Shown here: positions 1 through 64,000 of the stretch, one piece after another
How the letters are laid out: every line of letters starts with the position of its first letter
Position numbering within the stretch: the stretch's first letter is position 1
Origin: Rugalucina vietnamica
Taxonomy: Eukaryota > Mollusca > Bivalvia > Lucinida > Lucinidae
Direction of reading: 5' to 3'
Length of the DNA stretch: 64,000 bases
Assembly (NCBI GenBank): GCA_964017185.1
Contig: OZ024880.1
Span: forward strand, 39,770,329-39,834,328
The notes under the pieces: model-generated
What the model was told of the DNA's origin: nothing
Seen by the model: only the letters and a program-made list of their open reading frames with translations
Databases searched by the model: none
Translations under genes and position numbers: made by a program

Positions 1-612
1 GTTCCCAATCTGTAAAAACAGATTGTTGATTTGTTATTTCAAATTGTCAATCTGTTTTAACAAGATGTGAATTTGTTTTTACAAGTTGTCAATTTGAAAT
101 TTCAAATTCCCAATCTGTAAAAACAGATTGTTAATTTGTTATTTCAAGTTGTCAATCTGTTTTAACAAGTTGTGAATCTGTTTTAACAAAATGTGAATTT
201 GTTTTTACAAGTTGTCAATTTGAAATTTCAAGTTCCCAATCTGTAAAAACAGATTGTTAATTTGTTATTTCAAGTTGTCAATCTGTTTTAACAAGATGTG
301 ATTTTTTTTACAAGTTGTCAATTTGAAATTTCAAATTCCCAATCTGTAAAAACAGATTGTTAATTTGTTATTTCAAGTTGTCAATCTGTTTTAACAAGTT
401 GCGAATTTGTTTTTACAAGTTGTCAATTTGTTTTAACAAGTTGTCAATTTGAAATTTCAAGTTCTCAATCTGTAAAAACAGATTGTTAATTTGTTATTTC
501 AAGTTGTCTATCTGTTTTAACAAAATGTGAATTTGTTTTTACAAGTTGTCAATTTGAAATTTCAAATTCCCAATCTGTAAAAACAGATTGTTATTCTGTT
601 ATTACAAGATGA
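1..612. repeat. higher-order satellite, 21-bp subunits
   Basis: The stretch is built of ~21-bp subunits (variants of TTTGTTTTAACAAGTTGTCAA) ordered into larger units. The palindromic subunit CAATCTGTAAAAACAGATTG starts near 6, 111, 238, 340, 466 and 571, giving unit lengths of 105, 127, 102, 126 and 105, that is five or six subunits per unit. The array runs off the left edge. It has no coding potential. Confidence 0.9.
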
Positions 613-669
613 ACAACTTGCAAAAACGAAACTTAAATCGAATCCACTTGGCACTAATGCTCTTCCGTA

Positions 670-2928
670 GAAAAGTGACTGTCTAATTCAGTCATTAAAC
701 ATTCAAAGATTATTGTACCTGATGGACAGAATCGGTTGGCTTTGCAACGATAAGTGTTCATTACAGACAGAAGCGGTTGCACTGTCAACGATAACTGTTC
801 ACCAAAGATGAAATCATTCAAAAAGGTGAAAATGTTTAAACAATATCTCTTCCTGATACACTTATCTATCTGAAAAGCCTTGTCCTGGATGTGTGAATCA
901 GTAAATGCAATTTTCAAATATTATTGTACATGATAGACAGAACCGGTTGAGTATGCAACGATAACTGTTCATTTCAGACAGATATGGTTGCATTGTCAAC
1001 GACAACTGTTCACGACGAGTAAAATGATTCAAAACAGCCAAACTTCAAACAATTACTGCACATGAAACGCTCAACTATTTGAAAAGAGGCTGTTTAATTC
1101 AGTCATTAAACATTCAAAGATTTTTATACATGATGGACAGAATCGGTTGGCTTTGCAACGATAAGTGTTCATTACAGACAGTAGCGGTTGCACTGTCAAC
1201 AATAACTGTTCACCATAGATGAAATCATTCAAATCGGTGAAAAATGTTTAAACAATATCTGTTCGTGATACACATAACTATCTGAAAAGCCTTGTCCTGG
1301 ATATGTGAATCACTAAATGCAGTATTCAAAAATTATTGTACATGATAGACAAAACCGGTTGAGTTTGCAACGATAACTGTTCATTACAGACAGATATGGT
1401 TGCATTGTCAACGATAACTGTTCACGACGGGTAAAATGATTGAAAACAGCCAAACTTCAAACAATTACTGCACCTGAGACGCCCAACTATTTGAAAAGTG
1501 GCTGTCTACTTCAGTCATTAAACATTCAAAGATTATTGTACATGATGGACAGAATCGGTTGGCTTTGCAACGATAAGTGTTCATTACAGACAGAAGCGGT
1601 TGCACTGTCAACGATAACTGTTCACCAAAGATGAAATCATTCAAAAAGGTGAAAATGTTTAAACAATATCTCTTCCTGATACACTTATCTATCTGAAAAG
1701 CCTTGTCCTGGATGTGTGAATCAGTAAATGCAATTTTCAAATATTATTGTACATGATAGACAGAACCGGTTGAGTATGCAACGATAACTGTTCATTACAC
1801 ACAGATGTGGTTGCATTGTCAACGATAATTGTTCACGACGGGTAAAATGATTCAAAACAGCCAAACATCAAACAATTTCTGCACCTGAGACGCCCAACTA
1901 TTTGAAAAGAGGCTGTCTAATTCAGTCATTAAACATTCAAAGATTATTGTACATGATGGACAGAATCGGGTGGCTTTGCAACGATAAGTGTTCATTACAG
2001 ACAGAAGAGGTTGCACTGTCAACGATAACTGTTCACCAAAGATGAAATCATTCAAAAAGGTGAAAATGTTTAAACAATATTTGTTCCTGACACACTTAAC
2101 TATCTGAAAAGCCTTGTCCTGGATGTGTGAATCAGCAAATGCAATTTTTAAATATTATTGTACATGATAGACAGAACAGGTTGAGTTTGCAACGATAACT
2201 GTTCATTACAGACAGTTATGGTTGCATTGTCAACGATAACTGTTCACGACGGGTAAAATGATTCAAAACAGCCAAACTTCAAACAATTACTGCACTTGAG
2301 ACGTTCAACTATTTGAAAAGAGGCTGTCTAATTCAGCCATTAAACATTCAAAGATTACTGTACATGATGGACAGAATCGGTTGGCTTTGCAACGATAAGT
2401 GTTCATTACAGACAGAAGCGGTTGCACTGTCAATGATAACTGTTCACCATAGATGAAATCATTCAAATCAGTGAAAAACGTTTAAACAATATCTGTTCGT
2501 GATACACTAAACTATCTGGATGTGTGAATCAGTAAATGTGAAAAATGTTTAAACAATATCTGTTCATGATACACGAGACGCTTAACTATTTGAAAAAGAG
2601 GCTGTCTAATTCATTCATTAAACATTCAAAGATTATTGTACATGATTGTCAGAATCAGTTGGCTTTGCAACGATAAATGTTCATTACAGACAGAAGCGGC
2701 TGCACAGTCAACGATAATTGTTCACCACAGATGAAATCATTCAAATCAGTGAAGAACGTTTAAACAATATCTGTTCGTGATACACTAAACTATCTGGATG
2801 TGTGAATCAGTAAATGAAATATTCAAACATTACATGATAGACAGAACCGGTTGAGTTTGCAACAATAACTGTTCATTACAGACACTTATAGTTGCATTGT
2901 CAACGATAACTGTTTACGACAGGTAAAA
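670..2928. repeat. 411-bp satellite array, dimeric monomers
   Basis: The anchor word GTCTAATTCAG recurs near 681, 1092, 1503, 1915, 2326 and 2604, so the period is 411 bp with a shortened unit (278 bp) near the end. Each unit contains two diverged ~205-bp halves, one with GATGGACAGAATCGGTTGG and one with GATAGACAGAACCGGTTGA. Each half carries CAACGATAANTGTTCA twice. The near-identical minus-strand reading frames at 654-917, 1465-1740 and 1852-2055 are satellite translations. Confidence 0.9.
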
Positions 2929-3749
2929 GTACCCATGATCAGGACGAAAACTTGATCACACTAAACTGTTATGAAGTGCATGCAATCAGATATAAAATGT
3001 CCTGCTGTGGAGAAGATAGGATAGGTTGTATCGTATCGTATGCTATTGAAATAAACGTTAGAAATAAGCAAAAAACTCGATATGCCTTTTACAGATTGAG
3101 ACAATGGTAGGTATTATATCAACAAAATATGTTAATCAAATTTTATTTCTTCCTTTATGAAACTGTAAACACTCGGGTTCTCTGTTTTAAAAGTAGTCGA
3201 TGTCTGTTTACAGCTGTGAGATGCTTTATAGTGCACATAGTAAAACTGTCGTCCTCAGACATCGACGATATCACCTTAAAGCAGGTCCTCCGATAGCTAT
3301 GCCACCTACCTCCGGACGCTGCAACCACAGTAAATATGACCCTGCCGTCAAGAACTACAAAAGGGTACTTCATGCCTTAGCAAGGTTTTCAGGATGTCTG
3401 CACAAGATATGATAAAACAGGTTAAAGATTGCATCAGTTCTAATAAAATATACAAAAGATGAATATAACCATGCATGTAAACAAATGAATTAAAAATATC
3501 TGTTGAAAATTCTGTATTTCCCGATTCAAACGTCATTTAGGGTCAAACGAATACAGTCCAAACCCATTTTATGCAGTGTGTCCGTTGGTTCGTATACGAA
3601 AAATGATATTCATAAACGATGTGTATGTTTTTCAGATCTCTAAACGCAATCCTATCAAAAATAATAAGAGCTGTCGCATGACAGCGTAGCTCGACTGCAT
3701 TTGGTTCTGTCAAACTGGAGCCAACTCTAACTCACCACACAGACATCCC
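2929..3749. other. no identifiable feature
   Basis: This is AT-rich, apparently single-copy sequence between two satellite blocks. It has short open frames on both strands around 3155-3536, none with a recognisable domain. I see no RNA gene or transposon end here. Confidence 0.5.
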
Positions 3750-4915
3750 AAGGCCATGATGATATAAGGCAAATTCATTTTACTATGAAATATAGCTATA
3801 ACTATTTTGAAGTCAAAAATTCGGTGCTATCGACCCATAACCATGTAAAATCTTGATCACACATCTCTTGCTGTAGAAGATACAAGGCAAAATCACTAAA
3901 CCATGAAATTTGATCTCAGTGACCAATGATTACTTTCTGGTCAAAAGGCTGGTCATACTCACAAATTATATGAGAAAAGCCTGTTCATATACCAACTGAG
4001 CATCAAGATATAAGGCAAAATCAATGGACCATGAAATTATGTCACAAAGTCCCTTGACTGCTTTTGGGTCAAATGTCTGGTCGTACTCACTCATCTGAAA
4101 GAAGCATGCTTACATACCAACTGACTGTCAAGCTATAAAGCAAAATTACTGGACCATGAAGTTAGGTCACCGTGACCTATGACTACTTTAAGGTGAAAGG
4201 CCTGGTCATACTCGTTCATTATCTGAAGGAAGCATTTTCATATACCAACTGGGTTTTAAGATATAAGACAAAATCACTGGGCCATGAAATTATGTTATTG
4301 TGACCTATGACTACTTTTGGGTCAAAGGTCTGGTTATACTTACTTATTATCTAAAAGAAGCATGTTCCTTTACCAACTGAGAGTCAAGATATAAGACAAA
4401 ATCACTGGACCATGAAATTAGGTCACTGTGACCTATGACTACTTTTAGGTCAAAGGTCTAGTCATACTCACTCATTATCTGAAGGAAGCATGTTCAAAAA
4501 CCAACTAAGTGTCAAGATATAAGACAAAATCAGTGGACCATGAGATTTGGTCACTGTGACCTATGACAACTTTTGTGTCAAAGGTCTGGACCTACTTACT
4601 CATTTTCTGAAAGAAGCATGTTCCTGTACTAACAGAGTGTCAAGATATATTACAAAATCACTGGACCATGAAATTAGGTCGCAGTGACCTATGACAACTT
4701 TCAGGTCAAATATCTGGTCATACTCACTCATTATCTATGAGAAGCATGTTCCTATACCAACCGAGTGTCAAAAAATAAGGAAAAATCACTGGACCATGAA
4801 ATTAGGTCATTGTGACCTATGACTACTTTTGGGTTAAGGGTCTGGTCATACATACTTATTATCCGAAAGCAGTATGTTCTTATACCAACTGGGTGTCAAG
4901 GTGTAAAAGAAAAAA
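3750..4915. repeat. 127-bp tandem array with nuclear-receptor-like half-sites
   Basis: The word GGACCATGAAATTA recurs near 3900, 4028, 4153, 4279, 4408, 4535, 4663 and 4792, a period of 127-128 bp, with decayed copies at the left end. Most units contain an inverted repeat of AGGTCA with a 3-bp spacer. Perfect half-sites occur at 4164-4178, 4420-4434 and 4804-4818, and near copies in the other units. Several units also carry an AGGTCA-A-AGGTCT direct repeat, for example at 4447-4459. The match to the vertebrate oestrogen-response consensus is seen directly; any function is unknown. Confidence 0.85.
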
Positions 4916-4924
4916 ACAAACATT

Positions 4925-5780
4925 TTAAGCTGTTCTAGTTTTCAACCTCTAGCCCCACCCCCAGGCATGGACCCTGGTGTCGGATGGCACGTAATAAAAG
5001 CTAAGTTGACAGTGCACCAATGGCCCAAGTATGAATGCTTTCTGATCTACAGCTATCAAGATATGAATTAAAATGTAAATTTTGGCTAATTTATGAAAGT
5101 GTTTTAGATTTAACCTCTAACTCCACCCCTAGCATGAACACAGGAGCCCAATGCACCAACCCTACAGGATAGATGTAGTACAAGTATGAATGCTTTCTGG
5201 TAAGCGGTTGTCAAGAAAATGACTTCTAGAAAATTATATCGCAAAACAGCCAAATTTTGAAAATGTTCTAGATTTTAACCTCTTGCCCCACCCCCCGCCA
5301 TGGACCTAGGAGCCTCGAATGAAAGGCAACCAACCCTACGGGTTATCTATGGTCCAAGTTTAAATCCTCTCTGATAAGTTATTGCCAAGATCTAGACTTC
5401 TAGAAAACTATACCACAGAACAGAAGGTGTTCTAGATTTTAACCTCTAGTCCCACCCCCGGGCATAGACATATGGGTGTGATGTCATAGAATGAAAGCCA
5501 GCCTAACAGGGTACCTATGGTCCAAGTTTAAATCTTCTCTGATAAGTAGTTGCCAAGATCTGGACTTCTAGAAGGGTACGTATGATATGATCAAAGTATT
5601 TATGCTGTCAAGACATAGACACCTGCAAAATTAGACCTCAGAAAAGCCATTTTATGGTGGTCTGTATATTAACCTCAAGCCCCACCCCGGGATTCATTGC
5701 CTTGGAATGAAAGCCTGGCATACAGGGTGCCTATGGCCCAAGTATGAATGATTTTCGGTAAGTGGTTGTCAAGGTATGCA
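4925..5780. repeat. ~165-bp tandem array
   Basis: The words AACCTCTAGCCCCACCCC and CTATGGTCCAAGTTTAAAT recur at about 4944, 5112, 5278, 5442 and 5670. This gives five units of about 165 bp, the last one longer. The array directly follows the 127-bp array. Confidence 0.8.
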
Positions 5781-5833
5781 CTAACCGAAACGGTTTAACA
5801 TCATTAAGCAAATATCGTGGTGTTCTACGAAAA

Positions 5834-5973
5834 TGGACAGATATCGTTGAAAGTAAATTATAAACCTACATGCTCAACGATAACTGTCCATTTAGCTTGT
5901 GGACAGTTATCGTTGCGGCTGCAACGATAAGTGTCCATGGTGGACAGTTATCGTTGATGGACAGTTATCGGTG
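5834..5973. repeat. cluster of six 16-bp words forming hairpins
   Basis: CAACGATAACTGTCCA or its complement lies at 5834-5849, 5875-5890, 5900-5915, 5922-5937, 5941-5956 and 5958-5973 with at most one mismatch. The 5875/5900 pair forms a perfect 16-bp stem with a 9-nt loop. The 5922/5941 pair forms a 16-bp stem with one mismatch and a 3-nt loop. The same word, with TTCA in place of TCCA, is the recurrent core of the satellite at 670-2928. Confidence 0.85.
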
Positions 5974-6099
5974 CTACACACGAGTGTATGAATGATTTCT
6001 CAGAAAAATACACTGTACTCAACATAACATGCAATAAAACACGAATCGGCTGACTCTTGTTTTTAAAAGACGAAACATTTAAAAATAAATGCCTCTGCA

Positions 6100-6850
6100 A
6101 TCTGTTATGAAACCCGTTATACAATTTCTACAATTTATTACTACGCACACGTGCATAGCTGCAAATTTTGTCTTCTTGAGGGAATAAACACATGTACAAT
6201 AATATAGGGACATGCCAATTATAGCACAAAAACAATAACCGAATGCCACTTAAACTGTTGTAAAACATGTCAACCACTCGCTGTAGTCACAAGGGTGTAC
6301 TTAAAAGTTATGCAAATGACTTCATTCGCAATGAAATAAGTTGATTATTTGCAACCAAAAATAGGAAACATGATATTTACATTTAGTATGATTGGGCTTA
6401 CTCCACACTAATATGAAGTGAATTGAATGTATTACCTGCATTCCAGAAATCAGAATAATAAGATGACCAAAACAAAATATAAGGATGATAAGAATTTCAA
6501 CGGTGATTTGGAAATATATTTTCATGACCAGGCAGTAACGAAAGGGGTGACCACGAGGTGTAGGAATGATTTTTCTCGATGTGCAATGTATTTTTCGTCT
6601 AGAAACACAACCGTCAGTTGTTTCTTTAAAATAATTAAAATATACAGGCATATTCACACTCATTGAAATACAATACTGATTCCTGGATTGCCACCAACAA
6701 ATACTTCTTCAAAAAATTCATTTCCGCCTGCATAACACTTAAAACGACAAACGTCACCGAGTAAATGCTGCACTGCGCCATAAACGTGCAAACGTGTGCA
6801 ATGGCCGCTGCCTCTCCTTGGACGCCATCAAGTGGCTGTCGTATTAGCTT
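6100..6850 (+). repeat. interspersed repeat A, copy 1
   Basis: The sequence aligns by eye with 13540-14285 (same strand) and 35845-36785 (opposite strand). Shared landmarks are GGGAATAAACACATG, AACATGTCAACCAC, a GTAGTCACA-GGGTGTA block and ATGCTGCACTG near the right end. No terminal repeats or coding domain were recognised. The open frames at 6322-6663 (-) and 6427-6666 (+) overlap each other and are not kept open in the other copies. Confidence 0.7.
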
Positions 6851-7009
6851 TAGGCTCTATAAATTTTGTGCCTATAAACGAGAAAACTATAAAATGTGTT
6901 GACACAAATTTGATAACAGATAAAGGTGTGAATACTAGAATCTCTAATGAATACTAGAATTCATGAATGCTATGCACGAGTATTTTTATGACATTCGCGA
7001 TTAGGTTAA

Positions 7010-7330
7010 AAAGAGAAAAGAAGGCAATGATCAAGAAATGACGGAATCAGAAAGAAATTCCCACTCCAAAAACTAAATTGACAATCAGGTCCTTATATCA
7101 AGAAAACATATCGTAAGCCGAGTGAGCAGCTATTTCCCAATAGGCGGCCACTCAATTATCCGAACTTACCTAAAATTATGTAAAACGTACATAAAGTGCA
7201 AACAGCACAAACATTCAACACCAACACATAAAACAATAAGAACCACAACAAAAGTATCACATTGGAACGATCAGTGATATGAAACAACTGGTGGTGGTGG
7301 CTTAAATCTCACACTCTGGGTTTTACATGG
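7010..7330 (-). mobile_element. retroelement 3'-end fragment
   Basis: This is the 3' tail of the family whose reverse transcriptase lies at 20960-21952 (-). Diagnostic blocks are GGCAATGATCA, TTCCCACTCCAAAAAC, CGTAAGCCGAGTGAGCAGC, GGAACGATCAGT and GGCTTAAA. The copy is 5'-truncated and non-coding. Confidence 0.75.
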
Positions 7331-7576
7331 CCCTGACTTCAATCAAACTGCCTATGCAAAACTTCAAAGGCATTTAAACGCTTTTGAACTGGATCTCCTT
7401 TAAATCAATAAATTGGTCGTTAAAATGTATCATTGTTTAAGAAAATATTGTTCGAGCATGGTTTATTAATTTTGCCCTTTTACAGAAAGAGAAACACGGC
7501 TGGCAAAATGTTACATTCAAATATATGATAGGCTGAACCAAACTGTCGGGACATTTATCAAAGTTCATCACATGGT

Positions 7577-7796
7577 CATGAGCCGCCTCATGAGAAAACC
7601 AACAGTGTGGTTTTCGAACAGGTCCAACACAAACCAAGCTGTACAAGTACAGAAGATGGCTAGAGGCTGGAAGTTTTGGATTGAGAAAGTAGAGAGATTG
7701 TACTATCCGTGTAGTATCCGTGTACTATACTGTGAAGCTGATCAGCGCCTTCGTTTTCGCATATGCACACTGTTGGTTTTCCCATTGTGCGGCCCA
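7577..7796. mobile_element. GAGCC-ended hairpin MITE, diverged copy
   Basis: The copy begins GAGCCGCCTCATGAGAAAACC and ends with an inverted TTGGTTTTCCCATTGTGCGGCCC. The central GCGAAAACAAAGGCGC hairpin is largely lost; only GAAGCTGATCAGCGCCTTCG remains. It has no coding function. Confidence 0.7.
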
Positions 7797-8080
7797 TATA
7801 TATAGATTCATTTATGTCGTCCTCCATTAATAACTGTTTATTAATTTCCGTTCATGGATAGAAAGCAATAATGGACCTCACGCACGTCTTGAAATTGATG
7901 TCTGATTTGTAAGAGTCGTTGCTTTTTGTGTCTGGAGATTTAAATAAACTGATGCTGTGGTCATGAAAGAATTAAGATTATTGTAGTTTCAAAGATGCAT
8001 GGTAATACGACTAGGAGAGTAATATTAATAGGTACCGGTGTACTTTGGTGCCTACGATATCGTTAGTAGAACATAATTTT

Positions 8081-8265
8081 GCCCTTTTCTATATGTCGGG
8101 TCAGCTATATGTCGGGCAGGAGCCCTTTTCTATATGTCGGGTCAGCTATATGTCGGGTCAGGAGCCCTTTTCTATATGTCGGGTCAGCTATATGTCGGGT
8201 CAGGAGCCCTTTTCTATATGTCGGGTCAGCTATATGTCGGGTCAGCTATATGTCGGTTAAGTCGG
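8081..8265 (+). repeat. 42-bp minisatellite
   Basis: The word GCCCTTTTCTATATGTCGGG recurs at 8081, 8122, 8164 and 8206, a period of 41-42 bp, with an internal CTATATGTCGGGTCAG subrepeat. The period is a multiple of three, so two frames stay open and yield repetitive peptides. These are not evidence of a gene. Confidence 0.9.
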
Positions 8266-8379
8266 TTAATAGCTATATATAGCTATTGTTTATTTGTTTA
8301 AATGTCCGACTATAAATAAAATTTGTATTCTGTATTCTTCTATTCATGCAAATGTATTGTAATGTATTGTAATGTTTCA

Positions 8380-8690
8380 CCCATAGTGCAGATTATATTT
8401 TTCTTTCGGTACTTTGAGATCAGTAAAGATATTCAGAGTTCAAAACACTTACGTTTAGAAACATACTTCTAAGCATTGTTTTAATTACTTGGCCTCGTTT
8501 AGAAATGTGTCTTTGATTTAGACCTCTCGTATAAATTCTCGAAATTGCAGCTCTATAGTCTGTCTTTCGTTGTCGGTTTAAAAAGGGCTACTGATGAGGG
8601 TTCATTACCCGAAATTGTGCAATATAGTCCATACTATCTCCCTTTGAATGTTTTACTGCTTCCAAAGGATCAAACCATTATATTTTAATT
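8380..8690 (+). repeat. hammerhead-bearing repeat, single copy
   Basis: The copy matches 54110-54440 through CATAGTGCAGATTATATTTT, TTTGAGATCA, TTCGTTG(T/C)CGGTTT and CCATACTATCTCCCTTTGAATG. It contains a complete type I hammerhead motif at 8585-8630. Left of 8380 and right of 8690 the similarity stops, with no clear target duplication. Confidence 0.8.
8585..8630 (+). ncRNA. type I hammerhead ribozyme motif (HHR-1)
   Basis: Stem I is formed by GGGCTA (8585-8590) and TAGTCC (8625-8630), six pairs with one G-U. The core CTGATGA is at 8591-8597. Stem II is GGGT/ACCC (8598-8601/8607-8610) with a 5-nt loop. GAAA is at 8611-8614. Stem III is a minimal TTG/CAA (8615-8617/8620-8622). A T-A pair position and an unpaired A precede the predicted cleavage between 8624 and 8625. 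All invariant core positions are present. A short stem III is typical of ribozymes of Penelope-like elements and metazoan retrozymes. Activity is inferred. Confidence 0.85.
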
Positions 8691-8800
8691 GTTTAATGCT
8701 TTTTCCGTAACTACCTGTTGGTATCAGTAGGTCAACATCAACAAAAACACCGCCACCACCACCACCAACAACATAATCAGCAGAAACAACGGAAACATTT

Positions 8801-9034
8801 GAGCCGCCTGGTGGGAAAACCAACAATATGGTTTTTGAAAAGGTTTGACACAAACCGACCTGTACAGTCACAGAAAAGAGCTAGAAGCTTGAAATTTCGG
8901 ATTTAGGAAGAAGAGGAAGTGTACTATCCGTGTAGCGAAAACAAAGGCGCTGATCAGCTTCGCGGTAACCGCGAAGCTGATCTGCGCCTTTGTTTTCGCA
9001 TAGGCAGATTGTTGGTTTTCCCACGAGGCGGCTC
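8801..9034. mobile_element. GAGCC-ended hairpin MITE, intact
   Basis: The ends are inverted: GAGCCGCCTGGTGGGAAAACC on the left and a complementary end at 9034. Both sides are flanked by ATTT (8797-8800 and 9035-9038), a probable 4-bp target duplication. A near-perfect 65-bp palindrome at 8935-8999 (centre 8967) starts GCGAAAACAAAGGCGC. Its translation gives the peptide ENKGADQLRGNREADLRLCF seen in several frames of the window. It is non-autonomous and has no gene. Confidence 0.88.
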
Positions 9035-9386
9035 ATTTGAATTTGACAAACAATTTCGTTTCTCTATGTGTTGCCTTGCGAAACTGTTTAGAGCTGCATC
9101 GATATTATTGTAGATCATATTTAATAGCTCTCTATGAAAACGGCTATTTCATTTCCTATACGCAATACAAAAGCAGTTATATTACACTGTATTATATTCT
9201 AAATAACATATGTCTGAGAATCTACTTTTGATAAGTCTAGATCAGACAGGTTGACCAATGTTACAACTCCATCGAGTCATTCTAAAAATTACTTTTGAAC
9301 AGGAAATGATTGAATGTAGTCTGAACGAATTCATATGAAATGCTGTATTATACATGTAGCCATTGAATTTGTTTTTATAAGCAAAC

Positions 9387-9470
9387 TTGCGTCCACTGCC
9401 AGAAGCGGACTTGCGTCCACTATCAAAAGCGAATTAGCGTCCACAATTTAGAAGCGGTTTTGCGTCCTGT
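9387..9470 (+). repeat. ~24-bp tandem repeat
   Basis: TTGCGTCCAC or a close variant recurs near 9387, 9411, 9434 and 9459, joined by AGAAGCGGA-like spacers. This gives about four short degenerate units. Confidence 0.75.
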
Positions 9471-9570
9471 GAGCAAGCAGGTAAAGGCAAGGTTTAAAGG
9501 TAACATTACAAAGTAAGACAAAACCACACTCTTTGGAACTGAGGAACGTATGCAATCTATGATTTTCGAA

Positions 9571-9785
9571 AAGGTACAAGTAGGCAATGATAAGGAAAAG
9601 GCGCCATCAGAAAGAAATTCCCACTCCAAAAAACGAGGTGGGAAAACATCTGACAATTAGGTACTCGTAAGCCGAGTGAGCAGGTATTTCCCAGTAGGAG
9701 ACCACTTAGTTACCCAAGCTAACGTACATAACGTACAAACGTACATAAGGTTCAAACAGCACAAAAACACGACTCCAAACAAGTA
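9571..9785 (-). mobile_element. retroelement 3'-end fragment
   Basis: The copy starts at the family's 3' terminus (AAAAGGTACAAGTAGGCAATG) and runs to about 9785. It lacks part of the ATCGTAAGCC region. It is 5'-truncated and abuts the element at 9784-11111. Confidence 0.75.
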
Positions 9786-11111
9786 GCCCAAGGGCAACGA
9801 TCGCTCACCTGAGAGTCAACAAGTACAGTCACTGGACAAAGTTTTTTTTTTTTTTTTTTTTTTAAGATCTGATCAAAATTGAAGACGCTAGAGTAGCCAC
9901 AACATTAAAAATTGATTTTTCAAACATTCAAGGGCAGCTAACTCCGCAGTCCAGGGTCGAATCTGGCTCAAATTCGAACTCATCCAAGATGTTATGGTTA
10001 TCCTCGTTACTTCCAAGAATGAAGAAGATCCGATGAAAATTGAAGGCGCTAGAGTGGCCACAATACAAAATATTGATTTTTCAAACACTAAAGGGCAGCT
10101 AACTCCGCAGTCAGAGGTCGGATCTGGCCTAAATTCAAACTCATCCGAGATATTGTAGTTATCCTTGAAACCTGCAAGAATGAAGAAGATCCACTGAAAA
10201 ACAAAGATGCTAGAGTGGCCACAACACAAAATGTTGATTTTTCAAACACTCAAGGTCGGATCTGGTCGAAATTTGATCTCATCCGAGATGTTATGGATGT
10301 CCTTGTTACTTCCAAGAATCAAAACTCAAATATTTCAAGCGAAATGGCAGAAATTGCAATTTTCCGCTTTTCGTCTTATAAGTCAATGGAAACTTTAAGT
10401 TGCCATAGCAACCAAAGTATTGGACAAGGACAATAAAAAACACAAACTTTGTAGAGGCTAATATCATAAGCATGTATGCGAAGTTTCAGCTTCATCCGCC
10501 TTACAGCTTCTGAGAAGAAAATTTTTGAATATTTTTTTCGAAAATTTACCCTTTACGTTGCTATAGCAAGCAAACGAATAAAGCGATTTTGACAAAAGTT
10601 GCCTAAAACGGGGAGGTTCTCAATAAACATTTATGTAAAAACAAAATTTCAATATCCTCAACAAGACGGCAGAAATTGCAAATTTCCACTTTTTGCCTTA
10701 TAAGTCAATGGAAACTTATGTTGCTATAGCAACAAAACGAATGAAGTGATTTTTTTTTTTTACAAAAGTTGCCTTAAACGTGAAGGACTACTCAATAAAT
10801 ATTTATGTAAAAACAAAATTCAAATATCCCCAGCCTGACAACGGAAAATGCCAATTTCCACTTTTTTTCCATACAAGTCAATGGAAACTTCAAGTTGCCA
10901 TAGCAACCAGAGTTCTTATCCGATCAAGATAAAAAACACAAACTTTCGTTCCCCCTACCCATGGATGCTCCACATGAAATTTGGCTTTGATCGGCCAAGC
11001 GGTTTCAGAGAAGATCTTTGAAAATGTGAACGGACGCACGGACGCACGGACGGACGCCGGCTCGACTACCATACTATAAGCTCCCCATGAGCCTTCGGCT
11101 CAGGTGAGCTA
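9784..11111 (+). mobile_element. CTCAGGTGAGC-ended element with internal tandem units
   Basis: The element starts near CCCAAGGGCAACGATCGCTCACCTGAG and ends GAGCCTTCGGCTCAGGTGAGCTA, preceded by a GGACGCACGGACG run. Inside are three ~160-bp units marked by GCTAGAGTGGCCACAA (9886, 10046, 10205). A second series of ~160-bp units at 10320-10920 is marked by TAAGTCAATGGAAACTT. A 22-T tract lies at 9842-9863. The end is shared with 43880-43902 and, degraded, with 19218-19460, 26430-26640 and 48877-48980. No transposase was seen. Confidence 0.75.
10399..10907. promoter_or_regulatory. four X-box-like palindromes in the tandem units
   Basis: GTTGCCATAGCAAC occurs at 10399-10412 and 10894-10907. GTTGCTATAGCAAC occurs at 10720-10733, and a one-mismatch version at 10557-10570. 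These match the known RFX-family X-box layout (two inverted half-sites, 2-bp gap). Binding is unproven and the motif may only be part of the repeat. Confidence 0.45.
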
Positions 11112-11114
11112 AAC

Positions 11115-11262
11115 ATAAATCAAATGGAACCACAACAAAAGTTGGAACGCATTGGAACGATCAGTTATAAAAAATTACTGGTGGGGGTGGGGGGGGGCGA
11201 GGGGCGGGGGCACAAATCGATTTTACAGGTGCCTACAGGTGCCCTCATCTTCTGCAATTGTT
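11115..11262 (-). mobile_element. retroelement fragment with G-rich insertion
   Basis: GAACCACAACAAAAGT, GGAACGATCAGT, AAAATTACTGG and GATTTTACAGG mark the family's tail. The usual GGCGGGCTTAAACC block has been replaced by a G-rich run at 11181-11211 with at least four G tracts, a potential G-quadruplex on the plus strand. Confidence 0.65.
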
Positions 11263-11695
11263 TTCTGGCTTGATGCTTTTGATGCTTTTCTGGTTTGTGT
11301 TTTTATTTTCGTGTGGTCCGAATCATTTAACCACGTGACTATGACGAACGTTTGCCACCTTGTTGATATCTGATATATAATTATGTTTCTGATCATTGCA
11401 CATATTGTTTATTTCAATTCTTACAAAATTTAATGGTGATATCTATTGACACCTGAACCATGTTACTAAACATAAACCCCTTGTACAATGAAATCAGATT
11501 GACCATTCAACTCACACGGGTCAATTTAGATTTCAAGTTGAAATTGAGACTGTCATGTTATATATATGCTTGAAGGCTGCTGAAAGCTGAACAAGATTGG
11601 AATGGCAGGTCAACGGGGATTAGGTGGGGGTCATACAACAGAAACATGCCACTCAAGCATTATGAATGATTTGAAGAGGCAACAACATGGTAAGT
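11263..11695. other. no identifiable feature
   Basis: This is unremarkable AT-rich sequence between two mobile fragments. I recognise no repeat, RNA or coding domain. Confidence 0.5.
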
Positions 11696-11917
11696 GAGCC
11701 GCTGCATAAGAAAACCAACAATCTGCATATGCAAAAACAAAGACGCAAATCAGCTTCGCGGTGTCAGCTCCTTTGTTTTCGCTACAGGCATAGTACAATC
11801 CCTCTTCTTCCTTCATCCGATATTTCAAGCTTCTAGCTCTATTCTGTGATTGTTCAGCATGATTTGTGTCGGACCTGGACGGAACCACAAATTGTTGATT
11901 TTCTCATGCACAGGCTC
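11696..11917. mobile_element. GAGCC-ended hairpin MITE, diverged
   Basis: Inverted ends GAGCCGCTGCATAAGAAAACC and ...GATTTTCTCATGCACAGGCTC bound a 222-bp copy in reverse orientation relative to 8801-9034. The central hairpin is partly deleted on its right arm. Confidence 0.75.
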
Positions 11918-12305
11918 TAGTTGTAATAAGGATGCAAAACAATTCAAGCTGTGACTTGAGTCTTGTAAACGCTTAAGTTTTTGCTACTTTCCGATATGGT
12001 AAAAATGGTCAAATATGGTCTCTAGCGAATGTTAAGGTAGGCAATGATCAGGAAGTGGCGCAGTCATAAAGAAATTCCCACTCCAAACCCGAGATGGGAA
12101 AAAACTAAATTGACAATTAGGTACTTATCATGTGACTAAGAGAACATATCGTAAGCCGAGTGAGCAGCTATTTCCCAATAAGCAGCCACTCAGTTACCCG
12201 AACTTGACTAAAATAAAACGTACGTTAGCTGCAGACAGCACACAAATTCAAAATCAAAACAGAAAACAATTAGAACTGCATTGGAACGATCAGCTGGAGG
12301 CTTAA

Positions 12306-12526
12306 CTCATTTAAGCCTGGCGTCCCTTTTATGGGACATAGGCAAACAGAATAGCCCCAGATGTGACGCAGCAGAACGCGGCGTCCCATCTAGGGCTATT
12401 CTGTTTGCTTAGAGAATTTTCATCGAAAATTTAGATAACAATAAAAACTCACTCCTAGCACCCCTAAAAATGAAAGTGGACTCGCCCAAATGATAATAAT
12501 GGGAAAATCCATTCGTCAAATATGGG
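12306..12526. mobile_element. TTAA-flanked hairpin MITE (piggyBac-type target)
   Basis: The element is flanked by TTAA at 12302-12305 and 12527-12530. Its ends, CTCATTTAAGCC and the complement of CCCATATTTGACG, are weakly inverted. A perfect 16-bp stem GCAAACAGAATAGCCC (12342-12357) pairs with 12393-12408 around a loop containing GCGGCGTCCCATC. TTAA duplications are the hallmark of the piggyBac superfamily. The hairpin resembles a MITE type I know from bivalve genomes. Confidence 0.85.
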
Positions 12527-12597
12527 TTAAACTAGTCTTACAGGCTCTCTACCTCACTCTCATCTTCTGCAACGGCTCATAACATTTGAGCCGCCTC

Positions 12598-12821
12598 ATG
12601 GGAAAACCAACAATGTGGTTTCCGAACAGGTCCGACACAAACCGGCCTGTACAGTCTCAGAAAAGAGCTAGAAGCTTGAAATTTCGGATTTGAGTAGAAG
12701 AGGAATTCTACTATCCGAGTAGCGAAACCAAAGGCGCTGATCAGCTTCGCGGTTACCGCGAAGCTGATCTGCGTCTTTGTTTTCGCCTATGCAGATTGTT
12801 GGTTTTCCCATGAGGTGGCTC
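12598..12821. mobile_element. GAGCC-ended hairpin MITE, intact
   Basis: The ends are inverted GAGCCGCCTCATGGGAAAACC. Flanking ATTT duplications lie at 12594-12597 and 12822-12825. The central ~60-bp hairpin is centred near 12757. It is inserted into the retroelement tail, so its target can be read directly. Confidence 0.9.
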
Positions 12822-13332
12822 ATTTAGTTAGTTGTCATCGTGGTGAATCTCAAACTAGTCAATGAATCATCAAGGGCAAACTAATAAATTATGATAGCGA
12901 TCATGATGCATCAAAAACGAGAACTCACAGAAACAATAAGCTGCCCGGCGATGCAGATCCCTGGGTGCCGAACAACAGGAGGATGTTGGGACCAAATTTA
13001 ATCAAATGGGTCTTTAGTTAGTATTGGCATTAAATTCCACAATCATGTTCAATAAAGTTAGTACATTTTAGCGAGGACAACCTATAGATTTATGGGAGAG
13101 AGGTAACTTTTAGAACTATGAATACAGGTTCAGATATACCCTCGTACGAATTCCTAGAAAACTTAATTGAATATTATTCACAAGAGAAAAACTAAAATGC
13201 TCCATACGAGACAAACATGAAAACAAATCTCATTTAAATCAAAAGTTTGATCACAGTGGACTTTCAAACGCAAACTGGTACAATCAGAACCAAAGAACCA
13301 ACCTTGACCATCAGGCGGACAAACAACAGAAA

Positions 13333-13495
13333 TTACGGTAAGCCGAGTGAAGAGCATTTTCCCGAAAGGTGATCACGAAAGGCACGAACAGCACAAAACC
13401 GACACAAAAAGATAAAGATCTACAACAGAAGTTCTACATCAGAACGGTCAGTGATATAAAATTACTGGGAATTTAAACCGATTTAACAGGATCCG
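13333..13495 (-). mobile_element. decayed retroelement fragment
   Basis: TACGGTAAGCCGAGTGAAGAGC, CAGCACAAAACC and GTGATATAAAATTACTGG identify the family. The copy has lost its 3' terminus and many positions. Confidence 0.6.
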
Positions 13496-13539
13496 AACGC
13501 TTTTTATGGAATATTGGAATGAATGCTTTTAAAAAATTG

Positions 13540-14285
13540 CAGTCTGTTATGTAATTAATTTTGCATTTTCTATAATTTATTGCTCTGAATCCGTTTAAAG
13601 ATGCCTGTATAGTCTTCCAGAGGGAATAAACACATGTCAATAATACAGGGATATGTCAATCAAAATATAAAAAAACAATAACCGAACACCACTAAAACTA
13701 GTATAAAACATGTCAACCACACGCCGTAGTCACAGGGGTGTAGTTAACAGTCGCGTTATGCAAATGGCTTCATTTGCAATCAAATAAGATGATTATTTAC
13801 TGCCCAAAAATGAAAACATGATACCCGCCTCCAGTTTTATTGGTCTCAGTCCGCAAACTGGAGTGAAATTTGTTCTGAAGTTACTAGTATTATCAGCGTG
13901 CCAGAATAATTTTAATGTTGAAGACCAAATCGATTTTGAAGACCAAATTTGTTCGATTTGGAAATGAATATTTTCATAGGCGGCATTTACATGTTGAAAT
14001 ACACGGTATACGTACATGTGTTTGACAAGCTTGTCTTCAACTGTGTTCAGCCTCTGCTTTATGAGAAATAAAGATTCTGACCAATTTTAAGTCAAAGAAA
14101 ACAACAACAACAAATTATTGATTTGCACAAGCAATCACTCTCTCGGCCTGTATAAAACTTAAGACGACAAAAGACATCAAGTAAAATGCTGCACTGTTTC
14201 ATACACGTGCAATCGGGTGGTTGTCTCTACTTGGCTTTTTCCCCGAAGGCATTCAAGTGGCTGCCATAGTGTATGTATCTGTTTT
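13540..14285 (+). repeat. interspersed repeat A, copy 2
   Basis: The sequence is collinear with 6100-6850 and, inverted, with 35845-36785. It shares AGGGAATAAACACATGT, AACATGTCAACCACACG, TTATGCAAATGGCTTCATT and AAATGCTGCACTG. No coding domain or terminal repeat was found. Confidence 0.7.
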
Positions 14286-14601
14286 GTTTGGGCTCTATTA
14301 TACAAAGCATACAAAGCGTTGAAACGTAATAATGCAGGGATATTTCTCCCGACATTTTTTTTCTAAAAGACTATGGGCGTTCATTCAAAAAGTGTACTTT
14401 TGTGAGATCTTTATCAACACATACATGTAGTATAGAAGGCGGTATACGGTTAGTAAATGAGATTCTTTTTTAGACAAATAAATGATTTACCTTTTTAAGC
14501 AACCATCAAGACACTCCCATCTAGACTGGCACTGTAAGTCAATCTGAAAGAAAGATAGAAAGGGATGAGAGTAAGTAAAAAGCACAGGAACTGTTCTTTA
14601 C

Positions 14602-14748
14602 GAAAAACACACCCATGCAATACACTGAGATTTTTTTCAGCTGTAAAAATTGATAATTCACCAGAAATAAATTTTTTGTTCAAAACATACATTTTATGTT
14701 TTGGATCAAAAATAAGAAAATAAGATTTACCCCTGCAAACCCCAGTTT
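14602..14748. mobile_element. CATYASGAAAAC-ended MITE, remnant
   Basis: CCCATGCAATACAC, GTTTTGGATCAAAAATAAG and CCCCTGCAAACCCCAG are the outer parts of the fold-back MITE described at 27095-27372. The central AACCGCC hairpin is deleted. This remnant is fused to the outer edge of the left duplicon arm at 14750. Confidence 0.6.
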
Positions 14749-14749
14749 C

Positions 14750-15335
14750 TTAATTGTCTGTTGCTTGGCCCACCGGGGTTCAACTTGTGTTTCTCTTTTG
14801 CTCTAGACTTTCAGTAAGTTATTGGGCGCCCAGGGATCTTTATCGTCGGGCAGTTTACTGAATCTGTGAGTCCTCGTTTTTTATTCATCATGGTGGTTAT
14901 TATGATTTATTTGTTTGTCCTTGATGATTCATTGACTAGTTAGAGATTCACCACGATGACCGAACAACTAACTATGTGTTGTGAACCACAGCAGAAGCTG
15001 AAGGGTGAGGTTATGGCCATGTAAAACAAGTTTAAGCCCGCCAGTAATTTTGTATTACTGATCGTTCCAAGGCGATACTTCTGTTGTGGTTCTTATTGTT
15101 TTATGTCTTGGTGTAGAATTTTTGTTCTGTTTGCGCACTATGTGCGTTTTCATATTTTAGTTAGGTTTGGGTAACTGAGTGGCCGCCTATTGTGAAATAG
15201 CTGCTCACTTGGTTTACAATGTGTTTTCTCAGTACAAGTATCTAATTGTCAATTTAGTTTTTCCCACTTCGGTTTTTGTAGTGCGAATTTCTTTCTGATT
15301 GCGCCTTTTCCTGATCATTGCCTACTTGTACATCT
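14750..15335 (+). mobile_element. retroelement 3'-end fragment (left arm)
   Basis: The sense orientation of the family is on the plus strand here: CCCACCGGGGTTCAACTTG at the left, CTGATCATTGCCTACTTGTAC at the 3' end. Similarity to the other arm continues past the usual 3' terminus to about 15830. A frame on the minus strand at 15254-15487 and its counterpart at 30490-30720 stay open despite a 9-bp indel, but neither starts with ATG. Confidence 0.8.
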
Positions 15336-15957
15336 TTCCACAGACTATCAGGGACTGAAATGACCTCCCTGGTTCTCTGATCTCCTCTGCTGAAGTGTCT
15401 GATGACTGTGTGTCCAAGTTCGCATATCTTGTGAGAGCCAGGGACTAATTTTCCTCCTGTCGCGTCCCCCTGGTGATGAATTGTCAATTTTGCGTATCAC
15501 CAGTAAACCATTTAGATTCAGATATCAAAATACATTTTTGTGCGGTTTCGAACCTGAGTAAATACACATGGCAGGTCAAGTTATATTGCTTGTCCTTGGC
15601 TCGTTAGTTTTGCGTTACTCGTAAGAACATATACACATACGCCCGCGTCTTCCAAAACTCAATTATTCGTTTAATGCTAAATTGTGCTGTAATTCTAAAA
15701 AGAAACTCAGAAGTGGGGACCCTGTGTTATTGTTATATTCTATGGGGGGCTTTTCATTTTGCCCACTTATATTATAGCAATAATTATACACTTTACATTT
15801 GATAATTTGAAATAGAAAATTGCCGTTAGTTTTCTTATTTTTGCTTCAAAACATAGATTGTGGGTACACGTTAGAACCGCCTTGGCAAGGCGGTTTCTCA
15901 CGAGTACCCACAATCTATGTTTTGGATCAGAAATAAGAAAAATAAGTATACATTACA

Positions 15958-16031
15958 AGTCTCTATGGCCGTGATTGTTAGGTTCCTGCCTAGAAACCCG
16001 AATTTTGAGGGTTCGAATCCCAGCGTTGCCA
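15958..16031 (+). other. tRNA-like sequence (SINE head or relic)
   Basis: TATGGCCGTGATTG resembles a D arm, and GGGTTCGAATCCC with a following CGTTGCC resembles a T arm and acceptor strand. The 5' side does not pair with CGTTGCC and the anticodon arm is irregular, so this is not a working tRNA. The counterpart in the right arm is 29774-29850 on the opposite strand. Confidence 0.5.
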
Positions 16032-16225
16032 CTTTTTTTAATTATTTTTATTTACAAATTATATTTATATTTTATAAATTATACAACTCATAACAAGGCC
16101 CGATAATTTCATTTCCATGCGAAACCTTCACTTTACAATTGGAAACATAAGAGACCTAACCAGCGAAGGCATGCAGTCTATTACAGCAGCCGCGAATGGG
16201 AAAACTGCGTGCGTCACGTCCTTGG

Positions 16226-16392
16226 TATCAGGAAAACAAGTCCGTGCAATGAAAACCCCCTTAAACTCCACTTTTATATAGTAAAACTGGGGTATGCAGG
16301 GGTATACCCAGTTTTCTTATTTTTGATCCAAAACATACATTGTGGGTACTCGTTAGAACCGCCTCTAAGGTGAACCTACAATCTATGTTTTG

Positions 16393-16430
<38 letters not shown>

Positions 16431-16498
16431 ACTGAAAATTTAAATTTTTACAGCTGAAAAAAAATCTCTATATATTGCATGGGCAAGTTTTCGTAATG
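16226..16498. mobile_element. CATYASGAAAAC-ended MITE, left-arm-specific insertion
   Basis: The copy runs from TATCAGGAAAACAAGTCCG to GGGCAAGTTTTCGTAATG. The right arm has the uninterrupted sequence at the equivalent site (around 29445: GTTCAATAACAAGGACGTG). The central hairpin is replaced by a 42-A tract at 16396-16437. Confidence 0.85.
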
Positions 16499-16829
16499 TT
16501 ATTGAACGGCAATACTGACAAATCGACATTGTCGTTTTGCCGTCGAAGTAATGGGATTCGTTTTTGAGTCCAGTATCACATCCACTGCGCCATGACTGCA
16601 TATATTTGAGGACAGATTAATAAATCTTTTAGCGATACTCTGTTACAAAGGTAGGTAACTACTTTCGTAAAAACCGAAATTTTAACGCGCTTTACCGATT
16701 ACAGTGGACTGGTCCTGGAGGTCATGGCCCACGGGTCAAAATCGCACTATACATCTTCATCTCCTTAAAAGTCCAGTCGCCCGCATAGTGTGTGACCACT
16801 TACCTCTTCGCAAGTGATTGCAATATACA

Positions 16830-16854
16830 AAAATAAATAAATAAATAAATAAAT
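16830..16854 (+). repeat. (AAAT)n microsatellite
   Basis: Six AAAT units occur in the left arm only. The corresponding right-arm sequence near 29100 lacks them, so this is an expansion after the duplication. Confidence 0.85.
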
Positions 16855-17528
16855 CTGGCTAAAATAAGGAAGTAGTCTAATTTCGACCCCACGATGTCCA
16901 CGAGCTAATTAATACTGGCGCACATTTGCGTAATGCACGAGGCTTGAATGCGACATGATTTTTATACCAGTGTGCATTGTGTAATATAATCCCGAGACTG
17001 TCCTATAACGTTTTGAGCAAAAATAGTCGAAAAGGAGTTTTAAAAAGACATTTTTGTCGTAAAAGTGCAAGTTCTGTCCATAAAATGGACGTATCCTAAT
17101 CCCACCGGCCTTATATTGGACCATAGATTGGACTGTGTGGTGATGTTGGCCTTTTTGTATTTTGGCATGTTGCAGATCTTAAGCGCCATTTTTCCTGTAT
17201 TATGCAGATAAATTCTAAATATCAGTCCAAATGGCATCTGAAACCACTAGCCCCTCTGACTGGGTTCGTTGCAATTCTATATCTAAAAAATGCATCTGTT
17301 ATCAGTGTAACAAAATGTCAAAACTTTTGTTTTAATCTCTGAATTCATAAAACTACAATTGCATATAAATGTCAAAGATATTACGATATTACTAAAAGGA
17401 TCTTCTTTCTGCTGAATTTGGAAACAGTTCCGTGCAGCCAATATGACAATGAATTAAGTTTCGACAACATGTGCCTTATGCGCGAGTGTTCAGAAATACG
17501 AGTAAAGCAATGTTGTCACGAACAACCT

Positions 17529-17670
17529 GAGCCGCATCGTGAGAAAACCGGATTTTTGCCTAGGCGAAAACAAAGGCGCAGATCAGCTTCGCGGTAACCG
17601 CGAAGCTGATCAGCGCCTTTGTTTTCGCTACTCGGATAGTACAATTCCTCTTCTACTTAAATCCCTAATG
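17529..17670. mobile_element. GAGCC MITE, left half only
   Basis: GAGCCGCATCGTGAGAAAACC is followed by the full hairpin from GCGAAAACAAAGGCGCAG to its complement, then GATAGTACAATTCCTCTTC. The copy stops at about 17670 without a second end. The right-arm counterpart at 28288-28425 has the same truncation, so the loss predates the duplication. Confidence 0.8.
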
Positions 17671-17944
17671 CATGGTAACTTCGTGCATTTCTTGGCATTC
17701 GAGATTCTCATTAAATTGTTGACAACACGAGGTGCTGCAAGCTAGCAATAATGTCATGTCTTCAGGTTTTCGATTTGTTTCTTCTCAATATTTGCATGAG
17801 CAGTGACTTTTTCTAGCATAAGGTTATCAAGCAAGTGACACGAACATGGGTGAGCGGATTGGAAGAATGAGGGGTTTGCTAAAAGCTCCGTCCAAGTGTG
17901 TTCAGATACCATGAAATTATTATATGGTACAAGGGTTTTTAATT

Positions 17945-18132
17945 TTAGCCGCCGAATCAGAAAACCAACAATTTGCACATGCGAAAACCAAGGTGCAGAT
18001 CAGCTGTGCAGTTACTGCAATTCCTCTTCTACTTGTATCCGAAATGTCAAGCTTCTAGCCTGCTTCTGTGACTGTACAGGCCGGTTTGTGTCGGACCTGG
18101 TCGGAAACTCAAATTGCTGGTTTTCTCACGCG
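17945..18132. mobile_element. GAGCC MITE, left-arm-specific insertion
   Basis: GCCGCCGAATCAGAAAACC and GGTTTTCTCACGCG bound a 190-bp copy with a shortened hairpin. The right arm near 28005 runs straight from the left to the right flanking sequence without it. Confidence 0.75.
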
Positions 18133-18561
18133 AAAAAAAATTACATGTGTCTGGTACATAGTAAAAACACTTTGACCGTGCCGACTTACCTCAGTTTTGT
18201 AAATACTAGAAAATCAGTTTCCTTCATGCTTTAGATATTTTTCCAGTGCCCTGTAAGCACTGGGGTATGTTTTGTTAACCATAATAGAATCGATTTATTG
18301 AAAACATACCCTTTCAACAAATGCGTATCTATACCAAAGGTCAGCCGGCACGGTCAAAGAAATGCACTATATCTACAGACTTGTAGGCTGCAAAAGAAAC
18401 GAATCCGCGACATTTCGTTGAAAATTACATTTGTCGAAAATGTTCCCATGCCCAGACCTTTACCAGAATCCTAGTGGTTGGTGGCTATAAATGTGGTCCT
18501 ATAGGCTAGTATAGTTCAAACATAGTTCAAAATGATAAGTAATGGAAGTAAAATAAAGCAT

Positions 18562-18645
18562 TGTCAGAAGTGGGATTCGAACCCACGCCTGGAGAACCAG
18601 ACTGCGACCTGAACGCAGCGCCTTAGACCACTCGGCCATCCTGAC
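18562..18645 (-). tRNA. tRNA-Leu (CAG), intact
   Basis: Read on the minus strand, the 84-nt gene starts GTCAGGATGGCCGAGTGG and has a Leu-type D arm with GGTCTAAGGCG. The anticodon stem-loop has TTCAGGT, that is anticodon CAG, and a long variable arm CTGGTTCTCCAGG follows. The T arm is TGGGTTCGAATCCCA and the 3' acceptor is TTCTGAC plus discriminator A. The acceptor pairs fully apart from the usual wobble, and internal A and B box promoters are intact. No intron is present and the 3' CCA is not encoded, as expected in eukaryotes. It matches the canonical animal tRNA-Leu(CAG) closely. Confidence 0.96.
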
Positions 18646-19217
18646 TTCGATACATGTTAGAATTGTATGCCTGGTATAGAGTCCTATAGAGGTCTAAAGT
18701 GGGTGGCTTTATTAAAAGCTGCATTGTTCGTTTTCCTTTGTAGGGTAAAATATTACGGTTTGTCGCGCTGTTTACTGAACGTGTAATAATTGATATTTAA
18801 TGAACAGGCGTGATTTACTCGACGTCATGGTAAAACAATAATACATGAAATCGTAATGAATTTTTATTGTTTCATTTGGAGACACAGCTTTCAAGAAAAT
18901 AATTTAAGCACCTGGGACACTTGGCCAGTATATGCTAAATCAACCAGCAGACGCTCCTCATAAAACATGTTATTAATATTGTTAATAATAATCTAGTGGG
19001 ACTGATTCTTTATGATCTTTGAGAGGCTCATCTCGTAACAATGACAATTTATGTGACAAGAAAACATGTAAAATGTATAATTATTGCAATAAATAATAAA
19101 CCGGCAAATTAAATAGTCTCCGTCAGGAGTACGACGACAAAAACTTTGGCCCCTACACATCATTATAACATGTCCGTGTAATGTATAACCCCTTATATCT
19201 ACTTTTATTACAGTAAA

Positions 19218-19460
19218 ACTGGGTGGCCGAAGGTTCTCAGATGAGATTGTAGTATACCCATGCTCTGGCGTCCGTCGTTGTCGTCGTCATTGTCCACAAT
19301 GTTCAAAAATCTTCTTCTCTGAAACCACTGGGCCAATCATGTTTACATCCTTAGGAAGGGGGAACCAAAGTTTTTACAAATGATCCAGGTCACATGACCA
19401 AGATGGTCGCCATGCCTATACATGGTAAAAACCTTAAAAATCTTCTTCTCTGGAACCGGC
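19218..19460 (-). mobile_element. CTCAGGTGAGC-ended element, remnant (left arm)
   Basis: GGTGGCCGAAGGTTCTCAGATGAG, GTCCGTCGTTGTCGTCGTC and AAAAATCTTCTTCTCTG are the reversed right end of the family at 9784-11111. The same remnant in the right arm is at 26430-26640. Confidence 0.7.
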
Positions 19461-19921
19461 GGACCGATTTCAACAAACTTGTGAGTATTCAAGGTCAAGG
19501 TCATTTCTTGACCTCATGGATACAGCGTTAATTAGTGGTCACGAATGGCGCAGAAGGTTGCTCAGTATAAAACATTGCCGTGTTGAAAATCCCATAAGAC
19601 AAAGTTATAAAGGTGGCTTAATGCTTAGCTAGATTGTCTTAAGGAAGACAAATATTGACATACTCAATTCTAAGGTCATTTTTCATTCTGATATATTGCA
19701 ACGGTTCACGCACATTTGTAGCAACTTGTAGATTTGGACAACAAATGGACTCAGCTTGTTGCCTTTAATGTCACAAAAATGAATTCATGAAATTTTATTC
19801 ACGTATTTGTACCCACTTGCCCTTTAAGGTGCAGGCACTGCTTGACTTTTTCAGCATATGTTTTTGTTGTTCAATCGTTCAAGACATGCGATAGTTACAG
19901 GGTGTGATTAACATAATATTA

Positions 19922-20152
19922 TCCGCGACGTGACAAAACCGGGCTTCCGACCAGGTCTGACACAAACCGGCCTGTACAGTCACAGGAAAAGGCTAGAAGC
20001 TTGAAATTTTGGATATATGAAGAAGAGGAAGGAATGGTACTGTGAGCGTCTGCGTAGCAAAACAGAGGCGCTGATCAGCTGTGCTGTTATTGCACATGAT
20101 CTGTGCCTTTGTTTTCGCATCTGCAAAAATACGTTTTTCTCATGACGCGGAT
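19922..20152. mobile_element. GAGCC-type MITE with altered ends (left arm)
   Basis: CCGCGACGTGACAAAACCGGG and an inverted TTTTTCTCATGACGCGG bound a copy of the family. Its hairpin has the variant ACAGAGGCGCTGATCAGCTG. It is present in both arms (25746-25979). A third, diverged copy of the flanking sequence at 32615-32700 lacks it and acts as an empty site. Confidence 0.8.
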
Positions 20153-20361
20153 CAATTTGTACTCTACTGCAGGTGGACATGAAAAGTGGCGCGTGGCAAT
20201 GTGTGTTGAAGGTTCATTATTTCCACCATATTTAACTATAAAGCCATAAGAAAACTTTAATATTGTGTAATAAGCAAGTAACCATACATTTTATATTTAT
20301 TTTATTATTGTCTCACTTCCATATAAATTACATGTAAAATACGAAGTAAAATGAATTATGA

Positions 20362-21952
20362 GAGGTACAAGTAGGCGATGATCAGGAAATGGCGCAATCA
20401 GAAAGATATTCCCACTCCATAAACCGAGGGGTGGGAAAAAATAATATGACACTTAGGTACGTATACCGAGAAAACATATCGTAAGCCGAGTGAGCAGCTA
20501 TTCCCCAATAGGCGGCCACTCAGTTACCTAAACTGAACTAAAAATATAAAAAAAACGTACACAAGGCTCAATTAAACAGCACAACAATCTACTCCAAAAT
20601 ACAAAACAATTAGAACCGCCTTGGAACGATCAGTAATATTAAATTACTTGGGGGGCTTAAACCGGTTTTACAGGCGTCTAACCTCATCCTCATCTTCTGC
20701 AGTGGTTCACAACATTTAGTTAGTTGTTCGGTCTCGTGGTGAATCTCTAGCTAGTCAATGAATCATCAAGGACAAACGAATAAATCATGATAATCACCCA
20801 GATGAATAAAAAACGAGAACTCAACAGATTCAGTAAGCTGCCCGACGGTGGAGATCCCTGGGCGCCGAATAACTTGCTGAAACCCGAAACAAAAGAAAAA
20901 CACCAGTTGAACCCCGGTGGGCCAAGCAACAGACAAGAAGCTCCGGTCCCAACCAACTAAAACGAATAGCTTTATGTCGGAAACATCTGACGCCCGACCC
21001 ACCGGCGTGCAATTAGAGAAGGCAGCATAGTCATCAACCATGATTGGGTTAAAAACTAAGCATGCAGACTGTCATATAACATTCAAGTTATAATCTATAC
21101 AATTGTAACATGTTATGAATTTTCTGAACTGAAAAGAAAAATCATTCCTTCCTATAATTTTCTTAAATTTGTAAACCAAGTCACCATAAAATTCTGGTTC
21201 CGATAGGCCCTCACGTACGTCTTTAGCCCAACCTTAAATTTAGAAATCAACTCATAGTGTTCGCGATAGAATTTAGAAAACGTTTTTCGAAGTTTATGAT
21301 ATCGATAGCCTACATAATTGCACACTCTAGCAAACCTAATAAGTTACGAAATGTATTATACCATACGAAGCATGGCGAGGAACGTCACCATCCAAAAACG
21401 AAAAAAATACTATATCAAAATCAAAGTCATCGCGTTTATCATCAATCTTAAAAGAAACAAATCCATTAGACAGATAGACAGATGTAAATCCAAAAAGGGG
21501 GCTTTGGTATCTGTTGTGTTGGCTTTATTCAACTGTAGTTCAGGTGGATAGATATGATTGACCATGCCTTCAAAATATGGATTGTCAATGTTCAAAAGGT
21601 CATCGAGGTACCTAGAAGTCGAATTAAAGGCCTCGATAACATCAGCTTGATTGTCATGGTTAAGAGAATCCATGAAATCTCTTTCGTAGCAGTGTAAAAA
21701 TAAATCAGCTACGAGAGGGGCGCAATTTTTACCCGTCGGAATTCCAACAATTTGTCTGTATAACTTGGTTCCGAATCTAAGATAAATGTTATCCAGGAGA
21801 TAGGATAAGGCATCGCATACATTCTGACATGCCCAAAGTGTGTATCGACTTTGGACAGAGGAAGTGAAAAAAAAAAGCGTAGAGACTTCTTTAGGCGCAT
21901 CAGGGTCTGGTAAAAATATGAAAGTACGTGGCTTGTCCCAAAAGTCCCGTTA
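20362..21952 (-). mobile_element. Penelope-like retroelement, 3' part with RT and tail
   Basis: Read on the minus strand, the copy runs from a decayed reverse transcriptase (21952-20960) into a ~600-bp non-coding tail that ends CCTACTTGTACCT at 20362. This is the longest copy of the family in the window and the key to the many tail-only fragments. The left duplicon arm ends inside it at 20872. Confidence 0.8.
20960..21952 (-). pseudogene. reverse transcriptase, frameshifted
   Basis: One open frame on the minus strand from about 21952 to 21410 contains the finger/palm region: a GIPTGKNCAP motif at about 21730-21757, the catalytic YLDD at 21599-21610, and FLDL about 45 residues later. A frameshift near 21475 moves the frame, after which KRDDFDFDIV and FLDGDVP can be read. 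Further frameshifts and stops follow until GRASD near 20995. YLDD followed by a PFLD-like motif and a KRDDF segment is the arrangement of Penelope-like RTs. No GIY-YIG endonuclease was seen. The family assignment is inferred from motif layout. It is clearly non-functional. Confidence 0.8.
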
Positions 21953-22179
21953 CACATACATTTTATTCAGAACACATAGCAGGAACCAACCAAAGTTACT
22001 CATGCAGAATAATTGGTCATATAGGAACTTATTTTACTGAACAACATGTCGCTCACTTCAATGGCCTCACTGCTACAGTTACCTTGGTAACCATGGGTAG
22101 GCATGACCGGAGCAGGTCAAATTATGCAAAATGTTTTCGGAACTTCCATTTTTCGCAATCCGCTAAATCAATATAGGTA

Positions 22180-23037
22180 TAATGTGATCATTAAGAAAAC
22201 TTTACCAGCCTAACTACCATTCTATGAGCATCATTAAATGATTATGTTACGAAATTTGAGAACGATTCGATAGTATGGGAGACAAATAAATACAATTACC
22301 CATAAAAATTCAACGACAAAATTATGACGTCGACAAAGATATGCGGAGCAAAAATACAGGGTCGTTATATTTAAACATCAAAAATATGCTCTTTAATGGA
22401 AACAAAGGAACTGTTTAGCTTCATATTAGTTGGAGGCTTCAATGCTATTACATAAGACCTATTTTTAAAAAGATGTTTCAGCTAACAGTGATATTTCTTG
22501 ACCTACAGAAACTTGGGAAGTGGTTAACAACGGATCGCATTTAGTTAATTATTCTAATTTTGCATGACTGATCTTTATAGCATTATTTTGACGATTTGCT
22601 GATAAATATTTTACTTAGATTTCCAAATATATGCTACAGAATCATTTTGCTAAATATAAATCTAATTTTGAAATAGATTTCTTAATTATAGTGCATTTAT
22701 CCAAACGGCAAAATATTAAGAAAAAAACACAATTAACGGCAGCGTAATTAGACCTGCTCCGCTGCAGTAGGGGTACAAGGATTCAAACCTCCACTGCGTT
22801 TTAACAAATGCACGTAGAAGTACGAAAATCTACCCCCAAAGCCCTAAGATATGGTACTTGGTGACCATAAGTGTTGTAAGCTCTGACTTGCTGTTATTGT
22901 GGCAAAACAGTGAGTGTAACGGAACTTTTGGGACCACCCTCGTACTTCCATTGAACAACCAACTACGAAATCATAACGGTAGTCAAGCTGAAACATTTCA
23001 CTGAATGCGATTTTTAGCATATGTTACCTAAATATCA
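22180..23037. other. spacer sequence without identifiable features
   Basis: This is AT-rich sequence inside the spacer of the inverted duplication. A weak B-box-like GATTCAAACC lies at 22780. I found no coding domain or mobile-element end. Confidence 0.45.
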
Positions 23038-23067
23038 GTTCATCTTATTAACTAAGTGAAACAATTT

Positions 23068-23412
23068 GAGCCTGTGCACGAGAAAACCAACAATTTAGGT
23101 TTCCGACCAGGTCAGACACAAACCGGGCTGTACAGTCACAGAAGACGGTTAGGAGCTGGAAATTTTGGATTTAGAAAGTAGAGGGAATGCACTTTCCGTG
23201 TGGCGAAAACAAAGGCGCTGATCAGCTTGTTCATCTTATTAACTAAGTGAAACAATTTCAACCTGTGCATGAGAAAACCAACAATTTAGGTTTCCGACCA
23301 GGTCCTGCTCACTCGGCTTACGATATCTTTCTCGGTACTGAGTGACGTACCTGCAGTTACTGCGAAGCTGATCTGCGCCTTTGTTTTCGCCTATGCAGAT
23401 TGTCGGTTTTCC
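23068..23412. mobile_element. chimeric GAGCC MITE with internal duplication
   Basis: The copy opens GAGCCTGTGCACGAGAAAACC and closes GGTTTTCCCATGCGGCGGCTC with ATTT after it. Inside, the sequence TGTTCATCTTATTAACTAAG with the adjoining end (23038-23110) is repeated at 23228-23305. That repeat is joined to CTGCTCACTCGGCTTACGAT, a piece of the retroelement tail, at 23307-23355. It is one element rebuilt from at least three pieces. Confidence 0.75.
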
Positions 23413-23459
23413 CATGCGGCGGCTCATTTATTAGGTACAAACATGAAATTTATACTTTA

Positions 23460-23675
23460 AGAATCAGCTATGGAAGAATAGGTTTTCCCAAGTGTTCTCA
23501 ACAATCTTGACGCAGCCTTTGTACTAAACGTCGATCCATTGCACTTCATTTAACTCAAATCATTCCATTTCTTGTGCAGTCTCCTGGCTGATTAGGATAC
23601 CACCTGCTGCTGTTCTCTATGTTCTTACTGAAGCATAGGATGATGATTTTGAACGACTCGATAAATACAACTATT
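23460..23675 (+). repeat. duplicated segment, copy 1 of 2
   Basis: GCTATGGAAGAATAGGTTTT, GACGCAGCCTTTGT, ACGTCGATCCATTGCACTTCA and GGATACCACCTGCTG are shared in the same order and strand with 34655-34870. No coding frame is preserved between the two. Confidence 0.75.
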
Positions 23676-23714
23676 ACCAATTGATCACTAAAGTTGTCTG
23701 CCTTGACGGATTAT

Positions 23715-23975
23715 TATATACTATGGTAAATAGTATATATACATGCATATATAGTTATTAAAATACATATTTCATACTATGGTAATAAGTATTTTGTATA
23801 TGTGCAAAAATTGTGCATTCCCAGTCATTGTACTTATGTACTTATACTATGGAAATTAGTAAATGATTGTTTCTCATGCATTTGATATTGTTTTACTATG
23901 GTTATAAGTATATGATTGTTTCATATGCATCTGATATTGTCTCCGATATCAAACTAAGGTAATTAGTTTAGAGGT
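23715..23975. repeat. degenerate hairpin repeat ACTATGGTAATTAGT
   Basis: ACTATGGTAAATAGT-like hairpins occur at about 23719, 23776, 23844, 23894 and 23949, spaced 50-68 bp. Each is a short inverted repeat with a 4-6 nt loop. The surrounding TGATATTGTTT words also recur. Confidence 0.65.
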
Positions 23976-24059
23976 TCATCTGACATAAGTTTCATGTTGT
24001 AGAAAGCCATTCCATAGGACTATCATGATTAACTGTTGTATGACCTTTGGTCTTGTCAT

Positions 24060-24079
24060 GTATTTTTTCTGTTATTCTC

Positions 24080-24125
<46 letters not shown>

Positions 24126-24182
24126 TGTCATGCATCTCTGTATAGGTGTTTGTGACATAAATAAATTTGAATTTGAAATAGA
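24060..24182 (+). mobile_element. probable LINE 3' end
   Basis: A 39-T tract (24085-24123) is followed by ATGCATCTCTGTATAGGTG and ATAAATAAATTTGAATTTGAA. The latter is a typical 3' terminus of animal non-LTR retrotransposons. No ORF remains upstream. Confidence 0.45.
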
Positions 24183-24544
24183 TCTAGATATGCAATAATA
24201 AATCAAAATAACGTCCCCACACAAGCTTTAAATTTCTTTGAAAAACGTGAAATAGACATTGTCGTTTTGTAAACTCTTACCTTACCGTTCCACGGCGGTT
24301 CTGTGGCAATTTATGTTGCATGTTTGTTCTTCAGCCTCTTGTTTGATGCTGGTCGGATGGCTACCTCACTGGGAAAGAGCTAGACATTTTGCTCTTCAGA
24401 CATGTACGTGATGTTAAAATTTTGACGATGTCTCATGTTGTCAATTCTTTATAGCCTGGTGTCTGGGTTGGGCGTTTAAATTTAATTGTACATCAGGAAA
24501 AATTGTCCGTGAAATGTATACCCACGTAAACCCAACTTTTAGAA

Positions 24545-25017
24545 AGGTACAAGAAGGCAATGGACAGGAAAAGGCACAATCGGAAAGAAATTCCCACTCC
24601 AAAAACCGAAGTGGGAAATAAACTAAATTAACAATTAGATACTTGTACGAAGAAAACATATTGTAAGCCGAGTGAGCAGCTATTTCCCAACAGGTGGCCA
24701 TTCAGTCACCTAAACATAACTAAAATATATAAAATATCTGGCGGGCTTGAACTAGTTTTACATGGTCATAACCTCACCCTCAGCTTCTGCTGTGGTTCAC
24801 AACACAAAGTTAGTTGTTCGGTCCTCGTGAAGAATGTCTAACTAGTCAATGAATCATCAAGGACAAACAAATAAATCATAATAACCACCATGATGAATAA
24901 AAAACGAGGACTCACAGATTCAGTAAACTGCCCGACGATGAAGATCCCTGGGTGCCCAATAACTTACTGAAAGTCTAGAGCAAAAGAGAAACACCAGTTG
25001 AACCCCGGTGGGCCAAG
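24545..25017 (-). mobile_element. retroelement tail abutting duplication breakpoint
   Basis: The copy runs from AAAGGTACAAGAAGGCAATG to CCCCGGTGGGCCAAG at 25017. There it meets, head-on, the oppositely oriented copy of the right arm. The junction at 25017/25018 is the inner breakpoint of the inverted duplication. Confidence 0.85.
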
Positions 25018-25536
25018 TTATTCGGCGCCCAGGGATCTCCACCGTCGGGCAGCTTACTGAATCTGTTGAGTTCTCGTTTTTTATTCATCTGGGTGATTAT
25101 CATGATTTATTCGTTTGTCCTTGATGATTCATTGACTAGCTAGAGATTCACCACGAGACCGAACAACTAACTAAATGTTGTGAACCACTGCAGAAGATGA
25201 GGATGAGGTTAGACGCCTGTAAAACCGGTTTAAGCCCCCCAAGTAATTTAATATTACTGATCGTTCCAAGGCGGTTCTAATTGTTTTGTGTTTTGGAGTA
25301 GATTGTTGTGCTGTTTGATTGAGCCTTGTGTACGTTTTTTTTTTTTTTATATATTTTTAGTTCAGTTCAGGTAACTGAGTGGCCGCCTATTGGGGAATAG
25401 CTGCTCACTCGGCTTACGATATGTTTTCTCGGTATACGTACCTAAGTGTTATTTTATTTTTTCCCACCCCTCGGTTTATGGAGTGGGAATATCTTTCTGA
25501 TTGCGCCATTTCCTGATCATCGCCTACTTGTACCTC
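25018..25536 (+). mobile_element. retroelement 3'-end fragment (right arm)
   Basis: This is the inverted counterpart of 20362-20872, nearly identical by eye apart from homopolymer lengths. It ends CGCCTACTTGTACCT at 25536. Confidence 0.85.
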
Positions 25537-25745
25537 TCATAATTCATTTTACTTCGTATTTTACATGTAATTTATATGGAAGTGAGACAATAATAAAATA
25601 AATATAAAATGTATGGTTACTTGCTTATTACACAATATTAAAGTTTTCTTATGGCTTTATAGTTAAATATGGTGGAAATAATGAACCTTCAACACACATT
25701 GCCACGCGCCACTTTTCATGTCCACCTGCAGTAGAGTACAAATTG

Positions 25746-25979
25746 ATCCGCGTCATGAGAAAAAACGTATTTTTGTCAGATGCGAAAACAAAGGCGCAGA
25801 TCATGTGCAATAACAGCACAGCTGATCAGCGCCTCTGTTTTGCTACACAGACACTCACAGTACCATTCCTTCCTCTTCTTCATATATCCAAAATTTCAAG
25901 CTTCTAGCCTTTTCATGTGACTGTACAGGCCGGCTTGTGTCAGACCTGGTCGGAAGCCCGGTTTTGTCACGTCGCGGAT
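25746..25979. mobile_element. GAGCC-type MITE (right arm)
   Basis: This is the counterpart of 19922-20152 with few differences, including the ACAGAGGCGCTGATCAGCTG variant hairpin. It is shared by descent with the left arm. Confidence 0.8.
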
Positions 25980-26429
25980 AATATATTATGTTAATCACAC
26001 CGGTCCCTGTAACTATCGCATGTCTTGAACGATTAAACAACAAAAACATATGCTGAAAAAGTCAAGCATTACCTGCACCTTAAAGGGCAAGTGGGTACAA
26101 ATACGTGAATAAAATTTCATGAATTCATTTTTGTGACATTAAAAGCAACAAGCCGACTCCATTTGTTGTCCAAATCTACGAGTTGCTACAAATGTGAGTG
26201 AACTGTTGCAATATATCAGAATTAAGAATGACCTTAGAATTGAGTATGTCAATATTTGTCTTCCTTAAGACAATCTATCTAAGCATTAAGCCACCTTTAT
26301 AACTTTGTCTTATATGATTTTTAACACGGCAATGGTTTATATACTGAGCATGCAACCTTCTGCGCCATTCATGACCACTAATTAACGCTGTATCCATGAG
26401 GTCAAGAAATGACCTTGATCTTGAATACT

Positions 26430-26640
26430 CACAAGTTTGTTGAAATCGGTCCACCGGTTCCAGAGAAGAAGATTTTTAAGGTTTTTACCATGTATAGGCA
26501 TGGCGACCATCTTCACATGATTGGCCCAGTGGTTTCAGAAAAGAAGAAGTTTGAATATTATGGACAACGACGAACGACGACAACGACGGACGCCAGAGCA
26601 TGGGTATACTATAAGCTCATCTGTGAACCTTCGGCCACGC
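26430..26640 (+). mobile_element. CTCAGGTGAGC-ended element, remnant (right arm)
   Basis: AGAAGAAGATTTTTAAGG, ACGACGAACGACGACAACGACGG, ACTATAAGCTCATCTGTGA and CCTTCGGCC are the right end of the family at 9784-11111. The final GGCTCAGGTGAGC is lost. Confidence 0.7.
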
Positions 26641-27094
26641 GGTTTTACTGTAATAATAGTGGGAATAAGGGATTATACATTACACGGACATGTTATCATG
26701 CTGTGTAGAGGCCAACATTTTATCGTCGTACCCCCGACGGAGACAATTTCATTTGCCGGTTTATTATTTATTGCAATAATTTTACATTTTACATGTCTTC
26801 TGGTCACATAAATTGTCATTGTTACGAGACGAACCTCTCAGAGATCATAAAGAATCAGTCCCACTAAATTATTATTAAAAATATTAATAACATGTTTTAT
26901 GAGGAGCGTCTGCTGGTTGATTTAGCATATGCTGGCCAAGTGTCCTAGGTGCTTAATAACATATTTTCTTGAAAGCTGTGTCTCCAAATGAAACAATAAA
27001 AATTTATTACGATTACATATATTATTGTTTTACCATGACGGCGAGTAAATGACGCCTGTTCATTAAAGTGGAATAATGGGATATCAATATTTCA

Positions 27095-27372
27095 CATTAC
27101 GAAAACTTGCCCATGCAATATACAGAGTTTTTTGGGTTTTAAAAATTGAGAATTTTCAGCCGAAAAATGTTGATATTTTTCTTATTTTTGCTCAAAACAT
27201 AGATTGTGGGTACATGTTAGAACCGCCTCAGCGAGGCGGTTCTAACGAGTACCCACAATCTATGTTTTGGAGCAAAAATAAGAAAAATAGGTATACCCCT
27301 GCATACCCCAGTTTTGCTATATAAAAGTGGGGTTCAAGGGGGTATACATCACACGGACAAGTTTTCCTGATG
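27095..27372. mobile_element. CATYASGAAAAC-ended MITE, right-arm-specific insertion
   Basis: The element starts CATTACGAAAACTTGCCC and ends with the inverse of CATCAGGAAAACTTGTCC. Inside is a hairpin of about 80 bp (27193-27279): AAAACATAGATTGTGGGTAC pairs with its complement around CCGCCTCAGCGAGGCGG. The left arm has an uninterrupted site near 18780-18795. No long target duplication is evident. Confidence 0.88.
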
Positions 27373-27474
27373 ACGTTCAGTAAACAGCGCGACCGTAATA
27401 TTTTACCCGGCAGCTGTTAAAAAGTCATCCTCTTAGACCAGTATAACCGGCATACAATTCGAGCATGTATCGAA

Positions 27475-27546
27475 GTCAGGATGGCCGAGTGGTCTAAGGC
27501 GCTGCGTTCAGGTCGCAGTCTGGTTCTCCAGGCGTGGGTTCGAATC
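27475..27546 (+). pseudogene. tRNA-Leu (CAG), 3'-truncated
   Basis: The sequence is identical to the left-arm tRNA through the D arm, anticodon loop TTCAGGT and variable arm. It breaks off within the T arm after GGGTTCGAATC. The 3' half of the T stem and the acceptor strand are missing, so no acceptor stem can form. The left-arm copy continues intact, showing that the deletion occurred after duplication. Confidence 0.93.
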
Positions 27547-28287
27547 TGAACTGTGTTTCTTTTGCAGCCTACAAAAGTCTGTAGATATAGTGCATTTCTT
27601 TGACCGTGCCAGTTGACCTTTGGTATAGATACACATTTGTTGACCGGACTGCTTCAAATTGGAATGTTTTCTATAATTCGATTCTATTATGGTTATAGCT
27701 AAAATACTTTGACCGTGCCGCTTAACCTCTGCATTTGTTGATCAGTTCTCAGTAATGCGACTCTGGCACTGGAAAAATGTGTGAAACAAATAGGTGCCCC
27801 TTTTACCGTGTTTACAAACCAAGTGCTTACACACCACCGGAAAATACTCTTTTATAAAGCATGAAGGAACTCATTTTCTAGTTTCAAAGTTTCAATGTTT
27901 ACAAAACTTAATCACGTGAGGTAAAACAGCACGGTCAAAGTGTTTTTACTATATGCATACAATACCTAGTAAGCCAGATACATGTACGTGTAAATTTTGC
28001 TTTTTTTTTAAATTAAAACCCCTTGTTCCATATAATAATTCCATGACATCTGAACACACGTGGACGGAGCTTTCATTCTTCCAATCCGCCCATGTTCGTG
28101 TCACTTGTTTGATAACCTTATGCTAGAAAAAAGTCACTGCTCATGCAAATGTTGAGAAGAAACAAATCGAAATCACTTTCGAACAAACCTGAAGACATGA
28201 CATTATTGCTAGCTTGCAGCATCTCGTGTTGTCAACAATTTAATGAGAATCTCGCATGCCAAGAAATGCACGAAGTTACCATGCATT

Positions 28288-28425
28288 AGGGATTTAAGTA
28301 GAAGAGGAATTGTACTATCCGAGTAGCGAAAACAAAGACGCTGATCAGCTTCGCGGTTACCGCGAAGCTGATCTGCGCCTTTGTTTTCGCCTAGGCAAAA
28401 ATCCGGTTTTCTCACGATGCGGCTC
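28288..28425. mobile_element. GAGCC MITE half (right arm)
   Basis: This is the inverted counterpart of 17529-17670, including the complete central hairpin. The apparent peptide with ENKGADQLRGNREADQRLCF is a translation of that hairpin. Confidence 0.8.
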
Positions 28426-29337
28426 AGGTTGTTCGTGACAACAAGGCTTTACTCGTATTTCTGAACACTAGCGCACAAGGCTCATGTTGTCGAAACTTAA
28501 TTCATTGTCATATTGGCTGCACGGACCTGTTTCCAAATTCAGCAGAAAGAAGATCCTTTTAGTAATATCGTAATATCTTTGACATTTATATGCAATTGTA
28601 GTTTTATGAATTAAGAGATTTAAACAAAAGTTTTGACATTTTGTTATACTGATAACAGATGCATGTTTTAGATATAGAATTGCAAAGAATCCAGTCTCAG
28701 GAGCTAGTGGTTTCAGATGCCATTTGAATTCCTGATATTTAGAGTTTATCTGCATAATTCGGGAGAAATGGCGCGAAATGGTCTGCCACTTGCCAAAATA
28801 CAAAAAGGCGGACATCACCACGCAGTCCAATCTATAGTCCGATATTAGGCCGGTGGGATTAGGATACGTCCATTTTATGGACAGAACTTGCACTTTAACA
28901 GCAAAAATGTCTTTTTAAAATTCCTTTTCGACTATTTTTGCTCAAAACGTTATAGGACAGTCTCAGGATTATATTACACAACACGCTCTGGTATAAAAAA
29001 TATGTCGCAGTCAAGCCTTGTGCAGCACGCAAATATGCGCCAGTATTAATTAGCTCGTGGACATCGTGTGGTCGAAATTAGACTGCTTCCTTATTGTGGC
29101 CAGATTTATTGCAATCACTTGCGAAGTGGTAAGTGCTCACACACTATGCAGGCGACTGGACTTTTTAAGGAGATGAAGATGTATAGTGCGATTTTGACTC
29201 CTGGGCCATGACCTCCAGGACCAGTGCACTGTAATCGGTAAAGCGCGTTAAAAGTTCGGTTTTTACGAAAGTAGTTACCACCTCTGTAACAGAGTATCGC
29301 TAAAAGATTTATTAATCTGTCCTCAAATATATGCAGT

Positions 29338-29408
29338 CATGGCGCAGTGGATGTGATACTGGATTGCAAAAACGAAGGTCCCGGGTTCGAATCCCATTAC
29401 TTCGACTT
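29338..29408 (+). other. tRNA-Cys-like sequence (probable SINE head)
   Basis: TGGCGCAGTGGATGTGATAC resembles a D arm, GGATTGCAAAAACG resembles an anticodon arm with GCA, and GTCCCGGGTTCGAATCCC is a T arm. The acceptor strands do not pair. The left-arm counterpart at 16545-16610 has lost the anticodon-T segment by a short deletion. Confidence 0.5.
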
Positions 29409-29550
29409 GCATTATGTCGATTTGCCGGTATTGTCGTTCAATAACAAGGACGTGACGCACGCAGTTTTCCCACTGGCGGCTGCTGTTATAGACCGCATGC
29501 CTTCGCTGCTTAGGTCTCTTATGTTTCCAATTGTAAAGTGAAGGTTTCGT

Positions 29551-29684
29551 GGTATAAGTTTCATATGTTTTCATGGTATAAGTACCTGATTGTTAATTTA
29601 GTTTTTCCCATCTCGGTTTTTGGAGTGGAAACCTTTTTCTGATTGCGCCTTTTCCTGATCTTTGCCTACTTGTTCCTTTTTATG
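29551..29684 (+). mobile_element. short retroelement 3'-end insertion
   Basis: The fragment contains only the last ~130 bp of the family, from GGTATAAG to TTGCCTACTTGTTCCTTTTT. The left arm is uninterrupted at the matching position near 16108, which shows recent mobility of very short 3' copies. Confidence 0.8.
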
Positions 29685-29773
29685 CATGAAAATGAAATAA
29701 TCGGGCCTTTTTATGAGTTGTATAATTTATAAAATATAAATATAATTTGTAAATAAAAATAATTAAAAAAAAG

Positions 29774-29850
29774 TGGCAACGCTGGGATTCGAACCCGCAA
29801 CATTCGGGTTTCTAGGAAGGAGCCTAACAATCACGGCCATAGAGATACAT
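29774..29850 (-). other. tRNA-like sequence (right arm)
   Basis: This is the counterpart of 15958-16031. The T-arm GGGTTCGAATCCC is intact, but the acceptor and anticodon arms are irregular. It is not a functional tRNA. Confidence 0.5.
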
Positions 29851-29979
29851 TATCAAGTAATTACCAGTAAGATGAATCACCTTAAATAAGGAATGGACTA
29901 AACCTTAAAAGTACATTGCGGCGCACTGCGTGAAATCGCACTATAGCATGTTTTCAAATTATATCATTGTTGATCATCA

Positions 29980-30200
29980 CATCAGGAAGACATGTCCATG
30001 AAATGTATAACCCATCAAACCCCACTTTTATATAGAACAACTGGGGTAAGCAGGGGTATACTTATTTTTCTTATTTCTGATCCAAAACATAGATTGTGGG
30101 TACTCGTGAGAAACCGCCTTGCCAAGGCGGTTCTAACGTGTACCCACAATCTATGTTTTGAAGCAAAAATAAGAAAACTATCAAAAATTTTCTTTGTAAA
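29980..30200. mobile_element. CATYASGAAAAC-ended MITE (right arm)
   Basis: The left end is CATCAGGAAGACATGTCC, followed by CCCCACTTTTATATAG and the hairpin with CCGCCTTGCCAAGGCGG (30075-30165). The right end is truncated. The left-arm copy at 15830-15957 has the same hairpin but lacks the left end through a ~200-bp deletion. Confidence 0.8.
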
Positions 30201-30631
30201 GTGCATGATTATTGCTATAATATAAGTGGGCAAAATGAAAAGCCCTCCACAGAATATAACAATAACACAGGGTCCCCACTTTTAAGTTTCGTCTTAGAAT
30301 TACAGCACAATTTAGCATTAAACGAATAATTAAGTTTTGGAAGACGCGGGCGTATGTGTAAATGTTCTTACAAGTAACACAGAACCAACGAGCCAAGGAC
30401 AAACAGTATAACTTGACCTGCCATGTGTATTTACTCAGGTTCGAAACCGCACAAAATGTATTTTGATGGTTTACTGGTGATACGCAAAATTGACAATTCT
30501 TCACCAGGGAGGTGCGCCAGGAGAGAAATTAGTCCCTGGCTCTCACAAGAGATGCGATCAAGCCATAAAACATTTCAGCAGAGGAGATCAGAGAATCAGG
30601 GAGGTCATTCCAGTCCCTGATAGTCTGTGGA

Positions 30632-31482
30632 AAGATGTACAAGTAGGCAATGATCAGGAAAAGGCGCAATCAGAAAGAAATTCGCACTACAAAAACCGAA
30701 ATGAGAAAAAACTAAATTGACATTAGATACTTGTACTAAGAAATCACATTGTAAGCCGAGTGAGCAGCTATTCCCCAAATAGGCGGTCACTCAGTTACCT
30801 AAACCTGACTAAAATATGAAAACACACATAAGGCGCAAACACTACAAAACATCGACACCAAGACATAAAACAATAAGAACCACAACAGAAGTATCGCCTT
30901 GGAAAGATCAGTAATACAAAATAACTGGCGGGCTTAAACTAGTTTTACATGGCCATAACCTCACCATCAGCTTCTGCTGTGGTTCACAACATATAGTTAG
31001 TTGTTCGGTCATCGTGGTGAATCTCTAACTAGTCAACGAATCATCAAGGACAAACAAATGAATCATAATAACCACCTTGATGAATCAAAAACGAGGACTC
31101 ACAGATTCAGTAAGCTGCCCGACGATGGAGATCCCTGGGCGCCCAATAACTTACTGAAAGTCCTGAGGAAAAGAGAAACACCAGTTGAACACCGGTGGGC
31201 CAAGCAACAGACAAGAAGCTCCTGCCCCAACCAACTAAAATGAATAGCTTTAAGTCGAGGCCATCATAGAGTCTGACGCCCGACCCACCGGCGTGCAATT
31301 AAAGAAGGCAGCATAGGTATCAACCATGATTGGGTTAAAAACTAAGCATGCAGACTGTCTCATAACATTTACGTTAAACCCTATACGTCTGTAACGTGTA
31401 ATGATTTTTCTGAACTGGAAAGAAAAATCAATCCTTCCTATAAGTTTCTTAAATTTATAAACCAAGTCACCATTAAATTCTG
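30632..31482 (-). mobile_element. retroelement with RT C-terminus and full tail
   Basis: The minus-strand frame at 31465-31250 encodes the C-terminal part of the RT polypeptide (LVYKFKKLIGR near its start, VGRASDSMMAS at its end), open and in better condition than the copy at 20960-21952. It stops, and the non-coding tail continues to AAGATGTACAAGTAGGC at 30632. The copy is 5'-truncated at 31482. Confidence 0.8.
31250..31465 (-). pseudogene. RT C-terminal fragment
   Basis: About 70 residues downstream of the catalytic domain, colinear with the decayed segment at 20990-21200. It includes QFRKIITRYRRIG, ACLVFNPI and NCTPVGRASD. The catalytic YLDD region is absent because the copy is 5'-truncated. 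It is not expected to produce a functional enzyme. Confidence 0.75.
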
Positions 31483-31794
31483 GAAACTACTTTTGTACGC
31501 TTCTTTGCTAGTTGAAGGTATCTGAAAAGCCAAAGAGTGTTGATTTCTACAACGCATATTCTTCGGGATAAGGTCATCTGTGGGTATTCTGGCTTTACCC
31601 TATAGACCTTTGTATAGCAATATAAGTCTACTGTCCTTCTTCCAATATATTAGCTGAGTTTTTTGCCAAGATTCAAAAACATTTTGCAGCAGTTATAAAC
31701 CTCAGTGTCGACGTCATTAACCGGCTGACCCTTAGAATCTCAGAAAAGAGATTTGTCCTCTTAGGAACTTCGTTCATTTGAGGCCATACTTAGT

Positions 31795-32780
31795 GCAAAA
31801 GGATAGTAAAAATCTATATCAAGCATTATCGTGATAAATCTCATAAGACAATGCTATAAAGGCGGGCTTAATGCTAGACTAGATTGTCTTAAGGAAGACA
31901 AATATTGACATGCTCAATTCTAAGGTCATTCTTACTTCTGACATATTGCAGTAGGTCACGCACACTGGTAGCCTAACGTAGATTTGGATGACAAATGGGA
32001 AACAGCAAGTTGGCTTTTATGTAAAATGAGGGCATTAGTTTTTTGCGAGCCATTTATGCATTTCGATCTATGAAAACCTGAAATAAACGCTGAACATATT
32101 TAATTCAAAATATGGCAATGGCTTCGAACACGAAACCGACCAATGCTTCACTCAACGATTGGTAGGAATCTATGGCCCACCAAAACGTATTTCAACCATG
32201 TATAGAAGGCTAATTCACTTCGAGCACGGTATGTACATAGTGCTAAAAATCAACCGAGTGAAATAAACCGTCTGAAAATGACATTTTCAGATCTATCACG
32301 GCACGGCAATATTGATATTTTGTTGATTTGGGCATCTTGTGCAGATAAAGATCATATTTCAGTCTCATTCTCCAACTGAATCAAAGTATTCGCACATGCT
32401 TGTCATGTGGCTGTCATATGTACATGTATTCAAGGCATGTCATAGATTTGTTACATAATTTGACGCCTATGTTTGATCTACGTTTGAAACTATTTTAGAT
32501 CTGTATCCGTTTGTCGTCAAAATGCAACTCAGTAATTTTGACTAGTTTTGAATAGTTTGAGTCATTTTGTTACAACATATGCTCGAATGTATATGGTTGA
32601 TGTTCTTTCATTTCAGACTCGCGATAATTACAGGGTATGCTTGAAATGATGTATTTTACCTTTACAAATCATGTTCATGTAGGTGAATAGGAAAAGTGGC
32701 GCGTGGCAACGTGTGCCCAAGTAACATAATTTCCATTAGATTTAACTATAAAGCCATAAAGTAGGACACGCACAAGTAAC
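31795..32780 (+). repeat. third, partial copy of duplicon segment
   Basis: 31795-32050 matches 19575-19790 (CATAAGACAATGCTATAAAGG, TGTCTTAAGGAAGACAAATATTGACAT). 32615-32780 matches 19880-20290 without the MITE (GCGATAATTACAGGGT, AAAGTGGCGCGTGGCAACGTGTG). The ~550 bp between them has no match in the arms. The orientation is that of the left arm. Confidence 0.75.
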
Positions 32781-32860
32781 TTATTTGTACTTAACAAATA
32801 AGCCAGGGTCTGGCATGGTAGCATTAAAGTAATCATCAGACGGATGAACCACCAACTTTA

Positions 32861-33145
32861 CATCAGGAAAACAATGTCCGTGCAATGAATACCCCTTTAT
32901 ACCACAGTTTTATATAGTAAAACTGGGGTATGCAGGGGTATACCTATTTTTTCTTATTTTTGCTCCAAAACATAGAATGTGGGTACTCGTTAAAACCGCC
33001 TCGGCGAGGCGGTTCTAACGTGTACCCACAATCTATGTTTTGAGCAAAAATAAGAAAAATATCAAAAATTTTCCTCTGAAAATTATCGATTTTGACCTGA
33101 AAAAATTACTGTACATGTATATCATATGGGCATGTTTTCGTAATG
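32861..33145. mobile_element. CATYASGAAAAC-ended MITE, intact
   Basis: The element runs from CATCAGGAAAACAATGTCC to CATGTTTTCGTAATG with the full central hairpin (AACATAGAATGTGGGTAC ... CCGCCTCGGCGAGGCGG ...). Internal motifs CCACAGTTTTATATAG and GGGGTATGCAGGGG match the other copies. Confidence 0.88.
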
Positions 33146-33409
33146 AAGCCTACTAAGGCAGCTGTTTTGTGCTCACTGTTTTATTCTTAACGTTAATTCA
33201 ATTGCAATGTAGAATGAGTGTCAATCTCTTCTGTAGTGTCTTGCTTAATTTCTGAATTTCTAAAAGAGTAGGATAAAATACCATGCAACCAATGAGCAAT
33301 CAAAACAGTAAGCCAGCAACTTTTATTCGCCGTGGTTGAAAAATTGGACCAATTCTGTGTAGAACATGCGTTTAACCAACTTTCATGCAGCACCTAAAAT
33401 CACTTATTT

Positions 33410-33616
33410 GAGCCGCCCCATGGGAAAACCAACAATCTGCATAGGCGAAAACAAAGGCGCTGATCAGCGCCTTTGTTTTCGCTACTCGGATAGTACAATT
33501 CCTCTTCTACTTAAATCCGAAATTTCAGGCTTCTAGCTCTTTTCTGTGCTTGTACAGGCCGGTTTGTGTCGGACCTGTTCGGAAACCACATTGTTGGTTT
33601 TCCCATGAGGCGGCTC
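33410..33616. mobile_element. GAGCC-ended hairpin MITE
   Basis: Inverted ends GAGCCGCCCCATGGGAAAACC bound a 207-bp copy whose central hairpin has shrunk to AACAAAGGCGCTGATCAGCG and its complement. The copy is in reverse orientation to 8801-9034. Confidence 0.85.
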
Positions 33617-33811
33617 AATTTTGTTTCTGTAAGGGCCGATTCTCAGCAAACATTAGAAAACCATAGGGAATGCCATTAATTAGCTTTTCTCATTAGTTTT
33701 GTGATGAAAAGTACACAAAATAGAAGGAAAAATGAGATTCGCTTTGACATCAGATATAGTAGGCAAACAACTCTGTCTAGACAAAACCATCGATTTAAGG
33801 CAACTTTTGAA

Positions 33812-34225
33812 AAAGCTACAAGTAGGCAACGATCAGGAAAAGGCACAATCAGAAAAAGTCCCACTCCAAAAACTAAAATAGCAATCAGGTATTTATACCA
33901 TGAAAACATATCGTAAGCCGAATGAGCAGCTATTTTCCCAATAGATGGCCACTCAGTTACCTAAACTTAACTAAAAATATGATAACATGCATAAGGCTCA
34001 AACAGCACAACAATATTTAAACACCAAGACATAAAACAATAAGAACCACCACAGAAGTATCGCCTTCGAACGATCAGTAATATAAAATTACTGGCGGGCT
34101 TAAACCGGTTTTACATGTACCTTACCTCACCTCACCCTCAGCTTCTGCAGTGGTACACAACATTTAGTTAGTTGTTCGGTCCTCGTGGTGAATCTCTAGC
34201 TAGTCAATGAATCATCATGGACAAG
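33812..34225 (-). mobile_element. retroelement 3'-end fragment
   Basis: The copy runs from AAAAGCTACAAGTAGGCAACG to GTCAATGAATCATCATGGACAA, with all tail landmarks in order. It is 5'-truncated near 34225. Confidence 0.8.
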
Positions 34226-34654
34226 AGTGGCTTTTATTCTGGTCATTTTCGTAGTATAGCCGCTAACTTTATACAACCAAGATAGAATTAAAGTTGTCAC
34301 ATCCTTATAAGTGTATGTACATGTATATCGCACCTGTTCTAACATGTACATTCAATCTGAAAAGGTACAAGTTTACTAGATAACGCTAGCATGTTCTATC
34401 TATTAAGAGTGTAGTAGTCTCTATGAACAGGCGGGTTGCGGATTTTGACAATTTTAGATCTACACATTTTTCATCGGATTCGTTCTGGTAACATATAGGC
34501 TGAAAACTGTTTACATGTACCCTGAGAAATATCCCCCCCCCCCCTTATTAAGCTGAAGCAATTCAGTGAGTACAACTTCTACCTCGTGTTACCTAAAATC
34601 TTTGATCATTTTCTGCCCGATGAACTGAACCAAACCATTTAGGTACAACTTGAA

Positions 34655-34870
34655 ATCAATACTTCCTTGCCAGCTATCAACGGATATGGAAGAATAGGTT
34701 TTACAAGTGTTCTCAACAATATTGACGCAGCCTTTGTGCAAAAACGTCGATCCATTGCACTTCATTTACTTCAACATATTTCCGTTCCTTGTGTAGTCTC
34801 GTGGCTGATTAGGATACCACCTGCTGGACGCGATGTTCTTACTGAAGCATAGGACAATGATTATTGAGCA
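34655..34870 (+). repeat. duplicated segment, copy 2 of 2
   Basis: The copy is collinear with 23460-23675. A 61-residue frame (34667-34852) is open here but not in the other copy, so it is treated as non-coding. Confidence 0.75.
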
Positions 34871-35844
34871 ACGATTCGACAAACTGACATTAACAGACAA
34901 AACTCACCTGTGGAACCAACGAAGGATATATTTAGATCTGTTTTAGGCAAGGGGACACCTCGTTTTCAGTAGGAGTATACATGTCTAACATGTTTATTGA
35001 ATCGATCATGCAAGTATCAAAAGGTTTCGAGCCTAAGTTGTGTTTTTGTTACCGTTTCCCGACATGTGGCTCTGAAGTCAGGAAACACTCAAAACCAAAG
35101 AGAGGATTACAGTTCTGAATAATCAATAAAATGTTCGTTCATTTCATGGAACTCAATCAGAAGTCCCTATCCGATTTCTAAACGGTTGTGTCCAATATAT
35201 TTCTGGTTAAATGAAACTCTTCGCTGATAATAAACGCACATCCATCTTGTACTTGAAACAAATGCTGCGTCGTTTGTCAGTTGTACATGTACCGGAAGTT
35301 TGCATAAATTAACTGGCCCAGTCCTCTACCGGTATAGGTTTATTGTGCCCAGTTTTGAAATGGTAACATATTTAAATTATTCCATGTACATTTAAATAAG
35401 AAAGGGGACACAAAACATTCAATTCTTTCAATGAAATGAGTCTGTGAAAGTTTTTGAGTGTTAAAACTTGGACGGTAATTAGTATTTTCAGTTTTGGTCA
35501 CGTGACTTGCGAATCGAAATTACCATATTTTCAGAACCATTTGACCGATTTAAATAAATTTTGGTAGCAAATTGTTTCTCTTATCGACCACTTTCTTCTG
35601 GAGAAAATATAATCTTCGTGAGTATATTTCTTTAATGGCAACGATCATAAATCTCATAAAAAAGAACACATAGTAACGCGCGTAGCTCTCAGAGACAAAG
35701 TGACAGGGAAATCGTACACATTAAATCGTTGTCCAATCAGTGTCAACGCGTTTTATGGTTCTTCATGCTAAACAGGTCCACAGTTTAAAGAGTCCAAAGC
35801 ATTGACTATACCGACAATGCGATAGCCATTGTACCGGTGAAAGA
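34871..35844. other. no identifiable feature
   Basis: This is AT-rich sequence with no recognised repeat or domain. A CACGTG E-box-like hexamer lies at about 35499, with no supporting gene context. Confidence 0.45.
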
Positions 35845-36785
35845 GTCAATGGAGAGATGCGAACGCTATTGCACGTGTATGACCCAGTATGACACAGTGT
35901 GCAGCATTTTGTCTTCTTAAGTTTTATGCTGGCGGAAATGAGTTGTTTGGTGTAGTTGGTGTTCGTGGCAAACCAATAATTAGTATTTTGTCTCTTTTAC
36001 TGTAAATCTGTCAGAATTTTAATCGATGCATTTTATCAAGAAAACATGTCCGTGAAATAAACACCGCCTTAAACCCCACTTTTATATAATAAAACTGGGG
36101 TATGCAGGGGTAAACTATTTTTCTTATTTTTGCTCCAAAACACAGATTGTGGGTACTCGTTAGAACCGCCTAACGTGTACCCACAATCAATGTTTTGAGC
36201 AAAAAATATTAAAAATATTAAAAATTTTCCAATATTTTTTTTTAATTTTTAATTTTTGCATCTGAAAAAAATTCTCTATATATTGCAAGTGCAAGTTTTC
36301 GTAATGCATATAAAAACATGTATGGTCTATGTGAAGATAAGTATTTCCAAAGAAAAATTGCTGCATACCGTTTCTGTTAATATCGCGACTCTTGCTTTTG
36401 TTTGATCATGAAAATAAATTCCTTTCTGGACTAAACGGTTAAACAACTCATATTCAAAAATAATTTGTCTTTAGAATACATGATACTCTGATTTCTGGCA
36501 TGCTGGTATTACTGATGCGGACTGAGACCAATGAAACATTCTGAAAGCGGATATCATGCTTTTATTTTTGGTGGCAGTAAATAATCAAGTTATTTTCATA
36601 TGAATAAAACCATTTGCATAACATTAAGAAACGCGACTGTTAAGCACACCCTTGTGACTACGACGTGTGGCTGACATGTTTTATAGCCGTTTTAGTGGTA
36701 CTCAGTTACTGTTTTTGAGCTTTAATTGACATGTCCTTATTATTTACTGGTATGTGTTCATTCCCACAAGAAGACATAACATGCA
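35845..36785 (-). repeat. interspersed repeat A, copy 3, with MITE insert
   Basis: This is the reverse complement of 6100-6850 and 13540-14285. It is split by the MITE at 36034-36306. GACTGAGACCAATGAAAC, AACCATTTGCATAACATTAAG and GACATGTTTTATAGCCG are shared landmarks. Confidence 0.7.
36034..36306. mobile_element. CATYASGAAAAC-ended MITE
   Basis: The copy runs from ATCAAGAAAACATGTCCGTG to GTGCAAGTTTTCGTAATG. The central hairpin is shortened (AACCGCCTAACGTGTACCC), leaving only the outer stems. Confidence 0.8.
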
Positions 36786-36939
36786 GCATTGCATGAGTTT
36801 CGAGTTATCGATTATGGAATAAGCAGTAAATATTTCATTTTCAACAAAGTTCATAATAAAATATTTATACGAAAGTCTAATAGAAAGTTACTTCTTGTAT
36901 TTCCAGGCATGCGAAATAATTGTTACGATGTAAACGATC

Positions 36940-37475
36940 TCAGATGCTGCCAGCTAGTAATAACCGTCGTGTCTTTAAGATTGTTCAGAAGCCATTTCGA
37001 TATGTTTCTTGTCAATACTGCAGAAGCTATGGTTTCTAGAGTAAGGTTATCAAATAAGTGCCATGTGGAGAAGGATTGATTTGCTAAACGTTCCGTTCAT
37101 CATAGAAATTAAGCAATTCATGCGCTATTATGCTTAACATAGAATACTTTAATTGTCTTATTATGTAATTCATAATAGTCTTTCATTTTATTTCCTCATT
37201 GCTGGAAGTGACGAAGTTGTTGTGCGATGCATACATACATGTACATTATACGTATAGTACCGGTGTTTGCCGTTTTATTTGCATAAAAGAGTAGCCGTAG
37301 CCCATCCCGAGATAACAAGAACTTTCTTTTCTTTGGTGAATTTATTTTTATCGTTTATTGCGAAAGGTTTAAAACACATGTAAATCTTGTCAGAAGTGGA
37401 ATTCAGACCACTGCCTGGAAAACCAGACTACGACCCGGACGCAGCGTCTTAGACTCAGCCATCCTGACTGGAATA
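36940..37475 (+). repeat. fourth, diverged copy of tRNA-Leu duplicon segment
   Basis: CCAGCTAGTAATAACCGTCGTG, TTTCTTGTCAATACTGC and AGGTTATCAAATAAGTG match 17735-17880. The tRNA-Leu relic at 37388-37468 sits where 18562-18645 lies in the left arm, though the intervening sequence differs. Confidence 0.65.
37388..37468 (-). pseudogene. tRNA-Leu pseudogene
   Basis: The minus strand starts GTCAGGATGGCTGAGTC and ends TTCCACTTCTGAC, clearly a Leu-type gene. The conserved GG of the D loop is deleted. The anticodon loop reads TCCGGGT, and the T loop is altered to GGTCTGAATT. It is not expected to be functional. Confidence 0.88.
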
Positions 37476-37701
37476 TATATTAAAACATGTCAGGATGACA
37501 TCTTTAGTGCAATTAAGCATACAACAGCATCCGATTTCAATTGAGGTTTTCCAGTACCTCAATTTCAAGCGGGCTAAGGATAAGAATGAATTCCTCTGAT
37601 AGCAATATAACATATTATGTATGAATCTTTGATTACTTTTTAACTGCCTTGTAGGTTATTATGTTTAAAGTCTTTACTCTCAAAATATTTATAATATTAC
37701 T

Positions 37702-38100
37702 TTATCAAAATTGTGATAAACACATTTAATAATGTATTGCTGTCCTCTCAAGACATTGTAAAACCTTATCAAAATTTTGATAGTCAATTCTGTTTTAGGG
37801 AAACGAAAAGTCACATTCAACGTCTTATCAAAATTATGATAACAACATGAACTAATATAAGCTCTAGAACACACCGTTATCAAAATTTTGATAAGACTGT
37901 AATTGATACAGGATTCGAGAGCTTGCACGGCAAACGATGATTGGTGTTTGGTTTGTCAACTATGTGTAAAACCTTATCAGAATTTCGATAGCCTATCCTG
38001 TTTTAGGGAAACGCAGTCACATTCAACGCCTTATCAAAATTCTGATAACAACATGAAATCATATTAGCTGTGGAACACACCGTTATCAAAATTTTGATAA
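37702..38100. promoter_or_regulatory. seven TTATCA-N6-TGATAA palindromes
   Basis: 18-bp palindromes lie at 37702-37719, 37766-37783, 37825-37842, 37877-37894, 37974-37991, 38031-38048 and 38083-38100. Two are perfect (37877, 38083). The last six form two ~207-bp tandem units with internal spacings of 59/52 and 57/52 bp. Each palindrome holds two inverted TGATAA words, the GATA-factor core. The outer hexamers are better conserved than the centre. A regulatory role is only a possibility. Confidence 0.6.
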
Positions 38101-38334
38101 GTCTGTAATTGGTACAAGAACCGACAGCTTGCGCGGCAAACGATAATTGATGTTTGGTAAGTCACCTGTATGTTGGTTTATTTAGGATTTCACGTCCAAT
38201 CAAATAGCTCTGGTCATACGAGATGGAACCTAGGTCTGAAGTCACACGACAAAGGCTGGGGATGTCCGGAGTCCAACCTGCGACTCCTGATTGACAAGGC
38301 GAGTGGCTTTGGTTAAGTTTACCCCTGTCAAACC

Positions 38335-39402
38335 AAGAGGCGTTTCCATGGCGTTGGCAAGGCGTTCTTAAATTTTCCTGACCGCCGCGAAACTCCGAGG
38401 AAAAAATATTTTATTTGTGACAATGCAAACCATGGCGTTCTCATCAAATCCAATGCGTTACTGCGGAGTTCATAGTGTGTTCTATCAGGTTCCATTGCGC
38501 TGACATGACGCCTTCATGGGCTTGCGCGGAACTCTTGGTGTATGCACTCTTGGCGTTCCCACGGCGTTCGTACCGCGCTTCCACGGTACTGAGCTGACGT
38601 CTTATAGGCGAGTCAGAAACAAAGTTTCCGTCATTTGAACGTTTGCTTTCAAAAATGTAACATAGCTGGCAACAGGGGATGGAGAGGGTAGCAGCAGCAG
38701 CAGCAATTTGTATAAGTAAACTAGCTTGTTGTTCGATAGACTTAGTGAAATAAATGTATGCGCATCTCATTAAAATAGTGTTTTGTTTGCTTTTGACATA
38801 TTTAAAATTGCATATCTTTTTCATCTATTGTACTGCAAGAAACGCCATTGGACGCGGTAAATGCTCCATGTTAGCGCAATTAACGCCGTGACAACGCCTT
38901 ACAAACGCCACGGAATCGCGGTAAAAGCTTCATGTGAACGCAACAAACGCCGTGACAGGGCCTTACAGCTGCCACAGAGGCGTAGTAAGATTAATGACAC
39001 GCCGTAAAAGCGCCATAGACGCGTCGTATGAGCGCGGTGAAAACGCAGTGAGATCGCGATGGACGCCATACCATCGTCGTGCAAACGCCATTGCCTACCA
39101 CGGCGTTTGCACAACGATTTCACCGCGCACCAGCGGAGCTCCAGGGGCGTTGATGAAGCTCTCACTACGTTGCCACGATGTCAGCACGACGTTCACATTG
39201 CTATCTAAGTAGAACGCAGAACGACGGCGTTTGTTTTTAGCATGTCCAAAAGAAACACCGACCCTGTGCGTTCTAGGAGTTTCCACGACGTTCGCTGGCG
39301 ATGCAAATGCGTTACAATGTCGTTGGTGGCGTTTGTACCGCTCTTATCTCGGCGTTCTACATTTTTAGAGCGCCATGAGAACAACACCCTGGTATGACAG
39401 GG
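38335..39402. repeat. ACGCC word swarm bounded by short inverted ends
   Basis: GGCGTT words dominate 38343-38600, AACGCC words 38840-39090, and GGCGTT again 39100-39370. The ends are inverted: ACCCCTGTCAAACCA at the left (38320-38334) and its near complement TGGTATGACAGGGGT at 39389-39403. TTAAG lies just outside both ends. The arrangement suggests a fold-back type non-autonomous element made of degenerate short subrepeats. Open frames here are compositional. Confidence 0.6.
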
Positions 39403-39478
39403 GTTTAAGTAATAAAATCAGAAACATGCTTTGCTTAAAAATAAATTTATGATGAATGACATTGGAACCACAATACCA

Positions 39479-39480
<2 letters not shown>

Positions 39481-39515
<35 letters not shown>
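39481..39515 (+). repeat. poly(T) tract
   Basis: Thirty-five T residues follow CCACC. They could be a retroposed poly(A) on the minus strand, but no element was recognised beside them. Confidence 0.9.
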
Positions 39516-39516
<1 letters not shown>

Positions 39517-39892
39517 ATACCGAATTGACAATTTCATAGAATATGACTGTAGAATATGCGATGCGAAATATCAAAATCGCATTTGTAACAAAGTCGGCAC
39601 AAGACATGATATCCCGATATTATATAAATTGTTCGTGTTCTTGCATGTTTTGCATTTACGAAGACAATACACTCCTACATCCATCGCCAAAACACAGCTC
39701 CAATGGAGCTGGCATGATTGGGCAATAAATCTCGGAAAATATCTTGTAGCTTTCAACTTTTATTATCATTATCAGTAAACTGTGAAAATAACAAGAGCAA
39801 CAGTCTCCAGATGTCTGATATCAGATTTCTTCAGTTTTTTTTTCTTCTCACTTGGACCATGTTGAGTTAGAAATGTCATATTTCGAGCCTGT

Positions 39893-40510
39893 GGGTACGA
39901 ATATATATGGGTACTCACAATTGTGGGTATTCAAAATTTGGGAGCACTTTTGCTATGTTTTGGAACATTTTATACTTTTTTCTAAAATTTTGGGCAGTTA
40001 AAATTTGTGGTCTTCAATTTTTTTGGTACTCAAAATATGTGGGTATTCAGAGTGTGGATGATCAAATTTTGTAGGCACTCAAAATTGGTGGCAATCAGAA
40101 TATAGATATTTCAGTTAGATGTTATTCACATAAAGATGCGGCTCTCAAAATATTTATGAGTCTTCAAATTTGAGTGTATTTAAAATAAGTGGGTATTCAA
40201 AAGTGCATATAAATATTTTGGGGTATTGAAAATGTTGGAAATTATATTTTCTTGTTACACAAAGCATGGGCAAATTATGTTGGTCTTCACTATAAGAATG
40301 TTCACAAAATTCAATCACAAAATTGTGGGTATTCAAAATAAGCTGGTTCATAAAATTATGAGTCAAGACTGAAATTGTTTGTATGAAACTGGTGTGGTCT
40401 TAGAGTACTCATGGAATCTTTGTGTTCATGTTATTTGTATGTACATGTATTCATCAATTATAGAATTTCACTCAGTATTTGTGGGTACTCAACATGTGGG
40501 TACCTAAAAT
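39893..40510. repeat. degenerate GTGGGTATTCAAAATT minisatellite
   Basis: Words such as GTGGGTATTCAAAATT and GGTACTCAAAAT recur irregularly every 14-40 bp across about 600 bp. The array is very diverged, indicating age. Confidence 0.7.
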
Positions 40511-41869
40511 AGTTTGGTAAAAATGCGGAAAGTATGCACATTCATATGAACTGAAAGTCTCAGTATGGAAAATTGCCACGTTAATGTTTTATAGACTCAG
40601 ATCAGTGTATCATTTAGTTTGATCAGACACTGTATCCATAGTCTAATATTGAGACAAAGAGTAAATTGGAAGTTAATGGCATATTTCATCTAATTCTTTA
40701 AACAAACAGGTGGCCAGAGTCAAGAACTCATTATCTTTATCTAACTGCTGTGAAAAAAATATCTTCTTGTAAGAATTTATTGTGACAGCCTTAATGATTA
40801 GAAAAAACCAGCAAAAACTCTGAAAACTGGCGATAGATGTAGGAGTGAATACCGTTTTGATAGGCAGACATTAATAATTGAGCACCCTTTCAACCCTTCA
40901 AAATAAACAACGATCTTAAGTACATGTATCCTGTTTCCTGGTGGGTTCTGGTTAGTCTGGAAATAAGCAAAATAATAAAACGATTATTCTAGTAACACAT
41001 GTAAAACACAGCATAGAGACCATTTAGAATTTATTATGAAAGCAAAAAGGCATAATATAGAACATGTAACGAAAAATCAAATAATGAATGCACAATGAAA
41101 TAATACCTAAGCAACAGATTAGAACGTTGTACGGGAAAATAGCCAGACAAATGTTGTTGTTGTTTTTTTAAATCCCCCCCCCCCCCCGAGCAACCGTATC
41201 ATGCAGAAATGCGGACCTGGAAACAGTACACACTCTGAATAGTAATTAAAGTTTTGATACATGAAATATACATACAGTTAATACGAATACGTTTCATATC
41301 AGTTCGTCCGTAAAATACAACCACTACATGTAAGAACAAAACTATACCGTGTTACTTACTCCATGTTAGAATCAAACAAATGGCATTCATGAATATTCGG
41401 ACCAAAGCCAAGGCATTGCAAAATTGAAACACCCCAACAGTACTTAACTGATATAGTTTGCAAATCCATTAAGCTCCGAATGCAGTTCCTGAACAAATGG
41501 ATATAACAATAAATGTAATTGTAACTTGAAGCATGACGAAATCATCGATGTTTTAGAAACACGTAATATTCGCCAGCCTCTAGATTTTATTTGGGAGCGG
41601 CCGCTTTGATTTATCGATGATTGCCCTGTACAGCTGATTTTATGGTATCAACATCCTTTGACACGTGTAATTAATGACCAAATTCCCTGATAAAACGATT
41701 AAACACACCATGCAAACACGAGATCTCAGACCTCAGAAATAAATCATTCATATACTGTAACAAAAGTTAAGCGCAGGCTTCTCCAAAAGCAACAACAAAA
41801 CTCAACCTCCCTGTTGAGCCTTCGGGTGCTCCTTGGACAATAACCCCCCCCCCCACACACACACACACA
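40511..41869. other. no identifiable gene; simple tracts only
   Basis: AT-rich sequence with a poly(C) run at 41176-41188 and C10 followed by (AC)n at 41846-41868. I see no coding domain, RNA gene or mobile end. Confidence 0.5.
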
Positions 41870-43903
41870 ATCCCGTTGTTCGGGTCTTAAACCAGAGGAC
41901 CAATGGTCCTGTAAACGCTCACCTGAGTCTGCTGCATATACCAATAAACATGTTTGAATATTATGGTATTTAACCCCAGTGCAGGGGCAGATGAAGCCCT
42001 TGGGCCGTTTTCTTTTTTCAGAATACAATCAAAGTCATGTAATCAATATTCTGTCCATTTGCCAATTTCTTGCTGGTTTTTCCCTTCAAATGACATTTTA
42101 ACAGTTTTTCCCATTCAAATGCATGGGCAACCCATGTTGACCTTGCCATAAACTTGGTCAAGGTCATCAAAGGGTTGTGATTTATATATACATTGTAGTA
42201 CTATAGCTATGGATGCTTCACGCCAAGTTTCATTGAAGTCAATCTATCGGTTTCAGAGAAGAAGATATTTGAAGGGTTTTTACCATATATGGGCATGGCG
42301 GCCATCTTGGTCATGTGACCTAGATTATTAATATACACATTGGTTCCCCCAACCTATAGATGCTTCACATAAAATTTGGCTTCAATTGGCCAAGTGGTTT
42401 TAGAGGAGAAGATGTTTGAATATTATGGTAATATACATGTATATAGCCCCGGGGTGTGGACATATGAGCCCTTAGGTCCATTTTTTTTTTTCAGAATCAT
42501 TAATATCTAGTCCTACTACCCATTTCCTGCAAGATTTTCACTTCTAATGACTTTTTAAAAGTTTTCCCCATTCCAATGCATTGGCGACCTATGTTGACCT
42601 TTTCCTAAAATAGGTCAAGGTCACCACAGGGTCATGATTTATATACAAATTGTAGTACTTCAGGCATTGGTGCTTCATGCCAAGTTTCTTTGAAATCGAT
42701 CCACCAGATTCAGAGAAGATTTTTGAAGGGTTTTTACCTTATATGGGCATGGCAGCCATCTTGGTCATGTGAACTAGATAATTTATATATACATTAATTC
42801 CCCCATTCCATAGATGCTTCACATAAAATTTGACTTTGATTTGCCAAGCGGTTTCAGAGGAGAAGATGTTTGAATATTATGGTAATATACATGTATATTG
42901 CCCCGGGGTGGGGGCAGATGAGCCCCTGGGGTCCATTTTTTTTTCAGAATCATTAATATTCAGTCCTACTGCCCATTTCCTGCAAGACTTTAACTTTAAA
43001 TGACATTTTAAAAGTTTTCCCTATTCAAATGCATTGGCGACCTATGTTGACCTTGCCGTAAAAAAGGTCAAGGTCATCACAGGGTCATGATTTATATATA
43101 CATTGTAGTACTTGAGCCATGGATGCATCATGCCAAGTTTCTTTGAAATCGATCCACCGGTTCTGGAGAAGAAGATTTTTGAAGGGTTTTTACCATATAT
43201 GGGCATTGCGGCCATCTTGGTCATGTGACCTGGATTATTTATATACACATTGATTACCCCTTCCTATTGATGCTTCACATAAAATTTGGCTTTGATTGGC
43301 CAACCGGTTTCAGAGGAGATGATGTTTGAATATTAGGGTAATATACATGTATATTGCCCCGGGGTGGGGGCATATGAGCCCCTGGGGTCCAATTTTTTTC
43401 AGAATCATTAACATTCAGTCCTACTGCCCATTTTCTGCAAGACTTTCACTTTAAATGACATTTTAAAAGTTTTCCCCATTCAAATGCATTGGCGACCTAT
43501 GTTGACCTTGCCGTAAAATAGGTCAAGGTCATCACAGGGTCAATATTTATATACACATTGTAGTGCTTGAGCCATCAATGCTTTATGCCAAGTTTCGTTG
43601 AAATCAGTCCACCGGTTCTGGAGAAGAAGATTTTTGAAGGGTTTTTACCATATATGGGCATGGCGGCCATCTTGGTCATGTGACCTGGATTTCTTATATA
43701 CACATTGGTTCCCCCTTCCTATAGATGCTTCATATAAAATTTGGCTTTGGTTGGCCAAGCGGTTTCAGAGAAGAAGATCTTTGAAATTGTGGACGGACGG
43801 ACGACGGACGGACGACGGACGGACGGACGGACGACGGACGGACGCTGGATCATGGCCATCCTATAAGCTCACCTTGTGAGCCTAACGGCTCAGGTGAGCT
43901 AAA
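41870..43903 (+). mobile_element. CTCAGGTGAGC-ended element with four ~460-bp units
   Basis: The left part contains AACGCTCACCTGAGTCTGC. The right end is GAGCCTAACGGCTCAGGTGAGCTA at 43879-43902, preceded by a (GGAC)n tract. GTTTGAATATTATGG marks unit starts near 41953, 42409, 42869 and 43325. Each unit contains GTTGACCTTGCCGTAAAA, TATATGGGCATGGC and CATCTTGGTCATGTGACCT. No transposase was found, and short frames differ between units. Confidence 0.8.
43793..43853 (+). repeat. GGACGGAC minisatellite
   Basis: GGACGGACGAC units occupy about 60 bp just before the element's right end. The same kind of run is found at 11030-11060 and, interrupted, at 26563-26592. Confidence 0.9.
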
Positions 43904-44015
43904 AAGCGCACATATACTCGTATATTTGACCACGGAACTGTTGACCAGTTCCCTGATATTTGACTAACACACTACTTGATTTTTAGAATGTAATATATAA
44001 TGTAATACAGTATAA

Positions 44016-44742
44016 AGTCCAATTCGCATGCGCAAAAAATACACGCGTGTAAATATACTCCGGTGTGCAAATCAACCTGTGAGTAAATTTAAATTGCGTT
44101 CGCATGGGTTTTATCACCAGGAGTATTTTGTATGTAAATTTATCATTTCTGGATTAAAACATGTTCATTTAAGTTTTCTGTATTTGCAAAACAAGAAGAG
44201 GCTGCTTCAAGGTGTTCTAGTAAACTTTGGCAGCAGAGGAGAATCATGTAATGGCCAGGTATAACCTTAGCAGTTATACAGTTCCCTTTTATCATCCTTT
44301 CACAAGGAATTACTGTTAAAATGCCCCAAGAATCTCACCAAGAATGATAAAGAAATAGTGTGGCTGTTTGCACTCCACATGATATAAAATGTGATGAATG
44401 GCAATAAAATGTTAATTAGCAACAATGTCCACAGTTTCAGCAAGTGTCATTATAATCAGTTATGAACAAAAAAATGTGAAAATTTGTTATCTAAAAGCAG
44501 AATATTGACTTGAAATATAAATACTTATGGGTAATTTTTACTTTGCGTTCACATGGGACAAAATAGTGTGTATTTGTAAAGATAAAATTTGCATCTGGTC
44601 AGACGCAGGAGTAAATTTACCCATATGTAAATATACTCCGGTGTGTATTTGCGTTCGCATGCGCAATTTGCTTACCCCGAGTAAAATTTGCACACCGGAG
44701 TATATTTACTCGCGTGTATTTATGGCGCATGCGAATTGGACT
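44016..44742. mobile_element. MITE with ~60-bp inverted ends and TAA duplication
   Basis: The left end AGTCCAATTCGCATGCGC and the right end are inverted for about 60 bp (44016-44077 vs 44680-44742), including AATACACGCG and AATATACTCCGGTGTGCAAAT. TAA flanks both sides (44013-44015, 44743-44745), which fits a PIF/Harbinger-type 3-bp duplication; a TA duplication is the alternative. Subterminal CGCATGGG and GTAAATTTA words recur inside. There is no transposase, so the element is non-autonomous. Confidence 0.85.
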
Positions 44743-44759
44743 TAAGTCAGCTTTTCCTG

Positions 44760-45454
44760 CCGCCAAGTGAGGTCGGGTCACGATTTTTGCCATTCATAAT
44801 TTCTAAAGCGTAATGGTACTTTTGCGCAGTCAATATCTCCCTGTCTCAGATAAAGTGTAAGATACGGTTGTACGTATCCCTAGCATAAGGACATAAAGCG
44901 CGATTGACGGGCCTATTAGGCGGGTTTTTTTTTCAGCACATATGATAATTACAATGTACCATGTTTTACTCAAGAAGAAATAATGTCTGAGTGGACAAAC
45001 TTTCATAGATTGTAGTCAGGCTTATGGAGGTAGCATTTGGTAAAATTTATCCAGCATGCCAGACAGATGAAAACGTAATCTAACCTGGAAGTAACTTGAA
45101 CAATGCTGATAAGCGTGTTGCTGAGCCCTCTAGAGCTGAGTTGGTAGGCATAAAATAATCTGTATTCGATGTTAGAAGGACTCATACAAGAATGTTTCAA
45201 GAATACCCAGTCTTTTTGATTAGCAATGTGAGATTCAGTGCGATTCTATCTAATGTGTAGCGCTGACAATAACGGCCATTCAGGAACTTCAAACTCTCAT
45301 ACATGTAAAACACGTTCAGCATGAAACATCATTGAATTTCTATGATTAACGTTACGTTGAAAGCGTAGTTGCAATTGTTTATCGATTCAGAATTGTAATG
45401 ACTAGAAAAGACTATAAAATATAAATAAGTTTTCTGCCTTTACATGTACGAGCG
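44760..45454. other. no identifiable feature
   Basis: No repeat family or gene was recognised. The frame at 45003-45200 (-) has no recognisable domain. Confidence 0.45.
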
Positions 45455-45542
45455 TAAGTACATGTACCTAATTGTCAATTTAGTTTTTTCCACCTTGGTT
45501 TTCTTTCTGATTGCGCCATTTCCTGATCGTTGCCTACTTTCA
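45455..45542 (+). mobile_element. short retroelement 3'-end fragment
   Basis: CTAATTGTCAATTTAGTTTTTTCC, TTTCTGATTGCGCCATTTCC and GATCGTTGCCTACTTTCAC are the last ~90 bp of the family, similar in extent to 29551-29684. Confidence 0.75.
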
Positions 45543-45975
45543 CATTTGTTTAAATGTCATTCAAACAAACGTTTCTGCGGCTTGGTTTGCGAGCCCTATA
45601 TGCGATAGGGTTTTCGCTTGGAACCTATGAAAAAGCCCGAACAGTCCACATGACAAAATGGCTGGTTTCTGATTCTTACTAATCCGGTAAGCCGTAGACA
45701 TTTGATCTTTAAAAGGTTGGCAGTGATTGGGTAAATGAAATCTAGCCAATCAACATCTTGCTTTAAGCACAGGTCGGGTATAGACCATTCTCCGCACTCT
45801 GATCAAAGTGGCGTCATTTTCACCAACAGCATTCACACCTAGTAAACCATGTAAATGAATGCCATACTACTGGGACCGAGTCTGTTTGCACCCGAAACGG
45901 CCCTACTTTTCTAAAGTCGCTTCATTGTAAGAAGTACTACGGCTTACTGAATAACCAATAAGTGTAGGTCGGAAA

Positions 45976-45994
45976 CCTAACCCTAACCCTAACC
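45976..45994. repeat. interstitial telomere-like repeat
   Basis: CCTAACCCTAACCCTAACC is about three units of (CCCTAA), the complement of the TTAGGG telomere repeat used by molluscs and most animals. It is short and embedded in non-telomeric sequence. Confidence 0.7.
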
Positions 45995-46719
45995 TATCTG
46001 ACCCTTCTTGTCCGTTATACATTATGCTAGCCGAGCCTTTTGTAGCATTTTAAAAGCTGTTTGCTGTATCATCCAAACAAAAGTTATTTGCTTACACTAC
46101 GAGTAAATTGTGCGCTTATCTTTTATTTCATAGTATCAAAAAAGTTATATTTTCATTAAAAATGGGAGATTTGCCTTGGAACGTTCGGCATTCACATGCC
46201 ACTCATATACCGGTCGGAGGATCGAACTCACAATCTGGCTTGGTTGCACATCGAATAAGATATCCCATAGACTGGACATTGACTGATTAGCCTTATGAGT
46301 GCCACGACACCCACCCGTCCACTGCACCTTTAATTTTCGTCAACGTCACAGATGTACAGCATCAACGTCGCAATTTTGACGCTAACATTGAGAGAAGTAC
46401 TAACAATTTACATATTAACCGATTATGAATTTAAATAATTGAGAAACGTGCAAGATGTAAGAATTGCTACATGTATAGTACTGTCCAATGAAAACGCAGC
46501 AATTATAAAAAGTTCAATATTTTGTTTTTGCTAAATATTTCTGTTTCGTTATGTTTTATTTCAGTATTGTGAACTTGTTAAAATTATGACAAGGTATGTT
46601 TTCTGATAAGTAATGCCGTGAGCCGAAGGCAGCTTACACGTTAACTGTCAAAAAGCTCGCAAAACCAGAATTCGATGTGCAAGACGTGCAAAAAATTTCA
46701 GTTACACATTAAACTGCGC

Positions 46720-47030
46720 CTACATGACACATGATCAAGGGAACTTTAGAATTCAGAAAAGTAAGAATAGAGGGACCTGGTGCAGGAATCGATGGAATTA
46801 AATTCAAAGTCCCGCCATAGACAACAAGTGGGAACGATAATGTATCACACTACATAACAATTTTTCCGACAACATACTCGAAGAGCTGTGTGACTAGCAA
46901 TTTCCCAACAAGGTAGCCATCCGGCTAGTCTCAACCAAAACCAAAGGCAACGAGCACAACAGAGAGGCAGACAGAATAAAGATACACCATTTTTACCGGG
47001 ACGCCAATTACCTTTTGTGACTCGTGTCAT
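46720..47030 (-). mobile_element. distant relative of the retroelement tail
   Basis: GTGTGACTAGCAATTTCCCA followed by AAGGTAGCCATCCGGCTAGT has the same hairpin layout as GTGAGCAGCTATTTCCCA ... GGCGGCCACTCAG in the main family. AGCACAACAGAGAGGCAGAC follows at the equivalent place. Sequence identity is low, so the relationship is tentative. Confidence 0.4.
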
Positions 47031-47159
47031 TATGGATTATAAAGAAAATAATTTAATATAACACGTATTGTGTTCAACTGAGTGGCATATGCTAAACCGA
47101 CCAAAAGCTTTTGGTGCAATTAAGTTTAAATCCCAACCTACGACACCAGAATCATAGAG

Positions 47160-47160
<1 letters not shown>

Positions 47161-47201
<41 letters not shown>

Positions 47202-47202
47202 T
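47161..47202 (+). repeat. (TTA)n microsatellite
   Basis: An uninterrupted run of about 14 TTA/ATT triplets. Confidence 0.95.
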
Positions 47203-47749
47203 TTACATGGACAGCGAAATTGTATACATGATTTACTAAAAACGGATTTTAATAAAAATACACAATGTGCTCAGCTGGCTAACACGTGTATCATTGGCTT
47301 CGAAAACGTAAAATATGCATTCTTGACGTCATAAGTAACATTTTGACCAACGCAAAACCACACGGACATGCAAAGCGCGTCTAAATTTCAAGCGCAAAGT
47401 CATGGTAAATCACGGATTCAAGACGCTTTGTCCTAAAGTCGAACCGATGAAAATCAGATTTACAAATCAACGATACTAAAAGTCTGGTGCATATCGGGAT
47501 AGAAATGTCAAGTAAACTGACTCCACTACGGCCTTCTTTCACCCACGTCACAACACGCCCAATCCGACTAATATGTTTTAAAGATACCAAGCAACCAAGG
47601 CACATGGGGGCTACTCTCAGTCAGACGGATGGGATAAGTTTAGTCAACGCATAGCACCAGGCAATATGACACTGTAGCCAGTTGAGCGGTTTAAACGCGG
47701 TATTTCAGAAGTAAAATTTTCATTTAAAACTTATTTTTATAGTTGGGTT

Positions 47750-48010
47750 TACACTATGTTCTCGGCGGTTACGGCGGCCACGTTTCAGACAACCGTGATC
47801 AAAACGGGATAAACGTGAGGCAACACAGGGGAACGGGATAGCCAAAAGTAGCAGGCCGTGATAACCATGGACACCGTGGCAAATGTTTTGAGTTTAAAAA
47901 TCTGCCACGGCAGTCACGCCGGAAACGAGAAACGTAATGGGCCGTGATAAAACGGACTGAACGTAACACACCGTGACAGAACGTACATGTTACAGTACGT
48001 AGCGAAACTT
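47750..48010. repeat. CCGTGATAAAACGG word swarm
   Basis: CCGTGATAA, AACGGGATAAACGTG and CACGGCAGTCACGCCGG-type words recur in both orientations across about 260 bp that is more GC-rich than its surroundings. The style matches the swarms at 38335, 56335 and 60060, but the word differs. Confidence 0.5.
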
Positions 48011-48454
48011 GGAGGCGGTCCGTAGTGCATCGGGAAGCCATGTTGATGCAAGTGTCGAACATTATACTCCTTTACCATTATTTAATTTGTTTCTATTATA
48101 TACATTTCACTCCAGTTTATGTTTTTAATAATTTTACTTCTATTTTATCTAATTTGTAATATGTTTCATTTACTCTGACGGGTGTATTTTTGCATCCTGG
48201 TGCATATACTGCATATGAGCACGGTTTAAGAAATACTTAAGTTGGTCGTATGTTGATCTTAAAGTTGAGATGACTTTGAGTTAACAACATAATCTTCTTT
48301 TTCAAAAGCAAAAGTTTGACACCAGAAGTTTCTTCGTTATATTTATGTATATTTACATTTTTGATGCAGTCTTAATGAATCTTTAGAATTGAAATGCGGT
48401 TCATACAATGTAGTTCCATGAACAACAACAGTGTGTCAGGCGACAAGACATGAT

Positions 48455-48530
48455 CCAAAGTGGACGTCATCAAACCCATGGCTCTTCCCGGTGTAATTGG
48501 ACGTTGTAAACGTTATGACGTCATCGATGT
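48455..48530. promoter_or_regulatory. CRE-like sites upstream of an open frame
   Basis: A perfect CRE palindrome TGACGTCA lies at 48516-48523, and GGACGTCATC occurs near 48463. An ATTGG (inverted CCAAT) is at 48496-48500. They lie about 150 bp upstream of the ATG at 48679. This is a promoter-like combination, but no TATA box or transcript evidence is available. Confidence 0.35.
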
Positions 48531-48678
48531 CGTTCCGCTGTTTGAACACACACCGTGCATGATTTCTCTGTTTGCTTGTTAATGTGATCAATTTGATATT
48601 TTTTCAATACGCAATAGAGAGAAATGAATGTTAATATAAGCAATGAGTTTTGTTTTGAAGCGTAAATAGCTATGAACT

Positions 48679-49155
48679 ATGAACCACAGTGAGTCGCTTG
48701 CAAATCGTACACGAGCCCCTTCGGCGTTCAGTTACTTTTCAGGGAATGGAATTTATTTCTTAAATAAAGACGACGAGAAGCATCTTTTGCAACTCGAAGT
48801 TAAAAGTGTTCAATTTGGAAATGAAAGCTTGACGTCTCGGGTGAAGAAGAGGGCGATGTTATATCTTAAAAAGGCTGAGCCGTTAGGCTCACGGAAAGCT
48901 TTTACTAGTATCGGCTTTCATCGGTACCCGTACGTCGTCCGTTGCTGTCCACCGTCTTCAAAATTCTTTCCAGAACCGCTTGTTAACGGTCACGGGGGCA
49001 GCCTAGTAGAGATTTTCGAATTAAGAGAGCCCGGACATCGGGTAAAATATAGCGATGTCAACCGGAGTCCGAACGTTCGGACTTCGGATCTTGTTCCGAA
49101 GTTCGGATCCAATCACATCGAAGGTTCGCTAAAAATCAAAGTGTCCAATATATAA
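48679..49155 (+). CDS. unassigned 158-residue open frame
   Basis: The frame starts with an ATG (MNHSESLANR) and ends at a TAA. It is the longest ATG-initiated frame in the window and its base composition is more GC-rich than its flanks. I recognise no domain, signal peptide or membrane segment; residues 30-65 are charged (KDDEKHL, KKRAMLYLKK). The second half (from about 48877) overlaps a reversed, decayed end of the CTCAGGTGAGC-ended repeat (GCTGAGCCGTTAGGCTCACGG, then GTCGTCCGTTGCTGTCCACCG). A near-palindrome lies at 49062-49087 near the C-terminal end. CRE-like sites upstream could drive it. It may be a chance frame or a lineage-specific exon. Confidence 0.25.
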   Translation: MNHSESLANRTRAPSAFSYFSGNGIYFLNKDDEKHLLQLEVKSVQFGNESLTSRVKKRAMLYLKKAEPLGSRKAFTSIGFHRYPYVVRCCPPSSKFFPEPLVNGHGGSLVEIFELREPGHRVKYSDVNRSPNVRTSDLVPKFGSNHIEGSLKIKVSNI

Positions 49156-49635
49156 TACGTTATGATAACATGTCAAGGTCTTTGCCTGACAGATCTTTAA
49201 TAAGCGAATTCTTAAGCTGGTGTGTGTATACATGCAGGAAAGAAATAGAATTCCATTAATAATTATGATTATCTATGAAGTGTCTACTTAAATGTTCGCT
49301 GAAAGTTTGACAAAATGGGAACTTGAGTAAATGTTCAAGAATGTTTTGATGACGGCATAATTTTGCAAATTAACTGAGATGTAGAAAGGAGTAAATATAT
49401 GACATATGCGTCACAGTCAGTAAATGTGGCTTGCTTCCGGTGGATGTAAAAGTGACACTTTTAACAATGAAATTAACATATGTGTATTGCTATTTTCAAC
49501 TTTAAGTATGATGTTATATGACGTTTTTTTCTGCGTCACATCAACGGCAACCCAAGCTAAGTTCAGCAACTCTTGCTTATGAATGCTCATCGTAGGAACA
49601 CTGGATTTACATAAATGTCTTATAACCAAACGTTC

Positions 49636-49727
49636 AAGATTCTAGCTTTATTCTGTGACTGTACAGACTGGTTTGTGTTGAACCGGGTCGGAACCCCCGA
49701 AGACCGATTTTTCTCGCGTCACGGCTC
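49636..49727. mobile_element. GAGCC MITE, terminal fragment
   Basis: TTCTAGCTTTATTCTGTGACTGTACAG, TTTGTGTTGAACC and TTTTCTCGCGTCACGGCTC are the outer ~90 bp of one end. The hairpin and the other end are missing. Confidence 0.7.
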
Positions 49728-49923
49728 ATATGATCCGAAGGTTCGAACCATCTGGATGTTTGTTTCCAAACCTCCTAACCTTTAATCTTACTCCGCAACC
49801 CCTTATTTTCGTCCATGTTGGCTTTTTCAATCGTTTATAGACTAATATTTATATTTTTATTGCAATCGCCCTAAATGAAAGTATCTTTCTTGATGTTCTT
49901 CATTTCCCAATACAAAACATTAA

Positions 49924-50040
49924 GTCACGTGATCTAGAGGCCACGCCTATTGGCGGGGCGACGTCAAAAACCAACCAGTGACGTTGTTTGTTTACTCTTG
50001 TTGGCGTGACGTCGGTCGCATATCGCCATGACGTTAAGTG
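49924..50040. promoter_or_regulatory. CpG-rich block with E-box, GC box and CRE half-sites
   Basis: TCACGTGATC, CTATTGGCGGGGCG and several GACGTC/TGACGT words (about 49971, 49980, 50009, 50031) occur within 120 bp. Such clusters are common in housekeeping promoters. No gene was identified on either side, so this is only a candidate. Confidence 0.3.
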
Positions 50041-50162
50041 CGAAAATTTGACGTTTTGGCTGTTCCAAAATTACGTTAAGTCGGATTTAATGTCAAATAA
50101 CATGAAAATGAGCGATGATATGTGCAACTGAAAATCTGATACATGATTGATAAATAAGTATT

Positions 50163-50299
50163 GAAATTCAGATTTTAGCTTTCACTGGATGATGAAAAAC
50201 ATTAGCTGTTTTAATGTCTCCGAGAAGCCCTTCGGGCTTCACAGACATTAAAGTAGCCTAATATTGTTCATCATCCAGTGAAAGCTAAAATCTGAATTC
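50163..50299. repeat. 140-bp nested fold-back
   Basis: ATTCAGATTTTAGCTTTCAC... (50165-50196) pairs perfectly with 50267-50297. TAATGTCT (50212-50219) pairs with 50243-50250, and GAAGCCC/GGGCTTC (50224-50240) closes a 3-nt loop. The whole folds into one interrupted hairpin with a GC-rich tip. It is probably a small MITE; no target duplication is obvious. Confidence 0.85.
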
Positions 50300-50304
50300 C
50301 AATC

Positions 50305-53300
50305 CTTAAGTAATTGCTGCAGCGAAACAAATGGTCAAGTTAGCAACAAATTTGCTGCAGTGAAAAATATCAAATTATCAGCAATTTCATGTACCAACAC
50401 TTTTTGTCGATGAGTTTTTTTCGTTTTAGCCTGGCTGTGAGCACTATAGAAAACGATTATGAATGTTGCAAACAAAACGTTTCTATCAAACCTATGACAT
50501 GAGTTATGGACTAAATAATCACAGTAATGACCTGCCAATATTGTATATTCCATATCAGAAACCACAATAGGAAAGGAACTCTATAAGCTTAAAGCTTTCG
50601 TTCTAATCCTACAATTTGCTATTGTATGTATATATGTTTGCATGTCAATTTGAAATTGAGAATAAATATGTTTAAACCAAATGCCCTGCTAGTAGTAAAA
50701 GTGAAAAAAGTCATGTTAGCAGTAAATTTGCTTCAGCGGTAAACGGTCAAGGTGGCAGCAATTTTGCTGCAGCGAAAAACAGTCATGCTAGCTGCAATTT
50801 TGATGCAGCCAAAATGTTAGGTTAGCAGCAATTTTGCTGCAGCGAAAAACGATCATGTAAGCAGCAGTTTTGATGCAGCAAACATAGTCATGTTAGAAGC
50901 AAACCTGCTGCAGCGAAAAACGGTCAAGTTAGCAGCTGCAATGTTGCCTCGGCATATTTTTTTTTGATTGTTTTTGTTTCAGTATAGCTGTGCATAGCAA
51001 TTTTGATGCAGTGAAAAGCGGTCATGTTAGCAGAAATTTTACTGCAGCGATACATGATCAAGTTAGCAGCAATTTTGCTGCAGCGAAAAATGGTACTTTA
51101 ACATGTAGCAGCAGTTTTGCTGAAGAAAATTTTGTTTACGGTTATTTTTGTTTCTGTCTGGCTGTGAGCGCTATAGAAAATGATGATGTATGTTGCAAAC
51201 AGAACTTTTCATCCCGCCTATGACCCAAGTAATAGACCGAAGTTCCCAAACCAGCAGTAAAAGTGAAAAGTACTAGGAGATTTTGTCGACAAATTGTTTA
51301 GTTATAGTGTGGCTGTGAGTGTGGCTATAGAAGACATTGACGAACGCCTCAAACAATGTTTTCTGATGGAACGAAAAACTTCCGTGTTACATGTAACAGC
51401 AATTTTCCAGCAGCGGAAACCGGTCATCTAAGCTGCAGGTTTGATGGCAAAAATGGTCATTTATATGTTAGCAGCAATTTTGATGCAGCAAAAACGGTCA
51501 AAAAATTAGCAGCAAACCTGCTGCAGCGAAAAAATGGTCATGTCAGCTGCAATGTTGCCTCAGCATTTTTTTTTTTGTCTCCGATTGTTTTCGTTTCAGT
51601 CTGGCTGTGAACAACAATTTTGCTGCGATGAAAAGCGGTCATGTTAGCAGTAATTTTGCTGAAGCGAAACACGGTCATGTTAGCAAACATATTAATGCAG
51701 CAAAAATGGCCAAGTTAGCTGCAAATCTGCTGCAGCGAAAAACTGTCGAGTAAGCAGCGATGTTGCCCCAGCAAATATTTGTTTCCGATTGTTTTCATTT
51801 CACTCTGAATGTGAACAGCAATTTTGCTGCAGCGAAAAGCGGTCATGTTAGCAGTAATTTTGCCGCAGCGAAAAAGTGTCATGTTAGCAGCAATTTTGCT
51901 GCAGTGAAAAGCGGTCTTGTTTTAGTGTGGCTAAATTTTGATGCATCGAAAAAGGGTTAATTAAGCAGCAAACCTGCTCCAGGGAAAAGCGGTAAAGTCA
52001 GTATCAATTTTGCCGCAGCGAATTTGTCTCCGGTTGTTTTCGTTTAAGTCAGGCTGTGAACAGCGATTTTGGTGCTGCGAAAAACTGCTATGATAGCAGT
52101 AATTTTGCTGCATCGAAGAAAAAAGGTCAAGTTAGCAGCAAGTTTGCTGCAGCTGTGAGCACATTAGAAAATAAAAAAAAAAATGTTTGCGGCATTCATC
52201 AACGTTTTTTCTAGCGCTCACAGTCAGATTAAAACGAAAACAAAAAATTCACTCTTACTACCGGCAGAAAATGTTTGTCAATAACTAGGGCCATAGGTTC
52301 GAAAAGTAATGTTGGCGGCATTCATAATTGATTTCTATAACGCACACAGCCAGAATAAAACGTAAACAAAATGTCGTCAGTTTTATTTTCACTCTTAATG
52401 CTGGCAAGGAACTTCGGTCCATAACTCGGCTCACAGGTTAAAAATTATGTTTACAACATTCATCATCGTTTATATAGGGCTTACAGCCAGATCAAACTGC
52501 GAAAGAACAATAAGTTGACGTTGGGCCCTGGGTTGGATAGCAAAATTCTGCTTGCGGCATTCATCATCGTTTTCTATGGCGCTTACAGCCAGGCTAAAAC
52601 GAAACAAAATCTTCGACAAAAATTTTCGCTGCAGCAACTTGCTGCTACATGTAATTTAACGTTTTTCGCTGCAGTAAATTTGCTGCTTACTTGACCGTTT
52701 TTCGCTGCAGCAAAATTGCTGCCAACTTGCAAAATTGATGCTACAAAATTGCTGCTACAAAACTGTTGCTTGGCCGTTTTTTCGCTGCAGCGAAATTTTC
52801 TGCCAACCTGACTGCTTTTCACTGCTGCGACTTTGCTGCTAATGCACCACTCATTTGTATCCACGGCTTCTTTAGGGCGGGGGATAGTGGGAAGGCAGCG
52901 GGGCTAATGTACCGGGGTTTAACCTTTGAGTCCCGGCATTGCTGGGGATGTGCCGAGGTTTTAATTTCCATATATTATAAGATCACATTAATTCAAATTA
53001 GATGCTAGTTGTATTTTCTAACGTTTTATTTTAAACATTTTTGGTCCTTATTTAATTTGCAAATGTACCTGTACATTTACATGTAGAAATTCAAGCCTGT
53101 TTCTCATGTACATTTATGTTTTATTAGAACAAAACCAGCTGTTGTTCCATATTATTGTCAGCCTCCGGAGAGCCGCAGCTTTTAGCAGGGATTGTGCCAC
53201 AAATCTAACCCCGCAGTGCCGGGCTTTTAGCGGGGCTTTAAAACTAAAGATATTCCCCGGCCCCAAGTGACTTGTGCATAACTTGACCGTTTTTCGCTGC

Positions 53301-53630
53301 AGCAAAATTGCTGCTTGCTAGACCGTTTATCGCTGCAGCAGAAAATGCTGCTAACGACCGTTTTTCGCTGCAGCAAATTTACCGCTAACTTGCCTGTTGT
53401 AGCAGACTTGTTGTTAACATGCACGTTTGCTGCTACCATGACCGTTTTTGCTGCAGCAAAATTGCTGCAAACTTGACCTTTTTTCGCTGCAGAAAATTTA
53501 CTGCTAGCTTCACCGTTTTTTCGCTGCAGCAAAATTGCTGCTATCTTGGACCGTTTATCGCTGCAGCAAATTTGCTACTACGTTGACCGTTTTTCACTGA
53601 GGAGAAATTGCTGCTAAGAGTAATTCAGTA
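50305..53630. repeat. GCAATTTTGCTGCAGCGAAAAACGGTCA swarm, inverted halves
   Basis: From 50305 to 52160 the words GTTAGCAGCAATTTTGCTGC and AGCGAAAAACGGTCA recur dozens of times on the plus strand. Longer TTCGTTTCAGTCTGGCTGTGA blocks are interspersed every 200-400 bp. From about 52200 to 53630 the same words and blocks appear reversed (TGACCGTTTTTCGCTGCAGC, CACAGCCAGAATAAAACG). The centre near 52870-53260 is GC-richer. The region is a large palindromic array with no gene; its frames are compositional. Confidence 0.85.
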
Positions 53631-53662
53631 ATTCACTTTGGCTCCATGTTGCCATATCTAAA

Positions 53663-53706
53663 GGGTCACTGAAGAGGCTTAAGTAGCCGAAACCATGATA
53701 TGGCCC
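53663..53706 (+). ncRNA. type I hammerhead ribozyme motif (HHR-2)
   Basis: Stem I is GGGTCA/TGGCCC (53663-53668/53701-53706). The core CTGAAGA at 53669-53675 differs from CTGATGA only at position 7, the one core position known to vary. Stem II is GGCT/AGCC (53676-53679/53685-53688) with a 5-nt loop, followed by GAAA at 53689-53692. The stem III segment CCATGA hardly pairs. Cleavage is predicted between 53700 and 53701. It is probably weak as a monomer. Confidence 0.7.
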
Positions 53707-54327
53707 ATTCCCATTCTCATTAATATGTTCACTGCTCTTAAAGGATCTCAGTTTCATTTTATTTGCTATTACTGCTGCTGGTGTTGTGCCGTGTTGCGGG
53801 CCCTAAAAAGTCTCCCCGTACATCATCCGTAGTGCAGATTATATTTTCTGTTCGGTCCTTTGAGATCAGCGAGGATATTCTGAGAAATCAGAAAATTATT
53901 ATCGGTTAAGATACATTTTCTAACCAATATTTAAAATTTTTGGTCCAATTTGGAGAGTATTAGTCTTTGTATTGAATACTCAATATAGTCCATACTATCT
54001 CCCTTTGAATGTTTTTGCTGCTTTAAAAGGATCAAACCTTTATATTTTATTTGCTATTACTGCACCTGGTGTTGTGTCGTGTGGCGGCCCTAAAAAGTCA
54101 TCCCGTACATCATCCATAGTGCAGATTATATTTTTATTTAGGTTCTTTGAGATCATTAAAGATATTCAGAATGTTCAAAACACTCCCTTTGAGAAATATA
54201 CTTGTAAGCAATGTTTGAATTATTTGACCCCGTTTAGGAATTTCGTTTAGGATTTAGACTTCTCATGTAAATTTTCCAATTTCCAAATGGCAGTACAATA
54301 GCCTGGCTTTCGTTGCCGGTTTATAAA

Positions 54328-54373
54328 GGGTTACTGATGAGGGTCCATTACCCGAAATTGTGCAACATAGTCC
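54328..54373 (+). ncRNA. hammerhead ribozyme motif, decayed (HHR-3)
   Basis: Stem I is GGGTTA/TAGTCC (54328-54333/54368-54373) with two G-U pairs. Core CTGATGA is at 54334-54340. Stem II GGGT/ACCC is at 54341-54344/54350-54353, with GAAA at 54354-54357 and TTG/CAA stem III. Position 16.1 is C (54366) rather than U, so the A-U pair beside the cleavage site is lost. Activity is doubtful. Confidence 0.7.
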
Positions 54374-54490
54374 ATACTAACTCCCTTTGAATGTTTTTGC
54401 TGCTTCCAAAGAATCAAACCTTTATATTTTATCTGTTGAAAGTTGCAAAATTACAGTAATTCACTTTGGCTCCATGTTGCCATATCTAAA

Positions 54491-54534
54491 GGGTCACTGA
54501 AGAGGCTTTGGTAGCCGAAACCATGGTATGGCCC
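54491..54534 (+). ncRNA. type I hammerhead ribozyme motif (HHR-4)
   Basis: Stem I is GGGTCA/TGGCCC (54491-54496/54529-54534). Core CTGAAGA is at 54497-54503. Stem II is GGCT/AGCC (54504-54507/54113-style pairing at 54513-54516) with a TTGGT loop. GAAA is at 54517-54520. The stem III segment is the palindrome CCATGG (54521-54526). T127 and A128 of this block (54527, 54528) precede the predicted cleavage. A palindromic stem III would allow dimeric hammerheads, as known for ribozymes with minimal stem III. Confidence 0.78.
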
Positions 54535-54555
54535 ATCCCCATTCTCATTAATATA

Positions 54556-55526
54556 CTACTCAAACTTTGATAAGCATCAAAACTTTATTTTGATTACAGG
54601 ACATATTGGTAATCTAACACCCGAAATTTTGCTATAGATATATAGCAGCACCATCATCGTGCTTTTTTTTCTCGTTGCCTGCGAGCCCTTCTCACAGACT
54701 TGCAGAAACGAAGGAAACCCCTTGAATTTATAGTTGTCACTGTTGCCTACCCTATCCAATTCTGTCATTCATCCTCTCTTGCTGTTTCATTCATTTAAAC
54801 TGTAAAACTGTTTTGATAATCGAAAGTCGATACTTTTGTGTCTAAAATGCACGTTTGAAATTTTTTACAGAAATCTGTGATTTTTGGTTAAAAACACGAT
54901 TTTTACCAAAAACTTTTTTTTCGCTTAAAAATGTTGTCCTTTGCATGGCGAGCATGAAAACCATTTTTGAATACGCACTTTGGTTAGCTCAAACCAGCGT
55001 TTTTAAAATTTGTTGTCAGATGTTTAATCACATAATACAAATTACGTTCAGTCAAATGACAAATGTTTTAAAACGCTGTAAAATCGAAACCAATGCCCGT
55101 AGCTCAAATCGGTTTTCTGTTCCATACTCGAAGCCCAAAGGGCAACGTTTTGAGCGAAAATAAATCTTTTGGTAAAAAATCGTGATTAACCAAAAATCAC
55201 AGATTTTTGAAATTTTCCAAAAGTGCATTTTAGACACAAAACTATCGACATTTCGATATCAAAACAGTTTTGCAGTTGATTGAACCAGTAAGAGGAGATG
55301 AATGACAGAATTGGCTAGGGTACGCAACAGTGGCAACTTCAGTTTCAGGGAGTTTCCATCGTTTCTGCAAGTCTGCGAAAAGCGCTGGCAGGCAACGCGA
55401 AAAAAGATGGAATGTTTGCACAGTGTTGGTATTGCATCATATCTATAGCAAAATTTCGGGTGTTAGATTACAAGTTTGTTCTGTGAACAAAAATAAAAAT
55501 TTTGATGTTTATCAAACTTTGGGTAG
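54556..55526. mobile_element. long-TIR element inserted in hammerhead repeat
   Basis: CTACTCAAACTTTGATAAGC at 54556 is inverted at the right end (to 55526), and the two halves pair over roughly 400 bp each (landmarks TTGCTATAGATATATAGCAG, TTTTGTGTCTAAAATGCA and CGCTTAAAAATGTTG). TATA flanks both sides (54552-54555, 55527-55530). The paralogous site at 53719-53735 is empty (CTCATTAATATGTTCACTGC). The TA-rich duplication suggests a Tc1/mariner-type target. No transposase is present. Confidence 0.85.
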
Positions 55527-55559
55527 TATACGTTCCCTGCTCTTAAAGGCTCTCAGTTT

Positions 55560-55670
55560 TCATTTTTATTTACTTGCAAAATTGCTGCTTACTGGCAAAA
55601 TTGCTGCTACAAAATTGCAGGTAACTTGACCGTTTTGGCAACAGAGAAATTGCTGCTAACAGAACCGTTT
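55560..55670 (-). repeat. small patch of the GCTGCAGC-type swarm
   Basis: CAAAATTGCTGCTTAC, AAATTGCTGCTACAAAATTGC and CTTGACCGTTTTGGC are the reversed words of 50305-53630, located just beyond the resumed hammerhead repeat. Confidence 0.7.
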
Positions 55671-55961
55671 TTCCTTATTTGGACGGTATGGTGACACCGT
55701 CAAGGGCATTGCCCTGCCTTTTGACAATCTTGTGTGCAGGAAGAAACAGATTTATTTGATTTGTTTTACAATGTCGTGTACACATAAAATGTCATTTCTC
55801 TATTTACTTAGTTTGGTTTTGAGACGATCCTGATTTTTAGCTTGATTTCAACTGAAGTTCAATGTCCGTATCCGTCACCGTCTTAATGCGTAAATGTCTA
55901 TTATTACTTTGATTACGGAGAAACATGTACAGGACCATCCATGGCATGCATCGAGATGTAA

Positions 55962-56318
55962 AAAGGTACAAGTAGGCAAAGATCAGGAAAAGGCGCAATC
56001 AGAAAAAGATTCCCACTCCAAAAACCGAGGTGGGAAAAAACCAAACTAACAATCAGGAACTTAAACCATGAAACATATCGTAAGCCGAATGAGCAGCTAT
56101 TTTCCCAATAGGTGGCCACTCAGTTACCTAAACTTAACAAAAAATATGAAAACATACATAAGGCGCCAACAGCACAAAAAATTTTTATACACCAAGACAT
56201 AAAACAAAAAGAACCACCACAGAAGTATCGACTTGGAACGATCAGTAACACAAAGTTACTGGCGGGCTTAAATCGATTTTACATGGCCATAACCTCACCC
56301 TCAGCTTCTGCAGTGGTT
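55962..56318 (-). mobile_element. 5'-truncated retroelement tail with 17-bp target duplication
   Basis: The insert is flanked by CATGCATCGAGATGTAA at 55945-55961 and 56319-56335, an exact 17-bp direct repeat. The 3' end (minus strand) is CCTACTTGTACCTTTT. The 5' truncation is at CTGCAGTGGTT. This is the clearest evidence in the window for target-primed integration of the family. Confidence 0.93.
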
Positions 56319-56334
56319 CATGCATCGAGATGTA

Positions 56335-57250
56335 ATAGCTCTGTCACATATTCACGTATCAGCGGCGTATCGCTCGCGTATCTATGAGAGTTTTGATACG
56401 CCAAGGTCTGAGCCGTATTTCGTTCGAGCGACGTATGTACCACGTACGCGTGACGTTCCTGTTACGTTCCCGCGTATGAAATGTATGCGTGACGTATCTA
56501 CGGCGTATGTACTACGTTCCAGAATTATCTGCTGCATATCTGACCTGTACCAATTGCTTTTTAATACCTATCAAAACAAACGGTTGTGTTCCCTTTGATC
56601 ATGCAATTCGCACATTACAGTTATCAATTATCAGCGGTTGAAGCTGCCACCCTAGAAATTTAGATACTAGTAACCTAGATTAACACCTAAGAAAAAAAAC
56701 CGAGGTGGTGGTGGGGGTAGAAACATCTCCAAGCTCCCCATCCTAGTCGTAAGACGACATGAACAAAGACTAAGGCTACACCAAGCGTAGTCCTGAATGA
56801 ACCCTGCATGACACCCAGAACCGTCAGAAACATCGGAAAACGAAAACATAAATATAGAAGCATTAAGATTTTCTTGGAACGCCACAAAATATTCCTAATA
56901 CGTCACTCATACTCCACAGCAGCGAAACGTACGTGGCACATACGCAACGCATACGCCATTGACACGCGAGATACGTCACACGTACGTCGCTGATACGCCG
57001 TAGATACGAAAAGAGAGTCGAGGGTAAGCCACACATACACCGCACATACGTATGTAGCAGATACAAAAGATACGCTGTACGTACGTCACGGTTACGTGGC
57101 ATGTTAACCGTGACGTACGACGTACGTGTGGCGTACCAGGAGTATGAGCTACGTATTTATCGGCGTTCCTGCCACGTTACTTTCGTATGTCTGACATATG
57201 TGTGACGTATGTACGGCGTATCGGACATGCCACGTACGTGCTACGAATTT
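56335..57250. repeat. TACGTCA/CGTATG word swarm
   Basis: CGTATG, GACGTA and GGCGTAT words dominate 56350-56540. Reversed words (ATACGTCAC, CATACGCC) dominate 56890-57080, and forward words return at 57100-57245. A GC-poorer ~340-bp segment separates the first two blocks. The plan is the same as in 38335-39402 with a different word. Confidence 0.6.
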
Positions 57251-57259
57251 TTAAGTGCG

Positions 57260-58030
57260 CATATAAAAACGTAACACCTCTGCATGTACAGTGTATCGTA
57301 CAATGATCTGCTAAATGCTTCCGTTTAATGCATCGTAGATTTCGGTAAAATTGGGTTGATGTTTGTACTTTATTCGTCTGACCGAGCCTATTCTAATATG
57401 CATGTCTAACAATTATGTACTCATAGTCAACCGTATGTACGTATTAAAAGTTTAATCTAAATGCCAACAATAGACCTCGCTCATATTCTTATTTGCGCGA
57501 TTCTTTTAAAATGCGCATGTTGTTTGTACAAAAACATTGTGTTAAAACTGTAAGCATGTCTGTTTCTTTGCCCGTATCAATGAAACTTTACTCAGTAACC
57601 TCTATTTGCGGTCGCTTTATCGTATGGCAGCGGTCAATTTATTGCATTAAATTGTCCGTTAATAATCTGCCAAACACATGTTGGCATCTAGAACAACTGG
57701 TTTAATTGGATGGATGTCAGTCATACATGCATATTAATAAACAAGTCTGAATGCAATAAATGTGAATCTGCGTTTTTCACGAAAACTCTAGTTCGCGAGA
57801 AACTAGAAAACATTTAAAACATAATTTGTTTGCGTTAAAGGGCGGGTTTGATACCATTTTCTTCCTCTAAAAGATACCTGAAGAAACTAGCTATAAACCT
57901 GACATTGATTGAATTTTATTGGCCTCAGGACACAGTCAATTACTGATAACATCTGCAGTTACATGCTCATCAGTCCAATTTAGAAGTTGCTTGAGCCAAC
58001 TGACATTCAAATTTTATGCATGATTTTGGA
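57260..58030. other. no identifiable feature
   Basis: No gene, RNA or repeat family was recognised. The frame at 57493-57705 has no known domain. Confidence 0.45.
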
Positions 58031-58034
58031 GATA

Positions 58035-58162
58035 CTTTTATTGTGTTTGCCCCAAAACATAGATTGCGAATAATGTGTAGCCACAATCTGTTTACAGCAA
58101 AAATATAAAAAACAAATGAAAAGTTTCAATTTTTACAGCTGAACTAGCGTGTTTTCGTAATG
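58035..58162. mobile_element. CATYASGAAAAC-ended MITE remnant
   Basis: GCCCCAAAACATAGATTG, GTAGCCACAATCTG, AGCAAAAATATAAAAAAC and GTTTTCGTAATG are recognisable. The hairpin is mostly deleted and the left end is lost. Confidence 0.65.
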
Positions 58163-58825
58163 GAATCTATTCAGTGACAACAGGTTCACTGGCCAAGACC
58201 TGCATTCTTTCATTTTCTCAAACCTCAAATGGTTTGTACCATTCTGTATTGCCAAATGTGTCCATTTAGTGATGAATGAAATCCCTTTGTTGGATCATGA
58301 GAATGTAGTAACAAAATATATGGTCTCCTATACTTTCTACTTTAAGCAGTGCTTGAAAGCAGTCTATTTGTGTAGAATGACTCACTTTGAAAATGGTTCA
58401 AAGGCTATTTAATTATTTTAATTACTCGTTTACGCTCACAGTAAACTACTACTGTACTAAGGCTAAAGGGACGGTCAGGTATCCTTGCCACACTATTACT
58501 GGACAAATTCAGAAGTGGCAGATTACCAGTACTGAATGTACATATTTCTTTCACCACTGTCTGACAAATGTTCTTCTTTGAACAGCCAAAGAGAAAATGT
58601 GACGGGATAGCCTCCCTTTGAAAAATACGTTGGTGCAACGTATGAGCGGCATATTGAGTGCTTGTAATATGCAAATTTCAAACTCGCAACTTTGTGAATC
58701 GAGAAAGTATTGAGAATATAGCGCAGTAAACCACCCTTGGTGGATGAGCATGCTTTTCCACCGACGGGGTTTGCTGTGGCTTGGCTCGGCTGTTCGTTAA
58801 AACAGATTATAATCAAATACCCCCC

Positions 58826-58860
58826 GCAACCCCCCCCCCCCCCCCCCCACACACACACTT
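58826..58860 (+). repeat. poly(C)-(CA)n tract
   Basis: CCCCCGCAA is followed by about 18 C and five CA units. This is a simple sequence tract similar to 41846-41868. Confidence 0.9.
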
Positions 58861-59184
58861 GTGACCCTATATGTAATTATAAACTGATGTTTCCAAAAGC
58901 ATAACCTGACATGTTTTGGATAACTCTAATTCTTCTGTTCTACAAGACTGATCTTGAAGCAATTAGATTTGACCTGATGACCAACTATGCTGAAACCATT
59001 ACGAAATCATACTGTGAGCAATGCCATTAACCTTGATTAACATCATGGATTATGTCAGTCATTTTCAGTTCCCCTGGACTACAATCAGCAATTGTCCCTC
59101 CGTCCGTACGTGTTTATACTCGTATCTCAGATAAACGAAGGGGAATTCAGAAAAAATTATCATGATGGGCTCAAGTTCATTTTA

Positions 59185-59245
59185 TTTTCTATTACTGCAG
59201 CTGGTGATGTGCCGTGTGGTGGCCCTAAAAAGTCTCCCCGTACAA
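59185..59245 (+). repeat. fragment of hammerhead repeat
   Basis: TATTACTGCAGCTGGTGATG, GTGTGGTGGCCCTAAAAAGTC and CCCCGTACA match the middle of the monomers at 53768-53822 and 54056-54108. No ribozyme is present in this fragment. Confidence 0.7.
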
Positions 59246-59433
59246 CCACGGTTTTCGCATTTCGCAAAATTTCACATCCGCTGTGTGCATAATTCGTACC
59301 AATATATTACATTTGCATGTAGAATTGTGATATTTGCGTATGTTTAATTTTAATATGATGTTTTTGGATGAACTTTAAACTCAATAATCAAACAATTTTT
59401 GGCTTGGTGTCTGAAAAGGTAAAAGTAAGCACT

Positions 59434-59647
59434 TATCACGAAAACTTGCCCATGCAAAATACAGAAAAAAATCAGCAGAAAAACTGAAACTTTCTTTGAA
59501 AAAAAAATAATCGATATTTTAATAAAGAAATTTTGCCCGAGGGTACACGTAAGAACCGCGATGAAACACATAATCTACATGTTTCAAATAAACAGTGGGG
59601 TTTAAGGTTTAAGTGGGTATAGTTTTCATGGACATGTTTTCCTGATG
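59434..59647. mobile_element. CATYASGAAAAC-ended MITE, short copy
   Basis: ATCACGAAAACTTGCCCATGC and the inverted GGACATGTTTTCCTGATG are the ends. The central hairpin is reduced to GTAAGAACCGC. Confidence 0.8.
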
Positions 59648-59920
59648 ATGATCAGGAAATAGCGCAATCCCCACCCCAAAATCCAAGGTGGGAAAAACAA
59701 ATAGAAAATTAGGTACTAATGCAAAGAGAACATGTCGTTAGCCGAGTGAGCGGGTATTTCCAAAGAGGTGGCCACTCACTTACACGATCGTTACTAAACT
59801 TGTGAAAACGAAACAAATTACATACACTACCAAAACACAAACTAACTAGAACCACAACAGAAGCATCACATTGGAACGATCAATAATCTAAAGTACTGAG
59901 GAATTTATCCTATCTTCAAG
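59645..59920 (-). mobile_element. retroelement 3'-end fragment
   Basis: GATGATCAGGAAATAGCGCAATC, AATCCAAGGTGGG, GTTAGCCGAGTGAGCGGG and TTGGAACGATCAAT are tail landmarks. The copy directly abuts the MITE at 59434-59647. Confidence 0.75.
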
Positions 59921-60059
59921 TGTCAAATAATTACCATGCTCTGACGAATTGAAATCGATGCTTCTGATTGATTGCTTTATTGAAGTGTGACTGTGATCGG
60001 CCTGTTTGTCTACGAGATATACGTACTACATTTTTGAAAGTCAGAACGGACACACAAAC

Positions 60060-60710
60060 GGAGGAACACACGGGCAACGGCTAGAGATCCATCCTATAAC
60101 CTTATATTATAGGAATTTGCCCCGATCGCCGTACGATTTTTTTGCCAGCAAATTTCCCTACGATTTTTTGGACATCGCAGATGACCATGGACTACGATGT
60201 ACATGTATGTGTTTACAATTCATACGTCCGATTTCTTGTTCTGGCTTTAGTCGACATTCTGAGACAAAAACATACGGAGATCGTAAGGAAATCGTAGGGT
60301 CTCCGCAGTATTTAAAATCTTACAGAGCCCATGTGATGTTCCTACGACCGCATGATTTTAATGGTATCGTACGAACATCTTGCGACAGTCGTGCAATAGC
60401 CGTACGGAGGCCGTACGATCACCTTAAGATTACATGTACCTTACGATTTTTGTCCCAAAATTATCATGAAAATCGTGCGATGACCGCATGGTCTCCGTAG
60501 AGCGCTCATACGATGCAACTATGACATGTCTACGGCCTACGGTCTTACGATTTTTTTACATTTGTCAACGTGCAGACTATTACAAAATCGTAGAGGCTAC
60601 AGCTATCGAAGGAAGCCGTAGAATCGTAGCCTGGACATCGTAGGGTCGCCCTGCGGAGACCGCAAAAAATGCAAAACATTGGCATCGCACGGTCATCGTA
60701 GTGCAATCAC
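60060..60710. repeat. CGTACGAT/ATCGTAGG word swarm
   Basis: CGTACGAT, CCTACGATTTTTT, AATCGTAGGG and GGCCGTACG recur irregularly on both strands. The 164-residue frame spanning 60006-60500 starts at TTG, has no known domain and follows the swarm composition, so it is not annotated as a gene. Confidence 0.6.
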
Positions 60711-60880
60711 ATGCCGAATGTAACCTAGGCATTAATAGCCATATACTTTTTACACTGGCGTTTGTGCCTAAACTTAGGCTGACAGACGACGTAGGCTGAC
60801 TAAACTGAAACTATGCCAAATGTGACCTAGACATTATTAAACATTATATTGTTTCACTGGCGTTTGCGCGCAAACACTTT
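60711..60880 (+). repeat. 102-bp tandem pair
   Basis: ATGCC(G/A)AATGT(A/G)ACCTAG(G/A)CATTA and CACTGGCGTTTG(T/C)GC recur at 60711 and 60813. Only two copies exist, adjoining the swarm. Confidence 0.75.
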
Positions 60881-62629
60881 ATTACGTACGACGTATGGTA
60901 CATGTATTTAGGCAATGCAAACTAAATTGAAACTACATTTTGAAAAACAAATGTCAGGAGCATGATTTCTGATGGCATTAGCTTGATATATGTACTAGGT
61001 ATAGTTTTTCAACATGCTGGAACTATCAATCATGCAAAGAGAGTGGCATTTTGAATGTTTTTTTCAACTTTTTAGATCGAGAAAGAGTCACTGCATGAGT
61101 ATCTCAATATTCATTTTTCAGCTGTTAAATAAGATTTTCAGGGTAAATTATCTTTGTAAGCAGTTCCGCAACTTTTTAGTTGTAAACAGCATAAATTATG
61201 CAACGCTTTCTTTAGATCACTGTAGCGACAATTCATAACCAAATGAAATAAAATGACAAAAAACGAACTTGGCACATTGCAGATTTCGCCATGTGCATCG
61301 TCCGGGTCCAATTAATGCGGGAAACTGATCCGCGATCTGAAACGTTGCTCTTGAGAATTGATGTATTATGACAAGCAGATGGTTGTAACCCCGGATTGGA
61401 CAAGGCTAATGATTCGACTGATGTCTGCCAAATTTCATATACACGCGTACATTTTCTTTCACATGAATAATTACATCCTTACATTTCTAAAACATTCGAA
61501 AACGGCGTCCAAATTGTAAGTATATGAGTATGTTTTGTGTTACCAATATTAAGGAATTAATATATACATGTAATTATTATTATTATTTGTTTTAATACGT
61601 ACACACAAAGCGCTCGGACTTTTTGTATTGCATTACTCCACAGCGTGAATCGGCTAGTCCACGGAAAAATCTGCTTGTACGCTGGCATCTTGACATATTT
61701 ACCTGCATAATCATGCGACCTTTTAGAACGTATTGCATTTAAGTGCGAGATTTGTTTTCTATCAACATTGAATAGTCCACATGAAATGGCAGACTGTTTG
61801 CGATGTTCCTTATAATTCAATTTGATGTGTTTTTCTGGGCGTTGGCTTGCGTTAGCGCGGGTTTCAATTTTATCGAGCCATAAAATCATTGGAACGGCGC
61901 GTTGAAGGTAGGAGTATTTATATGCTTCATTTAGTTTCTTAGTTCATCGTCACGTTGTGAAAGTGATTTTCATACAATGCTTTTGATCATTATATGTTAG
62001 AGGTGTTGGGGAAACTTCTGACCCTAAATCTATCTAATTTCATAGTGCAGCCTGTTCAAGTTAGGATCGCTCTGTTTTCTTGGTTGCACTGTAAAGCACA
62101 AAAGCGCTAGATATCATCCAACTCTGTTCATTTAAGTCTGATCATCAGTATGTGCATAATTTACAAACGTTGTGTTCTTTGGGAGCGATTGGTTGATTGT
62201 ATTGGAGTAGGGAATGAACGTGACCACCCTATTGTATGCATTGCATTACTTAGAAAGCACAGGATCTTATAACCGCTGAATAAACACGCAGACTCGAAAC
62301 ATCTGTACACCCCCATGCACAAACACACATAATATCAATGTTTGGACTTCTTAATTGTAAGTTGTGATTTTATATGCACTCAAGCACTTCTTTTTGTATC
62401 ACATAATAATGTGAAGCGACATCATAATTTGTATATCTTTTTCAGACTTTGTACCTGACTCAAAGCGATCAAGACTGCTGAAGACACCGAAAACATTGAA
62501 AAATAATTTTAAAAAGTGAAATGTGTTATTCATTTTCACGCCCTTTTCAAAATTGTTTGAGGTCATCAGTAGGTAGGACGAAAACGGGAGAAACCACATG
62601 TCACGCCCTCAAGCAGAACTTGGTTTGTT
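60881..62629. other. no identifiable feature
   Basis: This is a long AT-rich stretch. Frames at 61014-61238 (+) and 61557-61889 (-) show no domain I know, and no repeat family of this window occurs here. Confidence 0.4.
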
Positions 62630-62740
62630 TCACAATTGCACCGCGTGGGGCTCGAACGCACAACAAACACAGCGATGCGATGATCGAATGAGTATGCGCG
62701 TTAATGAAATCAGTGCTCTTAACCACTCGGCCAAGAGGTA
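62630..62740 (-). other. tRNA-Ser/Leu-like sequence, not functional
   Basis: The minus strand has CTCTTGGCCGAGTGGTTAAGAGC (a class II D arm) and GCGTTCGAGCCCC (a T arm). The acceptor strands do not pair and the variable region is too long. It is probably a tRNA-derived SINE head or relic, followed by a G-rich run at 62743-62766. Confidence 0.45.
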
Positions 62741-62837
62741 AAGGTGGGTGGGGGGGGGGGGGGGGCGCCCTATGAAAGTTTGCTTCTTTTGTCGTAATGG
62801 TTCTCAACATCACAAAATGTCATGATACAATTGATCA

Positions 62838-63125
62838 ATCCAAGTCGATACTTCTGTGGTGGTTCTTTTTGTTTTATGTCTTGGTGTTTAAAATATTTTG
62901 TGCTGTTGGCGCCTTATGTATGTTTTCATATGTTAAGTTAAGTTAAGGTAACTGAGTGGCCACCTATTGGGAAAATAGCTGCTCATTCGGCTTACGAAAT
63001 GTTTTCATGGTATAAGTACCTGATTGTTAGTTGTTTTTTTTTGTTTTTTTTTTCCCACCTCGGTTTTTGGAGTGGGAATCTTTTTCTGATTGCGCCTTTT
63101 CCTGATCTTTGCCTACATGTACCTT
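62838..63125 (+). mobile_element. retroelement 3'-end fragment
   Basis: CGATACTTCTGTGGTGGTTC, AACTGAGTGGCCACCTATTGGG, GCTCATTCGGCTTACG and CTTTGCCTACATGTACCTTT are in order. It is most similar to the copy at 55962-56318 (both have the ATTCGGCTTACG variant). The 5' end is truncated. Confidence 0.8.
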
Positions 63126-63129
63126 TCCA

Positions 63130-64000
63130 TATAAAGTCTAATGACCACAACTCGATCTTGGAATTACAGACGCCATATTTCTGCAATTATGCTGGCTGAG
63201 TGCCCAAGTACACAGCCAAAACTAAAACTAACTTATCAATGGTCGGACACATCCACTGCATGCATTCCCGGAACAGCTAAGACGCTGATCATTTGGTTCG
63301 CAGCACAGTGGTAAGACATCTTGCAGCACACCTAACTCTGAAAGCTCTCAGCGACTGAATTTATAAACTAAGTTTATTGATCTACCATTCGTGTCCTACG
63401 TAATAAACGAACAATTCGATTTTACAGCTAATACAAAAATAGTGGATTCCCGAAAATAATATTTCCATAGCAACAGCTGATAAACATTACCTGTGGATGT
63501 AAACACTAACAGCTGGTTGGTACACACAGCTCAGTGTGAGATATGGATTTCTGTAGGAAATAATCACATTTATTAAATATGTGTTTGTAAAAAATACATA
63601 GGTACATAATTTTCAATCAACTCCGGTGGAGGAATTTCATATCTTTTTGAAGGACAAATGAATTATATTTTTCCAATCATAAAAATGAATAAAGCAGCAG
63701 GCGAATTAGGCTTGGCCATTGAACCTGATGGCCTTAATGAAGAGAAAGGGATAAATTATTTAATTCTAGCAATATGATTTAAAGAAACCAGTGATTCTAA
63801 CCACTTAAAGAAACAAAAATATTTCCCTACCTCCTCAGATTTTTGTTACATAGACATTTTCATTACTCAATTCAGTTCGCAGAGACCAACATTTACCCTA
63901 CATTAAGAGACGCTAATAAAGGTCACTTTTTACCACTCTTAATATTGTTTGATGGCACAATTGAAAATGTACGGCCCCAAACACTATGTTTGCGCACAAA
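63130..64000. other. no identifiable feature
   Basis: AT-rich sequence to the right edge without a recognised gene, RNA or repeat. Confidence 0.45.

Follow-up and report, generated by a model that had tools for sequence, protein, structure and literature searches.

A degenerate retrozyme array in the bivalve Rugalucina vietnamica and a predicted hairpin module that its relatives have in common with a Penelope-like element

In this study, we analyzed an array of tandem hammerhead ribozymes in a 64,000-nucleotide stretch of the genome of the lucinid bivalve Rugalucina vietnamica (assembly GCA_964017185.1, contig OZ024880.1, positions 39,770,329 to 39,834,328 of the forward strand; hereafter, the window) together with its relatives elsewhere in the same genome. 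Judged from its sequence, this is an animal non-LTR retrozyme, a known kind of element, in the form of a degenerate array. We consider it likely that RNA circles derived from relatives of this array would be copied into DNA by a Penelope-like reverse transcriptase (RT), starting from a fixed site beside a predicted hairpin common to the two elements. With somewhat less confidence, we lean toward a more specific version, in which the retrozyme circles would mimic the recognition hairpin of a selenoprotein-type and apparently hammerhead-free Penelope-like element (PLE), and the RT of this PLE would roll around them.

Animal retrozymes are described as widespread and strongly expressed as RNA circles in a study of a mussel, which demonstrated cleavage, circles, and ligation by RtcB for its own retrozymes (PMC7229834). 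The same study left the mobilizing enzyme open and named PLEs as a strong candidate (PMC7229834); PLEs were also proposed as candidates in an account in which retrozyme repeats are described as having no conserved motif that points to a partner (PMC7761336). Many PLEs are described to carry a type I hammerhead (PMC7761336, PMC11167929), and for a PLE of Anolis, reverse transcription is reported to start at fixed internal stem-loop sites downstream of the hammerhead, where the insertions end (PMC11167929). What our analysis adds is a putative fixed start site and a module common to a PLE, neither of which we found in the literature covered, mostly open access and without supplements (PMC7229834, PMC11167929, PMC7761336, and PMC10886601).

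Hammerhead motifs in the window

A sequence-only reading had proposed a retrozyme-like array at 53626..55575, in which three type I hammerheads and one half-motif follow each other on the plus strand. The array lies there, but half of the interval (54554-55530) is an unrelated foldback element. The retrozyme-related features of the window are as follows.

8377..8687, plus strand: solo B unit, 5′-truncated, whose hammerhead (8585-8630) is intact and whose end lies at the fixed 3′ site
53622..53700, plus strand: hammerhead A1 with its 5′-truncated leader (core at 53663-53706, helix III mismatch, predicted cleavage at 53700/53701)
53701..53985, plus strand: monomer 1 (285 nt), A-type body with a B half-motif at its end
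53981..53991, plus strand: half hammerhead B, i.e., the helix III 3′ strand, the predicted cleavage site (53985/53986), and the helix I 3′ strand
53986..54367, plus strand: monomer 2, full-length B unit (382 nt)
54328..54373, plus strand: hammerhead B (A15.1-C16.1 mismatch, predicted cleavage at 54367/54368)
54368..54432, plus strand: B tail, running from the cleavage site as far as the fixed 3′ end (TTATATTTTAT), the end site being set by other arrays in the genome
54433..54528, plus strand: intact hammerhead A2 (core at 54491-54534, predicted cleavage at 54528/54529), preceded by an A-type leader
54529..54553, plus strand: A tail, the part before the foldback insertion
54554..55530, no strand: foldback (inverted-repeat) element, TA-flanked, ~977 bp, inside the A tail and outside the retrozyme proper
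55531..55572, plus strand: remainder of the A tail, ending TTTTTATTT at the fixed 3′ end
59179..59248, plus strand: A-type unit fragment that begins at the fixed site and contains module M (59208-59248; see below)

The cores belong to two subfamilies. Type A (53663-53706 and 54491-54534) has CUGAAGA, stem II GGCU/AGCC, and, in the intact copy, helix III ACCAUGGU; type B (54328-54373 and 8585-8630) has CUGAUGA, stem II GGGU/ACCC, and, in the intact copy, helix III AUUGUGCAAU. Using a strict descriptor (core, three stems, A15.1-U16.1, and H17), we found two sites in the window, at 8585 and 54491, compared with seven in total in 1000 dinucleotide shuffles of the whole window. These two hammerheads are intact, that at 54491 being the sole intact one of the three in the array. 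The hammerhead at 54328, with its A15.1-C16.1 mismatch, is probably weak or dead, that at 53663 has a mismatch in helix III, and the motif at 53981 is without its 5′ half. Between the A and B subfamilies, every one of the three helices has one pair with a double (compensatory) change. Pairing is kept in 48 of 50 pair cells (96%) of the four window motifs, and 4 of 500 shuffles reach that value or the covariation score; the count of doubly changed pairs alone, in four sequences from two clades, is unremarkable (reached by 179 of 500 shuffles). The three tandem type I hammerheads and the half-motif were confirmed, and the predicted cleavage positions given earlier, 54528/54529 and 8624/8625, were correctly placed.

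In the window motifs, helix III is capped by a short loop and helix I is open, i.e., they are type I hammerheads with closed stems II and III, as in metazoan non-LTR retrozymes. They are not the type III hammerheads of plant LTR retrozymes; the Rfam type III model gave 15.1 bits against 48.5 on one window motif. The GC content of the three stretches delimited by the cleavage sites is 36-37%, below the 50% that bounds metazoan non-LTR retrozymes.

A search of the window with Rfam at the gathering threshold gave no hammerhead, nor did a search of 2.5 kb at E values up to 10, and two 76-nt slices gave hammerhead matches below threshold only (14.8-15.4 bits). The sequence-only reading had named a covariance-model search without a hit above threshold as an outcome that would count against the hammerheads, and by that wording the result does so. 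Folding is similarly unsupportive: the hammerhead shape is the minimum-energy fold of none of the four window motifs, lying 0.6 to 9.6 kcal above the minimum, shuffles fold equally well, and the stretch 53994-54369, offset by 8 nt from the true unit, is no more stable when folded than its shuffles are (z 0.72). The exact window unit folded as a circle is 63% paired, a value given without a shuffle comparison. Both results, Rfam and folding, carry less weight than the compensatory changes together with the many copies in the genome; given the compensatory changes, we do not take the Rfam miss as a refutation. Three patterns scanned over viral contigs gave no matches, and the 20 scattered matches to a loose pattern in bacterial and archaeal genomes were taken as chance.

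The monomers had also been described as bounded by predicted cleavage sites. The stretches between these sites are 285, 382, and 161 nt; monomers 1 and 2 are collinear in alignment from the cleavage site onward. The 161-nt piece is probably no true monomer, its B tail having been joined to an A unit of separate origin. We doubt it as a monomer because the homology of its leader to B is weak (equalled by 234 of 3000 shuffles) and separate A units exist elsewhere.

The array within a large repeat

The window array sits in a larger repeat of ~18 kb (21 copies scored), a context that the sequence-only reading missed. We searched the assembly of the species itself (1.09 Gb, 47 contigs) with monomer 2 and scored 40 of 4380 first-look candidates. 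Copies of the large repeat account for 21 of these 40 places, including the window's own, and the other 20 copies match at 92.8-99.0% over up to 3.4 kb. Four sister repeats on other chromosomes are 94.9-99.4% identical to the window, in pieces, from ~44 kb to 58 kb, and three of the four continue to match to 61.6-63.2 kb. Because 21 of the 40 scored places are copies of the large repeat, the window locus spread as a passenger; by these alignments, the array is a decayed copy amplified together with the repeat. In its present state, it could hardly make unit circles.

Retrozyme arrays elsewhere in the genome

All 19 loci among the 40 scored that were not copies of the large repeat were taken as a first set. 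In a second search, the query was the fragment at 59 kb. Again, 40 places were scored; the 25 best resemble copies of the large repeat (not individually checked), one lies beside a known copy, and 14 fall at 12 other loci, of which we read 11 as a second set, leaving out C4:72793585. Seven of these 11 loci hold B arrays, and four hold A-type units of ~377 nt. Together, the 19 and 11 loci represent dispersed, multicopy insertions whose flanks differ by eye, and the total of 26 B arrays (19 and 7) is spread over many chromosomes.

The first-set arrays contain up to 14 full uninterrupted units (L077). The strict descriptor matched 44 sites in the 19 loci, and distances between neighboring strict sites are 373-378 nt in 22 of 26 cases, three being multiples and one (791 nt) an interrupted unit; tandem, hammerhead-bounded units within about 150-450 bp are therefore present in the 19 arrays, as in the window (382 nt). 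A model built from the four window motifs, at E values up to 1, gave 62 matches in the 19 loci and 25 in the 11, a few of them weak. The alignment of the 62 rows contains 29 distinct rows and five pairs with double changes, and its covariation score is reached by none of 500 shuffles, the alignment being fitted to the model. The tandem type I hammerhead units of ~374 nt, the many genome copies, and the GC content of 36-37% all support the retrozyme-like reading. In L060, an extra degraded B-type fragment ~80 nt past the array end was not counted in the array. In L077, the 9th and 12th units have five changes in common, i.e., an internal duplication.

Units are more alike within arrays (mean identity, 97.5%) than between arrays (94.3%), with some between-array values (up to 98.4%) exceeding some within-array values (down to 94.9%). 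In L067 and L075, the two full units are 100% identical even though 7 and 11 differences are private to these arrays, as expected if one circle were copied round repeatedly. Variable columns number 6 to 55 in the remaining eight multi-unit arrays, so that later mutation or other routes exist.

Insertions end at a fixed site

The 3′ ends of the arrays lie at one place in the unit. All 19 B arrays of the first set have their end within unit positions 65-74 (circular R 0.999; positions entered by hand). In the second set, selected through module M, the range for all seven B arrays is 60-71, with two arrays ending at 60. All 26 B arrays thus end 60-74 nt downstream of the cleavage site, at approximately ...ACCTTTATATTTTATT, followed by flanks that differ by eye; most ends lie past TTTT, at TTTTATT. 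By eye, the matching T-rich place is also where the four A loci end, L088 a few nucleotides further on. The 5′ ends of the 19 arrays, by contrast with this fixed end, are scattered over the unit (R 0.315, p 0.15; entered by hand, a few by eye). We noticed post hoc that 4 of the 19 lie at −14 to −1, near helix III. Among the A copies, L085 is one turn and L087 two turns, the start coinciding with the end site to within a few nucleotides.

The 19 arrays as a set gave no signal of target site duplication (mean flank score of 4.84 versus 4.94 for 342 mismatched pairs), and the solo copy at 8.4-8.7 kb has no target duplication (P 0.12). By eye, a 16-bp duplication flanks a single solo A copy, in L073. 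In metazoan non-LTR retrozymes, such duplications exceed 4 bp when they occur. We rejected two candidate duplications in the window: an 11-nt match flanking the array is equalled at 40 and 87 of 940 positions in the flanking 36-bp satellite, and a 10-nt match beside A2 resembles the A-leader sequence of another A copy.

Two alternatives to copying from circles bear on these data. The first, which we regard as unlikely, is linear, SINE-like retrotransposition, in which a transcript stopped at the T-run, as at a Pol III terminator, is inserted by any TPRT enzyme, with no role for hammerhead or circle. It would account for array ends in a T-rich stretch with TTTT and for the target duplication of the solo A copy (by eye), and the coincident start and end of L085 and L087 could reflect transcription start there. 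However, as many as 14 units carrying this T-run follow one another without interruption (L077), the majority of ends fall beyond the TTTT, at TTTTATT, and copies of one and two turns exist. The second, to which we give very little credence, is that the units are satellite DNA, i.e., tandem repeats spread by unequal exchange with the hammerhead as a passenger; while the internal duplication in L077 would fit this, the arrays are short, their flanks differ by eye, they lie on many chromosomes, and 26 of 26 B arrays have one fixed 3′ end.

A module common to the retrozyme and a PLE

The body of the monomer (TGTTGTGCCGTGTGGCGGCCCTAAAAAGTC...) had been called unrecognized in the sequence-only reading; part of it is in fact common to a PLE. 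This part, module M, and the PLE pieces in the window are the following.

21410..21949, minus strand: Penelope-like RT fragment of the same family as L091 (IPTGKNCAP and RYLDDL by eye)
53783..53824, plus strand: module M, 95% to the PLE
54071..54111, plus strand: module M, 93% to the PLE
55959..56318, minus strand: 3′ end of an L091-family PLE (55962-56318 is missing from the four compared sister repeats)

All 150 places scored for the PLE family, out of 11167 first-look candidates, match at no less than 83%, most over residues 25-149; many have a 640-aa open frame, and there are seven tandem pairs spaced 4225-4247 bp. Judged from these matches, the family is very young. We read one pair, L091, in full. 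Unit 1 is 5′-truncated, unit 2 spans 3362-7592, and both end TACTTGTACCTTTTTAT. By eye, L091 has the RT motifs IPMGTNCAP and YLDD; Pfam gave no RT match, and the GIY-YIG score was 17.3 bits, under the cut-off of 22.6. L091 also has in-frame TGA codons and a SECIS match, and we presume that it resembles the "Naiad" PLEs with selenocysteine. PLE 3′-end fragments in the window end at 7586-7597 in 12 of 14 cases, i.e., mutually within 12 nt, and PLE insertions also end at a T-rich site; as in other PLEs, the L091 family has partial-tandem copies with a fixed 3′ end.

In L091, the PLE unit ends TACCTTTTTAT and, 15 nt later, module M follows at 3377-3417. This stretch is identical to positions 86-126 of the retrozyme unit (B, L063) in 41 of 41 nt (E ~8e-17 in that comparison), and the A unit of L087 is identical to L091 over the same 41 nt. 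The junction of PLE end and module M recurs in 7 of 11 further regions. None of the other four spans the PLE start: two are without any match to L091, and in two the match, at 82-89%, is confined to its 3′ part. A twelfth PLE stretch, a 3′ end, stops at TACTTGTACCTTTT.

In both RNAs, module M is predicted to form the tip of a hairpin. Between retrozyme and PLE, the flanks of M have local matches of 6-7 nt only; nevertheless, each element's flanks are self-complementary and lengthen the same predicted stem. The predicted stems have energies of −20.2 kcal (5 of 2000 flank shuffles are as good) and −20.8 kcal (44 of 2000), and swapping the flanks gives −13.2 and −14.9 kcal, a loss of 5-8 kcal. 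The distance from insertion end to M is 15 nt in the PLE and 12-26 nt, mostly 18-21 nt, in the retrozyme, and the two start sites are alike solely in being T-rich. That both elements have M in common could reflect common descent rather than recognition. For SINE-like retrotransposition, the module poses a further difficulty: it lies beyond the end and would be absent from the 3′ side of a terminated monomer, leaving the sharing with the PLE unexplained.

We also considered that the hammerheads are remnants of Penelope pseudo-LTRs and that there is no separate noncoding element. PLEs are described to carry type I hammerheads (PMC7761336, PMC11167929), and module M is common to retrozyme and PLE here. 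We nonetheless judge this improbable, even more so than the SINE-like route. The model of the retrozyme family, at E values up to 10, detected no hammerhead in the PLE loci L091, L089, and L090, and Rfam gave none on L091. The A and B units match the PLE over 41 nt alone, besides one 12-nt match at chance level. Finally, with 22 of 26 spacings at 373-378 nt, there is no room for an RT frame in the units of ~374 nt.

Proposed mechanism

In our preferred model, relatives of the window array elsewhere in the genome would be transcribed into multimeric RNA, which the hammerheads would cut into units of ~374 nt, and a host ligase would circularize these units, as suggested by the mussel work (PMC7229834). 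A resident Penelope-like RT would then reverse-transcribe the circle into DNA at a new site. Priming would occur at a fixed internal T-rich site ~66 nt past the cleavage site and ~20 nt upstream of the common predicted hairpin; we propose that the PLE enzyme binds the hairpin and starts ~15-20 nt upstream of it, whether the template is the tandem RNA of the PLE itself or a retrozyme circle. The RT would go one or more turns and stop anywhere or upon return to the start. The resulting arrays would have a constant 3′ end, differing 5′ ends, and greater likeness among the units of one array than between arrays, which is the pattern observed.

If this is true, the retrozyme would parasitize a Penelope element by way of circular RNA, much as a SINE depends on a LINE, and the question of what mobilizes animal retrozymes would be answered for this genome. 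The fixed start and the 41-nt common hairpin tip make the PLE proposal simply testable in vitro and suggest what a Penelope enzyme recognizes on its template. In the SINE-LINE partnership, a noncoding parasite shares the RT recognition sequence, in the 3′ tail, of an autonomous element. Here, by comparison, the common sequence lies beyond the insertion 3′ end, internal to the circular or tandem RNA.

Among described systems, the retrozyme of Mytilus galloprovincialis (Cervera and de la Peña 2020, PMC7229834) likewise has type I hammerheads and two related families, with the families compared here by description. Its units of ~350-390 bp compare with mostly 373-378 nt (B) and ~377 nt (A) here, and a low GC content (here, in the window units) and thousands of first-look candidates in the genome are further points of likeness; in PMC7229834, we found no report of a fixed insertion 3′ end or of sequence shared with a PLE. 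Poseidon of Anolis (PAc) resembles the present case in its tandem or partial-tandem insertions and in a fixed internal RT start in a stem-loop, located ~85-92 nt downstream of the hammerhead cut by that paper's numbers (PMC11167929). PAc is described as an autonomous element (PMC11167929), unlike the retrozyme here, and the PLE at L091 is itself unlike PAc in that no hammerhead was found in it and in its in-frame TGA codons, which come together with a SECIS match. Plant LTR retrozymes (PMC4918200) are, from the features given in PMC7229834, likewise non-autonomous, with a hammerhead and circular RNA, but differ in having a type III hammerhead, LTRs, a PBS, and a PPT.

Self-complementarity of helix III

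With a pattern that demands A15.1 and U16.1, helix III could be parsed in 73 motifs from 30 loci, and 69 of the 73 are fully self-complementary. There are four self-complementary versions, AUUGCGCAAU (39 motifs), AUUGUACAAU (22), ACCAUGGU (4), and ACCGCGGU (4), and the central bases are GCGC, GUAC, CAUG, and CGCG. The two central bases of helix III can pair in a dimer but not in a hairpin; therefore, the kept complementarity would point to dimeric cleavage, and the retrozyme hammerhead may cut as a dimer. Dimeric cleavage is described for amphibian retrozymes, and invertebrate hammerheads are described to cleave well as monomers (PMC7229834). In the window, the motif at 54491 alone of the four has a self-complementary helix III, that at 8585 having a G-U in place.

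Penelope-like 3′ ends in the window and the coding capacity of the proposed partner

Fragments of the 3′ end of the Penelope-like family represented at L091, a locus of the same genome that carries a tandem pair of a young element proposed as the partner of the retrozyme, lie at 14 places in the window, from 7 kb to 63 kb, and 12 of these fragments share an end point within 12 nt. The L091 element has the following features:

L091:4128-4163, 5040-5042 and 6940-7007, Penelope-like element, in-frame TGA codons and SECIS_1 match

There are three in-frame TGA codons, and the frame that bears them is free of TAA and TAG over the span 3672-6962. The SECIS_1 match (37.4 bits; gathering score, 35) lies where the RT frame ends and is present in both tandem units. 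Because it combines in-frame TGA codons with a SECIS_1 match, the element looks, from its sequence, like a selenoprotein retrotransposon. Weak matches to twister-P1 in the 3′ region of both units (L091:3045-3109 and 7273-7337; 20.8 bits, with the gathering score at 67.2; E, 1.4) are probably due to chance.

Surroundings and ends of the retrozyme arrays

The array in the window lies in a large repeat and has a satellite around it:

44000-63000, large repeat (at least ~18 kb), of which many chromosomes carry sister copies
50309-53617 and 55576-55673, 36-bp satellite CGTTTTTCGCTGCAGCAAAATTGCTGCCAACTTGAC around the retrozyme array, oriented both ways

The window's copy of the large repeat contains long inverted stretches of the 36-bp satellite and no stop-to-stop frame of >167 codons.

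Two arrays, L078 and L081, have their 3′ end at unit position 60 (counted in nt downstream of the predicted cleavage site) rather than at 65-74. These ends possibly reflect a second start site, comparable to the two start sites of the Anolis Penelope-like element Poseidon (PAc; PMC11167929). By eye, the 5′ end lies within or at hammerhead helix III, between positions −14 and −1 relative to the cleavage site, in 4 of the 19 arrays (L061, L062, L074, and L065). A-type copies near B arrays are in the opposite orientation at L068, L073, and L079; at L068, the A-type copy and the B array appear by eye to be directly head to head.
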